Of a DNA stretch of 64,000 nucleotides, positions 1-64,000 are shown piece by piece. The number at the start of each line of letters is the position of its first letter. Positions within the stretch are counted from its first letter, which is position 1. The notes under the pieces were generated by a model. The model searched no databases, had not been told where the DNA came from, and saw only the letters and a list, made by a program, of their open reading frames with translations. The DNA comes from Limihaloglobus sulfuriphilus. GTDB taxonomy: Bacteria > Planctomycetota > Phycisphaerae > Sedimentisphaerales > Sedimentisphaeraceae. The stretch is from contig NZ_CP019646.1 of NCBI RefSeq assembly GCF_001999965.1, positions 3,410,001-3,474,000 of the forward strand. Reading direction: 5' to 3'. The position numbers and the translations under genes are program-made.

Positions 1-188
1 GTCTGATTGCGGGCGGTTTATTTGTCGCTGTTGTTGGAGTGGTCTGGACATCATTTTTGATAATGGGGCTCTCTAAGCTATATGTAGGCCAGTACTTAAT
101 TGCCGCAGTTATGTTTATTGTCATGGCGGCGCTTGCGTACTGGTTTAAAAGGCTTTTCTCCTGGCATATGCGCCGGCTTGAGATGTAA
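1..188 (+). CDS. C-terminal end of an unidentified membrane protein (partial)
   Basis: The window opens inside a reading frame that starts at base 3 in phase and ends at TAA 186-188, giving 61 residues. The piece contains two hydrophobic stretches (about residues 1-27 and 30-47) separated by a short GLSKLY-type turn, then a basic tail (FKRLFSWHMRRLEM) that would lie in the cytoplasm under the positive-inside rule. This looks like the last two transmembrane helices of an integral membrane protein. The family cannot be told from this fragment. A hairpin at 225-259 follows and may end its transcript, convergently with the porin gene on the other strand. Confidence 0.55.
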   Translation, partial: LIAGGLFVAVVGVVWTSFLIMGLSKLYVGQYLIAAVMFIVMAALAYWFKRLFSWHMRRLEM

Positions 189-224
189 GCATCCTTTGAT
201 TATTACACCGCCGGCTATTGCGGT

Positions 225-259
225 AAAAAAAGCGGCAGGGTGTAATGCCCTGCCGCTTA
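225..259. terminator. Bidirectional intrinsic terminator
   Basis: A perfect 9-bp stem (232-240 with 248-256, GCGGCAGGG/CCCTGCCGC) has a 7-nt loop. Seven A residues stand directly before it, which become a T-run for minus-strand transcripts. It therefore best serves the opu/porin operon whose last gene ends at 291. Plus-strand read-through from the first gene meets the same stem but only a weak T-tract. Confidence 0.8.
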
Positions 260-290
260 AAAGCTCTTTAACTTTTTTTTAAAGGGTAAT

Positions 291-1466
291 TTAGAAGTAG
301 TATCCAATATTTACATTGAATCGCGTTGACCAGCCCTTTTTGCCGCCGTTGCTGAGGCCGTTGTTCCATGGCCCGCCGAGCCACGGGTTGTTCTTGCCCG
401 AAGCTACATCTACGTAAACAAAGAACTTATTAACAGCAAAAGAACATCCGACAACGTTTTGTAAAGTATCACTGAAATCGGATTTGCTCTTAGTCATGAT
501 GCTGAAATCATTGTACAGCGTCATGGACTTTACCGGTCCTAAATTAACCGGGAAAGTATAACTTACGCCGGCACTGTAAATCGCCGCTTCTGCCGCGATC
601 TGGTATGGGTAATCATAGGCACCGACCAGCACGTAGTCTTTGTCGTCCAGTACGGGGTCGCCGTCAACGTCATACTTATAGTACAGTGCTTCGAGCATGG
701 TGTTCCAGCGTCCGTAATTGCCGTTGAGATGCACTGCCGCGGCGTAGTGCGTGCCGTGGTCATCGGTATTGTCGTTGTGCACTCCTCCTGCCTGAAGAGA
801 GCCGCCCAGCTCAGTGCTGCAGTCTTCGCTGTGCTGCCAGGTGTGTGTCAAACGCAGGTTGCCCTGGTTCTGCTCTTCATTGCCGGCACCGTTTTCTTTT
901 ACCAGGTCATAAGAATATCGCGCCGAGTCTTCGCTGTCTCCGTTCCAGCTGCCTTCGTCTGAGACGTAATAGGCCGCCTGAAAATTCCAGCCGTCTTTCC
1001 AGGTTTCATACTTGGCACCGAGATCATAATCATCTTCCAGTCCTACGTAGTAGGGCAGCTGGAAAAACCAGTTATGAGATGCGTAGGGCAGAATGCCAAA
1101 GGGCACTCTGTGAACACCGAGTTTGATGTTCCAGTATTCTTCCTGCCAGCCGAGCCAGCCGTGATGAAGCATGTTGTAGTCATGCCCGTCACTGAATTTG
1201 TCCCGGTAGAAACGGTATTCAAAAGAACCTATGACGTTCTCGTCTTCGAGGTCAAGATTTATTCTCGCCGTATCGAAGGCAAACTCACCCAGGTCTTTAT
1301 AGGTTTCATCCCAGTCTTTGTACACGTAGTTGAGCCTGAAAGCTCCCCCGACTCTCAACGGGCCTACATAAAGGCCGTCTTTTTCCTGGGAATCATCGCC
1401 GTTAGCTGCAAATACAGCCGTAAAAAGACATAGTAGAACTGCAAGTTTCAATTTGCTGTTAAGCAC
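291..1466 (-). CDS. Outer-membrane beta-barrel porin (phosphate-selective porin O/P-like)
   Basis: A 391-residue protein with a clear N-terminal signal peptide (hydrophobic LAVLLCLFTAVFAA, cleavage expected near residue 21-22). It is followed by a chain of alternating, aromatic-rich strands such as RLNYVYKDW, FEYRFYRDKF and WNIKLGVHRVPFGILPY. It ends in YYF, and a C-terminal aromatic is the usual signal for BAM insertion of outer-membrane barrels. Composition and the VPFG segment resemble OprP/OprO-type porins, but substrate cannot be inferred from sequence. It lies 62 bp downstream of opuAC on the same strand, with a terminator only after it, so it is probably the last gene of the glycine betaine operon and may let the osmolyte cross the outer membrane. 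That role is inference. Confidence 0.7.
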   Translation of the reverse strand: MLNSKLKLAVLLCLFTAVFAANGDDSQEKDGLYVGPLRVGGAFRLNYVYKDWDETYKDLGEFAFDTARINLDLEDENVIGSFEYRFYRDKFSDGHDYNMLHHGWLGWQEEYWNIKLGVHRVPFGILPYASHNWFFQLPYYVGLEDDYDLGAKYETWKDGWNFQAAYYVSDEGSWNGDSEDSARYSYDLVKENGAGNEEQNQGNLRLTHTWQHSEDCSTELGGSLQAGGVHNDNTDDHGTHYAAAVHLNGNYGRWNTMLEALYYKYDVDGDPVLDDKDYVLVGAYDYPYQIAAEAAIYSAGVSYTFPVNLGPVKSMTLYNDFSIMTKSKSDFSDTLQNVVGCSFAVNKFFVYVDVASGKNNPWLGGPWNNGLSNGGKKGWSTRFNVNIGYYF

Positions 1467-1528
1467 AAATAGTCTCCTTTGTTTTCAATAATAGTACTCA
1501 TTTTATTATACGTTGTTTATCAAAGTGT

Positions 1529-2386
1529 TTATTTCGGCATAAAACTGTCAACTAAAGCCTTGTTGTCGGCTATCCACTGTTTTGCGACAGCGGCTTCGTT
1601 GCCCTTTGCTTCAGACATCTTGAGAAGAAGATCACTCATCTGAGAGTCATCAAGCGTGAAGTTAGCCAGCAATTCCGCTGCAAACGGGTCGTCCGTTTCG
1701 AGTCCCTGTCTGGCCCAGGTTTCAATTGTTTCTGTTTCACCGTAGGTGCCTTTTGGGTCTTCAAGGTATTTCAGTTCCCAGCGGGCAAACTTGAAGTGCG
1801 GCGACCAGCCGGTTACCACGATCCAGTTGTTTTCGCCGATAGCTTTTTGAAGTTCGCTGAGCATAGCAACACCGGAAGAGGGCATCAGCTCAAGTTTCAG
1901 GCCGTAACTCTCGGTAGCTTCCTGTGTTTTCTTCATGATGCCGGCACCGCTGTCGATACCTACGATCCTGCCGTTGAATTTTTCAGCGTTGTCGTTAAGC
2001 TCGGTTATCGAGTCGATCGTAACATACTGAGGCACAACCAGCCCGATGCGGGCACTGTCATAGTTGGTTCCCAGCTTGACTATCTTCTCGCCGAATTTCT
2101 TTACTTTTTCGCCATGCGTAACGGGCATCCATGTGTCCATAAACGCGTCCACGTCGCCGCGTGCCATCGATGCGAAAATCAGGTCAACGGCGGCTTTCTG
2201 AACAGTTACGCTGTAGCCGCTGCTCTCGAGCATATCTTTCATGACATACGTCATTGCAGGGCCCTCTGCCCAGCCCTCGACATAGGCGAGTGTGATTTCT
2301 TTAGTTTCCTCGGCTGTTTCAGTCTTACAGCCTGCAAATACTGCCATCAAGGCCGCAATTACAATAACTAAACTTTTCAATTTCAT
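1529..2386 (-). CDS. opuAC: Glycine betaine ABC transporter substrate-binding lipoprotein
   Basis: A 285-residue periplasmic binding protein of the OpuAC/ProX family. The N-terminus is a lipoprotein signal with lipobox ending at Cys20 (MAVFAGC), so it should be membrane-anchored. Aromatic motifs expected to form the cage for the quaternary ammonium group are present: VEGWAEG near residue 36, DTWMPVTHGE near 83 and GWSPHFKFARW near 195, followed by the family-typical LKYLEDPKGTYG. It delivers glycine betaine or a related osmolyte to the OpuAB/OpuAA complex. It is 33 bp downstream of opuAB in the same operon. The exact substrate (betaine, proline betaine, choline) is not decided by sequence. 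Confidence 0.9.
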   Translation of the reverse strand: MKLKSLVIVIAALMAVFAGCKTETAEETKEITLAYVEGWAEGPAMTYVMKDMLESSGYSVTVQKAAVDLIFASMARGDVDAFMDTWMPVTHGEKVKKFGEKIVKLGTNYDSARIGLVVPQYVTIDSITELNDNAEKFNGRIVGIDSGAGIMKKTQEATESYGLKLELMPSSGVAMLSELQKAIGENNWIVVTGWSPHFKFARWELKYLEDPKGTYGETETIETWARQGLETDDPFAAELLANFTLDDSQMSDLLLKMSEAKGNEAAVAKQWIADNKALVDSFMPK

Positions 2387-2419
2387 TTTTTACCTTTCTT
2401 TGTTTAACAATTATTAAAT

Positions 2420-3250
2420 TTATTCATGTTCCTGTTTGCCGAAGGCCTGGGTGATTCTGTCCAGGATAATGGCAAGAATCACAACGGAGAGGCCGCTTTC
2501 AAAGCCCAGCCCGATATTGAGATTGTTGATGCCCTCGAGCACCTTCTCACCCAATCCGCCGGCGGCAATCATTCCCGCGATTACCACCATGGAAAGCGCC
2601 ATCATGATCGTCTGGTTTACTCCGGTAAGTATGGTCTTCAGCGCCAGGGGCAGCTCAACCTTAAATAGAAGCTGCGTGCCTGTCGCTCCAAAAGCCCGTG
2701 CCGCCTCAACCACATCGGAGGGAACCTGTTTTATTCCCAGCGATGTAAGCCGCACTGCCGGCGGCATAGCGAAGATGATCGTGGCAAAAGCGCCTGGCAG
2801 CTTGCCGATGCTGAAGAACAGCACTGCCGGGATCAGGTACACAAACGCCGGCATTGTCTGCATGAAGTCCAGAATCGGGCGGATTATCTTCTCCGCCAGC
2901 AGGCTCTTTGACATCAATATCCCAAGCGGTATAGCAATAACCAGAGCGACAAATGTCGATGTGACTATCAGAGCCAGCGTTTCCATCGTCTCCACCCAGA
3001 AGCCCAGCAGGTAAATAAATACCAGGCCTATTACAGTGAAAACCGCCATGCCTTTGCCGACCTTGAAGAAGGCTAGCAGAGCGAGCAAGAAGATGAGGAC
3101 GTAGAACGGTGTAAACATCAACACGCTCTCCGCACCTTCGATCAGGCCGTTGCCTATCATTCGTATAAAGTCAAAGAATCCGCCAAAGTTTTCTGTCAGC
3201 CAGTTTACAGCTGATTCTACGTATTTGCCTATATCTATTATTTTTTCCAT
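2420..3250 (-). CDS. opuAB: Glycine betaine ABC transporter permease
   Basis: A 276-residue polytopic inner-membrane permease of the ProW/OpuAB type. The N-terminal part has an amphipathic segment and transmembrane helices around residues 40-80. The binding-protein-dependent permease core follows (about 88-270) with the EAA loop visible as VEAARAFGATGTQLLFKVELPLALKTILTGVNQTIMMALSMV split over the cytoplasmic loop. It forms the membrane channel of the importer. Its start lies 1 bp after the opuAA stop, so translation is probably coupled. Length fits the ProW core rather than the OpuAB-AC fusion, and the binding protein is encoded separately here. Confidence 0.92.
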   Translation of the reverse strand: MEKIIDIGKYVESAVNWLTENFGGFFDFIRMIGNGLIEGAESVLMFTPFYVLIFLLALLAFFKVGKGMAVFTVIGLVFIYLLGFWVETMETLALIVTSTFVALVIAIPLGILMSKSLLAEKIIRPILDFMQTMPAFVYLIPAVLFFSIGKLPGAFATIIFAMPPAVRLTSLGIKQVPSDVVEAARAFGATGTQLLFKVELPLALKTILTGVNQTIMMALSMVVIAGMIAAGGLGEKVLEGINNLNIGLGFESGLSVVILAIILDRITQAFGKQEHE

Positions 3251-3251
3251 T

Positions 3252-4490
3252 TTATTGCTCGTTTAAGTTTTCTTTGAGTTCTTCTATTTGTTCACGATCG
3301 AAACTGGTTGCCTCTACGATCAGTGAAATCTGCGTTACAATGCCTTTGAGTTTGCCGCTTTGCTCGTCCGTAACCGCCACGGGCGCCTCTGTGCCGGTTA
3401 TCAGCGGCAGCATCTGCTCAACCGTAGCATCCGGATTTACCATCGGACCCTGTGTCTGGATAAACTCTTTTATGCTGTGTTTCTTTTCTTTGTGTGCCCC
3501 TACCAGGTCTTTGAGCCAGACAAAACCTTTGAATATGTGGTCATTGTCAACAACGGGCAGTACCTCTACGGAAACTTTTCTCATTTTCCTTATGGCAACC
3601 TCTACACCGTCTCTTTCATATTGAGCGACCTGGGGCTTTTCAAACATCAGGGTGTTTGCAGTGATGATGGATTTTCTGTCAACGTTGCTTACAAATGCCT
3701 GGACGTATTCGCTGGCCGGCTCTGTAAGGATATCCTCGGCAGTTCCGATCTGCTCAATAAAGCCGTCTTTCATGATGGCTATACGGTCGCCGAGTTTTAT
3801 GGCTTCATCAAGGTCATGCGTGATGAAAACCACGGTTTTTTTGAGCTTGTTCTGCAGCTCCAGGAGCTGATCCTGCATATCCGCACGGATCAGCGGGTCC
3901 AGGGCTGAGAACGCCTCGTCCATAAGCAGCACTTCAGGGTTATTTGCCAGCGCCCTGGCCAGGCCTACTCTCTGCTGCATACCGCCGGAGAGCTGAGAAG
4001 GGTACTGGTTTTGAAACCCTTCAAGACCGACAGTGTTTATCGAGTCCTGTGCGATCTCAAGGCGTTTTGCGCCGCTCTCGCCGCGTATCTCAAGCCCGAA
4101 AGCCACATTGTCTATGATTGTTTTGTGCGGCAGCAGACCGAATTTCTGAAAAACCATACTCATTTCGGTTCTTCTGGTTTCCAGCAGCTCTTTGTCTGAT
4201 TCTTTTGTAATGTTTCTGCCGTTTACTATTACATCGCCGGCGGTAGGCTCTATGAGCCTGTTTAAACACCGAAGCAGTGTTGACTTACCGCTGCCCGAGA
4301 GTCCCATTACAACAAATACCTCACCTGTCTTGATGTCAAAACTGGCCTTGTTGACACCAACTGTACAGCCGGTTTTCTCAAGTATTTCATTTTTTGAAAC
4401 ACCCTGGTCAAGCATTTTCAGCGCTTCGGCGCGTTTCTTGCCGAAGATTACAGTAATGTCTTTGAGTTGTATTTTAATGTTATCTTTCAT
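3252..4490 (-). CDS. opuAA: Glycine betaine ABC transporter ATPase with CBS domains
   Basis: A 412-residue ATPase of the ProV/OpuAA type. Walker A GLSGSGKST is at residues 63-71, the Q-loop FQK near 114, the ABC signature LSGGMQQR at 167-174 and Walker B LLMDE at 188-192. The C-terminal third (about 270-410) carries a CBS pair, which in OpuA systems senses ionic strength or binds c-di-AMP. The ATG at 4488-4490 is chosen because a TTG 24 bp upstream lies in the T-run of the leader terminator. An AGAGA stretch precedes the ATG by about 5 nt. First gene of the opuAA-opuAB-opuAC-porin operon; transcription must pass the attenuator at 4513-4572. Confidence 0.93.
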   Translation of the reverse strand: MKDNIKIQLKDITVIFGKKRAEALKMLDQGVSKNEILEKTGCTVGVNKASFDIKTGEVFVVMGLSGSGKSTLLRCLNRLIEPTAGDVIVNGRNITKESDKELLETRRTEMSMVFQKFGLLPHKTIIDNVAFGLEIRGESGAKRLEIAQDSINTVGLEGFQNQYPSQLSGGMQQRVGLARALANNPEVLLMDEAFSALDPLIRADMQDQLLELQNKLKKTVVFITHDLDEAIKLGDRIAIMKDGFIEQIGTAEDILTEPASEYVQAFVSNVDRKSIITANTLMFEKPQVAQYERDGVEVAIRKMRKVSVEVLPVVDNDHIFKGFVWLKDLVGAHKEKKHSIKEFIQTQGPMVNPDATVEQMLPLITGTEAPVAVTDEQSGKLKGIVTQISLIVEATSFDREQIEELKENLNEQ

Positions 4491-4512
4491 AGCATTCTCT
4501 AAAAATCTTTCC

Positions 4513-4572
4513 AAAAAAAAAGCACTCTAACTCTTTAAGCCGGGTAAATTCCAGCTATAGAGTTAGAGTGCT
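4513..4572 (-). terminator. Leader terminator/attenuator before opuAA
   Basis: On the minus strand a perfect 14-bp inverted repeat (arms 4559-4572 and 4521-4534) encloses a 24-nt loop. It is followed at once by nine T residues (complement of 4513-4521) and ends only 22 bp before the opuAA ATG. This is the layout of an intrinsic terminator inside a 5' leader, which implies regulated read-through. The upstream leader segment corresponding to plus 4609-4619 can pair imperfectly with plus 4566-4575, which would sequester the first arm and act as an antiterminator. That pairing was done by eye. Confidence 0.85.
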
Positions 4573-4573
4573 T

Positions 4574-4740
4574 AAGCTTAATTTCGTTACTTTTACGAAA
4601 GTTGGCATTTAACCACCTCAATTAGTCGTGATTAAGTTCCGGGCCATCAGCAATTTCATGCTGACCCTGGAACAAGCCCCAGTTCTATATTAAAATACAT
4701 TTTTCACAAAAGGTTTCGGTTACCTTAGCGCTTACAAAGA
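4574..4740 (-). ncRNA. Candidate riboswitch-like structured leader of the opu operon
   Basis: The minus-strand RNA upstream of the attenuator holds several nested helices. GTTCC (minus of about 4667-4671) pairs with GGAAC (about 4635-4639). Inside it GGG pairs with CCC and TCAGC with GCTGA around an ATGAAATT loop. A separate small hairpin TTTCGT/ACGAAA lies at about 4583-4601. I could not match it to the consensus of the SAM-I, TPP, glycine or ydaO (c-di-AMP) classes as I know them. A Na+-responsive or c-di-AMP-linked class would be plausible because of the osmolyte genes downstream, but this is inference. The leader boundaries are approximate. Confidence 0.55.
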
Positions 4741-5065
4741 AAGTTGATGATTGTACCTTTTCTTTATTCGCAAAAAGCCTACTACTGTTTTGCTACTTCA
4801 TGAACTAAAACACCATTATACCAAATGCCGAAAGCATATCAACCAGTTTTTTTGTCAAATTTGTATGCGGCGTTTTGAAAATACCCAAAAAGCGAAAGTT
4901 TTTCTTTTTATACAGCGACCGTTTTGGCGGGTTTATACATACCGGATAGAAATTTTCTCCTCAGGCCCGCCCGTCGGGTCAAAAATTTAAAGCATTTTCT
5001 ATAAATGGTTTACGTGTAAATATGTTTGTATTTAAATTTATTTTTATTTTTTTTGAACTAAATGC
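4741..5065. other. Intergenic spacer between the divergent opu operon and the 16S gene
   Basis: AT-rich, with no convincing coding sequence. A 79-codon open frame on the plus strand lacks a ribosome site and resembles nothing known. The minus-strand promoter of the opu operon should lie in or just below this stretch. Weak candidates such as TACAAT (minus, near 4750) are visible but none has a good -35 partner. Confidence 0.5.
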
Positions 5066-5093
5066 TTGACCTCCGTGTATATCCGTTTATACT
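5066..5093 (+). promoter_or_regulatory. Sigma-70 type promoter of the 16S rRNA gene
   Basis: TTGACC (5066-5071) and TATACT (5088-5093) are separated by 16 bp and precede the mature 16S by about 270 bp, a normal distance for an rRNA leader. An AT-rich tract (5031-5060) sits just upstream, as an UP element would. Confidence 0.7.
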
Positions 5094-5100
5094 TATGCGT

Positions 5101-5131
5101 CTCTACAGTGATAGAGATTTGTTCTTTTACA
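5101..5131 (+). promoter_or_regulatory. boxB/boxA-like antitermination site in the rRNA leader
   Basis: A small hairpin CTCTA-N6-TAGAG (5101-5116) is followed closely by TGTTCTTTTACA (5120-5131), which resembles the boxA consensus TGCTCTTTAACA bound by NusB-S10. A second boxA-like copy, TGCTCTTTATAACA, occurs after the 16S at 6959-6972. This is the expected arrangement for rRNA antitermination; assignment rests on motif similarity only. Confidence 0.5.
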
Positions 5132-5361
5132 AGTTAACAGTTGTACGTCAAATTAAGCGCCATGGAAGTGAGTCTTTCGGGGCACGGTTACGCAACACGC
5201 CGTCCCTGGGAGTATAGAAAACTAAAAACACAGGTGTGTTTTAAATTCTTGACACTTCCGTGCGTAGAAGTGTTGAGCCTAAAGTTGAGTGAGACTAATC
5301 CTCTCATTTAACGTCAATTTATAAGAACCGGATAATTTATTATCCGAGCCTATAAAGAATC

Positions 5362-7078
<1,717 letters not shown>

Positions 7079-7134
7079 CAAGAGACATTTTTACAAGTAA
7101 AATAAGGTTCTAATGTTGTTATACAGGTGAATCC

Positions 7135-7293
7135 ATGACAGACAAAGCTTATAAAACACTGCTAAAAGAGCTGAAAAAAGAGGCCCAAAAAGCCAAACAC
7201 AACAGCAAGGAAGAAGCTATTGCTACACTTCACAGAATAGGTATCTGCACAAAAACAGGAAAGCTGAAGAAGCCTTACCGGACTGCTAAGTAA
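7135..7293 (+). CDS. Small basic protein upstream of ART-like gene (possible antitoxin)
   Basis: A 52-residue, lysine-rich protein (starts MTDKAYKTLLKELK, ends KLKKPYRTAK). It has a predicted helical first half and a HRIGICTKTGKLK segment that looks like the start of a small folded or DNA-binding unit. The preceding GGTGAATCC gives a ribosome site. Its TAA overlaps the ATG of the next gene (TAATG), so the two are translationally coupled. The small-upstream/large-downstream layout is typical of toxin-antitoxin pairs, but no antitoxin family could be named. Confidence 0.6.
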   Translation: MTDKAYKTLLKELKKEAQKAKHNSKEEAIATLHRIGICTKTGKLKKPYRTAK

Positions 7294-7904
7294 TGTATTC
7301 TGTATTGCCTTCATTTGTTCTGGGGTTTCACGGTTGTGATGAATCTGTGGCTGAGGATGTCTTTTCAGGCAGGGCTGAATTAAAATTTTCAGATAACGAT
7401 TACGACTGGCTTGGCAACGGCATATACTTTTGGGAAAATAATCCCGTCAGGGCTCTTGAATTCGCAAAACAGGTAAAGCTGTTTCCTCAAATATCTCGGG
7501 GTAAAGTTAAGAAAGCCGCAGTAGTTGGTGCTATTATTGATTTGGGGCATTGCTTAAATCTGCTCGATTCCAAATTCATAGAGTTTTTAAAATTTGGTTA
7601 CGAAGTGGTAGCTGAAAATATTAAACAGTACGATGAGCCAATGCCGGAAAACACCCCTGTAAAACGGGATGGCGACTTGCTTATAAGGCGCCTCGATTGT
7701 GCAGTTGTTGAAGCCGTGCACGAGAAACAGGATTGGCTGGTTGAAAAGGGAAAGGCCGATTACAAATTCGATACAACACGCGGAGTTTTTATAGAAGGAA
7801 AAGAGATTTATCCCAATTCAGGGTTCAGGGACAAAAATCATATCCAAATATGTGTGAGAAATCCAGCTTGTATCAAGGGTTATTTCAGGGTGAGGAGTGA
7901 ATGA
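7293..7904 (+). CDS. ADP-ribosyltransferase-fold-like protein (DUF3990-like), putative toxin
   Basis: A 203-residue protein. The N-terminal part shows GFHGCD (residues 11-16), then DYDWLGNGIYFWENNPVRALEFAKQ (about 45-69). This histidine-glycine pair followed by G.G.YFWE and an A..FA helix resembles the H-Y-type core of PARP/ART-fold enzymes in the DUF3990 group. An acidic third catalytic residue could be the Glu in VVEAVHE (about 145). No signal peptide or membrane segment. The gene overlaps the small upstream ORF by its start codon. Proposed role is NAD-dependent modification of a cellular target, held in check by the small partner. The fold call is by motif and the substrate is unknown. Confidence 0.5.
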   Translation: MYSVLPSFVLGFHGCDESVAEDVFSGRAELKFSDNDYDWLGNGIYFWENNPVRALEFAKQVKLFPQISRGKVKKAAVVGAIIDLGHCLNLLDSKFIEFLKFGYEVVAENIKQYDEPMPENTPVKRDGDLLIRRLDCAVVEAVHEKQDWLVEKGKADYKFDTTRGVFIEGKEIYPNSGFRDKNHIQICVRNPACIKGYFRVRSE

Positions 7905-7953
7905 TCTATTGCTATATTTTTCTGATGTTGATTAGATCGAGTTGAGGTGAAAG

Positions 7954-8121
7954 ATGATAAAATTCGAATGCCCGGTATGTAACCATTTACTATGCGCACA
8001 AGATGAGCAGGTGGGGACCACTCATAAATGCCCTAATTGCGGAGAAGTGTTGAAAGTTCCATTAACATGTGACTTAAAAGAGGAGTTTACACAACAAACA
8101 GCACTATTCAATTGTTTTTGA
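7954..8121 (+). CDS. Zinc-ribbon protein, probably 5' part of a frameshifted HNH gene
   Basis: A 55-residue frame beginning MIKFECPVCN with a second pair CPNCG at residues 26-30, a classical zinc ribbon (CxxC-N16-CxxC). The ATG follows GAGGTGAAAG, a good ribosome site. The frame stops at TGA 8119-8121 within a T-rich run. The frame one base back continues without interruption into a transmembrane segment and an HNH domain (8112-8552). Zinc ribbon, membrane helix and HNH nuclease in one chain is plausible, so a one-base indel or a -1 frameshift at the GTTTTTGA run may separate them. It could also be an independent small protein. Confidence 0.5.
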   Translation: MIKFECPVCNHLLCAQDEQVGTTHKCPNCGEVLKVPLTCDLKEEFTQQTALFNCF

Positions 8122-8552
8122 CTTTTTTAAGCATGGGTGTTGGAGGTTCAGTTGTGTATATATGGGCTCTCTTTGATATATTATTAGTAAAACATGATAG
8201 TGATGGGCATCCTTTCTGTAATTTGTTTTCATCTGATCTTAAGCATATGTCAAGTGGATCTTTACAGCTGTATAGGATTTCTAAAGAGACGAGCAGTTTC
8301 AATAATCGAAATATAATAAGCAATGATGAATACAAAGGTTCGTTAAAAACAAAAAGAGTGAGAAAACCCATACCCGAAAAAGTGAAACATGAAGTTTGGA
8401 GAAGGGATCAAGGTAAGTGCGTTTGTTGTGGTAGTAATGAAAATCTGGAATTTGATCATATTATACCACACAGTAAGGGTGGAGCAGACACCGCTAGAAA
8501 TTTGCAGCTGCTGTGCCAAAGCTGCAATCGAAAAAAAAGTGATAGTATTTGA
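8112..8552 (+). CDS. HNH endonuclease domain protein (5' end uncertain, frameshift suspected)
   Basis: The open frame covers 146 codons but has no good start: TTG 8112 or ATG 8133, neither with a ribosome site. It begins with a hydrophobic helix (LTFLSMGVGGSVVYIWALFDILL), then a spacer. The C-terminal 60 residues are a clear HNH nuclease: KHEVWRRDQGKCVCCG, then NLEFDHIIPHSKGG with the catalytic DH, and NLQLLCQSCNRKKSD with the second zinc pair. This domain nicks or cuts DNA in restriction and mobile-element proteins. It lies in the island between the duplicated 16S ends and ends 20 bp before the second copy. Confidence 0.6.
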   Translation: MFLTFLSMGVGGSVVYIWALFDILLVKHDSDGHPFCNLFSSDLKHMSSGSLQLYRISKETSSFNNRNIISNDEYKGSLKTKRVRKPIPEKVKHEVWRRDQGKCVCCGSNENLEFDHIIPHSKGGADTARNLQLLCQSCNRKKSDSI

Positions 8553-8571
8553 AAGTCTTCAAAATTAAATG

Positions 8572-8684
<113 letters not shown>

Positions 8685-8790
8685 ATTATGGGGATGATGT
8701 TGAGCAATTGTGCTCTTTATAACATCTAAAAAACCCCAAATGTCAGCCATTTTACAGGCGGGTGACGACAACTGTTATTTGATAATTAAA

Positions 8791-8823
8791 AGCCCTCGAG
8801 CAGAAATGCCCGGGGGCTTTTTT
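8791..8823 (+). terminator. Second copy of the 16S terminator
   Basis: Same 12-bp stem and GAAA loop as 7039-7072, with six T residues. It probably now terminates the HNH/ART island transcript. Confidence 0.85.
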
Positions 8824-8832
8824 CGTTGCGAG

Positions 8833-8892
8833 ATGGTCAGTCTGATCAGACAGATCGGACTGATTGATCTGACGGATCAGTCTGATTGGTCG
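8833..8892. repeat. Cluster of short interleaved GATC-containing repeats
   Basis: The words TCTGATC, CAGATCGGACTGAT, GATCTGACGGATCAG and TCTGATTGGTCGG follow each other as near-repeats and near-palindromes of a core like (C/G)GATCAGTCTGAT. It sits immediately after the duplicated terminator and is not coding. The origin is unknown; it may be a degenerate intergenic repeat family. Confidence 0.5.
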
Positions 8893-9044
8893 GATAACAA
8901 CCCACTTCAACCAAAGGGAAAATCAATTCGCCGGCAATCATAGCTGAAAAAGCCCTTGATATTTGGTAAAGAGTTTGTATAAATTACATCTCTGCCGGAA
9001 AATCCGGCGTTTTTTGGCTGTTAATCAGTCTGAAAGGTCAGTAT

Positions 9045-9998
9045 ATGTTTGAACGCGGCAATATAATTACAGTTGGTATTCGCCCGGCCTGGGATGTTGT
9101 ATGTTCGGCCGATGGTATCGAGTGGGGCGATCATAAGGTTCTTGACGCCAGGACAAGCGTACCTGCCGGCAAGGCTCTCAATGTCTCCAAGGCGCTTGCC
9201 TGGCTTGGTTATCCAAGCATCGCGACAGGCCTGTGGGGGCAGGAAGATTATGACGAGATGGCGGAGCAGCTTCGGCCTCTGAGCAGTTTTATCGATATCC
9301 GTTTCGCCGCGGTTCGCGGGCATACCAGACAGAATATAACCCTTCGGGATACCAGGAAAAACCGTGAAATGCATCTTCGCCTTCCCGGAACTCTTGCCAA
9401 CAAGGGCTCAATCCGCCGCATGTCTGATCAGCTTTTGCGAATGATCGACAAGGATGATGTACTCGTATTCGGCGGAAGTATGCCGGAAGGTGCACTGCTT
9501 GAGGAGGTTGTCTCGCTTATCTGGGACTGCAAACAGAAGCATACAAACATCATACTCGATACCAGCGGAACAGCTCTCGAGAGGTTGGTAAGCAGCGGGC
9601 AGATATCGCTGATTTCACCTAATATCACAGAGCTTGAAAACCTGCTCAATTGCAGGGTAAAAGAAGATCCGCAGGCTGTATTACGTGCCGGCAGGCGCCT
9701 TCTGGATAAGGTTTCTGCTTTGATTGTGAGCCTGGGCTCTGAAGGTGCGGTTTTTATCAGCCGCGATGAGTGCTGGCATTCTTTTTATGCCGGTGCTGAC
9801 AGGGATGTGCTCAAGACCGTTGCCGGCGGAGATTATCTGCTTGCAGGTTTTATCGCCGGCATGAAAGAAAATCCAAGCCCTGAATACGCCCTGACAAAGG
9901 CAGTCCGGCTTGCTACCGGATTTGTTTTCGGCCTTTGCAAAGACCATGAGCCGTGGCAGCTTGATGAAATGCTCGAAATAGAAACGAACCACTTGTAG
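9045..9998 (+). CDS. PfkB-family sugar kinase (1-phosphofructokinase-like)
   Basis: A 317-residue ribokinase/PfkB-fold kinase of the FruK/LacC subgroup. N-terminal substrate site PAGKALNVSKALAWLG is at about 41-56, the middle FGGSMPEG near 142-149, and the C-terminal signature TVAGGDYLLAGF near 265-276. The catalytic Asp is kept, but the usual GAGD anion-hole motif reads AGGD. It would phosphorylate fructose-1-phosphate, tagatose-6-phosphate or a similar sugar phosphate with ATP. The AAAGGT ribosome site is 8 nt before the ATG. No PTS genes are near, so the in vivo substrate is open. Confidence 0.8.
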   Translation: MFERGNIITVGIRPAWDVVCSADGIEWGDHKVLDARTSVPAGKALNVSKALAWLGYPSIATGLWGQEDYDEMAEQLRPLSSFIDIRFAAVRGHTRQNITLRDTRKNREMHLRLPGTLANKGSIRRMSDQLLRMIDKDDVLVFGGSMPEGALLEEVVSLIWDCKQKHTNIILDTSGTALERLVSSGQISLISPNITELENLLNCRVKEDPQAVLRAGRRLLDKVSALIVSLGSEGAVFISRDECWHSFYAGADRDVLKTVAGGDYLLAGFIAGMKENPSPEYALTKAVRLATGFVFGLCKDHEPWQLDEMLEIETNHL

Positions 9999-10127
9999 GC
10001 CGCAGGGGTATAGATAATACGTGATGTGCGGCTGACGTTGTTCGTGCGGGTTTAATACCTCCAGACGGAACGGATATACAGCTTTCATATCAAAGATTAA
10101 CCGTAAACAATTATAAACGATGGACAT

Positions 10128-10949
10128 ATGCATTTTGTAAGAAATATATTAGCCCTGCCGCTTCGACTCGCGGCCGTTATCGCGGGATTGATCCCCATAG
10201 TTGATGTCGGCACAGTGCTGCACTTGATACTCCGTGTTACCGATGATCCGGAAGACGGGCTGCGTTATTTAGCGTACGGGCTCACTCGTTTTGGTTATGC
10301 TGAAATGGAGCCGGTTGCACAGAAACTCATGGAGCGTTACCGTGACAGCAGATTTGCCGAGATGATGGGCAACGCGGCCTTTTTCAAGAATAACAAAATT
10401 TCTGCCAAAGAGTGGACTCTCGCGGCTGAATACGCAGACTGTACGAATCTTGAGATGCTTCTCGGGCTCAAATACCAGCTCAGCCTTGATGAGCCCAAAG
10501 AAAAGCGGCTTGCTATTCTCGACGAAATTATTTCCCGCCGCGACCTGCCGATGGCTATCAGCCTTCAGGCCTATCCGATACGCTGCTACAGTTTTCTGCT
10601 TGAGCGTGAATGGGGCAAGGCTGTGAAGCTGGCAGAAAAGATTCTCCAGATAATCGAAAGCCCGATGGCCCACCTGGCAAACTACTGCAAATATTATACT
10701 GCCGGCAAAGATGAAGCGGCGTTTAAGGAGCTTTGTGACGCTCAGCGTCTGTGGCAAATGGGGCCGTTTGAATCTGTGGGAGCCCAAATTTGCTATGTCG
10801 CAGGCGATATGTACAGGGCCTGTGAGTATCTGGCGATGGCTATAGACGGCGGCTTTGACCCTGACAAGGCGGGAGAGGAATGGAAAGAGCTCGCGCAAAG
10901 TGATGATTTTAATAGATTTATGGATCAAAGGCAGGCGGGCAATGATTAA
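10128..10949 (+). CDS. Helical-repeat (TPR-like) protein with N-terminal membrane anchor
   Basis: A 273-residue protein I do not recognise as a named family. Residues 1-30 are hydrophobic (ALPLRLAAVIAGLIPIVDVG) and look like a membrane helix. The rest is a run of amphipathic helix pairs with A/Y/L spacing such as RYLAYGLTRFGYAEMEPVAQKLMERY and REWGKAVKLAEKILQII, consistent with tetratricopeptide-like repeats. Its stop overlaps the start of the M50-type protease homologue (ATGATTAA), so they are co-translated. It may act as an adaptor for that membrane protease; this is inference from the coupling only. Confidence 0.6.
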   Translation: MHFVRNILALPLRLAAVIAGLIPIVDVGTVLHLILRVTDDPEDGLRYLAYGLTRFGYAEMEPVAQKLMERYRDSRFAEMMGNAAFFKNNKISAKEWTLAAEYADCTNLEMLLGLKYQLSLDEPKEKRLAILDEIISRRDLPMAISLQAYPIRCYSFLLEREWGKAVKLAEKILQIIESPMAHLANYCKYYTAGKDEAAFKELCDAQRLWQMGPFESVGAQICYVAGDMYRACEYLAMAIDGGFDPDKAGEEWKELAQSDDFNRFMDQRQAGND

Positions 10950-11571
10950 CTTAACCTTTTTGCTGTATCTTTTCCCCGGCTTGATAATCGGACTGACTTT
11001 TCACGAGGCGGCACACGCCTACAGCGCGCTGCTGCTTGGCGATAAAACGGCTTACAAGATGGGGCGGGTCAGCCTTGATCCGCTCAGGCATCTTTCGCCG
11101 CTTGGAACTCTTGCGTTGTTTTTCCTGGGCTTTGGCTGGGGAAAACCGGTTTTGATAAATGTGTTTAATTTCGAGAGGCCGCGGCGTGATTATCTGCTCA
11201 GCTCGCTTGCAGGCCCCGGCGCTAATCTGCTCATATGTCTGGCTATCTGGCTGATGCTGCGGCTCCCGATGCCGGATCAAGTAAAAGCCTTTCTTGTAGG
11301 GACTTACCTTATTAACGGTATCCTGGCGGTTTTGAATCTTATTCCGATATCGCCTCTTGACGGCAGCAAGATATGGCCCTGCATCATACCCGGCATGAAA
11401 ATCGTCAACCCTTCGAGGTTCAGGATGACCGGCCTGATAATCCTGCTTCTGCTGATTTTTACCGGCGGTATCGCTATGGTTCTCGATCCCGTGCTGGGCT
11501 TTATGCTCGATGCCCTGATGGACAAGAGCCTGGTAAACACATTTTATGAGGTTGTAAAGGTTAAGGCATAG
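10942..11571 (+). CDS. Site-2 protease (M50) family membrane metalloprotease
   Basis: From the ATG at 10942 the protein has 209 residues and about five membrane helices. The zinc motif HEAAH is at residues 21-25 in the first helix. The second metal site, NLIPISPLDGSKI (consensus NxxPxxPLDG), lies near 135-147. It belongs to the small, PDZ-less S2P branch that cuts membrane-embedded substrates. A longer frame starting at 10855 overlaps the upstream gene by 95 bp and is rejected. The chosen start overlaps it by only 8 bp and is preceded by a purine-rich stretch. Confidence 0.85.
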   Translation: MINLTFLLYLFPGLIIGLTFHEAAHAYSALLLGDKTAYKMGRVSLDPLRHLSPLGTLALFFLGFGWGKPVLINVFNFERPRRDYLLSSLAGPGANLLICLAIWLMLRLPMPDQVKAFLVGTYLINGILAVLNLIPISPLDGSKIWPCIIPGMKIVNPSRFRMTGLIILLLLIFTGGIAMVLDPVLGFMLDALMDKSLVNTFYEVVKVKA

Positions 11572-11588
11572 CCCCTGCGGCCTGCCGC

Positions 11589-12764
11589 TTAAATTATACT
11601 GCGGTACACGGCCTCTACCGTCTGGGCCATTCGCCGCGGCGTAAACATCTCCCGCACTAAGTCTTGGCCGTTTTTGCCGAGTTGTTTTCTTAAATCCTCG
11701 TCTGAGAGTAGTTTATCGCAGGCGTCAACCAGAGCAGGAATGTCTCTGGGCGGCAGCAGAAAACCGGTGTTCTCGTTAATGACCTCCTTTGCCCCGTCAA
11801 TATCAAAGCTGACCGCGGGCGTTGCGCATAGCAGCGATTGCGGCAATACCCTTGCCAGCCCCTCGCGCAGTGAGCAGTGCACCAGTATGTCGCTTGAGTG
11901 TATAACCAGCGGTATCATCGAGGGTTCTAACAGACCTGTAAACCGAAAACGGTCCGTGAGATTCGCGGCGTCTATCATATCGCGAAGTTTCGCTTCCAGC
12001 AGTCCGCTGCCGACAAAGAGCCAGATGCAGTCGGGGTGCTTCTCTGCCAGCTCACGGGCTGACTGTATGACGTATTCATGTCCCTTGAGATCTGCCAGCC
12101 GGGCGATTTTTACGATAACCTTCGCGTCTTGCGGGATGTTATATTTTTCCCGAAATTGAGCGATTGTCTCGGGCTGGGGCGGCTGGAGAAATTCCTCAAC
12201 CTCCATCGCCGAGTAGGCAGTTGTGTACATATCTTTGCTGCCGATACCTCTGGCCAGAGATTTCTCCGCCATTGTGTCCGCTACGCACACGTAGGCATCT
12301 GTTTTTTTCGCGTAATGGCGTTCCAGCAGGATGTATATCCAGTTTATAATTGCCGGTTGGTATTCGTGGAAGGGCAGGCCGTGTACGCCGTGCACAATCA
12401 GCGGCCTATGCCGGCCGTTATCTGTTTTTCGCCTGATTGCCGCGCCGGCGGCCCTGCCCAGGATTCCAGCCTTTGCCGAATGGGTGTGGATTATGTCAGG
12501 GTCAAGGTCTCTTAGAACGCTTTTCAGAGCAAAAAAGCCTTTAAGCTCTTTGCAGGGGCGTATTTGGCGAACAAGCTGGGGGACGTTTATGACTTCTATG
12601 CCCCAGGCTTTGGCCGTTTCAATCAGCGTGCCCTCGCCCCGCCGGTCATCGCCGGTTATGAGTGTAACCTCATGGCCGTCTTTTTTCTGCTCGCGGCAGG
12701 TTATAAGCGTGTTTTCCTGTGCCCCGCCAATCACGAGACGTGTTATTATATGAACTATTTTCAT
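11589..12764 (-). CDS. Glycosyltransferase family 4 protein
   Basis: A 391-residue GT-B enzyme. The N-terminus MKIVHIITRLVIGGAQENT has the acceptor-domain glycine loop. HTHSAKAGILGRAAG (about 96-110) and VHGVHGLPFHEYQP (near 128) match the Gly_transf_4 domain, and the C-terminal half (KVIVKIARLADLKGHEY onwards) is the nucleotide-sugar domain. The usual EX7E motif appears as EGLARVLPQ, so the second glutamate is not conserved. It probably transfers a hexose in cell-surface polysaccharide or LPS-like assembly. No neighbouring glycan genes fix the pathway. Convergent with the M50 gene, with only 17 bp between stops. Confidence 0.85.
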   Translation of the reverse strand: MKIVHIITRLVIGGAQENTLITCREQKKDGHEVTLITGDDRRGEGTLIETAKAWGIEVINVPQLVRQIRPCKELKGFFALKSVLRDLDPDIIHTHSAKAGILGRAAGAAIRRKTDNGRHRPLIVHGVHGLPFHEYQPAIINWIYILLERHYAKKTDAYVCVADTMAEKSLARGIGSKDMYTTAYSAMEVEEFLQPPQPETIAQFREKYNIPQDAKVIVKIARLADLKGHEYVIQSARELAEKHPDCIWLFVGSGLLEAKLRDMIDAANLTDRFRFTGLLEPSMIPLVIHSSDILVHCSLREGLARVLPQSLLCATPAVSFDIDGAKEVINENTGFLLPPRDIPALVDACDKLLSDEDLRKQLGKNGQDLVREMFTPRRMAQTVEAVYRSII

Positions 12765-12881
12765 TGTAACGGGGGGTGGTACTTACCTGGTATTTCTTTT
12801 ATTTTCAATAGTTTACGCCATAAATATAGGATTGAAATCTCACTTGTTTAAACAATACCTGCCAATCATGCCAGATAGATA

Positions 12882-13178
12882 TCAGTCCGCATCGTAGATC
12901 AGGATTTTCCCAAACATCGCTTTGCATTTTTCCACAAAAGCTACGTGCAGCGGGTCGTATTGGTAGGTGTCGTGCGCTGCCGTATCCGGTAATATTACCG
13001 TCAGACAGAAGTCGTAGCTGCTGTCAATCACCGGCCGTTCCGTCGCCGCAGGAGTGCCGACATAAACAGCGTGGGCACATTCAATCCCCTTGAGCTTCTC
13101 CAGCTCTGCCGCGAAAAATTCTCTGTCATCATCGGTTACATCATCCTTTAACCAGAATAATACAGTATGTACAAGCAT
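12882..13178 (-). CDS. Dabb-family (stress-responsive alpha-beta barrel) protein
   Basis: A 98-residue protein with the Dabb signature: MLVHTVLFWLKDD at the start, SSYDFCLTVILPDTAAHDTYQYDPLHVAFV in the middle and a C-terminal KILIYDAD strand. Dabb proteins form dimeric ferredoxin-like barrels of mostly unknown function; some act in stress or small-molecule chemistry. AGGATC lies 4 nt before the ATG and 9 bp separate it from the dprA stop, so it is probably the last gene of the ftsK-recQ-dprA unit. Confidence 0.85.
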   Translation of the reverse strand: MLVHTVLFWLKDDVTDDDREFFAAELEKLKGIECAHAVYVGTPAATERPVIDSSYDFCLTVILPDTAAHDTYQYDPLHVAFVEKCKAMFGKILIYDAD

Positions 13179-13187
13179 TTTGATCCT

Positions 13188-14444
13188 TTATAAACTGTTA
13201 ACATTATAGTTTCTTATGTATTCAATTGGTTTTTTAGAAACTTTTTCTATTTTATGTTCATTCTCTGCGCGTGTGAGCCAATTTTTTATTTGGTTTTTCG
13301 ACACATCGAGCTGCTTAGCCAGCTCGCCAGGCTTTACGCGAGTTTCTGTCATTTCCAGTATTAACGGCAAAACAACATCATAAGCTGATCTTGAATTTTT
13401 TTTTGGTTTTTTCTCATTTTTCTTCTCAATTTTATCTATTTTCCCCTTATCTATCGCAGACGGCTCTTGTTTATAATCAAAAAGTGTCTTACTGCCGAGC
13501 TTAGTGGTGTTTGACAAAGAATCCAGTTTTTCTGTGAAGTTTCTCTGGTCAATATCATTCGGAAACTCAACAGCACCTGACTCCAGCAGCATTAGGTTGC
13601 CTTTTGGAACATTTTCCCCATTTCTAACAAATACCGGACGATGCTGTTCTCTTCTTAGCTCTTCTTTTGCACCTGCCCAGGTTCCTCCGGTCTTGTATTC
13701 AGAGCTTACAATCAAGGCGTAATCGGCCATAGCATAAATCAGCTTGTTACGTGCCATTGCAGTTCCAACACTAAAACCGGCTTTGGGGTGATATGGAGAA
13801 ATAAGCAGCAGTCTGCCATCAGTAATCGCAATTCTGGCAGCTGGTTCGAGACTTTTTTTCAAAAGGCTGTCAGCAAGAACACCTATACAAACTCCATTAG
13901 CCTGTAAAACCGTTGACATAGCGTTGATGTCAACCCCGCGAGCCCCTCCCGAAATCACAGGCATATTATTCAAAGCGCATAACTCTGCTGCTGTTTGCGC
14001 AAAAATCTTTCCCTCTTCATCTACATTTCGCGACCCGACTATGGCAAGGCCGCCTCCTTGAAGTAAGTGTTTTTCGCCAATTCCGAACAAAAGCGGAGGA
14101 GCCTTGTCCTTTAGATGTTTCTTGTATCTCTGGGGATAATCAGGGTCGCTTCTGCTTATAACCCACACACCGTTATTCTGCCAATCTTCCAGAGCAAAAC
14201 CCAGTTGGACACCCCTGCTCATCAGTGAATCAAGGCGGGATTGCTCAATTCCAGAGCCTTTTGATGCGTCTGATAGAACATCGTGTTTGAGCATATCTTC
14301 AGGGCGTAAACCGGCTTGAACCAGCCAACCGACCAGTTTGTTATATTCCGTTTGGGTAAGAGGACTCACTGATCTGTCTTTGCCAAATACACCGCAGAGC
14401 ATGATTATAACTTTTGTGTCATTAGTTAGATAATTATTATGCAT
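13188..14444 (-). CDS. DprA/Smf-family DNA-processing protein with C-terminal winged helix
   Basis: A 418-residue protein. The Rossmann core is at about 100-310 with GSRNVDEEG, SGGARGVDINAMS and ARNKLIYAMADYALIVSSEYKTGGTWAGA, the landmarks of the DprA/LOG fold. The C-terminal 70 residues (LPLILEMTETRVKPGELAKQLDVSKNQIKNWL) form a winged helix after a lysine-rich linker. The start is 4 nt after the RecQ-PRTase stop, so the two are translationally coupled. DprA normally loads RecA on incoming ssDNA. Coupling to a PRTase protein instead resembles ShosA, the DprA-like antitoxin of ShosTA. Whether it is a competence or a defence protein is undecided. Confidence 0.8.
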   Translation of the reverse strand: MHNNYLTNDTKVIIMLCGVFGKDRSVSPLTQTEYNKLVGWLVQAGLRPEDMLKHDVLSDASKGSGIEQSRLDSLMSRGVQLGFALEDWQNNGVWVISRSDPDYPQRYKKHLKDKAPPLLFGIGEKHLLQGGGLAIVGSRNVDEEGKIFAQTAAELCALNNMPVISGGARGVDINAMSTVLQANGVCIGVLADSLLKKSLEPAARIAITDGRLLLISPYHPKAGFSVGTAMARNKLIYAMADYALIVSSEYKTGGTWAGAKEELRREQHRPVFVRNGENVPKGNLMLLESGAVEFPNDIDQRNFTEKLDSLSNTTKLGSKTLFDYKQEPSAIDKGKIDKIEKKNEKKPKKNSRSAYDVVLPLILEMTETRVKPGELAKQLDVSKNQIKNWLTRAENEHKIEKVSKKPIEYIRNYNVNSL

Positions 14445-14448
14445 AAAA

Positions 14449-16569
14449 TTAATCCATTCTTGGAGAATTCATTGCCAACGCCAGGGGGTAAACTGCCTTG
14501 CAGCCGGCCTGACGAAGCAAAGCTGCCGCAACGGTAAAGGTCCACCTTGAATCGACTACATCGTCAATCAGTAAACAGGGTGCAAAAGTGCCATTATCAA
14601 TTGTAAGTTTGAAAACACCATCCAGATTAGCTGCCTGCTGATAGCTGTTTTCCATTTCCTTTTGGGGCATGTTTTGCCTTACCTTTTCAAAACACATTCC
14701 AAAGCGAAGTCCCAGCTTTTCTGAAAGTCTTCGTGCAAAATCAGGAACCAGCTCCGGCCGGTTAAGCGAAGGGATACATGTGGCCCATTTTGGTTTTGGT
14801 TCAGGTGCCCACTTTTCATACATTTGGGCACAGGCCGAGACCAAATCATCACAAAAACGTTCACTCTGGTACTTGCCGTCTGCTGCAAGTTGCCCCCAAC
14901 CGGCATCTCTCCAAAGGCTCAAAGCTCTGCCTTCTGACAAACGCTGTTGATCGCTAATAGAACCAGTAAAACCGTAAACCTTCAGGGGATTGCCTGCCGG
15001 CCATTGCAGACGCGGCTTAATAGGAATATAACATCTCTTCAGAAAAAGATTCGCCTCCTGAGCCAGCTTTAAATCGTACTTTTCTTCGAGAAGCTGCTGC
15101 GGAGTGCAGTTTTTGCACATACCGCATTTTTGCGGGCGAGGATCATCCAGTGCGGACTGCAAAAAAGCCATAAGGCATCCGTCATGGCGCATATATGACC
15201 GCATCTGTTCCTGTTCATCTCTTCTTAGCCTGGTGATCATCTCAACATGGCTCCTGTTAACCGAATAATCTGAAGCAGCCGGTGTTAAGTACCACTTGGA
15301 GTCCATTTTAATAACCGGTGCCGGAGATTCAATCGTTAAGAATTTTAAGGTCTTTTCAATTTGTGAATATTTTAGATTCAGCTCCGCCATAAGAGACGGT
15401 GTTGATATCCCTGTATTTGCTTTAGTGACGGCTTGGAGCACAGTCTCTATATGTCGCTGAGGTGGAAAAGCGGTCTGAATAAAATAATCAGATATCCTGT
15501 CATCCTCCTCTCCGCAGAGCAAAATTCCATACGCCTGGTCAACTGCTCGGCCGGCCCTGCCCACCTGTTGGTAATAGTGAACCACAGATGCGGGGCGCTG
15601 ATAATGTATTACAAAACCTAAATCGGGTTTGTCAAATCCCATACCGAGAGCCACTGTAGCAACAAGAACCTTGATCTCATTATTCAGCAGCGACTGCTCA
15701 AGCTGTTGTCGGCTCCTGCCGCCGGGCTCTTTTTCAGACATTCCCGCATGATAGGCTTGAGCAGAGATCCCGTTTTGCTTCAGCCATTGCGCTACACGCA
15801 CAGAATCTCGCTGGGTCAAAGTGTAAACAATACCGCTGCCGGGGAGTCTGGGGATTGTGCCCGCAAGCCAGGCCATTCTTGCCGCTGTGTCCGGCATTAT
15901 AATATTCTGCAATTTAAGGCTTTTTCGGACAAGCGTGCCGCGGACAAAACCTATATCTCCGCCTAACTGTGTTTTAACGTCGTTTACAACCCTGTCATTT
16001 GCCGTTGCAGTCGTGGCAAGTATCGGCACATTCGGAGGAATGGCCTGAATAACTCTGATAATCCGCCGATAATCAGGGCGAAAATCGTGTCCCCAGTCAG
16101 AAATGCAATGAGCTTCATCAACGACAAGCATTCCGATCTTTGAGGCCACATGGGATAAAATGTTTTCCCGAAAAACCTGGTTTGCAAGCCGCTCTGGTGA
16201 TATTAAGAGTATGTCAACTCTGTCATTTTTCAGATCACTTTCAACTTTATCCCATTCCTCAACATTGCTGCTGTTTATAGTGCACGCGCTGAGGCCCAGC
16301 CTATTGGCTGCTTCAAGCTGATTTCGCATTAAAGACAACAATGGCGAAATTAATAAAGTTAAACCTTTGCCTTGTTCCCGCAGCAGCTTAGTACCAAGAA
16401 AATACACCATGCTTTTGCCCCAGCCGGTGCGTTGAACAACCAATATTCTCCGGCGATTCAGTAAAAACTCAATGCTCTGCCACTGCCCATCCCTGAAAGC
16501 AGCCTTTTTGTCATCAAGGGCAGTCTGCAATAACTGCAAAGCATATTTTTGTGTAGGAATTGAATGCAT
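14449..16569 (-). CDS. RecQ-family DNA helicase fused to a phosphoribosyltransferase domain
   Basis: A 706-residue protein from the ATG at 16567-16569; a TTG two codons upstream is less likely. Helicase motifs: RTGWGKS (47-53), DEAH (151-154), ATTATA (motif III), YHAGMSEKE and QQVGRAGRA (motif VI). A RecQ zinc site follows (CLMAFLQ then CGMCKNC). The last 120 residues are a type I PRTase: LLIDDVVDSRWT is the PRPP loop preceded by a KVRQNMPQKEME segment similar to ComF. RecQ-PRTase chains are known in scattered bacteria. It begins 12 bp after the ftsK stop and is coupled to the dprA-like gene, suggesting DNA-end processing or a defence function. Confidence 0.85.
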   Translation of the reverse strand: MHSIPTQKYALQLLQTALDDKKAAFRDGQWQSIEFLLNRRRILVVQRTGWGKSMVYFLGTKLLREQGKGLTLLISPLLSLMRNQLEAANRLGLSACTINSSNVEEWDKVESDLKNDRVDILLISPERLANQVFRENILSHVASKIGMLVVDEAHCISDWGHDFRPDYRRIIRVIQAIPPNVPILATTATANDRVVNDVKTQLGGDIGFVRGTLVRKSLKLQNIIMPDTAARMAWLAGTIPRLPGSGIVYTLTQRDSVRVAQWLKQNGISAQAYHAGMSEKEPGGRSRQQLEQSLLNNEIKVLVATVALGMGFDKPDLGFVIHYQRPASVVHYYQQVGRAGRAVDQAYGILLCGEEDDRISDYFIQTAFPPQRHIETVLQAVTKANTGISTPSLMAELNLKYSQIEKTLKFLTIESPAPVIKMDSKWYLTPAASDYSVNRSHVEMITRLRRDEQEQMRSYMRHDGCLMAFLQSALDDPRPQKCGMCKNCTPQQLLEEKYDLKLAQEANLFLKRCYIPIKPRLQWPAGNPLKVYGFTGSISDQQRLSEGRALSLWRDAGWGQLAADGKYQSERFCDDLVSACAQMYEKWAPEPKPKWATCIPSLNRPELVPDFARRLSEKLGLRFGMCFEKVRQNMPQKEMENSYQQAANLDGVFKLTIDNGTFAPCLLIDDVVDSRWTFTVAAALLRQAGCKAVYPLALAMNSPRMD

Positions 16570-16581
16570 TCTCAAATAGTA

Positions 16582-19020
16582 CTATCCACTTTCCTGTTCT
16601 TTTTTGATTTCTTCCCACTGCTCCATTGTCAGCATTACCTCGCGTGCCTGTGCGTTTTTGTGTTCGCCGAGTATGCCGTACTCTGCCATCATTTCAATAA
16701 GCCGCTGTGCACGGTTGTAGCCGACGCCGAGTTTTCGCTGGAGCAGTGAGCCGCTGCCTCGTTGGTTCTCAAGGACCACACGCACCGCATCATCAAAGAG
16801 CGGATCCAGCGGCGTCTCACCCAGCTCGATTCTGTCAAGCTGCATAAGCTCCGGGTGGAACTGGGGCTGTGCGACATCTTTGAGGTGGCGGATAATCCGT
16901 TCTATCTCCTCGTCCTCGAGGTATGCTCCCTGTGCACGGTATATCTTGCTGGTTTTCGGGTGCAAAAACAGCATATCTCCCTTGCCCAGCAGTGTTTCTG
17001 CGCCTGTCTGGTCGAGAATGATACGGCTGTCCAGCCCCGTCGCCACCTTGAAGCTGATACGCGCGGGCAGGTTAGACTTGATCAGGCCGGTTACCACGTC
17101 GCGCTGGGGCCGCTGGGTCGCCAGAACCATGTGAATACCAACAGCACGGGATTTCTGGGCGAGCCGGACAATATGGTCCTCAACCTCGCGGTTTGTCATC
17201 ATCAGGTCAGCCAGTTCATCGACAATAATAACGATATAGGGCAGCTTCTTGGGTATTCTTGCTTCGTCCTCTTCGGTCTGCGGGTCAAACCGTTCGATAA
17301 GCTGTTTCCGTGTGAGTCTGTTGTAACTTGATATATCACGGGCTTTTGCATCACGGAAAAGAATGTATCTTTCTTCCATTTTCTCCACCGCCCATGCCAG
17401 TATTCTCTCGGCCTTTGCCATTTCCGTCACCAGAGGGCACATCAGATGGGGCAGTTCCTGATACGGGGTCATCTCTACCATCTTCGGGTCAACGAGGATC
17501 ATCTGCACCTCGTCGGGCCGCTTGGTCAGCAGTATGCTGGTGATAATGTCGTTTACGCAGACACTTTTTCCCGAGCCGGTCGTGCCCGCGATCAGGCAGT
17601 GGGGCATATCGGCCATATCGGTAACGATGGCGTCTCCCGAGCTGTCCTTGCCGAGAAACAGCGGTATCTTCATATCATGCGGCTTCGAGCCCGCACGCAG
17701 TATCAAATCTTTTAGCCTCACCACTTCGCGGATTTTGTTGGGAACCTCGATTCCCATTGTCTGGCGGCCGGGCATGGAGCTTATGATACGTACATTTGGT
17801 ACGCCCAGCGTACGTGAAAGGTCAACCTTGAGCTTTGCGATGTCGTTTACCTTGACGCCGGCACCGAGGTCTATCTCAAAGAGCGTGATGGTCGGGCCCG
17901 GCTCTGCGCCGACAACCTTTGCGTCAACGTTGAAATTCTCAAAGGCGTAACAGAGCTGGTCAATCTGGCCGCGTACCTGCGACTCGATGTCGGTATTGAA
18001 ATCATCCTCGGGCTCCTCGAGCAAATCCAGCGGTGGCAGTACATAATCTTCGTAGGTCTTCTGGATAAATGGCTCTCGTTTTTTCGAGCCGACGGGGGGA
18101 AGCACAATTTTTACCTTGTCAACTTCGCTCGCGTTACGTTCCTGCATGTCTGCCATCTCTTCTTCAGCCTCTTCGTCTTCCGGCTCATACGGAATTCCTC
18201 CGGGCTCATCACTTTCGGGAGCGGGGGTTTGGTCTTTGTCACTGTCAAAGAGTTCCTTGGAAGAAAGATTATCGTCTGCGGCCTGGACATATTGGCCCTT
18301 TTTCGCGGCTTTTAGCGCCCGTTTTTCCGCAGCTTTTGCCCTTTTGGCAGCCATCTTGGCTTCTTTCATTGCTTCTTTGGCGGCTTTTTTCTCTTCTTTG
18401 AGTTTTTGGCGGAGCTGTTCTTTCTCGTTCTCTTTTTGTTGTTTTTCCTTGATACGCTCGTCGGCGCCTTTTCCGGTAAATAGCCGTAAGATAAAGTAGA
18501 ATATAGATTTATAAACAGCTATAGCCAGAGAGTCAGCCAGCAGGATACTGCCGACAATAAAGGACATGATTACGATAGGCCATGAGCCGAAGGTAGCGAA
18601 GTTGGCCTTTAGAATAGCGGCGAAAAACAGCCCCAGAATCCCGCCTCCGCCGGCAGGGAAGTGGGATGGAAAGATACCCGAGGTAAAGTTAGCTATCACA
18701 GAAACGCTGATAACGCAAAGCAGCAGCCCGATTGTCCTTAGAACCGGCTGGGTAATCTGGCGGCCGCGGATCGCAACCACTGTAAATCCGCTTAATCCCA
18801 GCAGCAGCATATAGATACCAGCTCCGATGTAATAATTTATGTGAAACGAAACCCATGCGCCGACCGGACCGAAGATGTTCTCGGGCTTTTCGTTCAGCGG
18901 CCAGACAAACTCGCTGGGCTTATCCGCGATATCAAAATCCAGGCACGCCGCCGCTATCAAAACGAACAGAAACAGCAGTACAACGAGCAGGAGTTTGAGT
19001 ACTATGGTTTTATGCTGCAT
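16582..19020 (-). CDS. ftsK: DNA translocase FtsK/SpoIIIE
   Basis: An 812-residue hexameric DNA pump for chromosome segregation at the septum. The first about 190 residues have four or five membrane helices. A charged coiled-coil linker rich in K, E and A follows (about 190-250), then an acidic segment. The motor carries GTTGSGKS (Walker A, about 475) and VIIVDELADLMM (Walker B), with LATQRPQRDVV and the C-terminal gamma winged helix (SLLQRKLGVGYNRAQRLIEMMAEYGIL) that reads KOPS-like sites. Ends EQESG followed by TAG. It heads the co-directional ftsK-recQ-dprA-Dabb cluster. Confidence 0.95.
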   Translation of the reverse strand: MQHKTIVLKLLLVVLLFLFVLIAAACLDFDIADKPSEFVWPLNEKPENIFGPVGAWVSFHINYYIGAGIYMLLLGLSGFTVVAIRGRQITQPVLRTIGLLLCVISVSVIANFTSGIFPSHFPAGGGGILGLFFAAILKANFATFGSWPIVIMSFIVGSILLADSLAIAVYKSIFYFILRLFTGKGADERIKEKQQKENEKEQLRQKLKEEKKAAKEAMKEAKMAAKRAKAAEKRALKAAKKGQYVQAADDNLSSKELFDSDKDQTPAPESDEPGGIPYEPEDEEAEEEMADMQERNASEVDKVKIVLPPVGSKKREPFIQKTYEDYVLPPLDLLEEPEDDFNTDIESQVRGQIDQLCYAFENFNVDAKVVGAEPGPTITLFEIDLGAGVKVNDIAKLKVDLSRTLGVPNVRIISSMPGRQTMGIEVPNKIREVVRLKDLILRAGSKPHDMKIPLFLGKDSSGDAIVTDMADMPHCLIAGTTGSGKSVCVNDIITSILLTKRPDEVQMILVDPKMVEMTPYQELPHLMCPLVTEMAKAERILAWAVEKMEERYILFRDAKARDISSYNRLTRKQLIERFDPQTEEDEARIPKKLPYIVIIVDELADLMMTNREVEDHIVRLAQKSRAVGIHMVLATQRPQRDVVTGLIKSNLPARISFKVATGLDSRIILDQTGAETLLGKGDMLFLHPKTSKIYRAQGAYLEDEEIERIIRHLKDVAQPQFHPELMQLDRIELGETPLDPLFDDAVRVVLENQRGSGSLLQRKLGVGYNRAQRLIEMMAEYGILGEHKNAQAREVMLTMEQWEEIKKEQESG

Positions 19021-19267
19021 TATATCTCCAACGCAAGTGTCCGGATGCCAATAGTTTAACGCCTGGCGGCCGGCACGGAATATATCAAAAAAACAATTGA
19101 CCAGACTAAGCAGGACATCGCTGTATAGTTTAATCAGCGGCGTGAAAATATCAAGAAATTTACATAACTAAAGTTATATGCTTTGTTATTTGGGCATTTT
19201 ATTTTGACATACCACTTCCACCGCTTATAATGATAATAATAAATAACTGTTTTGAAAGGACATAGTT

Positions 19268-19435
19268 ATGATTATTATTAAGATTATTTTGGCTATTATT
19301 CTTCCTCCGCTTGCGGCGTTTCTGCAGGTCGGCGTATCGACGCACTTCTGGATTAACATAATTCTTACACTGCTTGGCGGTGTTCCCGGTGTCATTCATG
19401 CATTGTGGCTTGTTTTGACCGGAAAAACTTCTTAG
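19268..19435 (+). CDS. Pmp3/YqaE-family small membrane protein
   Basis: A 55-residue protein with two membrane helices and the family pattern: IILAIILPPLAAFLQVG, then HFWINIILTLLGGVPGVIHALWLV. AAAGGA lies 8 nt before the ATG. Pmp3/UPF0057 proteins are induced by salt, cold or other membrane stress and affect ion homeostasis in yeast and plants; the bacterial function is little known. Confidence 0.88.
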   Translation: MIIIKIILAIILPPLAAFLQVGVSTHFWINIILTLLGGVPGVIHALWLVLTGKTS

Positions 19436-19461
19436 ATTTGGTGAGCTCTTGAGGTTATCAA

Positions 19462-19474
19462 GGGGGGGGGGGGG
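19462..19474 (+). repeat. Homopolymer of 13 G
   Basis: Thirteen consecutive G residues lie in the 272-bp gap after the Pmp3 gene, outside any gene. Such a run is prone to slippage and to sequencing error. Otherwise the gap 19436-19708 holds nothing clear; a TTGTATAAAATT motif near 19597-19608 could be part of a promoter for the next gene. Confidence 0.9.
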
Positions 19475-19708
19475 ACCCTGCCTGATGCTTTGCACCTGCC
19501 GTGCAGAATATATAATCTAAACCTTACCGTGTAAATAAAATAGTATTACAATTTAAACTTCGCAAGGGGTGCCCAACCTTTGGAGGAGCGCACTTGGATT
19601 GTATAAAATTTTGGCAGCAATGTTTGCGTATTCTGCCCTGGTAGTTTAAAATGTAGAGTCTATTATAAATTCTAACAGCATCAGCTCTAAAATATCTTTT
19701 CGGTTTTT

Positions 19709-20536
19709 ATGGACAGAGAATTAAAATTAACGTTGTTGATTGAAGACAGCCCAACCGGCGGCGGGCTGATCAGTGAGCACGGTCTGTCTTTCTGGATTGA
19801 ATCTGCCGGCACAAAGATACTTTTTGACACTGGTCAGAGCGGGGCATTTATTCAAAACGCCCAGAAACTTGGAATCGATTTGTCATCCGCTGATGCAATT
19901 GTACTGAGCCACGGTCATTACGACCACGCCGGCGGGCTGGCAGAAGTGCTTAAAATCGCCCGAAACGCTGACATTTATCTCCATCCGGCAGCTTTGAAAC
20001 CGAAATTCAGCCTCAAACCCGGAGGCGCAAAATTCAACGGCATGTCGCCGGAAGCCATCGAGGCATTGAACGGCCGCCATATTATCTGGACGGAAAAACC
20101 TGTCCAGATTTCAGAGAACGTATCGGTTACCGGCCAGATCCCGCGTTTAACAGATTTTGAGGATACAGGGCCATCGTTTTTTACCGGCAGTGACTGCCGC
20201 GAGCTTGACCTGATACCGGATGATCAGTCAATCTTCATTGATACCGACAAAGGTCTGGCAGTTCTGCCCGGGTGTGCCCATTCCGGGGTTATAAACACTT
20301 TGAAGTATATCAGCCGAATTACCGGCCGCGGCAGGATATACGCTGTTATCGGCGGGACGCACCTGCTCCGTTCCGGCCGCAAACGGATAAACAAGACAAT
20401 AGAAGGCCTGCGGCAATATAATGTTGAACAAATATATCCGCTGCATTGCACCGGCCCTGACGCGGCGGCGATTTTCAGCCGTGAAATGCCCGGTAATTGT
20501 ATGACGCTTGCCACAGGCGGGAGCGTCGTTTTTTGA
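19709..20536 (+). CDS. MBL-fold metallo-hydrolase
   Basis: A 275-residue metallo-beta-lactamase-fold protein. The metal motif SHGHYDHAGG is at residues 69-78 (HxHxDH), with further ligands likely at the GCAHSG (about 190) and PLHCTG (about 247) histidines. The arrangement matches the COG1237 subgroup that includes archaeal dihydropterin-aminobenzene-phosphate synthase-like enzymes and bacterial proteins of unknown substrate. No signal peptide, so cytoplasmic. No ribosome site is seen before the ATG at 19709; the start is taken because the frame is open only from there with a normal N-terminal strand. The reaction is unknown. Confidence 0.82.
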   Translation: MDRELKLTLLIEDSPTGGGLISEHGLSFWIESAGTKILFDTGQSGAFIQNAQKLGIDLSSADAIVLSHGHYDHAGGLAEVLKIARNADIYLHPAALKPKFSLKPGGAKFNGMSPEAIEALNGRHIIWTEKPVQISENVSVTGQIPRLTDFEDTGPSFFTGSDCRELDLIPDDQSIFIDTDKGLAVLPGCAHSGVINTLKYISRITGRGRIYAVIGGTHLLRSGRKRINKTIEGLRQYNVEQIYPLHCTGPDAAAIFSREMPGNCMTLATGGSVVF

Positions 20537-20664
20537 TTATAAAAGTAAATACAGGACTTGTAAAAAGACGTACAGAATACTGCTTTTCTGCCCGCTGTTT
20601 AAAGGTGGTTTATGATTTTAAACGTGTATTTAAAGCAGTAACATAACTTTAAGGAGATTTTTTA

Positions 20665-23600
20665 ATGAAACGATTTTTTATTTTAACTGTTCTGTTATTT
20701 ACCGCGGCAGGTTTTGCGGCAGAAAAAACGTATGTGTCTCAATCTGCGCGCCAGATACCCTTGATTGCCGAGGTTGATGTTCTGGTTATCGGAGGTACTA
20801 CCGGCGGTGTTGCCGCCGCGGCAGAGGCCGCCCGCGCAGGCAGCGAGGTGTATCTTGTCGGGCCAAAGCCCTATCTTGGCGAGGACATCTGCTCGCATTT
20901 CCGTTATTGGCTGGATAAGGATTACGAGATTAGTGATAGTCTTGTAAAGGAAATGTTCAAGAGTCCCGAGTTTATACCGTGGAACTACTCGTATAAATTC
21001 AGTATTGAGCCGGACCGACTGCACCGCGACAGCGACCCGCCCGGGATGCTCAATGACGGTATGTGGGCGTCGGCAGCTTCTCACAGCGTACAGTTCAACG
21101 ACGATGTGGTTATTACAGCCGATCTGGGAAGTGTAAAGGCCGTGCCGGCTGTTCATCTTTATTCTTTCCAGAAGCCTGGTGATTATGCTCTGGGCAGTGT
21201 CGAAATTTCTATCAGCAATGACGGAAAGAACTGGAGCTCTATAGACAAGATCATTAACGATCCTCAAAGGGGAGATAATTATTTTGATGATGCACTGATG
21301 ATGGCCCGCAAAGTTGACCGCAAGGCCAGGTTCGTAAAATTTGATATAAAAAAACATAAAAACGCAAGACGTGTTCTTATCGGCGAGATAATCCTGGAAA
21401 GCGATAAGCTCAAAGACGTCAATGATTACCGTCTTGCGCCGAGGCCCAATCAGGTGAAGATGGCACTTGAAAATGAGCTTCTCGAGAGCGGCGTAAAATT
21501 CCTTTACAGGAGTTTTGTTACCGACATGCTGATTGACGGCAGCGGCAAAGCCGCCGGCGCTGTAATAACAAACCGCTCCGGCAGGCAGGCTATAAAAGCA
21601 AAATGCGTTATAGACGCAACAATGAACGCATCACTGTGCCGGGCGGCGGAGGCGGAATTTACAGAATTCAAACCCGGCAAGGTTGATTTTACACGCTATG
21701 TAGTTGGAAATGAGCCGGTGCAGAACAGTTCTCTCTCAATGCAGAAGATGCCTATGCCGGTCCCGGGCAGAGAAGAAATATACAATGCGCTGAAATACAC
21801 CGCCGGTTTCGAGCTTGAAGATGACTCTTTCGCCGGTCTCAGCGAGATCGACCACAAATTCCGTGATATGACCTGGCGCAAGGCCCAGCTGGACTGTTCG
21901 GAGAATCCGTTCTTTGTCTCCGTAAACAACGTTGTATGCCGCCGCAGTTTCCGGGGCAAATGGCCTGGAGCTGAAAATCTGGATATAAACACTCTTCTGG
22001 TGAAGAATATCGACAGTCTCTATGTGCTCAGCGGATATGCAGACATTCCACGCCGTGAGGCAGCGATGATGTTTGACCCGTGCGAGTATGTCGCTCTGGG
22101 CAGGCGTGTCGGCAAAGCCGCGGCGGGGATGTCCGCCTCGGCAGGCTTTGGCGAAGATGTCAAAGTTCACACCGTAAACGCCGGCGGGCATATAAAAGGC
22201 GAAGTAAAGGAATTCCTCGGCGGAACACGCGCGTTCGCCCAGGATTTCGAAACCATCGAATCCCCCCAAAGCAGTCTGCCGGTTATCGGCAGGTATGATG
22301 TAGTCGTAGCCGGCGGCGGTACAGCCGGCGCGCCGGCGGGAATATCAGCCGCCAGAGCCGGAGCAAAGACGCTGGTTGTAGAGTACCTCAACGGTCTTGG
22401 CGGTGTCAGCACTGTTGGACTTATAGGGCGTTATCATTACGGAAACATTACCGGTTTCTGCACAGAAATAGACCAGGGCGTAATAGAGCTTGGCGGGGAA
22501 TATGCCCAGCAGGGGCCGATGTGGAATTGCCAGGTCAAACAGGAGTGGTTCCGTAAGGCTGTCAGAGAGGCCGGCGGCGATGTCTGGTTTGACAGCATGG
22601 GCTGCGGGGCGTTTGTCGAGGGTGACACGGTAAAGGGTCTGATTGTCGCCACGCCATACGGGCGGGGAGTTGTTCTCTGTGATGTTGTGGTTGACGGCAC
22701 GGGCAACGGCGAGGTTGCAATCGCCGCCGGAGCCAGGATGCTTCACGCAAGCCAGGTCAGCGCTGCGATGCAGGGAACCGGCTATTCACCAAACCACCTC
22801 GGTGCGATGTACAATAACACCGATTACCTTGTCGTTGATGAATCCGATATTGTAGATGTAACGCGGGCGACAATAGTTGCCAGAAAGAAATACAGCGGCG
22901 AATATGACCTTTCAAGCATCATAAACACCAGAGAGCGGCAGGTTGTTCTCGGCGAGCATTATCTGACACCGCTTGAGATGCTCACCGGAAAGACGTTCAA
23001 CGATACAATATGTTATGCCCGCAGCAATGTTGATACTCATGGGTTCCTGATCGCTCCGGTTTACTATGTAACCCACCCCGACGTAAAACGCAGGGGCATC
23101 ATGGCAAGGCTTCCGTACAGGTCTCTTGTGCCCAAAGGCCTTGAAGGTGTTCTGGTTTCCGGTATCGGTGTAAGCGCCCACAGGGATGTCATACCGATCC
23201 TGCGTATGCAGCCGGACGTACAGAATCAGGGCTATGTCGCCGGTCTTGCCGCCGCTATGGCGTCTAAGAGCGGAAAGGGCGTGCGCCGGATAGACGTAAA
23301 ACAGCTCCAGAGAGAGCTTATACGCAAGGGCAATATACCCGAATATATGTATGATGAGACCGATGAATTTGAGATCACAGAAAAACAGATTGCCCGGGCC
23401 ATTGATGAAATAATAGACGATCCAACTCTGATTCCCTTTATCATGGCCGCACCGGAGAGGTCTCTTCCAATGCTTCGCAGGGCTTATGCCGAGGAAACAA
23501 ACCGCGACAAAAAGATTCATATGGCAAGAGTCCTCGGCGTAATGGGAGACGATACGGGGATTGACACCCTGGTCAGTGAAATCAAAAAAATCACTGAATG

Positions 23601-24072
23601 GGACAAAGGGTATATCTGGAGAGAATCGTCTCACGAGCCGCTGGGAACGCGGGTAAGCCCGCTTGACGGTTTGATAATCTCCGCCGGCTACAGCGGCAGT
23701 AAAAAAGCCGTGCCGGCAATATTGGAGAAGCTGAGCATTCTAAAATCAGTTGACGGTTTCTCGCATCACAGGTCGGTTGCGATTGCCCTGGAGAGGCTTG
23801 GAGGAACCGAATCGGCGATAATGCTTGCACAGCATCTGAACAAGCCGGAGATGTCGGGATATCACCTGACCAGCCTTGAAAAAGCCATTGACGACGAGAC
23901 TGTACGCTATATCGGCAGATACGTCGGCAACGCTTTCAGGGAGATTATCCTTGCCAGGGCACTTTACAAATGCGGAGACTACGAATCCGTTGGTGAAAAT
24001 ATCCTGCGGGAATACAAAAAAGACATCCGGGGCCATTTCGCCAGACACGCAAATGAGCTTTTGAAAGATTAA
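20665..24072 (+). CDS. Secreted protein with two FAD-dependent oxidoreductase domains and a discoidin-like insert
   Basis: A 1135-residue protein. Signal peptide at residues 1-19 (FILTVLLFTAAGFAA). A first FAD/NAD fold begins VDVLVIGGTTGGVAAAAEAARAG (about 38-60). It is interrupted by a segment (about 115-250) with DDVVITADLGS, VEISISNDGKNWSS and RKARFVKFDI, typical of F5/8 type C (discoidin) sugar-binding modules. A second complete FAD_oxidored fold starts YDVVVAGGGTAGAPAGISAARAGAKTLVVE (about 545). The last 200 residues look HEAT-like. AAGGAGA precedes the ATG. The substrate is unknown, possibly a carbohydrate, with export to the periplasm. Confidence 0.8.
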   Translation: MKRFFILTVLLFTAAGFAAEKTYVSQSARQIPLIAEVDVLVIGGTTGGVAAAAEAARAGSEVYLVGPKPYLGEDICSHFRYWLDKDYEISDSLVKEMFKSPEFIPWNYSYKFSIEPDRLHRDSDPPGMLNDGMWASAASHSVQFNDDVVITADLGSVKAVPAVHLYSFQKPGDYALGSVEISISNDGKNWSSIDKIINDPQRGDNYFDDALMMARKVDRKARFVKFDIKKHKNARRVLIGEIILESDKLKDVNDYRLAPRPNQVKMALENELLESGVKFLYRSFVTDMLIDGSGKAAGAVITNRSGRQAIKAKCVIDATMNASLCRAAEAEFTEFKPGKVDFTRYVVGNEPVQNSSLSMQKMPMPVPGREEIYNALKYTAGFELEDDSFAGLSEIDHKFRDMTWRKAQLDCSENPFFVSVNNVVCRRSFRGKWPGAENLDINTLLVKNIDSLYVLSGYADIPRREAAMMFDPCEYVALGRRVGKAAAGMSASAGFGEDVKVHTVNAGGHIKGEVKEFLGGTRAFAQDFETIESPQSSLPVIGRYDVVVAGGGTAGAPAGISAARAGAKTLVVEYLNGLGGVSTVGLIGRYHYGNITGFCTEIDQGVIELGGEYAQQGPMWNCQVKQEWFRKAVREAGGDVWFDSMGCGAFVEGDTVKGLIVATPYGRGVVLCDVVVDGTGNGEVAIAAGARMLHASQVSAAMQGTGYSPNHLGAMYNNTDYLVVDESDIVDVTRATIVARKKYSGEYDLSSIINTRERQVVLGEHYLTPLEMLTGKTFNDTICYARSNVDTHGFLIAPVYYVTHPDVKRRGIMARLPYRSLVPKGLEGVLVSGIGVSAHRDVIPILRMQPDVQNQGYVAGLAAAMASKSGKGVRRIDVKQLQRELIRKGNIPEYMYDETDEFEITEKQIARAIDEIIDDPTLIPFIMAAPERSLPMLRRAYAEETNRDKKIHMARVLGVMGDDTGIDTLVSEIKKITEWDKGYIWRESSHEPLGTRVSPLDGLIISAGYSGSKKAVPAILEKLSILKSVDGFSHHRSVAIALERLGGTESAIMLAQHLNKPEMSGYHLTSLEKAIDDETVRYIGRYVGNAFREIILARALYKCGDYESVGENILREYKKDIRGHFARHANELLKD

Positions 24073-24082
24073 GATAAAAAGA

Positions 24083-24109
24083 AAGCCTCTCATTTCGAGA
24101 GGCTTTTTT
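24083..24109. terminator. Bidirectional intrinsic terminator
   Basis: A 9-bp stem AAGCCTCTC/GAGAGGCTT with loop ATTTC is followed by T on the plus strand and flanked by A-rich bases on the left. It serves both the FAD oxidoreductase gene and the convergent uxaC, whose stop is 7 bp away. Confidence 0.88.
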
Positions 24110-24115
24110 GCTGGT

Positions 24116-25519
24116 TTAAACTTCTATTCCGAAATAGTTTACCGCATTGTTATAACAGATATCCTGAACCATCTTTCCGACGAGGCTGTAATCCTCGGGT
24201 ATCTCGCCGTTTTTGATGTCGCTGCCGAGTATCGAACAGAGTATCCTTCTGAAATACTCGTGCCGCGAATAGGAGAGGAAACTGCGTGAGTCGGTGAGCA
24301 TACCGACAAACCTGCTCAACAGGCCCAGGTTTGAGAGAGCCTCTATCTGTTTTGTCATGCCGTCTTTCTGGTCGAGGAACCACCAGCCCGAGCCGTACTG
24401 CATCTTTCCGGCTGTTGTTCCGTCCTGGAAGTTTCCTATCATGGTTGCCAGCATCTCGTTATCTTTTGGATGCAGGTTGTATAGGATTGTTTTCGCCAGT
24501 TTTTTCTTCTGGTCGAGCCGGTCGAGGAATCTCGAAAGCGGCTTTGCATAAGAGCAGTCGCCGATCGAATCGAAACCGGTATCCGGGCCGAGACTGTTGG
24601 CAAAGCGGGTGTTGTTGTTGCGCATTGCGCCGATGTGGAACTGCTGCACCCAGCCTTTCTCCGCGTCCATCAGTGCAAACTCGTGGAGCATTGCGGATTT
24701 GAACTTCAGCACGTCTTCGCCGGATACATTCTCTCCGCAGCGGAGCAGGTCGAAAATCCGTTTAGCATCTGCTTCTGAATATTCCTCCGCAAAGACCGTT
24801 TCCAGGCCGTGGTCACTCATACGGCAGCCCGCGTCATGGAAAAAGTTATGACGGCGGCGGATCGCGGCGATGTAATTAGCATAATTGCGTATGTCCATAT
24901 CGGCGGCGGATTCGAGCCTGTCAACCCAGGCATTGAATCTGGCAGGGTGGTCAACATCCATACCCCTGTCAGGCCGCCAGGTCGGCAGGACTTTGGCCTC
25001 AAAACCGCTTTCTTTTATCCTTTTATGGCTCCCAAGCCCGTCCACAGGGTCATCTGTCGTGCAGATCACCCTGACGTTTGCCCTGCGGATCAGCGAGCGG
25101 CAGGAAAACTCACTGCTTCGAAGCATCTCAGAGCACTTGTCGTAAATTTCTCTTGCCGTATCGGGATTTAGCAGTTTGTCGATGCCGAAGGTGTTTTTCA
25201 GTTCAAGATGTGTCCAGTGGTAGAGCGGATTGCGGAGTGTGCACGGCACGGTAGCCGCCCATGCCTGGAACTTTTCCCAGTCGCTTGCATTGCCGGTACA
25301 GAATTTCTCTTCCACGCCGTTGCTCCGCATCGCCCGCCACTTGTAATGGTCGCCGTGCAGCCACACCTCAGAGATGTTCTGGAATCGCCGGTCATCAGCG
25401 ATATCCGCCGGCGAGATATGGCAGTGATAATCGTATATCGGCATATCCGCGGCGTATTCGTGGTAGAGCTTTCTGGCGGGTTCGCTGTTGAGCAGGAAGT
25501 CTTTTGTTATAAATGACAT
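24116..25519 (-). CDS. uxaC: Glucuronate (uronate) isomerase
   Basis: A 467-residue TIM-barrel isomerase of the UxaC family, at the normal length. Metal-binding YDYHCHISP is at residues 29-37; WLHGDHYKWRAMRSNG (53-68) and TDDPVDGLGSHKRI are family landmarks. It converts D-glucuronate to D-fructuronate (and galacturonate to tagaturonate) as the first step of hexuronate use. It is the last gene of the minus-strand hexuronate cluster with gnd, larA-like and the SDR mannonate oxidoreductase, 129 bp after gnd. Confidence 0.95.
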   Translation of the reverse strand: MSFITKDFLLNSEPARKLYHEYAADMPIYDYHCHISPADIADDRRFQNISEVWLHGDHYKWRAMRSNGVEEKFCTGNASDWEKFQAWAATVPCTLRNPLYHWTHLELKNTFGIDKLLNPDTAREIYDKCSEMLRSSEFSCRSLIRRANVRVICTTDDPVDGLGSHKRIKESGFEAKVLPTWRPDRGMDVDHPARFNAWVDRLESAADMDIRNYANYIAAIRRRHNFFHDAGCRMSDHGLETVFAEEYSEADAKRIFDLLRCGENVSGEDVLKFKSAMLHEFALMDAEKGWVQQFHIGAMRNNNTRFANSLGPDTGFDSIGDCSYAKPLSRFLDRLDQKKKLAKTILYNLHPKDNEMLATMIGNFQDGTTAGKMQYGSGWWFLDQKDGMTKQIEALSNLGLLSRFVGMLTDSRSFLSYSRHEYFRRILCSILGSDIKNGEIPEDYSLVGKMVQDICYNNAVNYFGIEV

Positions 25520-25648
25520 TTGAGCTTTCCTTTCATGTATCGAAAAATGCGGCGGATATGTCCGGTGAATAAAAACGGAAAAAGCCGCCGGTTATCTCCG
25601 CAAAAAACGCGGGGAATACTCTTATTGTATCCCCCGCAGGCTTTATTG

Positions 25649-27100
25649 TCAAGCGATATAAGTAGATGCAGCCGTTGAGCCGCCGCGTCCTGTCCAGTTG
25701 GTGTGGAAGAACTCGCCGCGGGGCTTGTCAACGCGTTCGTATGTGTGAGCGCCGAAGTAGTCACGCTGCGCCTGGAGCAGATTCGCCGGCAGCCTCTCGC
25801 TGCTGTAGCCGTCGAAGTAGCTCAGAGCCGAGCTCATTGCCGGCATCGGAACGCCCATGTTCACCGCTGCCGTTACAACGCGGCGCCATGAATCCTGAGC
25901 GCTTTCTACCGCGTCCTTGAAGAACGGGTCAAGCAGCAGGTTTACGATCTCGGGGTTGTTCTCGAAGGCTTCTTTGATTTTGCCCAGGAACGCCGAGCGG
26001 ATAATACAGCCGCCGCGCCACATCAGGGCGATTCCGCCGTAGTTGAGGTCCCAGCCGTATTCTGCCGCCGCCGCACGCATAAGCTGATAGCCCTGCGCAT
26101 AGCTGACGATCTTCGAGGCGTAGAGTGCCTTGCGCAGGTCCTGTATCATCTGCTTTTTGTCGCCGTCAAAAGCAGACTTCTGCTTGTTGATAATCTTGGC
26201 GGCCTGTACGCGTTCTTCCTTGAGTGCCGAGAGGCAGCGGGCGAATACAGCCTCGCCGATGAGTGTCAGCGGCTGGCCGGCGTCGAGTGCGGCGATTGCG
26301 GTCCATTTGCCGGTACCCTTCTGGCCGGCGGTGTCGAGGATCAGGTCAACTACAGCGTTGCCGTCTTCGTCCTTGTAGCCGAGTATGTCGCGTGTGATTT
26401 CGATCAGGTATGAGTCGAGCTCGCCTTCGTTCCATTCGCTGAATACATCGTGCATCTCTTCGTTGCTCATACCCAGGCCTTCTTTCATCATCTGGTACGT
26501 CTCGCAGATCATCTGCATATCGCCGTACTCGATACCGTTGTGCACCATCTTTACAAAGTGGCCTGCGCCGCCCTGGCCGACCCAGTCGCAGCACGGCTCA
26601 CCTTCGTCGGTTTGAGCGGATATCTTCTGGAATATAGGCTTGACAGGTTCCCACGCCGCGGGGCTGCCGCCGGGCATGATAGAAGGGCCGGTGAGTGCTC
26701 CCTCTTCGCCGCCGGAGACACCGGTGCCGATGTAGAGCTTGCCCTTGCTCTCGACGTATTCCATACGGCGGATTGTGTCGGGGAAGTGCGAGTTGCCGCC
26801 GTCAATGATGATGTCGCCGTCGTCAAGAAGCGGCAGAACCTGGTCGATGAACATGTCAACGGGTTTGCCCGCCTTGACCATGATCATTACCTTACGCGGT
26901 TTCGCCAGTGAGTCAACAAACTCCTCAACGCTCATAGCGCCGATGATGTTTTTGCCTTTGGCACGTCCGTTAATGAAATTTTCCACCTTTGAGGTTGTAC
27001 GGTTGTAGCATGCCACGGTGAAGCCCTTGCTTTCCATGTTAAGGATCAGGTTCTCACCCATCACCGCCAGGCCTACAACGCCAATATCTGCTTTTGCCAT
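25649..27100 (-). CDS. gnd: 6-phosphogluconate dehydrogenase, decarboxylating
   Basis: 483 residues from the ATG at 27098-27100, with GGAG about 10 nt upstream; a TTG five codons earlier is rejected because it overlaps that site. The N-terminal Rossmann fold [15 protein letters not shown], the substrate site [20 protein letters not shown] and the [14 protein letters not shown] segment are all typical. The C-terminal GRGGSTAAS tail is intact. It oxidises 6-phosphogluconate to ribulose-5-phosphate and CO2. Its place between uxaC and the larA-like gene suggests co-expression with sugar-acid catabolism. Confidence 0.95.
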
Positions 27101-27234
27101 TTTTAAGTTCTCCAAATTTAATTTTAATTTTATTTTTTTGACAGGATTACAGGATAAAAGTTATGAGTGAAGAGCTAAGAGTGAAAAGTTATGGAATTCG
27201 CTACGCTCATGGCTACCTCAATTCTTAATTCTTT

Positions 27235-28500
27235 TCACACAAATCGTTCTTTATACGCCCACAGGCCCATGCCGGGGTTTGAGATGTAGAATATCTCTTC
27301 GCCGTCAACCATGTTGAAACCGTCTTTGAGTTTCTCGGGGTTATAGCGGGCCGCCATCCGGTCAAGGTCGGCATATTTGAAATTCACGCTTTCTATCTGT
27401 TCACGGGTTAAATGCCCCGGGCAGTAGGTTACGCTGAAACGTCCCTCGCTTGAGCCGTGTATCAGATGCGCTGCGGCGCTGAGGTTGCCCTTGAGGTCGT
27501 CGGTGCTGTCAACAAGCTCAAGCACCTTCTTTGTGCCGACATAGCCGTACTTGCGGATAAGCCGGTCGATCTCTGGATCCTCGCCGAACTCGTGAAGCCC
27601 GGGAGCCAGAACGATCAGCTCGCCGCCGTCCGCCATCGCCATTCGTGTTCGGTAGATACTCTTGTTGCCCAGCCAGGTGCTTTTGAACTCTTCGGCCTCG
27701 AGATATACAACCGCTTTTTTCAGCGGCTTATCGAGCATCTGAAAATTGGTTTTCAGCGAAAGATCCGCCGCGAGGTTGAAGCACTCAACATCGTCTCCGA
27801 CAAAGAGCCCGCGGACGGCCTGGCCGGAATCTGTCGCTGCCACGACTGTTTGGACATAGACTATCGGCAGGTGCGAGGCAAAATTGTCCGAGGCATAGTT
27901 GAGCACGCGGCGTACAGGCGTATCTGCCCGTCCCATCATGCGTTCCATGCCGTAGGCTGCTCCAAGGAAGTGGCTTTTGTTGATGCCTTCCGCGCCGCCG
28001 GTGCCGACGAATATGTTTTTATTGTAGTTTGCCATGCCGACAACCTCGTGGGGCACGACCTGGCCGATTGAGAGTATCAGGTCAAACCCGCCCTCTGCCA
28101 GCAGCTTTGCCACCTGTGCCGGCCAGTCGAAATCAACACGTCCTTCGCTGACCTCGCTGATAAACTCTCCGGGCACAGTGCCGAGCGTTACAATCCCGTT
28201 TCGCCAGTCATGCACACGAAACAGCCCGTGCGGCACGCCGGGGAACATGCGGTCCATCTCGGCCTCTGTCATGGCGAAATGCGTACCCAGCGCCGGCAGG
28301 ATATCCGTTACCGTCTCGCCGTAATACTGCCATGCCAGCTTTGTCAGCTCGCCGGCACGCGAATAGAACCGTGTGATATCCGGCGGCACAATCAGCACCT
28401 TTTTACGCGGGCCCAGCTTATCAAGAGCCGCGTAAAGGCCCGCCTTGAGGTCTTCGCCGGAAAGCCGGTTGTCTTGAGAGCCATTTTTATAGTAAAGCAT
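27235..28500 (-). CDS. LarA-family (nickel-pincer racemase, DUF2088) protein
   Basis: 421 residues from the ATG at 28498-28500, which has AGAGGAA 5 nt upstream; the longer frame adds 39 unlikely residues. LarA landmarks are present: VPPDITRF near 36, PALGTH near 70, VVPHEVVGMANYNKNIF near 158-175 and NKSHFLGAAYG near 185. These cover the expected nickel-pincer histidines and lysine. LarA needs the NPN cofactor made by LarB, LarC and LarE, none of which is in this window. Family members racemise lactate or epimerise sugar acids. In a hexuronate operon an aldonate or uronate epimerase is more likely than lactate racemase. Confidence 0.82.
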   Translation of the reverse strand: MLYYKNGSQDNRLSGEDLKAGLYAALDKLGPRKKVLIVPPDITRFYSRAGELTKLAWQYYGETVTDILPALGTHFAMTEAEMDRMFPGVPHGLFRVHDWRNGIVTLGTVPGEFISEVSEGRVDFDWPAQVAKLLAEGGFDLILSIGQVVPHEVVGMANYNKNIFVGTGGAEGINKSHFLGAAYGMERMMGRADTPVRRVLNYASDNFASHLPIVYVQTVVAATDSGQAVRGLFVGDDVECFNLAADLSLKTNFQMLDKPLKKAVVYLEAEEFKSTWLGNKSIYRTRMAMADGGELIVLAPGLHEFGEDPEIDRLIRKYGYVGTKKVLELVDSTDDLKGNLSAAAHLIHGSSEGRFSVTYCPGHLTREQIESVNFKYADLDRMAARYNPEKLKDGFNMVDGEEIFYISNPGMGLWAYKERFV

Positions 28501-28551
28501 ATTTTCCTCTGATTTTTCTATCCGCAGATTTTCGCAGATTATTTCTTCGCA

Positions 28552-28641
28552 GGTCGGCCATCCCTGGCCGACACTAAAATATGCCAACCGTCCTCGGCCG
28601 ACATTAAAACAGGTCAACCATCTCCGGTTGACATGAAAATG
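28552..28641. repeat. Three tandem hairpin repeats of about 30 bp
   Basis: Units at 28552-28582, 28583-28611 and 28612-28641 each contain an inverted repeat (for example GTCGGCCA/TGGCCGAC, GGTCAACC/GGTTGACA) followed by an A-rich tail like ACATTAAAAC. The units differ in the stem but keep pairing. They lie upstream of the larA-like gene, between it and the SDR gene, and are non-coding. Confidence 0.75.
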
Positions 28642-28818
28642 ACAAGCGGGGATGCTTGCCCTACTTAACTCTTAACTTTTTAATCATGTCTATTTTATTT
28701 ATCTCAAATCTGAAATATCAAATTTCAAATTGAGAAAATTCGTGAATTTTCTCTACAATCGGGCCACAGCCCGGGGCCGCTCACTAATGCCTATTGCCTG
28801 CTGCCTAATGCCTGCTTA
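28642..28818. other. Spacer with degenerate repeats inside the hexuronate cluster
   Basis: Contains a GGCAAGC/GCTTGTC-type hairpin (about 28642-28661), a palindrome GAAAATTCGTGAATTTTC near 28735 and the repeated word TGCCT(A/G) near 28790-28812. No gene. Because of this 318-bp gap the SDR gene may have its own transcript end, or the larA-like gene its own promoter. Confidence 0.5.
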
Positions 28819-29634
28819 TCACACTCCGCCGAAGGCGCTGTATCCGCCGTCAACGGGCACTACTACGCCGGTAACGAACTTCGCCGCCTCGCTTATCAGC
28901 CATATTAGTGTTCCGCTGAGCTCTTCTGCCTCGCCGAACCTGCCCATGGGCGTATGGTCAACGATGCTCTGGCCGCGGGGGGTGAAATCGCCGGTCTTCT
29001 CGTCTGTTACGAGGAATCTGTTCTGATCAGTTATAAAGAACCCCGGCGCGATGGCGTTGACGCGTATCTTGTCAGAGTAGTTCTGGCACATATGCACCGC
29101 CAGCCACTGTGTAAAGTTGCTCACCGCGGCCTTGGCGGCAGAGTATGCCGGTATCTTGGTCAGCGGCTTGAACGCGTTCATGCTGGAGATATTGATGATA
29201 ACTCCGCTTCCGGCATCTGCCATGACCTTGCCGAAGACCTGCGTCGGCAGGAGTGTTCCCAGAAAGTTCAGGTCAAAGACAAACTTGATTGCTTCTGCGG
29301 GGATGTCAAACAGCGGCATATCAGGGCCTGTAGTAGCGGATTTATGGTTCCCGCCGGCACCGTTTATCAGGACATCACAGCCGCCGAATGCCTTCATTAC
29401 TTCGTCTTTGGCGGCAATGATCGATTCCTTGTCCAGCACATCGCACTTGACCGCGACGGCATTTCCGCCGACTGAACGGATCTGATGGGCGACTTCTTCG
29501 GCGGCGTCGAAATTCCGGTCAAGTATCGCCACGTTGGCTCCTGCCAGCCCTACAGCTCTGGCCATCGAGCCGCAAAGCACGCCGCCGGCTCCTGTTATAG
29601 CAATGTTCTTTCCTTTTACGTCAAATTCGTTCAT
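28819..29634 (-). CDS. uxuB: SDR-family D-mannonate oxidoreductase (UxuB/YjmF type)
   Basis: A 271-residue short-chain dehydrogenase. The cofactor loop TGAGGVLCGSMA (about 14-25) with the unusual GVLCG is typical of the Bacillus YjmF-type mannonate oxidoreductase rather than the long-chain E. coli UxuB. Catalytic residues: ISSMNAF serine near 150 and YSAAKAA (Tyr-x3-Lys) near 164-168. It reduces D-fructuronate to D-mannonate with NAD(P)H, the step after UxaC. It is the first gene of the minus-strand cluster with AGAGGAA before its ATG. Mannonate dehydratase is not in the window. An SDR acting on another sugar acid is possible. Confidence 0.78.
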   Translation of the reverse strand: MNEFDVKGKNIAITGAGGVLCGSMARAVGLAGANVAILDRNFDAAEEVAHQIRSVGGNAVAVKCDVLDKESIIAAKDEVMKAFGGCDVLINGAGGNHKSATTGPDMPLFDIPAEAIKFVFDLNFLGTLLPTQVFGKVMADAGSGVIINISSMNAFKPLTKIPAYSAAKAAVSNFTQWLAVHMCQNYSDKIRVNAIAPGFFITDQNRFLVTDEKTGDFTPRGQSIVDHTPMGRFGEAEELSGTLIWLISEAAKFVTGVVVPVDGGYSAFGGV

Positions 29635-29655
29635 GGTTCATTCCTCTTTAAATAG

Positions 29656-29677
29656 GCGGTGGTAGAATAAATACCGC
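29656..29677. promoter_or_regulatory. Possible operator upstream of the hexuronate cluster
   Basis: An inverted repeat GCGGT-N12-ACCGC that also contains GGTA-N7-TACC lies 22-43 bp upstream of the uxuB start. The GGT...ACC symmetry resembles GntR-type (UxuR/ExuR/FadR) operators. No regulator gene is adjacent, so the assignment is weak. Confidence 0.3.
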
Positions 29678-30005
29678 AAGAAATTAAAAATTTAATTTAT
29701 CGACACTCGAAATAATTATTATTCTATCAGCTTGCCAAACAAAATCCAACCTTTTATTATTTAATTTATCACGTTTACAATAAAGAGTTTACAGGCATGT
29801 CGAAATAATTCAAGGCGTTTTGTGCAGATAGTAATGATGGATTTTGTAAAATGCCTGTTGAGCACTATCTTCTCACTGCTGAGGCGGTCTAAAATCATTT
29901 AGGGAGTGATGTTTTTTGTTTTTTTCTTGTAATTCCTGCTGAAACAAGGAATAATGATTAAAGTGCCAAAGCGATTTTCTAACAGATTAAAACAAGGAGA
30001 GAAAA
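29678..30005. other. Divergent intergenic region
   Basis: AT-rich, between the divergent uxuB and GLUG-1 genes. It should carry both promoters, but no pair of hexamers with good spacing stands out. A ribosome site (AAGGAGAG) precedes the GLUG-1 ATG. Confidence 0.5.
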
Positions 30006-31943
30006 ATGAAAAAGACAAGCATCGTCACTGCTGCCCTGTTTCTTGCCGGAACACTAACAGCCGGACTTAATATCACACTAAGTGATTTGCAGACGGATTC
30101 AATGGGGTATTATTATGAGTACGAGCTGACATACGCCGACATGTACAACACCTCGCAGTTCTTCAGCGATTTGGATTCCAGCTCCAACATCTCTGTTTAT
30201 ACGGCGACCAGCAAGTATCCACGCTATATCTATGCCGACACCGGCACCAACGCAGCACAGCTGGAATATACATTTGATTTTTCAAACATCACCATCGGCT
30301 CGGAAAACTACAGAGCGGGAATCAAGAGTTTTGATATACGTGACAGCCTTACAATGTCAAATAATGGCGTGGGGACTGAAGAATCAACCGCTTTTACAGG
30401 CTGGAGCATCAACGGTTATAATTATAATACAATAGCTCAGGGCGCAACCCCCAGCCACGGCACGGAGACTTTTCCCGGAACAACTTCAGTTGGTTTTGGT
30501 GGATTCATCCAGAAATTCTACTACAAGGTAGAGTTCACAAACAGCAAGGGCGACTTTAACGGTTTTGATCAGCAGCTCAACCAGTGGAACAGTCAGACAT
30601 TCTTAACAGATGATTGGTTTAAAGTAACTGTACGCCTTGACCTCACCGCACCGGAGGGTACCTATGACGGCGGAAGCGGGTTTTATGCAGATCCATACCA
30701 GATAGCCACACCCCAGCAGCTCGATGCGATCAGGTATTATCCGCAAGACTGGGACAAATATTTTGTCCTTACCGCCGATATCGATATGAGCGGCTATTCG
30801 TATGACACCGCCCTGATAGCCTACGATACGGTTTCAGGTAATTCTGGTTTTGACGGTGAACAGTTTACTGGTAACTTCAATGGAGATGGCCATACTATCA
30901 GCAACCTGAATCTCGGCTCGGATAACGCTTCTTTTGCAGGTCTTTTCGGAGAGGTTTACAGCAGCGGCGAGATATCAAACCTAAACCTCGAAAATGCAAG
31001 AATTAAGGGTAAATATGCAGGCTGTGTGACCGGTTCTAATCTGGGCAGTATCAGTAATTGCAAAGTTAACGGCAGCGTATGCGGGGCTAATACGATAGGT
31101 TTAATAACCGGTTACAATGATGGTCCAATTGAAGACTGCTCAGCGGAAGGTACATGTACAGCAAAGAGTACGGTTGGCGGAATATGCGGGGTAAACTGGG
31201 GATGGATTCGCCGGTGCAGCTCAAAGGGCAGCTTCACAGCTTTGGTTACAGGCTGCGGCGGGATTTGCGGCAGCAACAGTATGCTGCTGGAGAATTGTCG
31301 GGCAAACGCCAATGTATCTGCGGGAACCTATGCGGGCGGAATAGCCGGTTTTAATAGTTATTCAAATTTCAGAAATACTGAAATCAATAATTGCTATTCA
31401 AACTGCCGGGTGGTTGTTAGTGACAATGATGGTGTAGCCGGCGGCTTTACCGGGCAGAATGTGTCAACTGTAATCAATTGCTACAGCGCATCAGAGGTAT
31501 GTGTCCTGTCAGATAGTTTTACAGGTTTTATAGGAAGTTTTGCAGGCCGCGACGACTCTAATGAGACTGAACCGACGGCATCATACACAGCCTGCTTCTG
31601 TGATTGGCAGGTTGCCGGTCTAACTGATGCAGTGGGTGATTCCGGAGGCGGCGTATTTCCTGATCCCGATCCTTTTGGAATAGTATCCATGAATACCACA
31701 ACTCTTAAGGCAAAAGTTTTCTACACATCCAACGGATGGGACTTTGTCGGCGAGAGCGTTAACGGAGATGAAGATATCTGGAACATCATAGAAAACGAGA
31801 CTTATCCTCGGTTTGCGGACGAATGTATCGCTCCGCCTGCGGGAGATATTAACGGCGACTGCGTATATGATATGCTCGACATGGCACAAACCGCATCGGG
31901 CTGGCTTGATTGCGGCATGATAACACAAAATATGTGTCCTTAA
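30006..31943 (+). CDS. Secreted GLUG-repeat protein with dockerin-like tail, paralogue 1
   Basis: A 645-residue exported protein. Signal peptide at residues 1-19 (SIVTAALFLAGTLTAG). A novel N-terminal domain (about 20-210) has the pattern ITLSDLQ, YYYEYELTYADM, and FDQQLNQWN. A linker APEGTYDGGSG leads to a beta-helix of GLUG motifs (about 290-560; repeats like SNCKVNGSVCGANTIGLITGYN). The C-terminus GDINGDCVYDMLDMAQTASGWL resembles half a type I dockerin (calcium loop DxNxDxxxD). First of three tandem copies. Probably a surface or adhesion protein; GLUG proteins are common in gut and marine polysaccharide degraders, but the ligand is unknown. Confidence 0.82.
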   Translation: MKKTSIVTAALFLAGTLTAGLNITLSDLQTDSMGYYYEYELTYADMYNTSQFFSDLDSSSNISVYTATSKYPRYIYADTGTNAAQLEYTFDFSNITIGSENYRAGIKSFDIRDSLTMSNNGVGTEESTAFTGWSINGYNYNTIAQGATPSHGTETFPGTTSVGFGGFIQKFYYKVEFTNSKGDFNGFDQQLNQWNSQTFLTDDWFKVTVRLDLTAPEGTYDGGSGFYADPYQIATPQQLDAIRYYPQDWDKYFVLTADIDMSGYSYDTALIAYDTVSGNSGFDGEQFTGNFNGDGHTISNLNLGSDNASFAGLFGEVYSSGEISNLNLENARIKGKYAGCVTGSNLGSISNCKVNGSVCGANTIGLITGYNDGPIEDCSAEGTCTAKSTVGGICGVNWGWIRRCSSKGSFTALVTGCGGICGSNSMLLENCRANANVSAGTYAGGIAGFNSYSNFRNTEINNCYSNCRVVVSDNDGVAGGFTGQNVSTVINCYSASEVCVLSDSFTGFIGSFAGRDDSNETEPTASYTACFCDWQVAGLTDAVGDSGGGVFPDPDPFGIVSMNTTTLKAKVFYTSNGWDFVGESVNGDEDIWNIIENETYPRFADECIAPPAGDINGDCVYDMLDMAQTASGWLDCGMITQNMCP

Positions 31944-31976
31944 ATTCAAAAAAAGTTTTTATAAGAGGAATGAGCT

Positions 31977-33914
31977 ATGAAAAAGACAGTATTATTAACA
32001 ACATTGCTTACCTTTTGCAGCGTAATTTTCGCAGGGCTGACCATTGACCCCGGAGATATTCAGTGGAGTGAAACAGATGGGCATTATTACGAATACACGC
32101 TGACGTATGCGGATATGGCTTCCGGCTCACTCAAGTTTCAAAAAGACACCGAATTCGCTTCAAATGTCGAGGTTCAAGACCCCATAAGCGGAAACCGGTA
32201 CGTACAGGCTGCAGCCGGCACTAACATAGCTCAATTCGGCTACGAATTTGACTTCTCTAACGTACAGATAGCCTGGGGGATACATGTTCACGATGTGGTG
32301 ATAACGTCTGTCGAACTGCGAGACAAATTCACCCTCTCAAATAACACCTTCCACAGTGAAGCCACTTCAGCGGCATCAAAGTACAGTTTCAACGGCAGTA
32401 CATTTACCACTTTTACTACAGCCGCGACACCATATTCGGGAAGTCAAACATTTTACGGGAATGATACGATCGAAGCATCTGGTCGGCCCGATTCTTTCTA
32501 TTATTCATGCCGATTTGTCAATAGCAAGGGAGATGCCAACGGATTCGACCAACATCTCAATCAGTGGAATCCGCAAGGTACGCTCTCAAAGGACGGTTTC
32601 AAAGTTAAAATATACCTGGATCTGAGAGCCCCTGCCGGCACTTATGACGGCGGAGACGGCAGTGCGTCCAACCCTTACCAGATCGCTACAGCCGCTCAGC
32701 TTGACGCGATGGGAAATTATTCCAGCGACTGGGACAATTCTTTCGAGCTCACCGCTGATATCGACATGACCGGCTGGGATTACAATCTGGCACTTATATC
32801 TGCTAATGAAATTGAGGGACAAAGTTATACCGGTACAAAATTCAGCGGTTCATTCGATGGAAACGGCCACACAGTGAGCAACCTGAAAATATCAGCCGAA
32901 GGTGACTATGCATTTGTAGGATTATTCGGATATATTGACGAGACAGGCACAATTGAAAACCTAAAACTTGACAACGTGCACATCAAGGGATTGCTCTATT
33001 GCGGAGGAATATGCGGAATTAATAAGGGCGACATAAACAACTGCAGAGTTGCCGGAACAGTAGAAGCTCAGGAAGATGCTGGTTTGTTTTCCGGATACAA
33101 TCATACTGAAGGAAGTATTACGAATTCTCACTCAATCGGATACTGCATCAGCAGTCTCGATTTTGCCGGTGGTTTTACCAGCTATAATTATGGCACTATA
33201 ACCGGTTGCTCATCAGGTGGATATGTTACAGCAAACCGGTTTTCAGGAGGTTTTGTAACTGTTAATGAGGGCACAATAGAAAACTGCTTCACAACAGCAA
33301 ATGTACATGCAAACGAACATGCCGGCGGTTTTCTTGTTGAAAACGATGGAATCATTAACAACTGCTATTCGAGAGGAATTGTATCGGTTCTCAATGATAG
33401 TCTCATAGCCGGCTTTACCGCAGCAAACTTTGGGGTTATATCAAATTGCTATACAGCCTGCAGATTGATACTGCCCTATGCTTTCGGCGGCGGGGCAGGG
33501 GGCTTTTGCGGCAGTGATGATTCTAATGCAACCGGCGGAACCGTAGATGCAGAATATAACTCATGTTTCTGGGATACAACCACAACCGGCACAAATGACG
33601 GCGTGTATAACTCCGGCGGAGAATCTCAGCCGGAAGCCGATCCTGCCGGAATTACCGGACTTTCCACCGCAACAATGATGGTAAGCGGTGTATATACAAG
33701 CCAGGGCTGGGACTTTGTCGGCGAGACCGCTAACGGTACCGATTATATCTGGAACATAATCGAGGGCCAAACCTACCCGCGGTTTGCGGACGAATGTATC
33801 GCCCCGCCGGCAGGCGACGTCAACGGCGACTGCGTATATGACATGATTGATATTGCCCAAACAGCATCCGGCTGGCTTGAGTGCGGCATGATAACACAGA
33901 ACATGTGCCCTTAG
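31977..33914 (+). CDS. Secreted GLUG-repeat protein with dockerin-like tail, paralogue 2
   Basis: 645 residues, exactly the length of paralogue 1, with the same order: signal peptide (VLLTTLLTFCSVIFAG), N-terminal domain (ITDPGDIQ-like start, YYEYTLTYADM, FDQHLNQWN), APAGTYDGGDG linker, GLUG beta-helix and dockerin-like GDVNGDCVYDMIDIAQTASGWL. The last 25 residues are nearly the same as in paralogue 1, while the repeat region has diverged. AGAGGAATGAGCT precedes the ATG, 33 bp after paralogue 1, so they form one transcript. Confidence 0.82.
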   Translation: MKKTVLLTTLLTFCSVIFAGLTIDPGDIQWSETDGHYYEYTLTYADMASGSLKFQKDTEFASNVEVQDPISGNRYVQAAAGTNIAQFGYEFDFSNVQIAWGIHVHDVVITSVELRDKFTLSNNTFHSEATSAASKYSFNGSTFTTFTTAATPYSGSQTFYGNDTIEASGRPDSFYYSCRFVNSKGDANGFDQHLNQWNPQGTLSKDGFKVKIYLDLRAPAGTYDGGDGSASNPYQIATAAQLDAMGNYSSDWDNSFELTADIDMTGWDYNLALISANEIEGQSYTGTKFSGSFDGNGHTVSNLKISAEGDYAFVGLFGYIDETGTIENLKLDNVHIKGLLYCGGICGINKGDINNCRVAGTVEAQEDAGLFSGYNHTEGSITNSHSIGYCISSLDFAGGFTSYNYGTITGCSSGGYVTANRFSGGFVTVNEGTIENCFTTANVHANEHAGGFLVENDGIINNCYSRGIVSVLNDSLIAGFTAANFGVISNCYTACRLILPYAFGGGAGGFCGSDDSNATGGTVDAEYNSCFWDTTTTGTNDGVYNSGGESQPEADPAGITGLSTATMMVSGVYTSQGWDFVGETANGTDYIWNIIEGQTYPRFADECIAPPAGDVNGDCVYDMIDIAQTASGWLECGMITQNMCP

Positions 33915-34022
33915 GCGGCCGCCATGGTGTATTCAAACTGATTAAACAGGCCTGTGGTAGTCGTCGATTGTGGATGTTTACCGGTCTCGAAATAAAATTA
34001 AATAAATAGAAATGGTTCAACT

Positions 34023-34820
34023 ATGAAGTTCTTTGCAACACTGGTGTTTTTTGTACTGTTTACGACATCTCTACCGGCGGCAATTACTATCACCGCCGGT
34101 GATATACAACAGGATGACGATGGGTATTACTATGAATATGAGCTGACCTACGGTGATATGGCAAACTCCAACAAGCTGTTAAATGATGCGTATTCCCATT
34201 CTAATATATCTGTAATTGCTCCTGCAATTATGCGATCTGACAGATATATTGTGGCAGATGCCGGCGAAACAAGTGCAGCGATTGTGTATGAGTTTGACTT
34301 TACCTCTGTTATCGTAGATGGTTTAATTCTAACAATCAAATCTGTAGATATACGCGATACCGTAACCATGTTTAACAATGCTTCCGGCAACGAAACCTCT
34401 ACGGTTGCAACTAAGTGGAGTGTGAATAACAGTTCTTATACAACCTTGAGATCTGTTTCAACTCCTGCCAGTGGTTCAACCACTTCCCCCTTCACAACAT
34501 TGGAGATCCTGACCGGTCAAGATCAGAAATTTTATTACCGTGTAAGCTTTAGCAATTCCAAATACGATGCCAACGGTTTTGATGCCGGTTTGAACCAGTG
34601 GAACAGGCAGGGAAACACTTCCAGCGATCATTTTAAGGTTACGGTACGTTTTACAGGTACCGCACCTGCGGGTACCTACGGGGGTGGCTATGGCACGGAT
34701 GCGAGCCCTTATCTTATAGAAACTCCCGCTCAACTTAACGCTATGAATTCGTATCCGATCGACTGGGATAAGAGCTTTAAACTTGCAGCCGATATTGATA
34801 TGAGCGGCTATAAGTACTGA
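34023..34820 (+). pseudogene. GLUG-repeat paralogue 3, 5' fragment cut by the IS
   Basis: 265 residues with signal peptide (FATLVFFVLFTTSLPAA), the shared N-terminal domain (ITITAGDIQ, YYYEYELTYGDM, FDAGLNQWN) and the APAGTYGGGYG linker. It ends at DIDMSGYKY followed by TGA, where both paralogues run on with (D/N)xAL. The TGA belongs to the inserted element. The fragment could still be exported as a truncated N-terminal domain. Confidence 0.88.
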
Positions 34821-34832
34821 TATGGAACGACC
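34821..34832 (+). repeat. IS subterminal inverted repeat, left
   Basis: TATGGAACGACC; exact reverse complement of 36415-36426. Confidence 0.9.
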
Positions 34833-34834
34833 TT

Positions 34835-35150
34835 TGTCAATAGTTTTAATGAGATTATATTTACTTTTTTTTAAATTTTACATATCTTATTTTAATGACG
34901 CATGATAGCGTGGGATTCTTCGACGTTGATTCAGTCTGATATACGTGGATTAGCTTTTGGCCAGAGCCGACATTGAAATACTCCGTCGCAAACCTTGCTT
35001 TCTACGGGCATGAGTCAGACTTACCGATAAGGCATATCTGTCATATAGGACAATCGCAAGTGGTTTTTTCGTACCCACGCCACCATTTGTCATGTTTTTC
35101 TGTATTAAATTTTAAATGTTTTTTTCCCAGGGTGATAAAAAGTATATGAA
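34835..35150 (-). ncRNA. Candidate bridge/seek RNA region of the IS
   Basis: About 316 bp of non-coding DNA lie downstream of the transposase stop, against only about 100 bp upstream of its start. In the IS1111 group the guide (bridge or seek) RNA is encoded in this downstream arm. Stem-loop pieces are visible by eye, such as GTGG/CCAC around 35060-35085. RNA ends and guide loops were not determined. Confidence 0.5.
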
Positions 35151-36278
35151 CTAAACTTTCTGCGGCTGAGCCTGTTTTCTTGCGTAATACTGGGTTGCTG
35201 TGAACCATATGAACCCGGCCAGCTCTCTGGCAACTGCGATGTTGGCCTTTACCAGAATCTTGCCCCTGGCCCGAAGGTACCTGTGCCGGTAACTCAAACG
35301 CTGCCCGGCCCTGTCAGCTATTTCTATTCCCCATTGCGGCCGGCTCTCTCTACGTTTTTTAAGGGCCTTAGATGGAACATATCGATGCCGGTAGTGGTGG
35401 GCAGTTTCATTGAGCAGCCGCCTTACCCGCTTATTGCCGGCCTTGGTTATCGGGCCTTTTTTTTCTGATTCTCCACTGGAGTCCTCTTTAGGGGTTAAAC
35501 CGAGGTATGACATAAAAGCCGGGGCTGATTCAAAACGGGCAAAATCAAAAATTTCCACCAGAATGGATATTGCCGTGATGGTCTTGATGCCGTGAAAACA
35601 ACTCAAAATACCTACCATTTCGCGGTAGTCATCCGTTTCTGCCAGCGCCTCAACACGCCGATCACACCTGTCGAGCCTTTCACAACAGTTTATGTACTGG
35701 GCGAAATATGCCTCAAAGACTTCATTCAGGGCGGGCTCTTCGAAGTTTATACCACGCAGCCAGGTTATATGCTTATCTGTCCAGTGATTGCCCTGATGGT
35801 AAATATAGCTATGACGATTGAGAAACTTGAGTATGTGATGTTGTGCTCTCTGGACATCCTTTCGGGCTGTCTCACGAAGACGCACCAGCTCTCTATCTGC
35901 CTCCTGTTTCTCATTGGGAGCGTGAACCTCGGTCAACAGGCCCGCACTGTAGTACTCCTGAAGCTTCTTTGCGTCCCTGCGGTCTGTTTTTATACGAACT
36001 CCGGGTTTTACCGGTACCAGAGATGGGGCGATTACCGCACATTTAAAGCCCAGAGCCTCAATCCTGCGCTTGAGAGAAAAGCCGCAAACGCCGGCTTCAT
36101 AGCAGAATTCAACCGGCCCAGGTGCCTGACGGGCTATCTTTTTTACTGCCCGTTTAATATCAGAGGGCGTATTTTTGATTGTAAATTCAACAACATTATC
36201 CCGATCAGGGTATTTTATGGCAGCTTTATGTTGTTTTTTGTGTGTATCCATTCCTACATATGTTATAATATTGTTCAT
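35151..36278 (-). CDS. IS110-family DEDD transposase
   Basis: 375 residues from the ATG at 36276-36278; a GTG start at 36320 would add 14 residues. The N-terminal RuvC-like DEDD domain starts YVGMDTHKKQHKAAI with Asp near 11. A second part has EFCYEAGVCG (Glu) and KTDRRDAKKLQ (the DxxD pair). The C-terminal Transposase_20 domain is SCFHGIKTITAISILVEI, then AFMSYLGLTPKEDSSG with the catalytic serine in SSGE, and ITKAGNKRVRRLL. It cuts and rejoins DNA guided by an element-encoded RNA. It appears intact, so the element may still be active. Confidence 0.93.
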   Translation of the reverse strand: MNNIITYVGMDTHKKQHKAAIKYPDRDNVVEFTIKNTPSDIKRAVKKIARQAPGPVEFCYEAGVCGFSLKRRIEALGFKCAVIAPSLVPVKPGVRIKTDRRDAKKLQEYYSAGLLTEVHAPNEKQEADRELVRLRETARKDVQRAQHHILKFLNRHSYIYHQGNHWTDKHITWLRGINFEEPALNEVFEAYFAQYINCCERLDRCDRRVEALAETDDYREMVGILSCFHGIKTITAISILVEIFDFARFESAPAFMSYLGLTPKEDSSGESEKKGPITKAGNKRVRRLLNETAHHYRHRYVPSKALKKRRESRPQWGIEIADRAGQRLSYRHRYLRARGKILVKANIAVARELAGFIWFTATQYYARKQAQPQKV

Positions 36279-36414
36279 AACGACCGGTACCTTTCGTATT
36301 GTATGCGGCTCTGTTGCCACAGTGTAATAACCCGCGATTGGCAGGTGCTACGTACACCTTATCGCATAAACCGTAATTATCCGGCTTATGACGAGATTTG
36401 CAACCGTTGGGGCC

Positions 36415-36426
36415 GGTCGTTCCATA
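36415..36426 (-). repeat. IS subterminal inverted repeat, right
   Basis: GGTCGTTCCATA, reverse complement of 34821-34832, 5 bp inside the TAC junction. Confidence 0.9.
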
Positions 36427-36431
36427 TTTTC

Positions 36432-37574
36432 TACAGTGCCCTGGCTGCATTTGATATTTCCCCTACATCTCCTGCTTTCCAGGGCGTTAGCTTTACCGGT
36501 TCTTTTGATGGTCACGGGCACGCGATCTCAAACCTGAATATTGACAGCCCTGGTGATTTTGTCGGGCTGTTCGGCTACATTAATGAAGATGCCGGTGAAA
36601 TACAAAATCTAAGTCTGAAAAATGTGAACGTCAAGGGCAGAGAGAGGGTCGGCGGTATCGCGGGAGATTCAGCGGCAAACATATATTCTTGCAATGTTGA
36701 AGGCAGGGTTACAGGTATTGATACTCTGGGTTTTATTGCCGGCATGAATTATGGTATAATAATTTCTTCGCAGGTTAGAGGCGATTTGATCGGGGGTGAA
36801 AATGTCGGCGGTATTTGCGGTGAAAACCATGGTTTGATCCAGAATTGCCATTCAAGCGGCAATGTTACCGCGACTCAGGGTCTTTGCGGAGGCATAGCAG
36901 GCGATAATACGAGCGATATTATTTTTAGCAGCAGCAACTCAAACCTTGCAGGACGTCATGTAGGTGGTATTTGCGGCTGGACTGGCAGTGGATACTACAC
37001 CTATTCCAGGATACGAGATTGTTATGCAAATTGTACCATAGCTGTTACAGATGAGGACGGTGTGGCCGGTGGAGTGGCAGGATACAATTTCGAATCCATC
37101 ACCGATTGTTACAGTGCATCAACCTTTGTCTATGGCACAGATTTCACCGGTTATATCGGAGGCTTTGTCGGTATGGATAACTCACTCAACCCTGATCAGA
37201 CTGAAAAAGCTGTTTATGATGCCTGCTTCTGGGATTATAGTGTTGCTGGTGAACATCCCGGTGTTGGTTATTCACAAAGTGGTTCACTAATTGAAGTCGA
37301 TCCTGACGGGGTATATCCCCGCAATACGACAGCAATGAAAACCATGTCTAACTTCACATCTTATGGCTGGGATTTTGTTGGTGAGACGACCAATGGGTAT
37401 TCTGATAAATGGACCATTGTAGAAAATGAAACATATCCGCGGTTTGTAAATGAGTGCATCAACCCGCCGGCCGGTGATGTTAATGGTGACTGTGTGCATG
37501 ATATGCTCGACTTTGCCGCAAATGCTTCAGGCTGGCTCGAGTGTGGACTGATAACACAGGACATGTGCCCGTAA
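36432..37574 (+). pseudogene. GLUG-repeat paralogue 3, 3' fragment
   Basis: The frame resumes YSALAAFDIS, continues through GLUG repeats (FTGSFDGHGHAISNLNI, NVGGICGENHGLIQNC and others) and ends GDVNGDCVHDMLDFAANASGWL with the same NMCP-like end (QDMCP). A long open frame from 35592 that reads through the transposase on the opposite strand is an artefact. Without a start it is probably not made, except by read-through from an IS promoter. Confidence 0.88.
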
Positions 37575-37866
37575 ATAGTTATTTTAAAATAATTTATACT
37601 GAAAACCGGTAAGAGTAAACGCTTCAGCGTGTTACGGTTAAAATCGCCCAAAAATGCAAAATCTGCGAGGTTAATGCAAGCAAAATAAAGCTCAAACAAG
37701 CGTTGATGACTATGAACGCCTGGGGCGTACACTAATAAATGAATACAAACGGAACATCTCGCCCTGCACTGGTGCTAATTCGATATAATATAAGTTTGAC
37801 AAAACCCCTCATCTAATCTATAACATGGCCGACATATTTTAATATTAAATCAGTTCGGAGATAAAC
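37575..37866. other. Spacer between GLUG paralogue 3 and malic enzyme
   Basis: No gene. TTGACA-like TTTGACAAAAC (about 37795-37805) followed at a distance by TAACAT (37820-37825) could be the malic enzyme promoter; CGGAGA precedes its ATG by 6 nt. Confidence 0.4.
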
Positions 37867-39252
37867 ATGTTTAAACTTGATGGCAGCTGGCAGGAAAGAT
37901 ACAACGCCACTGCGGTATTTACGTTTCGGTGCAGATTTGCTGATACAGCTTTAGCGTTCTCAAAGTTTTTTCAAATAGCCGACAAGGCCGGTGTGCATAC
38001 AAGCGATGTACAGATTGTCGATGCAGACGATACCACGCTTACCAGGGACATAAAATGCTTTTGCAAGAATGTTGCCGCAGCGGAAAAATTCAGCGGTATG
38101 CTTGAAGCGGAAGGTATTGAGGTTGTTGAGCTCATTGACAATGTGCTTGAGATTCACCGCCGCGGAACTATTGATATTGTCAGCCGCGTGCCGATCCAGG
38201 ATTTGACTGATTTGCGTATGGTATATACACCGGGTGTGGCAGAAGCATGCAAGCTCATCGAATCACAGCCTGAAGCGGCCTGGGAGATGACCGGCCTTTG
38301 CGACCGTGTCGCGGTTGTAACTGACGGTACCGCGGTATTAGGCCTTGGCGACATCGGTCCGCTGGCATCACTGCCTGTAATGGAGGGTAAGGCCGCTATC
38401 TTCTCGGAGTTTGCCAAGGTAAGTGCTTTTCCTGTACTGATTAACAGCAAGGACCCAGATATAATTATAGAGACGGTAGAGCGGATAGCCGGCAGTTTTG
38501 GGGCTATTCAGCTTGAGGATATCGCCGCTCCGTCCTGTTTTAAGGTTGAGCAGGAGCTTCGGGACAGACTGGACATACCAGTATTCCACGATGACCAGCA
38601 CGGCACCGCGACGGTTGTTCTGGCGGCACTTATAAACGGCTTACGCCGTATCGGCAAAAAAGGCAAAGACTGCTCTGTTGTCATGCTCGGCGCCGGCGCG
38701 GCGGGTTACGCAATATCAAAAGTCCTCCAACATTACGGCATTGGCGATATTGTAATCTATGACTCATGCGGCGCACTTTATGAGGGACGTACGGAAAAAA
38801 TGAATCCCTGGAAAGAGGAACTTGCCAGGGTTACAAACGATGAAAATACGCAAGTCCCATTTGCAGAAGCATTTAAAGGCAAAGATATTTTTATTGGCGT
38901 CGCCAGGCCCAACATGGTAACCAAAGAAATGGTTGCGTCAATGAACAAAAATCCTATCGTTCTTCCACTGAGCAACCCTGTTGGAGAGATAACGGTAGAG
39001 GATGCCCTGGAAGCCGGTGCGGCTATCGCTGCGGACGGCCGCGGAATCAACAATGCCCTGGCTTATCCGGGTCTCTTCAGAGGCGCACTGGATGCTCGGG
39101 CGGAGGATATTACGCTTGAGATGCAGATTGCCGCGGCTGAAAAGCTGGCCCAAATCTCGCCGGAAGGCGACCTCCTGCCGGACATGATAGACCGCGGCAC
39201 ACATGAGCAGGTTGCCCAGGCGGTATCGCAGGCCTGGATAAATCGTAAATAA
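37867..39252 (+). CDS. NAD(P)-dependent malic enzyme with N-terminal ACT-like domain
   Basis: 461 residues. The first about 95 residues form an ACT-like regulatory domain, then the malic core: DLRMVYTPGVAEACK with catalytic Tyr (about 118), EGKAAIFSEF, INSKDPD with catalytic Lys, EDIAAPSCF and FHDDQHGTA metal ligands. The NAD fold is VVMLGAGAAGYAISK (about 273-287). It converts malate to pyruvate and CO2. The ACT-malic order is common in anaerobes and suggests amino-acid control. Single gene with its own terminator at 39273-39305. Confidence 0.92.
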   Translation: MFKLDGSWQERYNATAVFTFRCRFADTALAFSKFFQIADKAGVHTSDVQIVDADDTTLTRDIKCFCKNVAAAEKFSGMLEAEGIEVVELIDNVLEIHRRGTIDIVSRVPIQDLTDLRMVYTPGVAEACKLIESQPEAAWEMTGLCDRVAVVTDGTAVLGLGDIGPLASLPVMEGKAAIFSEFAKVSAFPVLINSKDPDIIIETVERIAGSFGAIQLEDIAAPSCFKVEQELRDRLDIPVFHDDQHGTATVVLAALINGLRRIGKKGKDCSVVMLGAGAAGYAISKVLQHYGIGDIVIYDSCGALYEGRTEKMNPWKEELARVTNDENTQVPFAEAFKGKDIFIGVARPNMVTKEMVASMNKNPIVLPLSNPVGEITVEDALEAGAAIAADGRGINNALAYPGLFRGALDARAEDITLEMQIAAAEKLAQISPEGDLLPDMIDRGTHEQVAQAVSQAWINRK

Positions 39253-39272
39253 TCGTCCCAAAAAGAGATACA

Positions 39273-39305
39273 AGCCCTGTTGGAGAGAGCCTGACGGGGC
39301 TTTTT
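39273..39305 (+). terminator. Intrinsic terminator after malic enzyme
   Basis: AGCCC...GGGCT stem with additional GT/AC pairing around a loop rich in G and A, followed by TTTTT (39301-39305). Confidence 0.7.
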
Positions 39306-39360
39306 CGTGTGTTGGGGCTGCATATAAAGAAAACTCTAAATTGAACATTTGCAGGTTTTT

Positions 39361-40413
39361 ATGAGTATTTCGGATAGAGCACTTTGGCGAATAATAGACG
39401 CAAACTTCAACCGCGCCCGGGAGGGGCTGCGTGTAATGGAGGAGTATGCCCGCTTCGCCGCGGAATCTGTCCCGCTTACGCAGAGAATAAAGTCACTTCG
39501 GCATAGATTGTGTGCCGTTATTGAGAAACACCCGCGTGATGTCCTTTTAAACGCCAGAGACACCGATGGAGATATCGGCGCCGGCGCGGTTAATGAGTCT
39601 CAGATCAGCCGCGGCTCTTCCGAAGATATGTTTATCGCCGCCGCTCGTCGGGTTCCAGAGGCTCTAAGGGCGATAACAGAGGCGTTCAAAACCATTGACC
39701 CTGCATCGGCATCTGAGATTGAAGGGCTTCGATTTGAGGCGTATAAGTTAGAAAAAGAGATATGCCTTAGTATCTACGCGGCGGGGAAATTCAGCCGAGT
39801 AAGGCTGTATGTGCTTGCTGACCCGAGTCTTACGAATGACCTTGAAAGGTTTGTAAAACAGTGCATCGCCGGCGGGGCCGACTGCATCCAACTGCGGGCT
39901 AAGGGCTTTTCTGATAAATGTTTATGCGAAATGGCAGCCAGTGTAGCCGATATCTGCCGTGATGCAGGGGTATTGAGCATTATCAACGACAGAGCGGATA
40001 TTGCTTTGACTGCGGGCGCGGACGGCGTTCATTTAGGGCTTGATGATATGAGTGTCAGTCACGTGCGTAAATTATCTTATCGTCCTCTCATTGTTGGAGT
40101 TACAACACATAACGAGGATGAGCTCGATGCCGCGGTCAATGCCGGCGCAGATTATGTAGGGCTGGGCCCGGCTTTTAAAACATCGACCAAGCCGCAGCTT
40201 CAGCCGGCGGGCCTGGATTATATCCGCCTGGCAATAACTAAACTCAAAGGCAGCGGCATTGGACATACTGCTATTGGCGGGATCACAGGCGATAACATTA
40301 ACAGGCTGATTGATATTGGAGTAAAAACCGCGGCGGTGTGCGGCTGTTTATATTCCTGCGACAGCCCGAAAACTTTATGTACTGAGTTCAAAAGTTTGCT
40401 CGAAGGTGTGTAA
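39361..40413 (+). CDS. thiE: ThiD2-ThiE thiamine-phosphate synthase
   Basis: 350 residues from the ATG at 39361 (CAGG 6 nt upstream; a TTG at 39349 overlaps the ribosome site). Residues 1-140 match the ThiD2 domain (ALWRIIDANFNRAREGLRVMEEYARF, then ARDTDGDIG and SRGSSEDMFIAAARRVPEALR). Residues 145-350 are ThiE: IQLRAKGFSD, IINDRADIALTAGADGVHLG, VGVTTHNEDEL, DYVGLGPAFKTSTKP and AIGGI. ThiE joins HMP-PP and thiazole phosphate to make thiamine phosphate; ThiD2 is a fused kinase-related domain found in several anaerobes. One of the few biosynthesis genes here, without other thi neighbours. Confidence 0.9.
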   Translation: MSISDRALWRIIDANFNRAREGLRVMEEYARFAAESVPLTQRIKSLRHRLCAVIEKHPRDVLLNARDTDGDIGAGAVNESQISRGSSEDMFIAAARRVPEALRAITEAFKTIDPASASEIEGLRFEAYKLEKEICLSIYAAGKFSRVRLYVLADPSLTNDLERFVKQCIAGGADCIQLRAKGFSDKCLCEMAASVADICRDAGVLSIINDRADIALTAGADGVHLGLDDMSVSHVRKLSYRPLIVGVTTHNEDELDAAVNAGADYVGLGPAFKTSTKPQLQPAGLDYIRLAITKLKGSGIGHTAIGGITGDNINRLIDIGVKTAAVCGCLYSCDSPKTLCTEFKSLLEGV

Positions 40414-40524
40414 GTTAAAGTGTTTTATAGAAAAATATTTGCCGCCGGGTAGCTCCAAAAATGCCTTTGGCGGGCTGTTAAGTGCCTTTGCCGGTTAGGT
40501 TTTTGTTAAATGTCAAAAATTCGC

Positions 40525-40553
40525 TTGACATAGCTATTTATGTATGCTTAAAT
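40525..40553 (+). promoter_or_regulatory. Sigma-70 type promoter for the sigma-54 activator gene
   Basis: A perfect -35 TTGACA (40525-40530), 17-bp spacer and -10 TTAAAT (40548-40553), about 120 bp before the coding start. Confidence 0.6.
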
Positions 40554-40672
40554 GTAACGTGGCGATAGACGCCAAAAGAAGAATACGGAATTATGTTTAA
40601 AAAAGTTGAAGAAGAAAACGGTTTAACGGAAAGGGCGTTATGCATTAAATGAAGTGAATTAAAAAGTATTGA

Positions 40673-41719
40673 ATGAAGGTGACACAAGTGAAGAACAAAG
40701 TTATGTCCGCAGAGGCAAGTTTTCCTGCGAGCATTCCTTCGTCAGTCAAATCCTTTGAATTGGTAGGTGATTCACCGGCTTTTAAATGCGTCCTCGACAC
40801 GGCAAGTGTTGTGGGCAGCAGAGAATGTCCGGTAATTATTACTGGTGAAACAGGAACAGGCAAAGAAATGGTGGCCAGGATGATTCATCATCAAAGCTCC
40901 CGTGCAAAATCTGTGCTTGTTCCCGTGGATTGCACGACATTGACGGGGCAGCTCTTCGAAAGCCAGTTATTTGGTCACGTAAAGGGCGCATTCACCGGAG
41001 CTCACAGCGATTCATTAGGTTTTTTCCGGGCCGCTGAAGGCGGAACGGTATTTCTTGATGAAGTAGCTGAGATTCCTCTGGAGCTTCAGTCTAAACTTCT
41101 TCGCGTACTCCAGGAAGGCATAGTAACTCCGCTGGGTTCGACAAAGTCGTATCCGGTTAATGTAAGGGTTATCTGTGCTACTCACAGGGATTTACGCAAG
41201 ATGGTGGATGATGGAAAGTTCCGACAGGATCTCTACTACAGGCTGAATGTAGTTTCTGTTGATTTGCCGCCGCTTCGCGACAGGGCCGCTGATGTGGTTC
41301 TGTTAGCAAAGCACTTCCTGGCAAAACAGTCGAATCTCTACGATGAAAGTCCGAAAGTTCTTTCACCAGAGGTGGTAAAAGCGATTAGCTCTTACAACTG
41401 GCCGGGAAATGTTCGCGAGCTTGCAAACTGCATGGAAAGAGCGTATGTTCTTTCCACAACAGAAGAGATCGGAATGGATTCACTGCCTGACGAGATCCGT
41501 AATTCCAGACCGGATGAGATGAGATATACCCATCCGGCCGCCGTACTCAATGACGGCTCGGCAGTTATGACTCTTGAAGAGGCAATGGTCTCCGCTATAA
41601 AAGCGGCGATGGTAGAATCCAACGGTGTAAAGACACTTGCGGCCGAAATACTTGATGTCGAAAGGCATAGGCTCAACAGGCTTATAAACAAGTATAATAT
41701 TGAGGTTGCATGTGCGTGA
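40673..41719 (+). CDS. Sigma-54-dependent transcriptional activator (AAA+, no receiver)
   Basis: 348 residues: AAA+ core with Walker A GETGTGKE (58-65), the sigma-54 contact loop GAFTGA (105-110), Walker B GGTVFLDE (123-130) and the sensor regions RFRQDLYYRLNV and NWPGNVREL. The C-terminal 50 residues are a Fis-type helix-turn-helix (ETLAAEILDVERHRLNRLI-like). There is no N-terminal sensor beyond about 25 residues, so activity must be controlled by expression or a partner, as with PspF-type proteins. The target genes are not evident. The start is uncertain: ATG 40673 or 40703, neither with a clear ribosome site. Confidence 0.9.
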   Translation: MKVTQVKNKVMSAEASFPASIPSSVKSFELVGDSPAFKCVLDTASVVGSRECPVIITGETGTGKEMVARMIHHQSSRAKSVLVPVDCTTLTGQLFESQLFGHVKGAFTGAHSDSLGFFRAAEGGTVFLDEVAEIPLELQSKLLRVLQEGIVTPLGSTKSYPVNVRVICATHRDLRKMVDDGKFRQDLYYRLNVVSVDLPPLRDRAADVVLLAKHFLAKQSNLYDESPKVLSPEVVKAISSYNWPGNVRELANCMERAYVLSTTEEIGMDSLPDEIRNSRPDEMRYTHPAAVLNDGSAVMTLEEAMVSAIKAAMVESNGVKTLAAEILDVERHRLNRLINKYNIEVACA

Positions 41720-41747
41720 AGATTAACTTTAAGTAGCAACTTACCTT

Positions 41748-41782
41748 GGCGGACGGCTCAAACGAGTCGCCCGCCTTTTTTT
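41748..41782 (+). terminator. Intrinsic terminator
   Basis: GGCGG...CCGCC stem with inner CTC/GAG pairs around AAAC, followed by seven T residues, 28 bp after the sigma-54 activator. Confidence 0.8.
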
Positions 41783-41929
41783 GTGCGCACGGCAGGTCAT
41801 GCTTGCTTGGGAGTGTAAGCATCCTATGGGCCGGTAGTGTGAGAAGTCTTGGCTGTGAGGCCCCGCCTACTCGATATTCCGGTAAGTGTAATCGGTTGTT
41901 TATCTATGGTTATGATTTTAGGTGATGTG

Positions 41930-44900
41930 TTAGTGGATATTATTCCCCGGCCATAATTTGTAGAACTCCGCAAAATCAAGAATGTTTATCGTGTCATCAT
42001 TTACAAGATCGTATTCCTGCGGGAAGTTCTCATTACCTTCTTTGACTTCCAGCCACGCGGCTGCCATACCCAAGAGCTGCGGTTTCCAGAAAGTGTATTC
42101 GGCTGAGAATTCATGGTAAAAAACGTCTGTAACCTCGCCATAGGTGCCGTTGTGGTCCTGGTCAAGCGTTCCCCCGTGAGCGGATGCTATATAAGGGCCG
42201 ACCTCAATCGTATATACACCCTCGGCAGTCTGCATCGGGAAACTTACACGATAAATATTGGAGTAGAGCGGATTATCTATTCTTTCGATAGCCGATACCG
42301 TTAAAACACCTCCGGGACCTGTCAGGGTTATGTCATCAATGTCAAACGTTGACTCATCGACAGCCGTCGAGAACTCGATATCGATATAACTTACATACCC
42401 GTCGATGGTTCCCGTCGGTGTGACATTATCCAGAACGAACAGCTCTCCGCCGGTCTCATTGAGATATACAGTACCCACGCCGCCCGACTGGTAGCCGCTG
42501 CCGCCCAGGGCATAAATATTTTCCTCAGAGAGTGTTATATCACTTGAGCTTAAAACTGCGATACGTCCGCCGCTGCCGCCGCCGCTGTCTTCCTCGCTTA
42601 CAACGTAGCCGTTGCCACCGTTTGCGGTAATCAGGCCTTCGCCCGAGACGCTGCCGGCTGTTACAAGGATACTCCCGCCCGAGCCGCCGCCGGATGCGCC
42701 ATAGCTGTGCGAGCGTCCATTGAATCCATTGGAGGAAATTAAACCATCGTTGTTTAAACTCTGTGCTGCTTGGAGCCTTAGTGCACCTCCGCCGTATCCG
42801 CCGATACCGGCATATCCGTCACCGCCGCCCGAGCCCATTTCAATGGGAGAATACGGGTTTCCGTATGGCGATCCGCCGCTGTAAGGACTCTGCGGATTGC
42901 CTCCGTAGTTACCGTATCCGCCGCCGCCGCCACCGCCGTAGCCGTCGTTGCGTGTACCGGTTCCGGCTCCGGGGCCCTGTCCGTTCTTATAGCCCTTGCC
43001 GTCACTGCTGACAACACCGCCGGGCTCTACAGCGATATTCATCGCGGCTATATCGGCACTGGCGGAGATAACACCCTGATCCTCAACGACCAAATCGCCA
43101 TAAGATTCTACTTTCAAGTAAGTTGTATCTGCCGGATGGGTCAGGATTCCGCCCGCCGCTACTGTAGTATCATAAAGTTTGAGCAGTGAAATCGGTGCGG
43201 GTTTTCCACCGTCTTTGACCAGAAGGCTGAACTGCTCGGTTGTATCAAAATGAGTAAGCCCTTCGGCGAGATTATTGTTTGCGACGGTAACCAGCTTAGT
43301 TTCACCTTTAAAGCCGGTTGCTATTGTACCTGCGCCGCCGATACGGCCTGTTGAACCGGTGCCGCCAAATGCCTGGAATTCTCCGGCATATGTGCTGCTG
43401 TCATAGTAAACAGCTATACGCCCGCCGCCGCCGGAGCCGCTGTCTTCTTCACTTACCAAGTGACCGATTCCGCCGTTGGCAGAGACGAGTCCCTCACCGG
43501 CAAATGAGCCGGCGTCTATCCATATGCTGCCGCCTGAGCCGCCGCCGGATGAGCCGTAAGAGTGAGCTCTGCCGTCAATTCCGTTTGCAGAAACGGTTCC
43601 GTCGTTAGTAAATTTCCCGCCCACACTTATGCGAAGCTTTCCTCCGCCGTAGCCGCCGATACCTGCGTATCCGTCGCCGCCGCCCGAGCCCAGCTCTGCC
43701 GGTTCAAGAACACTGCCGTATCCGATGCCGCCTGCATATGGGCTTTCCGGGTTTCCGCCGTTGCCGCCGTAGGCACCACCGCCGCCGCCGCCGTTAGTTT
43801 CGTTCCTGGTGCCCGTGCCGGCTCCGGGGCCCTGCTGATTGATATATCCTTTGCCGTTAGCTGAGATATTGCCGTCAGGCTCTACAACAGTGCCACCTGC
43901 GATGGTTATTGTCGCGTTGGCATGGATCAAGCCGCCTGTTTTTACGAGCATATCGCCGTGCATGTCTATATTTATATCTTTAGACTCAGCAGTGTGAGTA
44001 ATGATACCGCCGGCATCTACCGTCACATCGTTAGCTGTCAGAAGCCCCACGATTGCCGGCATTGCACCATTAGCTACATGCAGGTCAAACTCACTTTCTG
44101 TATCAATATATGAACGGGTATTTGTATTAGCGTTGTTGTCCATTGAGACCGTGCCGTATGTGTCTGAATTATTTTTCATGTAAACGGTTCCCGCGCCGCC
44201 GCACCTTGAGGCGTGGCTGATGCCGCCGTATGCCGCAGCTGAGCCGGTGTAAGTGGATGAATCGTAATAGACTGCGATACGTCCGCCTCCGCCACCGCCG
44301 CCGTCCTCCTCGCTTACTTCATAACTCCTGCCGCCGTTGGAGGAGATGAGGCCGCTGCCGGCGAATGAGCCGGCATCGATCCAGATACTTCCGCCTGAGC
44401 CGCCACCGGAGGCTCCATATCCATGCGATCGGCCGTCAACGCCGTTAGCTGAAATAGTGCCGTTGTTCGTAAATGTACCGCTAGCAATGACTCTTATACG
44501 TCCTCCGCCGGCGCCGCCGACACCTGCGTATCCGTCTCCGCCGCCAGAGCCGAGGTCGACTGGTTCAGTGATAGAACCGTATGCTATTCCACCTGCATAT
44601 ATGCTTTCGGGTTTTCCGCCGTTTCCGCCGTAGGCTCCGCCACCACCACCGCCGTTGGTGTCCGTTCTTGTACCAGTGCCCGCCCCTGGCCCCTGCTCGT
44701 TTATATATCCCCTGCCGTTCGCTGTTATACTGCCGTCTGCTTCAACAGTAATGTTACCTTGAACAGTTACCGTTGGATTAGCGTTTATTGAACCGTTTGT
44801 TCTTATAAGCAGGTCGCCGAGTACAGTCATCTCTATTTCGTAAGTCCCTGCAGGATAGCTAATTGAACCGCCTGTTTCTACGGTTGCGTTGTTGACAGTT

Positions 44901-45862
44901 AATGGAGCCGCAAGCGCGGGCATTGCACCGTTGGAAACCACCAGGTCAAACACGGTTAATGTATCGATGTTTGAACGTGCGTTTGTGTTTGAGTTGTTGT
45001 CCATCAGCAGCGTGCCGTATGTGTCGGCAGCTTTTTTGGTGTAGATGGTACCTGCTCCGCCGCCCCTGTAGGCGTGGCTTATGCCGCCGTAAGCGGTTGT
45101 TGAACCCGCGTAAGTAGATGAATCGTAATATATTGCGATACGTCCGCCGCCTCCGCCGCCGCTGTCCTGTTCACTGACTTCATAGCCTCTGCCGCCGTTG
45201 GCGGAGATAAGGCCGTTACCGGTAAATGCGGCTGCGCCTAACCATATACTGCCGCCGGCACCGCCGCCGGAAGCCCCGTACCCGTGTGACTTACCATCAA
45301 TACCGTTAGCGGAAATGGTACCGTTATTTGTAAATGTTCCGCCGGCGATGATTTTTATGCGTCCGCCACCGGCGCCGCCTATACCCGCGTAACCATCGCC
45401 GCCGCCCGAGCCAAGATCAGAAGGTTCTGTAATAGAACCGTAGGCAATGCCGCCGGCGTATGGGCTCTCCGGGTTTCCGCCGTTTCCGCCATAGGCTCCA
45501 CCTCCGCCGCCGCCGTTAGAGTCGGTTCTGTCTCCTGTACCGGCTCCGGGGCCCTGTTCATTTATATAGCCTTTGCCGTTGACGTTTATAAGGCCGCCGG
45601 CGTCTATGACAACATCACCGGCGACTATGAGGTCAACCTCTTCGCCCGGGTAGTGAGTTATCTGCCCGCCGCTCATGACGTGGATACTGTTGAAATTATG
45701 CGTACCGGAAATAATCAACTGGCCGCTGCCGGTGACAACAATGTCCTCGCCGTCATAAGTGAAATTATCAGGCCCGATGGGGAAGGTTTCGACAATATCA
45801 ATTCCATAAAGATTTGAAATAAACAGAATTGATATGCACACCATAAAAAAATGCGTTCCCAT
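41930..45862 (-). CDS. Giant secreted glycine-rich repeat protein with dockerin-like tail
   Basis: 1310 residues. Signal peptide at 1-19 (FFMVCISILFISNLYG). Four repeats of about 287 residues follow, each with an entry strand section, G(K/R)GYxNxQGPGAGTG, a run of glycines with (A/G)YGNYGG or AYGGNGG, GSGGGDGYAG, SHGYGASGGG(S/A)GGSIW and GGGGRIA(V/I)YYDSSTYAG. The last 200 residues hold a Big-like module (VTPTGTIDGYVSYIDIEFSTAVDE) and a tail DLVNDDTINILDFAEFYKLW resembling half a dockerin. GAGGAG precedes the ATG. Likely a surface-layer, matrix or adhesion protein; the ligand is unknown. Frames seen on the opposite strand are artefacts of its GC bias. Confidence 0.85.
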   Translation of the reverse strand: MGTHFFMVCISILFISNLYGIDIVETFPIGPDNFTYDGEDIVVTGSGQLIISGTHNFNSIHVMSGGQITHYPGEEVDLIVAGDVVIDAGGLINVNGKGYINEQGPGAGTGDRTDSNGGGGGGAYGGNGGNPESPYAGGIAYGSITEPSDLGSGGGDGYAGIGGAGGGRIKIIAGGTFTNNGTISANGIDGKSHGYGASGGGAGGSIWLGAAAFTGNGLISANGGRGYEVSEQDSGGGGGGRIAIYYDSSTYAGSTTAYGGISHAYRGGGAGTIYTKKAADTYGTLLMDNNSNTNARSNIDTLTVFDLVVSNGAMPALAAPLTVNNATVETGGSISYPAGTYEIEMTVLGDLLIRTNGSINANPTVTVQGNITVEADGSITANGRGYINEQGPGAGTGTRTDTNGGGGGGAYGGNGGKPESIYAGGIAYGSITEPVDLGSGGGDGYAGVGGAGGGRIRVIASGTFTNNGTISANGVDGRSHGYGASGGGSGGSIWIDAGSFAGSGLISSNGGRSYEVSEEDGGGGGGGRIAVYYDSSTYTGSAAAYGGISHASRCGGAGTVYMKNNSDTYGTVSMDNNANTNTRSYIDTESEFDLHVANGAMPAIVGLLTANDVTVDAGGIITHTAESKDINIDMHGDMLVKTGGLIHANATITIAGGTVVEPDGNISANGKGYINQQGPGAGTGTRNETNGGGGGGAYGGNGGNPESPYAGGIGYGSVLEPAELGSGGGDGYAGIGGYGGGKLRISVGGKFTNDGTVSANGIDGRAHSYGSSGGGSGGSIWIDAGSFAGEGLVSANGGIGHLVSEEDSGSGGGGRIAVYYDSSTYAGEFQAFGGTGSTGRIGGAGTIATGFKGETKLVTVANNNLAEGLTHFDTTEQFSLLVKDGGKPAPISLLKLYDTTVAAGGILTHPADTTYLKVESYGDLVVEDQGVISASADIAAMNIAVEPGGVVSSDGKGYKNGQGPGAGTGTRNDGYGGGGGGGYGNYGGNPQSPYSGGSPYGNPYSPIEMGSGGGDGYAGIGGYGGGALRLQAAQSLNNDGLISSNGFNGRSHSYGASGGGSGGSILVTAGSVSGEGLITANGGNGYVVSEEDSGGGSGGRIAVLSSSDITLSEENIYALGGSGYQSGGVGTVYLNETGGELFVLDNVTPTGTIDGYVSYIDIEFSTAVDESTFDIDDITLTGPGGVLTVSAIERIDNPLYSNIYRVSFPMQTAEGVYTIEVGPYIASAHGGTLDQDHNGTYGEVTDVFYHEFSAEYTFWKPQLLGMAAAWLEVKEGNENFPQEYDLVNDDTINILDFAEFYKLWPGNNIH
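42600..45600 (-). repeat. Four direct repeats of about 860 bp inside the glycine-rich gene
   Basis: The complement of the GPGAGTG codons recurs near 42968, 43823, 44685 and 45545, at spacings of 855-862 bp. Flanking segments (GSGGGDGYAG, SSTYAG) repeat at the same spacing. Internal recombination or copy-number change is likely. Confidence 0.85.
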
Positions 45863-46263
45863 TTTACAAACTCCTCAATTAGTGTTTCTAATAGTTAATG
45901 ATCATTTTGGGATTCCCCGCAATGGCATTTTACACATCTTGTTCACTACATTAATTTTATTTAACGTTTTTAACAAAGTCAATAACAATTATTTTGAGGA
46001 TGATTGTTTTCAGCAAAACTGGCGATCTTTCTGTTTCGATAATGGAAAATGAAGCCGGCAGTCTCACTACAGTGAAGGCTTAGCAATGCTGTAACATCCT
46101 TTAAATAAGAGGGATAAAATAAGACAAAAACACCGTGACAGTGAAACAGCAGAAAAAGTCTTAAAAAAACCGATATAGCTTTCCTTGAAAAAAACTTATT
46201 GCAAGGGGAAAAAGATGTGTTTTTCTGTGCAGCTGTTACGCCGGCGGCTGAACAGTTTGGCGT
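45863..46263. other. Intergenic spacer
   Basis: 400 bp, AT-rich, between the glycine-rich gene (start) and the end of the MATE gene. It should hold the promoter of the glycine-rich gene. A hairpin CCTTG-N14-CAAGG (about 46193-46216) with A-rich loop is visible but has no T-tract. No coding sequence is convincing. Confidence 0.4.
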
Positions 46264-47679
46264 TTATATGAGCTCAGTTTCAGGGATAACTTCGGTTTCT
46301 ATAACCCGCATTGATTTCCAGAGCCCGCCCCTGAAACGCAGATAGAAGCACAGTCCCAGCACCGAAACAAACAACGTTAAAAACGTCCATGATGAGTATA
46401 TCCCAAAGCCAAACCATGCGAATATCATGCTGGGAATGACCATCAGTCCCCAGTGAAGCGATACCGAAAGTATCATTACAAACCGTGTGTCGCCGGCTCC
46501 CTTAAGAGCGTTGGAGAATATAATATTGGCGGCATCAATAACCGAATACGCGGCGAGGAAGTACATCAGCTTTACGGCGATGTTAACGGTTTTCGAATAC
46601 AGCTCGGGGTCTTTGGAGAATGGGTAAAGGCCCATCAGCATTCTGCCGAAGAAGATATAGCAGACCGAAATTAGAAGCATGTAGCCTGCGCAGACTTTGA
46701 AAGCTATCCAGACAGACCGCTCTGCGATATCCGGCTCGTTTCTGCCCAGATACTGCCCGACGAGTATGCTGATCCCGATTCCCAGGCCTATCATCGGCAT
46801 AAACGCGAACATGTTAACGTTGAATACCATTGAGCTTGCCAGCTGCTGGATGGCTCCGAAGCGCCCGATTATCATCAGAAAGAAGCTGAAAGCCAGCATG
46901 TCGAGTATAAAGTGCAGGCCGCTTGGCAGCCCGTATCTCATCAGCTCTCTGATAAGTCTAACACTCAAGCCTCTGCCGTGGAGGGTGTTGAATTCTTTGC
47001 GGTTGTGCGGCATGAAGAAAAGATAGGCAAAAACAGCAAGTGCCGCGTACTCGGAGAGCACCGTTGCAAGGGCGGCGCCGGTTACGCCCATCGCCGGCAG
47101 ACCTAATTTGCCGAATATCAGCAAATAATTCAGCCCTATATTCAGTATGCTGTTAAATATGTTTATCCACATCACAACCGATGTGATTCCCCGTCCGGAA
47201 TAGAATGACGAAATCGCACGGGATATAAGCAGCGGCAGGCCTACATACAGCAGAGTAGAAAAATATTCTATCTCATATTTCTTTATTTCGCTGTCATGGC
47301 CGATCGCGTTGAAGATGATATCCTGCATCGGCAGGAAAACCATCATCGCCATCCCCATCACGATTGAGAGATATATTGCCTGCCATATTATGGGGCCGAT
47401 ATTCTCTCGCTGTTTTGCCCCGGTGTACTGGGCGACAAATGTGTTGGCATAGGATACGATTCCCAGAAACAGTGAGATAAGGGTAAAGTGGAAGATTCCG
47501 GCAAACATCGCGCCGGTCATGGCGTTTGGTGAGTAATTAGATAGAAAAAGTCTGTCCGTGAACATCCTCACGGTAAATGCGCTGGTGCTGACTATCAACG
47601 GAGCAGCGATTTTCATCAGTTCGCCGCAGCCGCCGGGCCCGCTCCAAAAATTATTTATAAAACCCTGTTTTGTAAGCAT
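46264..47679 (-). CDS. MATE-family multidrug/sodium antiporter
   Basis: 471 residues with about 12 membrane helices in two related halves. The N-terminal half begins LMKIAAPLIVSTSAFTVRMFTDRLFL (typical MATE helix 1 with PL and D), and the middle has the SSFYSGRG and LPAMGVTGAALATVLSEY landmarks. MATE pumps export cationic drugs or metabolites using Na+ or H+. It lies alone, downstream of fabZ on the same strand but separated by the terminator at 47702-47735. Confidence 0.88.
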   Translation of the reverse strand: MLTKQGFINNFWSGPGGCGELMKIAAPLIVSTSAFTVRMFTDRLFLSNYSPNAMTGAMFAGIFHFTLISLFLGIVSYANTFVAQYTGAKQRENIGPIIWQAIYLSIVMGMAMMVFLPMQDIIFNAIGHDSEIKKYEIEYFSTLLYVGLPLLISRAISSFYSGRGITSVVMWINIFNSILNIGLNYLLIFGKLGLPAMGVTGAALATVLSEYAALAVFAYLFFMPHNRKEFNTLHGRGLSVRLIRELMRYGLPSGLHFILDMLAFSFFLMIIGRFGAIQQLASSMVFNVNMFAFMPMIGLGIGISILVGQYLGRNEPDIAERSVWIAFKVCAGYMLLISVCYIFFGRMLMGLYPFSKDPELYSKTVNIAVKLMYFLAAYSVIDAANIIFSNALKGAGDTRFVMILSVSLHWGLMVIPSMIFAWFGFGIYSSWTFLTLFVSVLGLCFYLRFRGGLWKSMRVIETEVIPETELI

Positions 47680-47701
47680 TTAGTGTTTTATGTCCGTTAA
47701 A

Positions 47702-47735
47702 AAAGGCCCTTATCCATTATTGAACAAGGGCCTTT
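47702..47735 (-). terminator. Intrinsic terminator after fabZ
   Basis: A 10-bp stem AAAGGCCCTT/AAGGGCCTTT with 14-nt loop; on the minus strand it is followed by T residues (complement of the A-run 47699-47704). Confidence 0.85.
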
Positions 47736-47759
47736 GTGGATCTTAATTACTGGGAATGG

Positions 47760-48233
47760 TCAAACATTCATACCAGATATTTCGCATTCAAAGATCATTT
47801 TGTCATTAACAATACCCTGAACTACGGCAGTAAACTTACGGCTCTGGATCTTTGTAATCTCTCCGAGCAGGTAAAGCCTCTCGCCGGGAACCACGGTGCC
47901 GCGGAATTTGGCGTTTTTTATGCCGGCAAATCCGAGAAAGCCCTGGGTGCCAAAGATTCGTTTCATGCAGAAGCTCGACAGTTGAGCCGCGGCTTCAACC
48001 ATAATCACGCCGGGCATTATCGGTCTTCCGGGGATATGCCCTCTGACCCAGAATTCGTTTTCTGTTAGATCTTTATATCCCAGAGCCTGACGGGCTTCTT
48101 TGTCGTACCAGACAACCGCGTCAAGCTGCTGCATTTCGTAATTCTGAGGATTGTATTTTAATATTTCATCCCGATCGAAGATTATATTGTTCTTATCAAT
48201 CTGGGAAATATCAACAAGTAGTTTTGGTGGCAT
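47760..48233 (-). CDS. fabZ: 3-hydroxyacyl-ACP dehydratase, FabZ type
   Basis: 157-residue hot-dog-fold protein. The catalytic region FWVRGHIPGRPIMPGVIMVEAAAQLS (about 62-87) has the FabZ His and Glu. NAKFRGTVVPGERLYL matches the second conserved strand. It dehydrates 3-hydroxyacyl-ACP in fatty acid synthesis. The N-terminal 40 residues are longer than in E. coli FabZ. GGAG precedes its ATG and it starts 23 bp after the small Hc1 gene on the same strand. Confidence 0.88.
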   Translation of the reverse strand: MPPKLLVDISQIDKNNIIFDRDEILKYNPQNYEMQQLDAVVWYDKEARQALGYKDLTENEFWVRGHIPGRPIMPGVIMVEAAAQLSSFCMKRIFGTQGFLGFAGIKNAKFRGTVVPGERLYLLGEITKIQSRKFTAVVQGIVNDKMIFECEISGMNV

Positions 48234-48256
48234 AGCCTCAATCTCCGCTCAAAAAT

Positions 48257-48424
48257 TTACGAACGCAGTTCGAGTATCTTTGCCCGAATGTCCTGAGCGG
48301 CCTTTTTGACTTCCTGCATTTGTTTACGTACCCGGGTACCTGCGGCGTTATTCCCGCCTTCGGCCTTCAATACGTCATCTTCAATAGCTTCTACTAATTG
48401 TTTCAGTGTTTCAAATTCTTGCAT
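48257..48424 (-). CDS. Histone H1-like Hc1-family small protein
   Basis: 55 residues beginning MQEFETLKQLVEAIEDDVLK and carrying GGNNAAGTRVRKQMQEVKK, the signature of bacterial Hc1/histone H1-like proteins. It lacks the long lysine tail of chlamydial Hc1. Such short Hc1 proteins are common in planctomycetes and chlamydiae and are thought to bind or bend DNA, although the role of the short form is unproven. GGAG lies 8 nt before the ATG. It is co-directional with fabZ, 23 bp apart. Confidence 0.85.
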   Translation of the reverse strand: MQEFETLKQLVEAIEDDVLKAEGGNNAAGTRVRKQMQEVKKAAQDIRAKILELRS

Positions 48425-48679
48425 GTTAAAACTCCATAGATATAATAACTTTGGATTAATAAAATACCGAATTAAGTCTTTTGTTATAAAAAGAACAATA
48501 ATACGGCTTTAAAAACAATAATTTGCTCACAGCATAAAAAAACGAATAGAAAAAGCAAGCAAAATGTTGTATAATAAGTTTATATTTATGTTTGATGCTG
48601 TCTGGAATACCCGTTTTTTTTACCGTTTCACAGAATTTTGACGGATTTATTTCATGAATAAGCGGAAGAAAGAGGTAAA
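48425..48679. other. Divergent spacer between Hc1-fabZ and ribF
   Basis: 255 bp, AT-rich, without genes. Promoters for both directions must be here; the minus strand carries a TTATTATATC motif about 25 bp before the Hc1 start that could be a -10 element. Confidence 0.4.
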
Positions 48680-49669
48680 ATGATAGTTATAAATGAATTC
48701 GAAAAGGCTCTCCCGAGCGAAAAGGGCTGGGTTGTATCAATAGGCAATTTTGACGGCCTGCATAAAGGCCACCAGGCAATCCTTAAAGAGGCTTGCAGGC
48801 TGGCTTCTCAGAGAAACACTCCCGGAGTGATGGCGATAACATTCGAGCCGCACCCAACAAAAATTCTCCGTCCTTCCAAGGCCCCCGTGTGCATAACTCC
48901 TATAGAACACAAACTTTATTTGTTTGAGAAGGCCGGCGTAGATGCGGTTGGTGTTGTGCATGATTCGTATGAGCTTTTGAATATGCCGCCTGAGAAATTT
49001 ATAGATGAGTTTCTCGTAGGCAAACTCAGGCCGGCCGCTGTTGTTGAGGGCGAGGATTTTGAGTTCGGTTACGGCAGAAGCGGAAATGTTGACATGCTCA
49101 GAGAGGTTGGAAAAGATAGAGGTTTTGATGTTTTTACCGTTGAGCTGGAGAAGATGAGCTTTTCGCGCGGAGAATCCGAAAAGATCGCAAGCTCATTGAT
49201 TCGGCATTTCATAGAAAAAGGGCGGATTAGTGATGTAACAGCCGCGACGGGGAGACCTTATCGGCTCATAGGCACAGTTTCCAGAGGCCGCGGCATTGGC
49301 AAAAGCCTTGGTTTTCCGACGGCAAACCTTGAGCCTGTCAGCCAGATGATACCTGCTGAGGGTGTGTATGCCGGCTGGGTGCAGGTTTCGCAGAGCCTGG
49401 AAGATGCCGGCCGGCAGGGGCGGCTAATCGAGGCGGTTTTCAGTTTGGGCCGTGCCAAAACCTTTATAACAGGGCACCCTTTGCTGATAGAAGCCCATAT
49501 TCTTGAGGAGAATTTTTCAGAGAATCTTTACGACAAATGGCTTGCGATGGACTTTGTTGACCAGATTAGAAAGCAGCGGAGGTTTGAGAGTGCAGATGAA
49601 CTTAAAGCTCAGATCGCAAAGGACTGCGCAGAGTCCCGCCGGATACTTGCAAATGCCAGGTTTAATTGA
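48680..49669 (+). CDS. ribF: Bifunctional riboflavin kinase/FAD synthetase
   Basis: 329 residues. The N-terminal adenylyltransferase domain has SIGNFDGLHKGHQAIL (about 21-36, the GxFDGxHxGH nucleotide site). The C-terminal kinase domain has GTVSRGRGIGKSLGFPTANL (about 197-216) and GVYAGW. It makes FMN from riboflavin and FAD from FMN. AGAGG precedes the ATG. Followed 26 bp later by rarA and then the formyl-THF cyclo-ligase, forming a three-gene housekeeping operon. Confidence 0.95.
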   Translation: MIVINEFEKALPSEKGWVVSIGNFDGLHKGHQAILKEACRLASQRNTPGVMAITFEPHPTKILRPSKAPVCITPIEHKLYLFEKAGVDAVGVVHDSYELLNMPPEKFIDEFLVGKLRPAAVVEGEDFEFGYGRSGNVDMLREVGKDRGFDVFTVELEKMSFSRGESEKIASSLIRHFIEKGRISDVTAATGRPYRLIGTVSRGRGIGKSLGFPTANLEPVSQMIPAEGVYAGWVQVSQSLEDAGRQGRLIEAVFSLGRAKTFITGHPLLIEAHILEENFSENLYDKWLAMDFVDQIRKQRRFESADELKAQIAKDCAESRRILANARFN

Positions 49670-49695
49670 ATTAAGATAGATAATACGTTAGTTAG

Positions 49696-51048
49696 ATGCC
49701 AAAACAAATAGACGCAAATCTGTTTTCAGAGAACGAAGATAAAACAATCTTCCAAAATGCCCCGCTTGCCGTGCGTATGCGTCCCGAGGTGATAGAGGAC
49801 TTTGCCGGACAGCAGCATTTCATCGGCCCCGGGCGTCTTTTGCGGCGAATGCTGGATGCCAGACGGCTTGCCAGCCTTATATTTTACGGCCCGCCCGGCG
49901 TTGGCAAGACCACGCTTGCCATGGTAATCTCAAACACCATAGAAGCGCGTTTTATCTATCTGAACGCTCCCTGCTCGAGTGTCTCAAAGGTGCGTGAGGT
50001 GATAGAGCTTGCCCGTAATCGGCTGTTGCGGGGTGAGGGTAAAACAGTTCTGTTTCTCGATGAGATTCACCGTTTCAACCGTGCCCAGCAAGACAGCCTG
50101 CTAAATGACGTTGAAAACGGTGTTATTACGCTGATCGCGGCGACGACCGAGAACCCGTTTTTTTCGGTGAATACGCCGCTGATAAGCCGAAGCACTGTCT
50201 TTCAGTTTGAGCCGCTATCTGTTGGTGATATTGTAAACTTGCTGAAAAGGGCGATAAGCGACGCTGATAAGGGGCTGGGCAATTACAATATTGAAGCAGA
50301 CGACGAAGCTCTGGAATTTATAGCCGCGCGATGTGACGGAGATGCCAGGCGAGCCCTGAATGCTCTGGAAGTAGCCGTGCTGAGCAGCTGCAAAAGCAGT
50401 ATGGGCCAGAAAGTGCACCTGGACAAACAGCTTGCCGCGGATTCCATACAGAAAAAGGCGATTCGCTCAGATGCCGCCGGCGACCAGCATTACAACCTTG
50501 CCAGTGCATTGCAGAAGAGCATAAGAGGCTCCGACCCCGACGCGGCGGTTTACTGGCTTGCCAGGCTTATTGCCGGCGGTGAAGATTTACGTTTTATCTC
50601 GCGGCGGATTGCGGTCTGCGCCGCCGAGGATATCGGAAACGCCGACCCGATAGCCTCAGTGCTTACTAACTCCTGTATTCAGATAGCCGAATTTGTCGGC
50701 TTTCCAGAGGCTCAGATACCACTGGCCCAGGCAGTTACATATCTCGCCTCGGCACCAAAATCCAACTCCGCGGTTACTGCCATTTCAGAAGCTGTTGCGG
50801 ATATAAACGGTGGCAGAACGATTGAAGTGCCGCCGCATCTGCGTGACGGCCATTATCCCGGCGCAAAAGAGCTTGGCAATGCACAGGATTATAAATACCC
50901 GCACAGTTATCCCGGAGGATATGTAGTTCAGGATTACCTGGGCGTTGAGTTGGACAAAAAATATTACCGGCCCAAAGATATCGGCCGCGAAAAGGTTATC
51001 AGGCAGCACCTCGAACACCTTGAAGAGTTGAAGAAGGGCGGCAAGTGA
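49696..51048 (+). CDS. rarA: Replication-associated recombination protein A (MgsA/RarA AAA+ ATPase)
   Basis: 450 residues. N-terminal PLAVRMRPEVIEDFAGQQHF, Walker A GPPGVGKTT (about 55-63), Walker B FLDEIHRFN (about 115) and sensor AATTENPFF; then the MgsA C-terminal domain with EDIGNADPIA and HYPGAKELGNAQDYKYPHSYPGGYV. It acts at stalled replication forks together with SSB and RecA. Its stop overlaps the GTG start of the next gene (GTGA). Confidence 0.95.
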   Translation: MPKQIDANLFSENEDKTIFQNAPLAVRMRPEVIEDFAGQQHFIGPGRLLRRMLDARRLASLIFYGPPGVGKTTLAMVISNTIEARFIYLNAPCSSVSKVREVIELARNRLLRGEGKTVLFLDEIHRFNRAQQDSLLNDVENGVITLIAATTENPFFSVNTPLISRSTVFQFEPLSVGDIVNLLKRAISDADKGLGNYNIEADDEALEFIAARCDGDARRALNALEVAVLSSCKSSMGQKVHLDKQLAADSIQKKAIRSDAAGDQHYNLASALQKSIRGSDPDAAVYWLARLIAGGEDLRFISRRIAVCAAEDIGNADPIASVLTNSCIQIAEFVGFPEAQIPLAQAVTYLASAPKSNSAVTAISEAVADINGGRTIEVPPHLRDGHYPGAKELGNAQDYKYPHSYPGGYVVQDYLGVELDKKYYRPKDIGREKVIRQHLEHLEELKKGGK

Positions 51049-51635
51049 GCCAGGATCTGCAAAAAACAAAAAAACTCATGAGAAAAGCCGTAGAAGAACG
51101 GCTAAAATGTCTTGACGGATTCGATATTCTCAAGGCAAGCCTCGATATTTCGCGGCGTTTTTTTGACCTCGAAGAGTACCGTGGGGCACGCAGTATCATG
51201 ATTTACAGCTCGATTCACGGCGAGGTCGATACCGAGCTGATAATGGATATGTCATGGCGGCTGAACAAGAATATCATTTATCCTGCTATCTGCTGGGAAA
51301 GACGTGAGCTTGTGCCGGTAAAAATAGATTCAGCAAAAGAGCTACGCCCGGGCAGATGGGGCCTGCTTGAGCCGGTGAATATGGAACCATATCCTCTCGA
51401 GGAGATTGATGTTGTCGTGGCGCCGGGGCTGGCGTTTGACCTTTGCGGAAACCGGCTTGGCAGGGGCGGCGGATATTATGACCGCTTTCTAAGTCGAAAA
51501 CATGATGCCGACGTGGTGGCGCTTGCCTTCAGCTGCCAGCTTCAAAGGTATGTGCCTACAGATGAAAACGACAAGATGGTGGATATCCTTATAACTGAGA
51601 ACATGACCGCGCATTGCGCAAAGCTCTACAATTAA
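51045..51635 (+). CDS. 5-formyltetrahydrofolate cyclo-ligase
   Basis: 196 residues, with a GTG start inside the rarA stop. Landmarks: KKLMRKAVEERL (N-terminal basic helix), IMIYSSIHGEVDTE, VVVAPGLAFDLCGNRLGRGGGYYDRFLS (about 125-151) and LAFSCQLQ. It converts 5-formyl-THF to 5,10-methenyl-THF with ATP. It is the last gene of ribF-rarA-fthC. An internal ATG at 51078 is possible, but the overlap favours coupling from the GTG. Confidence 0.9.
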   Translation: MSQDLQKTKKLMRKAVEERLKCLDGFDILKASLDISRRFFDLEEYRGARSIMIYSSIHGEVDTELIMDMSWRLNKNIIYPAICWERRELVPVKIDSAKELRPGRWGLLEPVNMEPYPLEEIDVVVAPGLAFDLCGNRLGRGGGYYDRFLSRKHDADVVALAFSCQLQRYVPTDENDKMVDILITENMTAHCAKLYN

Positions 51636-51650
51636 CTTATCCGCACTGTA

Positions 51651-51671
51651 GAGCCGCATTGCATGCGGCTC
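51651..51671. repeat. Perfect palindrome GAGCCGCAT-TGC-ATGCGGCTC
   Basis: Nine-bp stem and three-nt loop, 15 bp after the cyclo-ligase stop, without T-run. It has the look of a REP-type intergenic palindrome. Confidence 0.8.
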
Positions 51672-51780
51672 TCAATCTATGACAACTTAAAAAACACACA
51701 TATAATTTACACGCAAAGAGACGGAGAAATATGTTTCATATTTTTCTAAAATCTTTGACGTAAAAGTGTTTACAACGCAA

Positions 51781-51803
51781 AGAGACGCAAGCATTGCGTC
51801 TCT
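51781..51803. repeat. Perfect palindrome AGAGACGCAA-GCA-TTGCGTCTCT
   Basis: Ten-bp stem and three-nt loop, with no T-run. The same construction as the preceding palindrome but a different stem sequence. Confidence 0.8.
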
Positions 51804-51910
51804 ACCGGGGCGATTTTGATAAATATACATAGAGATAGATATAAACCTCTCTATAAGCTAAGTTTACATAGTGCCAATGAAAATTAATTACACAAAAAAA
51901 ATAAAAATTA

Positions 51911-51939
51911 TTGACAACATGCGTTTTTGTTTATAGTAT
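51911..51939 (+). promoter_or_regulatory. Sigma-70 promoter of the PEP-CTERM gene
   Basis: TTGACA (51911-51916), 17-bp spacer, TAGTAT (51934-51939), about 150 bp before the coding start, which leaves a 5' untranslated leader. Confidence 0.75.
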
Positions 51940-52090
51940 CATGGAGTATTTGATGAATGCACGTGAGCAGAAAGACTGAGAGAGATTGTGTTAATAGCTC
52001 TTCTTTTTCCTCCAAAGTGCAACAATGCGGTCTGCGTATAGTGTAGCGCAGACAAAAGATGTTTACAACTCAATCAACAGGGAGAAAATT

Positions 52091-53437
52091 ATGAGAAGCA
52101 TCAGGCATTTTGTGTTTACCAGTGTTTTAATTTGTGTTATCGGGACAGGATTTGGAGCCATAACAGCTACAGGCGACGTTAGCCCTGCCAATCCGGCGGG
52201 CTGGACAGCCTCCACCTCACCGGTTGTCGGCGGAACGGCTGACGGCTCTCTAAGTATCACCAGCGGCAGCAGTGTAACCAATGGTACGTGTCTTATTGCA
52301 AACAGTGCCGGTGTTACGGGCAGTGTTACTGTCAATGCCGGCTCATGGAACACAGGTCTGACTTCCGTAGGTCAAAAGGGCAGCGGTTCCATGACCGTTT
52401 CCGGAGGGGGCAGTGTCTATTCTACAAGCTCTCTGATTGTGAGCAACGCGGCAACAGCTTCCGGCAGTGTTTCTGTCAGCGGTATCAATTCATCGATCAG
52501 TTATACATCTATTACGGTTAGCCAGGCGGGCACCGGCAGTCTGGACATCTCAAACGGCGGCAGTGTCACCGCCAGAACAAACCTGATGAGAGCCGGCAAC
52601 GACAATGCATCAGGTGTAACCTATGTTAACGTTGACGGGCCCTTATCGCGCCTAAACGTCAACAACAACTATCTTTATGCCGGCTGGGGGTCCAATGCTA
52701 TTTTTAATGTGACCAACTCCGGGATGATAATTTCAAAAGACGCCGTTATCGGTAGAACTTCTGACAGCACCGTTTCTTTAAGCGGCAGCGGTTCGGGGTG
52801 GGTAAACACCTATTCGATTTACGTTGGTTATTCAGGAGACAACTCAAAAGGAACTTTAAATGTTTCCGGCGGAGGTTTTGTTGACACACAGGGGATTGTT
52901 ATCGGCGACGATCAGTATTCCTCGATTAGTCAGAATGTAACGGGAAATGTTTCAGTTGAGGGCGAAGGCTCTTACATTGCCGCTGAGTTGACCCGACTTG
53001 GATATAGTCAGGACCAGCAAAATGTCGGCAGCCTTGCCATATCACAGGGCGGCCTTGTAATTACTGATTATCTTTACCTTTACAATGACAGTTCAATCAA
53101 TCTTTCTTCCGGCGGTATGCTTGCTCTTGCCGGTGAAGGTGATGCGTCGGTTGAGGCGTTCCTGGGCCTTCTTGATTCTTATGACGCATCTTACACTCCG
53201 CTGGACTATTCGGACTCCGCGAGCGGTTCTATCAATATCTGGGACGAAAGCGAAGAACTTTGGGTTGACTTAACCGATGCTGTCAGGAATTTTGATTATA
53301 ATATCACTTACCATTCGGCCGGCGATTTTGCCGGATATACGGTTTTGACCGCGGACGCGGTGCCTGAACCGGCGACAGCTCTTCTCATGGGCTTTGGTGC
53401 GTTAGCCGCCGCGGCTTTCAAGAAGAGAAAACAATAA
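52091..53437 (+). CDS. PEP-CTERM surface protein with autotransporter-like passenger repeats
   Basis: 448 residues from the ATG at 52091 (GGGAGA 7 nt upstream; the longer frame is rejected). Signal peptide at 1-22 (FVFTSVLICVIGTGFGA). The body is a low-complexity beta-helix of repeated short strands such as GSVTVNAGSW, GSGSMTVSGGGSVYSTSSLIVSNA and GSLDISNGGSVTARTNLM, close to the passenger-associated repeats of autotransporters. The C-terminus VPEPATALLMGFGALAAAAFKKRKQ is a full PEP-CTERM sorting signal (PEP, membrane helix, basic end), so an exosortase elsewhere in the genome should process it. Function unknown, likely extracellular matrix. Confidence 0.88.
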   Translation: MRSIRHFVFTSVLICVIGTGFGAITATGDVSPANPAGWTASTSPVVGGTADGSLSITSGSSVTNGTCLIANSAGVTGSVTVNAGSWNTGLTSVGQKGSGSMTVSGGGSVYSTSSLIVSNAATASGSVSVSGINSSISYTSITVSQAGTGSLDISNGGSVTARTNLMRAGNDNASGVTYVNVDGPLSRLNVNNNYLYAGWGSNAIFNVTNSGMIISKDAVIGRTSDSTVSLSGSGSGWVNTYSIYVGYSGDNSKGTLNVSGGGFVDTQGIVIGDDQYSSISQNVTGNVSVEGEGSYIAAELTRLGYSQDQQNVGSLAISQGGLVITDYLYLYNDSSINLSSGGMLALAGEGDASVEAFLGLLDSYDASYTPLDYSDSASGSINIWDESEELWVDLTDAVRNFDYNITYHSAGDFAGYTVLTADAVPEPATALLMGFGALAAAAFKKRKQ

Positions 53438-53453
53438 ACTTCCGGGCGAGAAA

Positions 53454-53508
53454 ACCTGATTGGTTTCACAAAGGCGATTGAGCATTCGTGGGGGCAATCA
53501 GGTTTTTT
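53454..53508 (+). terminator. Intrinsic terminator after the PEP-CTERM gene
   Basis: A 9-bp stem ACCTGATTG/CAATCAGGT around a 32-nt loop, followed by TTTTTT. It overlaps the end of the convergent zinc-ribbon gene by two bases. Confidence 0.75.
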
Positions 53509-53998
53509 AAAACATCGGAGCCAAAACCTCCGGCATCAGATCCATTGTTATCTGGCCTATACCTCTAAAGATAAATATGCCCAGTTGTGTAATTCCCGTG
53601 CAGGATATTGTAAACTGGCTTATTGATATTCCTGCAATTCCAAACTGATGAACTGAAAAAATTCCCAGGCCGAACTGGGAGATGTTAATAATGCCCAATC
53701 CTACCTGGCCGACTGAAATTATTCCCACTGCCGGCACGGGCATTCTGTTGAGGTATTTAAACGAGACGTGCAGCAGGGGTATGCCAAATAGTTTTGCCCG
53801 AGATTTGTACTCAAAACCGTAGCCGTTCCAGCTGGATTTCCACGGATCGGGTGCTCCGCATGATGGGCAGATTCGGGCTTGCCGGCTCACCTCGCTTCCG
53901 CAGTCCCTGCATTTTTTTAACTCAGTTTTATCATTGCCGCTTTTGTCGGCTGTGCCGGCTTTTTTGCTGCTGAATTGGTATTTTGTGTAGTCTTTCAT
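53507..53998 (-). CDS. Zinc-ribbon protein with QFG-type short repeats
   Basis: 163 residues. An N-terminal zinc ribbon CRDCGSEVSRQARICPSCG (about 30-48) is followed by a hydrophobic array of short repeats: ISVGQVGLGI, INISQFGLGI, FSVHQFGIAG, ISISQFTIS and CTGITQLGIF (about 95-150). Together they look like a small stacked or membrane-attached repeat structure. The last gene of cdaA-cdaR-this unit, 16 bp after the YbbR gene. I know no function. It may be a membrane-linked accessory to c-di-AMP synthesis. Confidence 0.6.
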   Translation of the reverse strand: MKDYTKYQFSSKKAGTADKSGNDKTELKKCRDCGSEVSRQARICPSCGAPDPWKSSWNGYGFEYKSRAKLFGIPLLHVSFKYLNRMPVPAVGIISVGQVGLGIINISQFGLGIFSVHQFGIAGISISQFTISCTGITQLGIFIFRGIGQITMDLMPEVLAPMF

Positions 53999-54014
53999 CA
54001 GTCGGATACCTGGT

Positions 54015-55001
54015 TTACTGGTAAGGAATAAGCCTAAACTTTATTGAAGGAACGGACTGATTCTCTCGGGGGCCGATTTGTCCCTGACTGTAAGCCTGGG
54101 GTGGGAAATTGTATTTTAACTGCCGCGTTACCGGCTCGCCCTGGGCATCGGTGTTTTTTATTTCCAGCAGGAGGTGGTATGGCTGCTGACGGAAAATCTC
54201 TTTTGCCTCTTCTGTGGCCATGTACTGGAAATCACGTACATTCTCTTCTACCTGTACCTCATATTTGCCTGCCATGTCGGCGGGGAATGTGTATCCGATC
54301 CTCGGGCCTGAGATAATATCAGCGGTCTTTATCTCCTGAGAAGATTCGATTGACACGTAAACCGGTTCCTGGTGATAGACGTATCTTTTGGGTGAGAGCT
54401 CAACGTATGGCATCAGAGTTATTTCCTCTCTTGAGGCCTTCTGCTGCTGAGGGTTTGTAAGTTTGATATATGCCTTTAGTTTATCCTCGGGCCAGTCATC
54501 AAAGACATACATGTATATCAGGGCAGGCTTCACCGAGGCGTTGGGTACAATAACGTCGTTTTCGTTTATGCAAACCACCTTGAGCTGTTTTTTTACAAGA
54601 TTTTCTACTTTTATGCTTACAGTGACCGGCTCACATGCCTCAAGCGTAAGGCCAAGCTCCATAAATTCAGGGCTTTGCCTAAGTATTGTCTCAACCGGCG
54701 GGGTGTACACGCCCGGCTCGCTGCCGACGGCATTTGAAGTGAGCGGGTTGAACTTGATATCCAGACTTTCATTTCTCAGCTGGAGCTTCTGGACTTTAGA
54801 ATTGGGCCCTGTCAAATCCATAACGATCGAGGCATGGTCACTTTCATTGATGCTCACCCAGACATCGCGGACTCCGCCTCTGTCAACAGAGATGGTGGCG
54901 CTTTCATTTTCAAGTGTAACATCGCTGGAAATATCGGCCCACACCCATATGAGCAGCGTTAAGAGGATTATCAGCAGAAATTTTCGGATTCTGGATAACA
55001 T
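54015..55001 (-). CDS. YbbR-domain protein, likely CdaR (CdaA regulator)
   Basis: 328 residues. One N-terminal membrane helix (FLLIILLTLLIWVWADI, about 8-24), then two or three YbbR-type beta domains outside the membrane (for example VEVEENV-like strands and VYTPPVETILRQSP). YbbR proteins next to cdaA bind and modulate the diadenylate cyclase. Its start is 5 nt after the cdaA stop with AGAGG in the overlap region. The protein has fewer repeats than B. subtilis YbbR but fits the family. Confidence 0.82.
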   Translation of the reverse strand: MLSRIRKFLLIILLTLLIWVWADISSDVTLENESATISVDRGGVRDVWVSINESDHASIVMDLTGPNSKVQKLQLRNESLDIKFNPLTSNAVGSEPGVYTPPVETILRQSPEFMELGLTLEACEPVTVSIKVENLVKKQLKVVCINENDVIVPNASVKPALIYMYVFDDWPEDKLKAYIKLTNPQQQKASREEITLMPYVELSPKRYVYHQEPVYVSIESSQEIKTADIISGPRIGYTFPADMAGKYEVQVEENVRDFQYMATEEAKEIFRQQPYHLLLEIKNTDAQGEPVTRQLKYNFPPQAYSQGQIGPRENQSVPSIKFRLIPYQ

Positions 55002-55006
55002 AGCTT

Positions 55007-55867
55007 CTATGCCTCTTTCTTGTTTTTGTCTTTACCGTTTTTCTTTCGCGACCAGAACCAGTCGCTGCTCTCATCACCAGATATAGCATTAGAGAGCCTT
55101 TTTCTAAGTGCGGATTCTTTGACATTCCTGATTAGATTTCCATCCTCAGCGATTGAGACAATCCCCGTCTCCTCACTTACAACCACGACCATAGCGTCAG
55201 AGCCGGTGGTGATTCCTATTGCTGCGCGGTGTCTTGAACCGAGCTGGAGTACGTCTATAGACCCGCTTTCGGCAAGGGGCAGCTGAACACTGGCGGCGAT
55301 GATACGCTCACCGTGGATTACAACAGCCATATCGTGGAGTGGTGTCCCCTCGTAAAATATTGTCTTGAGCAGGCCCGCGGTGATTCTTGCGTCTATTCGC
55401 TCGCCCGTCTCGACAAACTCGGCCAATCCGACCTGCCGCTCGATGACGATTATAGCTCCGGTTCGGGATTTAGACATGTCCTTAACCGCGGATATTATTT
55501 CCTCAATGCACAGGCTCATGTGCCTGCGGTTAGGAGAAAGCAACTTTGCCTGGCCGATGCTGATCAGTGCCCGCCTAATCTCGGGCTGAAAAGCCGCGAC
55601 CGCGACTATTAACATAGCAATCAGGAAACCCTTGTACATGAACTGGATACGTTCAAGGCCGAACCTGTCAACAACGAGGTTAAGAACAAGAGAGCCGGTG
55701 ATCAGAACAAAGAATACCCCCCTGAAAAGTCTTTCACCGCGTGTGCCTTCAAGGAAATTGACTACCCAGCTTACTACAAGTCCAACAAGAAAGAGCTCTA
55801 CTATGACTACTAAGGGATCATAGGTGAGCACCCTGTTGAAATAATATATAAGCGGTTCTAAATCCAT
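55007..55867 (-). CDS. cdaA: Diadenylate cyclase CdaA (DisA_N domain), substituted DGA motif
   Basis: 286 residues. Three membrane helices at 1-100, then the DAC domain. The RHRAA motif is intact (GSRHRAAIG, about 210-218). The first motif, normally LHDGA, here reads TPLHDMAVVI (about 176-185), with Met in place of the glycine; the sequence confirms GAT ATG GCT. The domain otherwise looks complete (SEETGIVSIAEDG). It makes c-di-AMP from two ATP for control of potassium and osmolyte transport. Whether the DMA variant is active cannot be said. It pairs with the CdaR-like gene and fits the CBS domains of OpuAA elsewhere in the window. Confidence 0.9.
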   Translation of the reverse strand: MDLEPLIYYFNRVLTYDPLVVIVELFLVGLVVSWVVNFLEGTRGERLFRGVFFVLITGSLVLNLVVDRFGLERIQFMYKGFLIAMLIVAVAAFQPEIRRALISIGQAKLLSPNRRHMSLCIEEIISAVKDMSKSRTGAIIVIERQVGLAEFVETGERIDARITAGLLKTIFYEGTPLHDMAVVIHGERIIAASVQLPLAESGSIDVLQLGSRHRAAIGITTGSDAMVVVVSEETGIVSIAEDGNLIRNVKESALRKRLSNAISGDESSDWFWSRKKNGKDKNKKEA

Positions 55868-55949
55868 CCGGCTTTAAACTCCTGGAGCAAAAAAGGTTGC
55901 CGGACATCAGCTATCTCATAGTCTGATACCCCTAATAATTCATCGGTAT

Positions 55950-56168
55950 TTAGCGTACGTACCTGTCGCTGAGCCTGCTGGGCTGGTCGATATGCAGCAG
56001 CGGCCCGTTGATATCATCGTTGAGCTGCTTCATGTCAGTTTTCAGAGTGCGCCTCTGGCTTCTGCTGATTTCGGCAGATGTCTTGTCTGTGCCGTCCCAG
56101 CCGCAACCGCTGAGAAAAAGGCTTATTGTAAATATCGCTATTGCCGACATTAATGTTACTTTGCTCAT
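55950..56168 (-). CDS. Small lipoprotein, unknown function
   Basis: 72 residues from the ATG at 56168 (AGAGGAT 5 nt upstream; the longer frame adds 9 unlikely residues). Signal with lipobox ISLFLSGC ends near Cys22. The mature part is short and polar (SRSQRRTLKTDMKQLNDDING) and predicted helical. It lies upstream of cdaA on the same strand, 83 bp away, and downstream of the nifJ terminator. No family recognised. Confidence 0.65.
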   Translation of the reverse strand: MSKVTLMSAIAIFTISLFLSGCGWDGTDKTSAEISRSQRRTLKTDMKQLNDDINGPLLHIDQPSRLSDRYVR

Positions 56169-56288
56169 ATTATCCTCTGTAAAGTTTATATGCAATTCAC
56201 GTATTATAGCATTGAGAAAGTGATAGTAACAATAATTTAACCGACTGTCAATCGAAAATTTACGCTATTTTCACCTGTGGCGTAAATA

Positions 56289-56334
56289 AAAATGGCGGCT
56301 CACCAGTTAAAATCCGGTTCACCGCCATTTTTGT
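56289..56334 (-). terminator. Intrinsic terminator after the pyruvate:ferredoxin oxidoreductase gene
   Basis: AAAATGGCGG pairs with CCGCCATTTT (plus an inner ACC/GGT), with about 17-nt loop and T-rich flank on the minus strand (complement of TAAATAAA). 32 bp after the gene's stop. Confidence 0.8.
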
Positions 56335-56365
56335 TTGAATCTGATGGTTTTCAGTACAAAACGAA

Positions 56366-59300
56366 TTACTGAGCTAATTTCCTCAGCATTGCGTCTCTGA
56401 ACTGGGCGTCTTTTTTCGACATCTCAACAAGGGACTGAGCCGCTTCGGGGTCGATTTTCTTAAGGGAGCTGTACCTTGTTTCGCCGAAGACGTAATCGGC
56501 AAAGGTTTCAAAATCCGGCTCTTTTGAGTCGATTGTCAGCGGGTTCCTGCCCTCTGCCTCCAGATCAGGGTTATACCTGTAAAGCGGCCAGTGACCGCAT
56601 TTTACAGCCTTGTCCTGCTCAAGCAGTCCGTGAGTCATATCGATACCGTGTGCAATACAATGCGAGTATGCGATAATGATACTCGGGCCGTCATAAGCCT
56701 CGGCCTCGACCATTGCTTTAACAACCTGGTTTGGGTTGGACATGGATACCTGTGCGACATAAATGCCGCCGTAGGTCATGGTTATCATACCCAGGTCTTT
56801 CTTGGGCATTGTCTTTCCGCCGGCCGCGAATTTGGCAGTTGAGGCACGCGGGGTGGATTTTGACATCTGGCCGCCGGTGTTGGAGTAAACCTCGGTATCG
56901 AGCACCAGAACGTTTACATTTTTGCCGCTTGCCAGTACATGGTCAAGTCCGCCGTAGCCGATATCGTACGCCCAGCCGTCGCCGCCGATAATCCATACGC
57001 TCTTTGGAACGAGATAGTCCGCCACTGCCTCGAGGGCTATGGCTGTCTCGGTGCCGCAGTCGATGCACGCCTTCTTGAGTGCGTCAACTCTGGTTCTCTG
57101 CTGCTCTATCTCGTCCTGCTGTTTAACGCTGATGCTGGCCTTTATCTCGTCGGCCGCGCCGGCGTCAAAGCAGCCTTTTTCAACGATCTTATCGAGCATT
57201 TCGATGGCCTCTTCCTGGAATTTATCCACGGCAAGCCTCATGCCCATACCGAATTCAGCATTGTCTTCGAAGAGACTGTTAGACCATGCCGGCCCGCGTC
57301 CGTCTGCTCTCTTAGTGTACGGTGTCGTGGGCAGGTTGCCGCCGTAGATTGATGAACATCCGGTAGCGTTTGCGATAAGTGCCCTGTCGCCGAAGAGTTG
57401 TGTAACGAGCTTGACGTATGCCGTCTCGCCGCAGCCGGCACATGCGCCGGAGAACTCAAAGAGCGGTGGTACAAACTGGCTGCCCTTGATTGAGGCGGCT
57501 TTGTATTTTGAAGGATCTGTATCCGGTATTGAGAGGAAGAAGTCCCAGTTAGCCGCTTCGGTGTCACGCAGCGGTGCCTGGTGTTCCATATTGATGGCTT
57601 TTTTGCCTGAATCGTCTTTGGCCTTGCCCGGGCAGTTCGAAACACACGCGCCGCAGCCGGTACAGTCTTCCGGAGCTACCTGAACGGTGAACTTCATGCC
57701 GGCAAACGCCTTGGTCTTGGCATCGGTGCTCTTGAATGTTTCCGGAGCGTCCTTGAGTTGGTCTTCTTCATACGCCTTGATACGAATCGCGGCGTGCGGG
57801 CATACCAGTGAGCACTGGCCGCACTGAATACAAAGCTCGGGTTCCCAGACGGGGATATTGACCGCGATGTTACGCTTCTCGTATTTGGTTGTGCCGGTGG
57901 GGAACTTGCCGTCACAAGGCATCTTGCTGACCGGCAGGTCATCGCCGTTGCCCGACATGATGACCGCGGTAACATCCTTAACGAAATCAGGTGCATTATC
58001 AGAAACTGCCGGCGGCATTTTCATCTTGCTTGTTGCCTCTGCGGGTACCTTAACCTGCTCTATCTTATCAAGCGCGGCATCAACGGCATCGTTGTTCATC
58101 TGAACAACCTTGTCACCTTTTTTGCCGTAACTCTTCTTGATAGCGTCTTTAATCGCGGTTACAGCGGTATCGACATCTATCACGTTGCTGATCTTGAAGA
58201 AAGCCGTCTGCATGATGACGTTGATTCTGGCTCCCAGGCCGAGTTTTTCAGCGATGCTGATCGCGTCGATTACGTAAAATTTAAGCTGTTTGTCGATAAT
58301 ATGTTTCTGCACTTCTACCGGCAGGGTGTCCCAGACATCGTCAGCGCTGTGTTCGCTTGTCAGCAGGAAGGTTGCGCCTTTCTTGGCATTTTTGAGCATG
58401 TCGTATTTTTCGAGGAAGCTCGGGTTGTGACATGCTACAAAGTCAGCGTGTGAAATGAGATATGGCGTCCTGAGCAGTTTCTTGCCAAAACGCAGGTGAG
58501 AAACGGTAATTGCTCCGGCTTTCTTTGAGTCGTACACAAAGTAGCCCTGGGCGTAGTTGTCGGTCAGTGAGCCGATAATCTTAATCGAGTTCTTGTTGGC
58601 GCCGACAGTACCGTCAGAGCCCAGGCCGTAGAACATCGCGCTGTATGCGCCTGTGTCGAGCTCGAATTTCGGGTCGTAGTCAATGCTTGTATTTGAAACA
58701 TCATCATTTATGCCGACAGTGTAATGGTTTATGGGCTCTTTAGCGTCGAGATTGTCAAATACGCCTTTGACCATGCCGGGCGTAAAGTCTTTTGAGCCGA
58801 GACCGTAGCGGCCGCCGATGATCAGGGGATAGCCGTCAAACTGGAACGTACCTTCGCTCATCGCCTGGCCGATAGCCGTGCGGACGTCAACGTAAAGAGG
58901 TTCGCCGACAGAGCCGGGCTCTTTGGTTCTGTCCAGAACAGCCATTTTCTTAACTGTCTTGGGCAGGGCTTTTATGAAGTGGTCAATAGCGAAAGGCCTG
59001 TAAAGGCGAACCTTTATAAGTCCGACCTTTTCTCCCTGGGCGGCGAGTGTTTCGATAGTGTCGTGTGCAGTATCGGCACCTGAGCCCATCATAATAATAA
59101 TCTTTTCGGCATCCGGTGCGCCGACATAATCGAAGAGGTTGTACCGGCGGCCGGTTACCTCGGCGAACTTGTCCATTGTAGCCTGTACAATATCCGGACA
59201 TGCCGTGTAGTAGGGGTTGACCGTCTCGCGGCCCTGGAAATACACATCAGGGTTTTGAGCGGTGCCGGATATCATCGGCCTGTCGGGAGACAATGCCCGT

Positions 59301-59914
59301 TTTTTGTGAGCGATAAAGAGCTCGTTGTCTATGACAGCTTTCATCTCTTCGAATGTAAGTTCTTTAACCTTGGATATTTCGTGGCTTGTACGGAAGCCAT
59401 CGAAGAAATGCAGGAACGGCACCCGCGAGGCAAGTGTTGCCTGTTGAGAGATCAGGGCAAAGTCCATAACTTCCTGCACAGAATTGGAGCAGAGCATGGC
59501 AAATCCCGTCTGGCGGCATGCCATTACGTCTGAATGATCGCCGAAGATCGAGAGAGCCTGGCAGGCCAGCGACCTTGCGGAAACATGGAAAACCGTCGGT
59601 GTCAATTCGCCGGCGATCTTGTACATGTTGGGTATCATCAGCAGCAGGCCCTGCGAAGCGGTGAATGTCGTGGTCAAAGCTCCCGCGGCGAGTGCCCCGT
59701 GAACCGCGCCGGAAGCGCCGCCTTCGGACTGCATTTCAGTTACCGATGGGACGGTTCCCCAGATATTTTTTTCATGTTTCGCTGTTTTGGCATCCGAAAC
59801 CTCACCCATAGGAGAAGAGGGAGTAATCGGATAAATAGCGATAACTTCATTGGTTGCGTGTGCAACATGAGCGGCGGCCATATTGCCGTCAATAGTTACC
59901 ATTTTAGTTGTCAT
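56366..59914 (-). CDS. nifJ: Pyruvate:ferredoxin (flavodoxin) oxidoreductase
   Basis: 1182 residues from the ATG at 59914 (GGAG 7 nt upstream; the frame begins 11 codons earlier without a site). Order: pyruvate-binding domains (YPITPSSPMGE near 28), the gamma and delta regions, two [4Fe-4S] motifs CIQCGQCSLVCPHAAI and CTGCGACVSNCPGKA (about 680-760), then the TPP domain with CAGCGETAYVKL, GGDGWAYDIGYGG and VYSNTGGQ. It splits pyruvate into acetyl-CoA, CO2 and reduced ferredoxin and is an oxygen-sensitive enzyme of anaerobes. It is a single gene with divergent pilT upstream. Confidence 0.96.
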   Translation of the reverse strand: MTTKMVTIDGNMAAAHVAHATNEVIAIYPITPSSPMGEVSDAKTAKHEKNIWGTVPSVTEMQSEGGASGAVHGALAAGALTTTFTASQGLLLMIPNMYKIAGELTPTVFHVSARSLACQALSIFGDHSDVMACRQTGFAMLCSNSVQEVMDFALISQQATLASRVPFLHFFDGFRTSHEISKVKELTFEEMKAVIDNELFIAHKKRALSPDRPMISGTAQNPDVYFQGRETVNPYYTACPDIVQATMDKFAEVTGRRYNLFDYVGAPDAEKIIIMMGSGADTAHDTIETLAAQGEKVGLIKVRLYRPFAIDHFIKALPKTVKKMAVLDRTKEPGSVGEPLYVDVRTAIGQAMSEGTFQFDGYPLIIGGRYGLGSKDFTPGMVKGVFDNLDAKEPINHYTVGINDDVSNTSIDYDPKFELDTGAYSAMFYGLGSDGTVGANKNSIKIIGSLTDNYAQGYFVYDSKKAGAITVSHLRFGKKLLRTPYLISHADFVACHNPSFLEKYDMLKNAKKGATFLLTSEHSADDVWDTLPVEVQKHIIDKQLKFYVIDAISIAEKLGLGARINVIMQTAFFKISNVIDVDTAVTAIKDAIKKSYGKKGDKVVQMNNDAVDAALDKIEQVKVPAEATSKMKMPPAVSDNAPDFVKDVTAVIMSGNGDDLPVSKMPCDGKFPTGTTKYEKRNIAVNIPVWEPELCIQCGQCSLVCPHAAIRIKAYEEDQLKDAPETFKSTDAKTKAFAGMKFTVQVAPEDCTGCGACVSNCPGKAKDDSGKKAINMEHQAPLRDTEAANWDFFLSIPDTDPSKYKAASIKGSQFVPPLFEFSGACAGCGETAYVKLVTQLFGDRALIANATGCSSIYGGNLPTTPYTKRADGRGPAWSNSLFEDNAEFGMGMRLAVDKFQEEAIEMLDKIVEKGCFDAGAADEIKASISVKQQDEIEQQRTRVDALKKACIDCGTETAIALEAVADYLVPKSVWIIGGDGWAYDIGYGGLDHVLASGKNVNVLVLDTEVYSNTGGQMSKSTPRASTAKFAAGGKTMPKKDLGMITMTYGGIYVAQVSMSNPNQVVKAMVEAEAYDGPSIIIAYSHCIAHGIDMTHGLLEQDKAVKCGHWPLYRYNPDLEAEGRNPLTIDSKEPDFETFADYVFGETRYSSLKKIDPEAAQSLVEMSKKDAQFRDAMLRKLAQ

Positions 59915-60259
59915 AGTGTCTCCACATTTATTTAAATCTGTTCTCAAAATCCGCCTGATTAAATTAAAAGACGAATGTATTACAATAGAATTCTTCTTAA
60001 TGATGTACTATATATAATTAGAAAATCATGAACTCCGCATTTTACATATAAATTCTATAATAGCAATAGATAATTAGAAATGATTTAAACTATTGTTAGG
60101 TATTAGTTTAACCTCAACACTGGCCGCAGGGGTGTCAAAAAACCGCGCATCATTTGCCAGGATACTCAAGCCGGTCTCAAGCCGGTCTAAAACTTCCCGC
60201 CCCGTATCCCGCGTATTTAGAATCGCTGAAATGGCGGGGTAAATAAAAATCGAACATAT
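59915..60259. other. Divergent spacer between nifJ and pilT
   Basis: 345 bp, AT-rich, without convincing coding content. A 63-codon frame on the minus strand (60074-60265) has no ribosome site. The nifJ promoter is expected in the TTAAGA...TAATAC region (minus, about 60000-59970), though its spacing is not ideal. Confidence 0.45.
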
Positions 60260-60288
60260 TGACATAGCCGCGTTAATCGGATAAAATT
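60260..60288 (+). promoter_or_regulatory. Sigma-70 promoter of pilT
   Basis: TTGACA (60260-60265), 17-bp spacer and TAAAAT (60283-60288), 43 bp before the chosen pilT start. Confidence 0.8.
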
Positions 60289-60331
60289 CATGATTGTAAT
60301 ATTTTATAGTTTAGTTAAGCCGGAGAATAAA

Positions 60332-61465
60332 ATGACTAAAGGCCAGCCTATAGACAGCCACCAGCAGGTTGGTAAGCCTCTGAAGATAAACAAGTTATTC
60401 AAGACGCTTGTTGCCGCGGAAGCCAGTGACCTTCACCTTAAGGTCGGTCTGCCGCCCAAGATGCGTATAAGCGGAAACCTCAAAACCACCAACGCCGAAC
60501 CGTTGAGCGAAGAGGTCATGGAGGATTTGATCTTCGAGCTTCTGACTCCTAAACAGAAGGAATTCTTCATGGAGCACGGTGCGATAGACTTTGCCCATGC
60601 TCTGACAGATATAGACCGTTTTCGTGTAAACGTTTTCCGTCAAAAGGGTTATATTGGACTTGTTGCGAGACGTATTGACTCGCGGATACCTCCTTTTGAG
60701 AAACTTAACCTGCCCGAGATTATCGGAGACCTCTCCGATGCGGCGTATGGGCTGGTACTGGTTGTAGGGCCTACCGGCTCTGGTAAAAGTACAACTATTG
60801 CTTCTATGATCGACAGGATTAACCGCAACAGGGCCTGTCACATTGTAACGATTGAGGATCCGATCGAATATCTGCACCGTGACCGCAAGGCTATTGTAAA
60901 CCAGCGAGAAGTGGGTATCGACTGTGTTGACTTCAAAGAGGCACTCCGCTCGCTGATGCGTCAGGACCCGGACGTTGTTCTTGTTGGTGAGATTCGTGAC
61001 CTCGAGACGCTCGAGGCGGCGATGAAAGCGGCGGAAACCGGCCACCTGGTTTTCGGAACACTGCACGCATCAAACGCCGCACAGACGATTCAGCGTATTC
61101 TGGATATGTTCCCCCAGGAAGAGCGTGACCTTGCACGGCAGACATTCGCTCTGTGTGTTCGGGCGATTATTTCACAGCAACTTCTTAAGGGGATTCAGTC
61201 CCATGCAAAGCGTGTGCCGGCTATCGAAATCATGATCGGCAGCCCGATTGTCAGAAAGCTGCTCTCGGAAGAAAGAGAATCCGACATACCGTCTGTTATC
61301 AAGTCCAGCCAGAACGAAGGTATGCAGGATTTCACTGAAAGTTTGAGAGACCTCATTGAAAGAGAGCTTATTGATCTGGATACCGCCTTGATGTACGCCC
61401 CGAACAAGGAAGAGCTGAAAATGGCTCTCAAGGGTATTAGAGCTACTTCCGGTGCGATACTTTAA
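60332..61465 (+). CDS. pilT: Twitching-motility retraction ATPase PilT
   Basis: 377 residues from the ATG at 60332 (CGGAGAA 5 nt upstream; the longer frame starts at the -10 element). N-terminal PAS-like domain with SDLHLKVGLPPKMRISGNL; Walker A GPTGSGKSTT (about 140-149), the Asp box VTIEDPIEYLH, the Walker B/His box QDPDVVLVGEIRDLET and GTLHASNAAQTI. The C-terminal SLRDLIERE matches the PilT-type retraction motif. It powers pilus retraction in type IV pilus systems. It heads a co-directional set with the PilB-like pseudo-ATPase and the membrane protein that follow. Confidence 0.93.
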   Translation: MTKGQPIDSHQQVGKPLKINKLFKTLVAAEASDLHLKVGLPPKMRISGNLKTTNAEPLSEEVMEDLIFELLTPKQKEFFMEHGAIDFAHALTDIDRFRVNVFRQKGYIGLVARRIDSRIPPFEKLNLPEIIGDLSDAAYGLVLVVGPTGSGKSTTIASMIDRINRNRACHIVTIEDPIEYLHRDRKAIVNQREVGIDCVDFKEALRSLMRQDPDVVLVGEIRDLETLEAAMKAAETGHLVFGTLHASNAAQTIQRILDMFPQEERDLARQTFALCVRAIISQQLLKGIQSHAKRVPAIEIMIGSPIVRKLLSEERESDIPSVIKSSQNEGMQDFTESLRDLIERELIDLDTALMYAPNKEELKMALKGIRATSGAIL

Positions 61466-61599
61466 ACTCCTAAAGATGAGAACATATACAGTTAATTACT
61501 ACATGAATAACATTAGAAACATCCCGAGTGCGGCGAGGTTATCTCTTGCTCTCATTCGCGGTACGTATCTTACGAAAACTGACTGGAGAGATATTTATT

Positions 61600-63255
61600 A
61601 TGTATGAAGCGATTAGTATGAATTTCCTGTTGGAGGTCAGTTACGGCTCGTACACATCCCCTTTTAAACTTGGGGCTTTTATTCTGATCTTCTTTATCTG
61701 GCTTGCCCTGATAAACTGGATCAACCACGATGCCCGTTCTGTACAAACCAAAGAAGCTATGTGGACGGGCCTTTTTGCCGCGGCGGGTCTTATAGGGCTT
61801 TTTCTGTGGATAGCACTGCCTGTATTTGTTGTAGGCTTTCTGATTTATCTTCTCGCTACCGGCACTGTAGCCCTTTCATACATAATTCACAGGAATTCCC
61901 GTGTTTCAGACCATGAAAAAGTGCTCACCATAAACCATATTAAAAATATTTTTTCCAACGAGGAGAAGTCTCTTCGCAAATCAAGCCGCGGTTTTACATT
62001 TGTAACCGCTAACGGCAACCCTATCGATATTCCCGAGCCCAAAACTAAAGAATCTTTTGGCTACGGGCCAACGTGCAGCCTGATGGACGATGCTCTGTAT
62101 AGAAGGGCAAATATCGTAACATTGATCCCCGGATCAGAGGATACATACAAGACAACTTTTATCATTGACGGCGTTGCCCATGAGCGAGCGGAATACGCCG
62201 CCGAAGATGTTAACTTCATGCTGTACTTCCTCAAGCAGCTTGCAGATTTGGATGTCAATGAGCACAGAAAGCCGCAAAAGGGTAAATTCACAACCCGTAA
62301 AAACCGCGATAAAACTGATTGGGAGCTGTTCACCGCCGGTTCGACTGCCGGTGAGCAGATAAAGATTGTAAAACAGGAAGAGTCGCAGAAGATGACGTTT
62401 GAGGATCTTGGCTTCAGCGAAGAGCAGATACCTCCGCTTAAGGAATTAAAACCGCTCAAACATGGGCTTTTCCTCGTTGCAGGGCCAAAAGGCTCGGGCG
62501 TAACAACTGCTCTTTACACCATGGTGCGAAACCATGATCCGTTCCTGAACAGCATTGTAACCCTGGAAAAACGTCCTGCCGATACGCTGGACAGCGTGAC
62601 GCAGAATATATACAAACCCAACAACCCCGAGGGTAAATCGTACGGAATGCAGCTTCAGACTCTACTTCGCTATGGTCCGGACATTGTCGCCGTTGGCGAT
62701 TGCAGTGACCCGGAAACAGCCAAGATAGCCGCGACAAACTCTTCTTCAAAACTCATTTATGTTTCCATAGAGGCGGCAAACACAGTAGATGCCGTGGCGA
62801 AATGGTCGCAGATGGTTGGCGATAAAAAACTGGCATTGAAGAACCTTGTGGGTGTTGTTTCTACCCGCCTGTTCAGAAATCTCTGCCATGAGTGCCGTGA
62901 GGCGTATGAGCCCAATCCCGAGACCCTCCGCAAGCTCAACATTAAGGACGAGATTGAGTTCCTTTACCGCCCGGGCGAGGTGCAGTACACCCGTTTCGGC
63001 AAGCCTGTAGAGTGTGAGCACTGCCAGGGCACAGGCTACTACGGCCGTCTGGGAGTCCTGGAGTCAATAGTGCTCAAGAAAGAAGCCCGAGAGCAGCTGA
63101 TTGCCGCCGGCGACCAGCGTGAAATGCTCTCGATACTCCGCCGCAACGGCCTTGTCATGCTGCATGAGCAGGCGATGAAAAAGGTTATTCAGGGCGAGCT
63201 TGCCATAAATGAAGTAATACGTGAACTTAAGGTTTCCGCACCTAAGAAAAAATAA
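61600..63255 (+). CDS. PilB/GspE-like protein with degraded ATPase motifs (putative pseudo-ATPase)
   Basis: 551 residues from the ATG at 61600 (GGAGAG 9 nt upstream). Three N-terminal membrane helices (about 20-105), unusual for PilB. The secretion-ATPase fold then keeps the order of PilB, but its motifs are changed. Walker A reads GPKGSGVTT (295-303), with Val where the catalytic Lys belongs. Walker B reads VAVGDCSDPET instead of VGEIRDxET. The His box LHTND is missing (SIEAANTVDA). The structural zinc site is intact (CHECREAYEPN, later CEHCQGTGYYGRLGVLE). It probably cannot hydrolyse ATP and may act as a structural partner of PilT or PilB, or as a regulator. Confidence 0.8.
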   Translation: MYEAISMNFLLEVSYGSYTSPFKLGAFILIFFIWLALINWINHDARSVQTKEAMWTGLFAAAGLIGLFLWIALPVFVVGFLIYLLATGTVALSYIIHRNSRVSDHEKVLTINHIKNIFSNEEKSLRKSSRGFTFVTANGNPIDIPEPKTKESFGYGPTCSLMDDALYRRANIVTLIPGSEDTYKTTFIIDGVAHERAEYAAEDVNFMLYFLKQLADLDVNEHRKPQKGKFTTRKNRDKTDWELFTAGSTAGEQIKIVKQEESQKMTFEDLGFSEEQIPPLKELKPLKHGLFLVAGPKGSGVTTALYTMVRNHDPFLNSIVTLEKRPADTLDSVTQNIYKPNNPEGKSYGMQLQTLLRYGPDIVAVGDCSDPETAKIAATNSSSKLIYVSIEAANTVDAVAKWSQMVGDKKLALKNLVGVVSTRLFRNLCHECREAYEPNPETLRKLNIKDEIEFLYRPGEVQYTRFGKPVECEHCQGTGYYGRLGVLESIVLKKEAREQLIAAGDQREMLSILRRNGLVMLHEQAMKKVIQGELAINEVIRELKVSAPKKK

Positions 63256-63267
63256 AAGGAGAAAAAA

Positions 63268-64000
63268 ATGATACCTCTTTTAATATTTGTCGCTCTACTG
63301 ATATTTGTTCTTGCCGAGGCGTTTCTAAAACCCTCAGCGATGAAGTATTTCTCGATACTGATAAGCACTCTGCTTGGAATTTTTATAGCGTTTAGCTATT
63401 TTGAGATTCTGGCGGCACAGCTGATCAAAAATGGCCTGATAGTAAACATGGCGCACATGGCATCGCTTCTGCTGATATTTATACTGAGCACTCTGGCACT
63501 TTCCGCAGTGGCATCGATCATCTCTAAGAAAGACCTGAACCTGCCAATGTGGCTCAAGAGAGCGGTGAGCATGTCCAGCAGTGTACTTCTCTGTTATCTG
63601 GTAACGGGCATGATATGTGTTGCTTTTTCCATGGCTCCTATCGGGGGCAAATGGCTCTATCCGCGAGTCGTGGCGGCTACACAGCTCAGAGACGGCGAGA
63701 TTCAATCTTCCTCAAACCTGCTCAAAGCCGATGATGCGATCACAGGTCTTTTCAGCTGGGTCTCCTCAGGCGCGTTCTCTTCGGGCAAGAATTTCAGGAT
63801 GTACCACGAAAACTTTGTTGATGACTGTTACATCAATAAGTTTCATTTTGGTGAAGATATCGGTCTTATAGCCGGCAGGGAGGCTCTGAATGTCGCGGGC
63901 AAAACTTATTACGGCCCTGCCAATAAGCTGATTCAAACGACCAAAAACGAACGTGTTGACAAATCCGGCGAGAAAAATCTGCATATAATCGCTTTGAGGC
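63268..64000 (+). CDS. CvpA-like integral membrane protein (partial)
   Basis: Starts at ATG 63268, with AAGGAG 7 nt upstream and 12 bp after the previous stop, and runs off the window end (244 codons seen). The N-terminus has four membrane helices: MIPLLIFVALLIFVLAEAF, FSILISTLLGIFIAFSYFEILAA, MASLLLIFILSTLALSAVA and SVLLCYLVTGMICVAFS. This spacing resembles CvpA-family proteins. After about residue 130 comes a soluble part with FRMYHENFVDDC, presumably outside. The rest is missing. It follows pilT and the pseudo-ATPase and may belong to the same unit. Confidence 0.6.
   Translation, partial: MIPLLIFVALLIFVLAEAFLKPSAMKYFSILISTLLGIFIAFSYFEILAAQLIKNGLIVNMAHMASLLLIFILSTLALSAVASIISKKDLNLPMWLKRAVSMSSSVLLCYLVTGMICVAFSMAPIGGKWLYPRVVAATQLRDGEIQSSSNLLKADDAITGLFSWVSSGAFSSGKNFRMYHENFVDDCYINKFHFGEDIGLIAGREALNVAGKTYYGPANKLIQTTKNERVDKSGEKNLHIIALR

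Follow-up and report, generated by a model that had tools for sequence, protein, structure and literature searches.

The opuA locus and its leader

The locus lies near the beginning of the window, that is, the whole 64-kb stretch of Limihaloglobus sulfuriphilus DNA that was analysed, and its four genes are read from the minus strand. The first one, opuAA (3252-4490, -), encodes a ProV-type ATPase with a CBS domain (TIGR01186, 409 bits over the cut-off) and has a weak Shine-Dalgarno sequence of its own (-3.3 kcal/mol). It is followed by opuAB (2420-3250, -), which encodes a ProW/ChoW-type permease according to profile matches, and by opuAC (1529-2386, -), which encodes a substrate-binding lipoprotein (PF04069, 222.8 bits). 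The last gene of the cassette (291-1466, -) is an ORF with no family match whose product is a putative outer-membrane porin. The profile matches to an OpuA/ProU-type ATPase, permease and binding protein agree with the earlier note on this DNA, where the downstream genes were described as osmolyte importers. A complete 16S rRNA gene (5362-6923, +) is divergent from the opuA promoter, and it appears to be unlinked from a downstream 23S gene since no 23S rRNA was found in the 64-kb window.

Upstream of opuAA, a sigma-70-like promoter was found at 4815-4842 (-), with the hexamers TTGATA and TATAAT separated by 16 nt and a TG before the second hexamer. It matches 11 of the 12 consensus positions and is the joint best of the 14 promoter-like sites in the first 9 kb; the same 9-kb scan showed no second consensus promoter on the minus strand of the leader, from 4815 to 4490. 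Given this promoter, transcription is expected to start at about 4808, and the leader RNA (4513-4808, -), as delimited by the promoter and the terminator, would extend for about 295 nt upstream of opuAA. The leader ends in an intrinsic terminator (4513-4573, -; -32.4 kcal/mol) composed of a stem of 15 perfect base pairs, in which AAGCACTCTAACTCT (4573-4559) pairs with AGAGTTAGAGTGCTT (4534-4520), a 6-bp upper helix and a run of nine T's (4521-4513), after which there are 22 nt to the opuAA ATG at 4490. This hairpin, with its nine T's ending 22 bp before the ATG, had been pointed out before, with a stem of 14 bp instead of the 15 found here.

The leader with its terminator folds more stably than its dinucleotide shuffles (z = -5.5). 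In the same comparison, the region 4684-4573, which leaves the terminator out, gave a z of -3.5 and the first 124 nt or so gave a z of only -0.25, so the structure of the leader is concentrated in 4684-4513. A multi-branch junction is predicted there (4574-4679, -), with the centroid identical to the minimum free energy (MFE) fold and four helices: P1 (4679-4674 with 4579-4574), P2 (4673-4636), P3 (4635-4609) and P4 (4600-4582). The nested helices GTTCC/GGAAC, GGG/CCC and TCAGC/GCTGA of the earlier note are present, all of them within P2.

The intrinsic terminator is thus located between the promoter and the first gene, opuAA. Since there is no promoter or gene in between, and no space for a promoter from the terminator to the gene, transcription of opuA must cross the terminator, which makes it an attenuator by position. 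Judged on this anatomy, the leader is very probably a real attenuator, and the previous proposal of a structured leader with a terminator that controls an osmolyte-importer operon by attenuation is supported by the promoter, the terminator and the fold z-scores.

Origin of the opuA cassette

The closest relatives of OpuAA belong to Bacteroidota (Thermophagus, 71% identity; Carboxylicivirga, 68-70%); relatives from the family of the host reach just 54% identity, and a good match was found in only 6 of the 161 genomes of the order, host included. In the Bacteroidota loci the porin is usually directly before opuAA, without a leader like the one described here, and the ORF upstream of opuAA in these donor-like loci shares the NINIGYYF-type C-terminus of the porin. 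The similarity of OpuAA to Bacteroidota proteins, its sparse distribution in the order and the leaderless, porin-first arrangement of the Bacteroidota loci point to an acquired cassette to which the leader was added in the host. Hence, the opuA-porin cassette (291-4490, -) was probably acquired from Bacteroidota by horizontal transfer, the porin moving from the first to the last position, and the leader probably originated in the host lineage and not in Bacteroidota. As the porin usually abuts opuAA and no such leader is present, the Bacteroidota sequences cannot be used for a covariation analysis.

Ancylomarina (L052) and one Labilibaculum locus (L054) carry about 150-200 bp of extra sequence between the porin and opuAA, upstream of the match at 5001. 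This extra sequence holds inverted repeats (CTCGAGGCTTGCCTCGAG-like), and it is missing from L050 and L053.

The opuAA leaders of relatives were also gathered, as the earlier note had suggested, and no homologue of the 4513-4808 leader was found among them. In two genomes of the same family (G002 and G004) these leaders are 97% alike over 251 columns; they are unrelated to the 4513-4808 leader and gave no Rfam match. Among the same-family opuAA leaders, those of L039 and L040 (about 2650-2900, -), 97% identical to each other and different from the 4513-4808 leader, present a hairpin CTGRCA...TGYCAG with one compensatory change, followed by TTATTTTT, and this arrangement is perhaps another attenuator.

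Short open reading frames in the leader

The leader contains two short ORFs. The second one, uORF2 (4555-4608, -), has 17 codons for the predicted leader peptide MPTFVKVTKLSLSTLTL and is preceded by the Shine-Dalgarno sequence UUGAGGUGG (4613-4621, -). The pairing of this sequence with the anti-Shine-Dalgarno of the 16S gene present in the same window, which ends in CACCTCCTTT, reaches -11.3 kcal/mol. In 1.26 Mb of the genome, a value of -11.2 kcal/mol is attained by about 3% of 551 long genes, that is, the uORF2 site is stronger than about 97% of them, and only 0.26% of all ATGs have a Shine-Dalgarno matching that of uORF2. Codons 13-17 of uORF2, from the second AGC to the second CTA, are within the 5' arm of the terminator, and its UAG stop codon (4557-4555) is located just inside the hairpin. 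The terminator is overlapped by a short ORF whose ribosome-binding site looks functional.

When the upstream leader was shuffled 2000 times with its dinucleotides preserved, 0.45% of the shuffles contained an ORF of 10 codons or more led by a Shine-Dalgarno this strong, and 0.05% contained one whose stop fell in the 5' arm or the loop of the terminator, although both frequencies are somewhat optimistic because the test was designed after the ORF had been noticed. A terminator-first search over 1.26 Mb of the genome recovered the opuA leader as the only case, among 48, of a Shine-Dalgarno-led short ORF entering a strong terminator. The architecture does not recur in this genome within the 1.26 Mb searched, which is a point against a control by ribosomes. 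No leader homologue carrying the uORF2 overlap was found in the same genome or in the relatives searched.

Regarding its composition, uORF2 has four leucine and four threonine codons among its 17. All four leucine codons are TTA or CTA, the two rarest leucine codons in the window (7% and 3%), but this is partly expected since AT-rich sequence favours both. An amino acid-type attenuator responding to leucine or threonine was considered and rejected, as the operon imports betaine-type osmolytes; no leucine or threonine logic is evident for a betaine importer, and this counts against a control by ribosomes.

The first ORF, uORF1 (4618-4659, -), encodes MKLLMARNLITTN and has a weak ribosome-binding site (Shine-Dalgarno of about -4 to -5 kcal/mol). 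Its UGA stop codon (4620-4618) overlaps the Shine-Dalgarno of uORF2, and uORF1 may be a chance occurrence. The GGUGG part of the uORF2 Shine-Dalgarno is predicted to be paired in P3, with an unpaired probability near 0, so the initiation of uORF2 could be gated. This masking is a point against a control by ribosomes, tempered by the fact that P3 alone is worth only -6.4 kcal/mol.

Proposed ribosome-controlled attenuation

A ribosome-controlled transcription attenuator of the pyrBI, ampC or mgtP type is the explanation of this leader to which we give moderate confidence. It is based on the exceptional Shine-Dalgarno of uORF2, the overlap of this ORF with the terminator, the weak Shine-Dalgarno of opuAA, the lack of an alternative promoter and the precedents of pyrL and mgtP. 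From these features we infer that uORF2 is translated, that its occupancy by ribosomes relieves termination, and which signals could be involved.

In this mechanism, the RNA polymerase would start at about 4808 and, by default, would halt at the terminator 22 nt before opuAA. A ribosome initiating at UUGAGGUGG and the AUG at 4608 would translate the 17 codons of uORF2 and, when finishing or pausing on it, would place its footprint over the 5' arm of the terminator. With the arm covered, the hairpin would be blocked and the polymerase would run on into opuA; if uORF2 were not translated, the terminator would form and opuA would be off. P3, which partly masks the ribosome-binding site of uORF2, could act as a gate, and the translation of uORF1, ending on this site, could open the masked Shine-Dalgarno.

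The candidate signals are a slow decoding of the rare TTA and CTA codons, a general drop in elongation rate under hyperosmotic stress and the opening of P3. Slower ribosomes could have either of two effects: to park on the arm, with opuA on, or to lag behind the polymerase, with opuA off. Hyperosmotic stress is known to slow elongation in E. coli (PMC5821080), and one could speculate that osmolarity reaches the leader by this route. Taken to its end, the route would produce an osmotic sensor with no dedicated receptor, in which slowed decoding of the rare leucine codons would park the ribosome on the arm and switch betaine import on, with P3 or uORF1 as a second gate; we regard this extension as a long shot.

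If confirmed, this would be a case of ribosome-coupled attenuation of an osmolyte importer in a lineage for which no leader-peptide attenuator of such a kind was found described. It would also be an example of a transporter cassette that, after its horizontal transfer, came under a new regulatory leader in the recipient lineage.

Alternative explanations

The leader could instead be a riboswitch, either of a class not yet described or strongly diverged within a known class, in which the P1-P4 junction would bind an ion or a small molecule. Read-through would then be decided by a shift in the register of P1, whose GGGGCUU strand could pair with AAGCUU or, alternatively, with the AAGCACUC that lies at the terminator base. 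The compact multi-branch fold (z = -3.5) is consistent with this possibility, and in folds of the growing transcript the 5' strand of P1 does move onto AAGCACUC. Moreover, Na+ and c-di-AMP riboswitches govern osmotic genes elsewhere, the rare proX motif is found ahead of a betaine transporter gene in Spiribacter, and the genome encodes a c-di-AMP cyclase. The diadenylate cyclase (DAC, PF02457) domain is located in the same window (about 55136-55492, -) and is the sole match in the genome; c-di-AMP is therefore probably made, although the genome has no c-di-AMP riboswitch.

However, the searches did not support a riboswitch. No family of Rfam 15, including the Na+, c-di-AMP and glycine riboswitches, matches the leader at the gathering score, in agreement with the earlier note, which had failed to assign it to the common classes; the Na+-linked or c-di-AMP-linked class that it offered instead finds no covariance-model match. 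When E values up to 10 were allowed, nothing credible appeared, and the best hit was RF03530 (BglG/LicT; 26.4 bits, E = 0.014). The T-box and SAM-type readings, prompted by eye from GGUGGUUAAAUGCC, were rejected as no such family appeared even at E = 10. A covariance model built from the opuA leader recovered nothing but the query when run on the host genome, 298 genomes of the class and 392 genomes of the phylum, and no homologue at 32 opuA loci, when riboswitch classes normally recur; this absence is only suggestive since a model built on one sequence easily misses distant relatives, and no other member of the genus came up among these genomes. BLASTN of the leader against the same genome and 98 relatives gave short chance matches only, such as a stretch of 29 nt at G000:655711. 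A conserved and covarying aptamer, as expected of a new class, was not found with this model of low sensitivity.

The energies also weigh against this explanation. The register shift of P1 brings an advantage of just about 1 kcal/mol, which is too little against a terminator of -32 kcal/mol. The pairing of 4619-4609 with 4575-4566, previously proposed as a competing antiterminator, can be drawn, but it does not hold as the main switch: it is worth -7.3 kcal/mol against -32.4 kcal/mol for the terminator and appears in no MFE fold of the growing transcript. According to these models, neither this pairing nor the P1 shift would outcompete the terminator without a bound factor. With no Rfam match, no homologous RNA in up to 392 genomes of the phylum and an antiterminator this weak, the unrecognised riboswitch class of the earlier note is unlikely. 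The 17-codon ORF with a strong ribosome-binding site that enters the terminator, which the earlier note had missed, provides a simpler, ribosome-based explanation. The case also serves as a warning that structured leaders of no known class that carry a terminator need to be checked for short ORFs before they count as riboswitch candidates.

It is also unlikely that the terminator is constitutive and just sets a low basal level, or that the leader serves chiefly as a small RNA, with a constant level of leakage into opuA, while the promoter and the CBS domain take charge of the regulation. In favour of this, OpuAA carries a CBS domain, a part through which ionic strength or c-di-AMP is known to gate OpuA, and the leader was recovered in no other genome. 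Nevertheless, the exceptional ribosome-binding site of uORF2 and its overlap with the terminator would be left unexplained.

Finally, a protein (an antiterminator, a stabiliser or another RNA-binding regulator) or a trans-acting RNA that binds the leader and relieves termination is improbable: the hairpin and its upstream helices generally resemble protein-controlled attenuators and the BglG/LicT element has the best Rfam score (E = 0.014), but this element (RF03530) was rejected because its 26.4 bits are far from the threshold of 80 and its alignment is mostly gapped in the first hairpin and covers mainly the terminator, and no BglG or PTS gene was seen beside opuA.

Comparison with known systems

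The BglG/LicT element (RF03530) resembles the opuA leader in having a hairpin before a terminator, but its antiterminator hairpin has no match here. The Na+ (DUF1646) and c-di-AMP riboswitches are likewise terminator-type platforms located before osmotic genes; the opuA leader differs in having no covariance-model match to them. The proX (SRC-29-1) motif of Spiribacter shares with it a structured leader, a betaine transporter gene and a ribosome-binding site subject to occlusion. According to its text description, on which this comparison is based, the proX motif acts on the translation of the main gene, and a terminator is not mentioned.

Closer to the mechanism proposed for opuA are the leaders of Salmonella. 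The mgtCBR leader has two short ORFs, and translation of mgtP past codon 12 activates the operon, whereas a block before codon 13 lowers its expression; the hyperosmotic induction of mgtCBR acts through the codons of mgtP (PMC3641672). As in mgtCBR (mgtM/mgtP) and mgtA (mgtL), the opuA leader is long, with two short ORFs, the second of which enters the control structure. However, mgtP uses proline codons and the mutually exclusive stems C, D and E, whereas uORF2 has one proline codon, several rare leucine codons and a direct overlap with the terminator, and the likeness is one of layout, with no sequence relation claimed.

In the pyrL-pyrBI leader of E. coli, a short translated ORF overlaps the terminator and the coupled ribosome blocks the hairpin (PMC5021804). 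The opuA leader likewise has an ORF that overlaps an intrinsic terminator before the first gene; the differences are that uORF2 ends inside the hairpin and that the target is an osmolyte importer. Furthermore, pyrL is longer than uORF2 and is coupled to UTP-dependent pausing. The ampC attenuator is of the same kind as pyrL-pyrBI. This type of regulation is, in itself, already known, and it is the target, an osmolyte importer, that is unusual.

Follow-up and report, generated by a model that had tools for sequence, protein, structure and literature searches.

A probable, horizontally acquired PsyrTA (RqlHI) toxin-antitoxin/defence operon immediately downstream of ftsK, at a rearranged site, in Limihaloglobus sulfuriphilus

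Two adjacent minus-strand genes of the planctomycete Limihaloglobus sulfuriphilus, located in a 64-kb stretch of contig NZ_CP019646.1 that was analysed as a whole (hereafter the window), very probably form a two-gene PsyrTA (RqlHI) toxin-antitoxin/defence operon that was acquired horizontally and that follows immediately after ftsK, where the surroundings have undergone rearrangement. The helicase gene, psyrT, comes first and the DprA-like gene, psyrA, follows directly downstream after a gap of 4 nt, which confirms the two open reading frames and the spacing given for them in a preliminary description of this DNA; the coordinate 16569 used there is an in-frame ATG that serves as an alternative psyrT start and would give a protein of 706 aa, as against 708 aa from TTG. 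The distance from the ftsK stop to the psyrT start is 6 nt (TTG) or 12 nt (ATG). The features of the locus, in window coordinates, are:

14449..16575, minus strand: psyrT (rqlH), RecQ-like SF2 helicase with a C-terminal PRTase domain, 708 aa from TTG
15454..16542, minus strand: RecQ-like helicase core, about residues 12-374 of PsyrT
16411-16425, minus strand: Walker A motif GWGKS in the PsyrT helicase core
16108-16119, minus strand: DEAH motif in the PsyrT helicase core
14452..15024, minus strand: PRTase domain of PsyrT, assigned from the PRPP loop, a homologue profile and Pfam in relatives
14548-14571, minus strand: PRPP loop LIDDVVDS in the PsyrT PRTase domain
13188..14444, minus strand: psyrA (rqlI), predicted DprA-like antitoxin, 418 aa
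13578..14183, minus strand: DprA Rossmann-type domain of PsyrA, residues 88-289 (Pfam DNA_processg_A)
13212..13385, minus strand: small C-terminal helix-helix-helix-beta-beta domain of PsyrA, residues 354-411, from the secondary structure of the model
16582..19020, minus strand: ftsK, upstream neighbour, outside the system

Both reading frames and all motifs checked in them are intact, and the pair appears from its sequence to be an ordinary, probably intact copy of the known PsyrTA/RqlHI toxin-antitoxin and phage-defence family. The PADLOC PsyrT model matches the helicase-PRTase protein with 961 bits (E 9e-290) over residues 9-704 of 708, and the PADLOC PsyrA model matches the DprA-like protein with 416 bits (E 3e-125) over residues 6-409 of 418; with both proteins matching near full length, no architectural difference was found from the PsyrTA of Pseudomonas syringae that these models represent. 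PsyrTA of P. syringae reportedly goes back to Sberro et al. 2013, a study that is cited in connection with PsyrTA in passages of PMC4670107 and PMC8790059. PsyrT and PsyrA share 51% and 33% identity, respectively, with the two members of a pair on an E. coli plasmid whose annotations read RecQ helicase and DprA. The preliminary description was therefore right about the type of module, a PRTase protein paired with a DprA-like protein in toxin-antitoxin or defence (PADLOC PsyrT/PsyrA), and wrong in suspecting a variant of ShosTA produced by helicase fusion, since the RecQ-PRTase fusion is the standard and already known architecture of PsyrTA/RqlHI and is not novel (PADLOC; PMC4670107).

That a ShosTA system had its PRTase newly fused to a helicase nevertheless deserves a hearing, because ShosTA likewise combines a PRTase protein with a DprA-like antitoxin and shows toxicity of the DNA-damage type, shosTA, syrTA and rqlHI are grouped as DprA-antitoxin systems in the relevant passage of Rousset et al. 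(2022; PMC9122126), and the PsyrA model resembles the solved ShosA structure 8zva (TM-score on target 0.71). However, the PADLOC ShosA models match PsyrA distantly, with 81 and 29 bits against 416 bits for the PsyrA model; ShosTA, where it is described in PMC9122126 and PMC12593503, is a PRTase plus a DprA-like protein without a helicase, whereas the PRTase here is fused to a RecQ-like helicase, and the fused architecture agrees with PsyrT from end to end. We accordingly give this origin hardly any credence; the likeness to ShosTA is refuted as a classification and stays true as an analogy. Other identities were rejected as well. Housekeeping RecQ and competence DprA have the helicase core and the DprA domain in common with the pair, but both proteins fall far below the curated equivalog cut-offs (294 bits against 640 for TIGR01389, and 94 bits against 191 for TIGR00732); the genome encodes a separate, stronger DprA match (243 bits, against 120 bits for PsyrA) and also has another RecQ-like match besides PsyrT. 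The Dpd system, with its DpdF helicase, was discarded at 148 bits against the 550 required (NF041063).

PsyrT contains the helicase motifs GWGKS, DEAH, TAT and QQVGRAGR and the Pfam domains DEAD and Helicase_C, and its AlphaFold2 model (mean pLDDT 87.5) matches the catalytic cores of RecQ, BLM and WRN over about residues 2-496; in whole-protein fold searches with this model the match list was filled by RecQ-type and other helicases. The C-terminal region is assigned as a PRTase because of its PRPP loop, because Pfam Pribosyltran reaches its cut-off in the same region of two relatives, and because a profile of the region from 20 homologues matches PRPP synthetases and HGPRTs (best E 5.6e-6). 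Within the loop, D154, D155 and D158 (A3-region numbering) are invariant across 20 aligned homologues. Pribosyltran on the window's PsyrT alone scores 15.8 bits, under the 26.3-bit cut-off, which was reached in two of the four relatives tested (Vibrio L030, 32.8 bits; E. coli L109, 42.2 bits) and missed in the other two (L003, 17.5 bits; L049, 18.9 bits). What had been called a ComF/PRTase domain with an intact PRPP loop thus keeps its loop and its PRTase assignment, the latter with the sub-threshold window score just given, and loses the ComF label, which no analysis supported. The model of PsyrA (mean pLDDT 88.3, with a low-confidence linker at residues 317-351) resembles DprA 3uqz with a TM-score on target of 0.81, and the fold of its small C-terminal domain suggests that this part may be winged-helix-like.

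PsyrT and PsyrA are the orthologues of RqlH and RqlI (Russell and Mulvey, 2015; PMC4670107), a pair of extraintestinal E. coli that likewise has a RecQ-like helicase-PRTase first, an adjacent DprA-like protein second and a PRPP pocket, and that differs from ours in that its function is experimental, where here it is inferred, and in host lineage and the ftsK site. As reported in passages of that paper, E. coli RqlH alone leads to SOS, filamentation and viability loss, this toxicity requires the PRTase domain and the PRPP pocket, and RqlI, encoded in one operon behind rqlH, binds RqlH and relieves its toxicity. Judged by these studied relatives, a toxin, PsyrT, acting through its PRTase and held by a DprA-like antitoxin is likely, and is the best-supported reading of the pair. 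PsyrT would then be a helicase whose PRTase uses PRPP and which would be genotoxic, with SOS, filamentation and viability loss, unless held by PsyrA, which would bind it directly. The antitoxin may sense single-stranded DNA, and, going a step further, the PsyrT-PsyrA complex might be perturbed when a phage or plasmid invades or when DNA is damaged; the PRTase released in this way could disturb nucleotides or DNA such that the cell stops before the invader spreads. Rousset et al. suggest, in a passage of PMC9122126, that phage DNA is sensed by DprA, which activates the PRTase. With reference to Pu et al. (2025), PMC12593503 describes ShosT as acting both as a phosphoribosyltransferase and as a pyrophosphatase and as disturbing the metabolism of purines, with ShosA binding DNA; the ShosTA mechanism is carried over to PsyrTA by analogy only.

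The same genes may alternatively make up a DNA-processing or repair unit, with a helicase that remodels DNA which is damaged or incoming and a DprA-like protein that loads on single strands; the toxicity seen elsewhere would then reflect no more than imbalance. Russell and Mulvey themselves, in a passage of their paper, propose that the two proteins act jointly on DNA to beneficial effect (PMC4670107), and part of a paper on polyvalent proteins connects the system either with the uptake of DNA or with a response of the SOS type (PMC5512222). The occurrence of PsyrT by itself also favours such a unit. A search for RecQ-PRTase plus DprA pairs and their context, proposed in the preliminary description, covered 85 other PsyrT loci, in 69 of which PsyrA was found by script directly downstream of PsyrT; when 13 unpaired loci were read, four more proved to be paired (L016, L018, L062 and L066), their ORF start having been set too far upstream. 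Three loci end at most 84 nt after PsyrT, leaving 82 that are testable, so that the corrected pairing is 73 of 82, against nine loci without PsyrA (L011, L017, L040, L047, L065, L072, L077, L079 and L082); in four of these nine the DNA downstream extends no further than 1.0-1.7 kb. PsyrT without a partner is thus real, and most rows of an unpaired list that still included L016, L018, L062 and L066 retain the DDxxDS of the PRPP loop (deviating loops are DELVDS in L072 and DDVILS in L077). RqlH without RqlI is, in turn, reported for 55.3% of strains in a passage of Russell and Mulvey (PMC4670107), which, together with these nine loci, argues that PsyrT is not always a toxin needing PsyrA. Two of the solo genes, both from Lentisphaerota (L011, 7989-10091, and L065, 2-1753), have the loop DDxVETGW in place of DDxVDSxW. 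Against a processing unit stand the sporadic distribution and the transfer between phyla detailed below, unlike a housekeeping role, and the genome's own dprA and additional RecQ-like match; we regard it as possible, though unlikely.

For a general defence role of the toxin-antitoxin pair, two observations count in favour, namely that a passage of PMC10121019, citing Millman 2022, counts PsyrTA as one of the immune systems of defence islands in E. coli, and that psyrTA is nested in type I restriction operons in some relatives. One counts against, a report in PMC12409345 that PsyrTA from E. coli NILS69, when cloned and tested in K-12 with 15 phages, conferred no detectable protection. PsyrTA is not uniformly active against phages. 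The nested arrangement, hsdM-hsdS-psyrT-psyrA-hsdR within a type I restriction-modification operon, was seen in three gammaproteobacterial records, an hsdM-like ORF being found by script at five of the 85 PsyrT loci, one of them a short piece only:

1679-11758, E. coli plasmid NZ_OX030731.1 (L109): nested psyrTA
4709-14668 of L030 and 4668-14656 of L054, from Vibrio furnissii and Providencia heimbachae: nested psyrTA

The distribution of PsyrT does not follow the host lineage. A survey of 59 family and order genomes, counting the window's own, returned no PsyrT in any of the 58 relatives (4 of the family, 54 of the order) at E 1e-60, and in the rest of the class 5 of 396 genomes have a match at E 1e-100, with 52-54% identity. 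Among the best 80 of 591 matches, the top ones in named genomes are 58-67% identical, and the hosts are Fibrobacterota, Kistimonas (Gammaproteobacteria), Desulfobacteraceae, Verrucomicrobia, Kiritimatiellae, SAR324 and cyanobacteria. Phage records gave no PsyrT match at E 1e-60, and plasmid records gave 13 at E 1e-100, each below 60% identity. In a PsyrT tree of 78 rows (the window and 77 of the 85 loci; L008, L010, L012, L036, L065, L078, L081 and L108, which are short, frameshifted, cut off or copies, were omitted), the window groups with Fibrobacterota, Kistimonas, Desulfobacteraceae and SAR324 (SH-aLRT 98), far from its class relatives. An AU test on the window, 31 of the 85 loci and four of the five class relatives (L108 was omitted as a fragment) rejected a clade of the window with these four (p-AU 1.45e-58), the group having been picked by taxonomy, yet after the first tree was seen. 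In GC content, psyrA ranks lowest and psyrT third-lowest among 32 hand-picked ORFs of the window.

The surroundings of ftsK have changed too. All four same-family genomes have ftsK directly followed by a pfkB kinase gene, after which comes a relative of the 273-aa gene found at 10128-10949 in the window, with an M50 peptidase next in the three that were read further (G002, G003 and G004), and in a genome of the same order (G025) pfkB still adjoins ftsK, the relative of the 273-aa gene and the M50 peptidase lying about 5 kb further on. Two order-level genomes read at length (G021 and G007) have no match to these pfkB, 273-aa and M50 neighbours at ftsK, and we therefore take the order to be ancestral, at the level of the family at least. 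In the window, pfkB, the 273-aa gene and the M50 peptidase occupy 9045-11571 on the opposite strand, the family order having been split off and inverted, and the stretch from this block to ftsK holds four genes, namely psyrT, psyrA, one with a Dabb domain and one for a glycosyltransferase; the inverted block and the four intervening genes mean that the site is rearranged. Universal conservation of the pair at ftsK in relatives, the outcome that the preliminary description had set against its proposal, is thus not what the family, order and class genomes display, the family having ftsK-pfkB instead. Absence from family and order, rarity in the class, incongruence in the tree and the AU test, low GC and the broken ftsK-pfkB order together are why we consider the pair horizontally acquired. 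Elsewhere in the window, a complete 16S rRNA gene (5362-6923, plus strand) has neither a 23S rRNA match nor a tRNA within the 64 kb, so that the rRNA genes look unlinked, and tandem genes at 30006-31943 and 31977-33914 (plus strand), for secreted-looking proteins of 645 aa that are 48% identical and nearly identical at their C-terminal ends, are a local duplication.

The claimed coupling to ftsK holds as adjacency and fails as a feature of the system. None of the 85 other PsyrT loci, with flanks of at least 1 kb upstream in 70 and at least 2.5 kb downstream in 64, has an ORF matching ftsK, the Dabb-domain gene or the glycosyltransferase gene. All three therefore stand outside the system, and the ftsK adjacency is only its location in this genome. 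A conserved ftsK-linked DNA-processing unit is ruled out by the distribution in relatives, the ftsK neighbours and those 85 loci. PADLOC defence models matched none of the ten flanking genes given, which places the pair outside any defence island. The short distance to the ftsK stop makes psyrTA probably dependent on ftsK transcription and, with the lack of defence neighbours, is what would be expected of a captured copy that is now domesticated or silent, read through from ftsK and devoid of a defence role in this host. Such a fate is improbable in our estimate, given the intact frames and motifs and the 19 of 70 other PsyrT loci that start at most 30 nt from an upstream same-strand ORF, which makes tight packing common in the family. 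It is very doubtful that in this lineage psyrTA has come under the control of ftsK, a gene of cell division and chromosome segregation, so that its output would follow division or the DNA-damage state and a defence toxin would be tied to the cell cycle.

What the sequence data show directly is that the pair belongs to the PsyrTA/RqlHI family, keeps the motifs and the gene order, occurs sporadically, has a tree incongruent with its host lineage, is low in GC and lies where local synteny is broken. We regard it as a real, horizontally acquired and probably functional member of that family. It presents a clear case of PsyrTA having crossed from one phylum to another, with a complete genome as recipient, close relatives that lack the pair and a resolved site of arrival.
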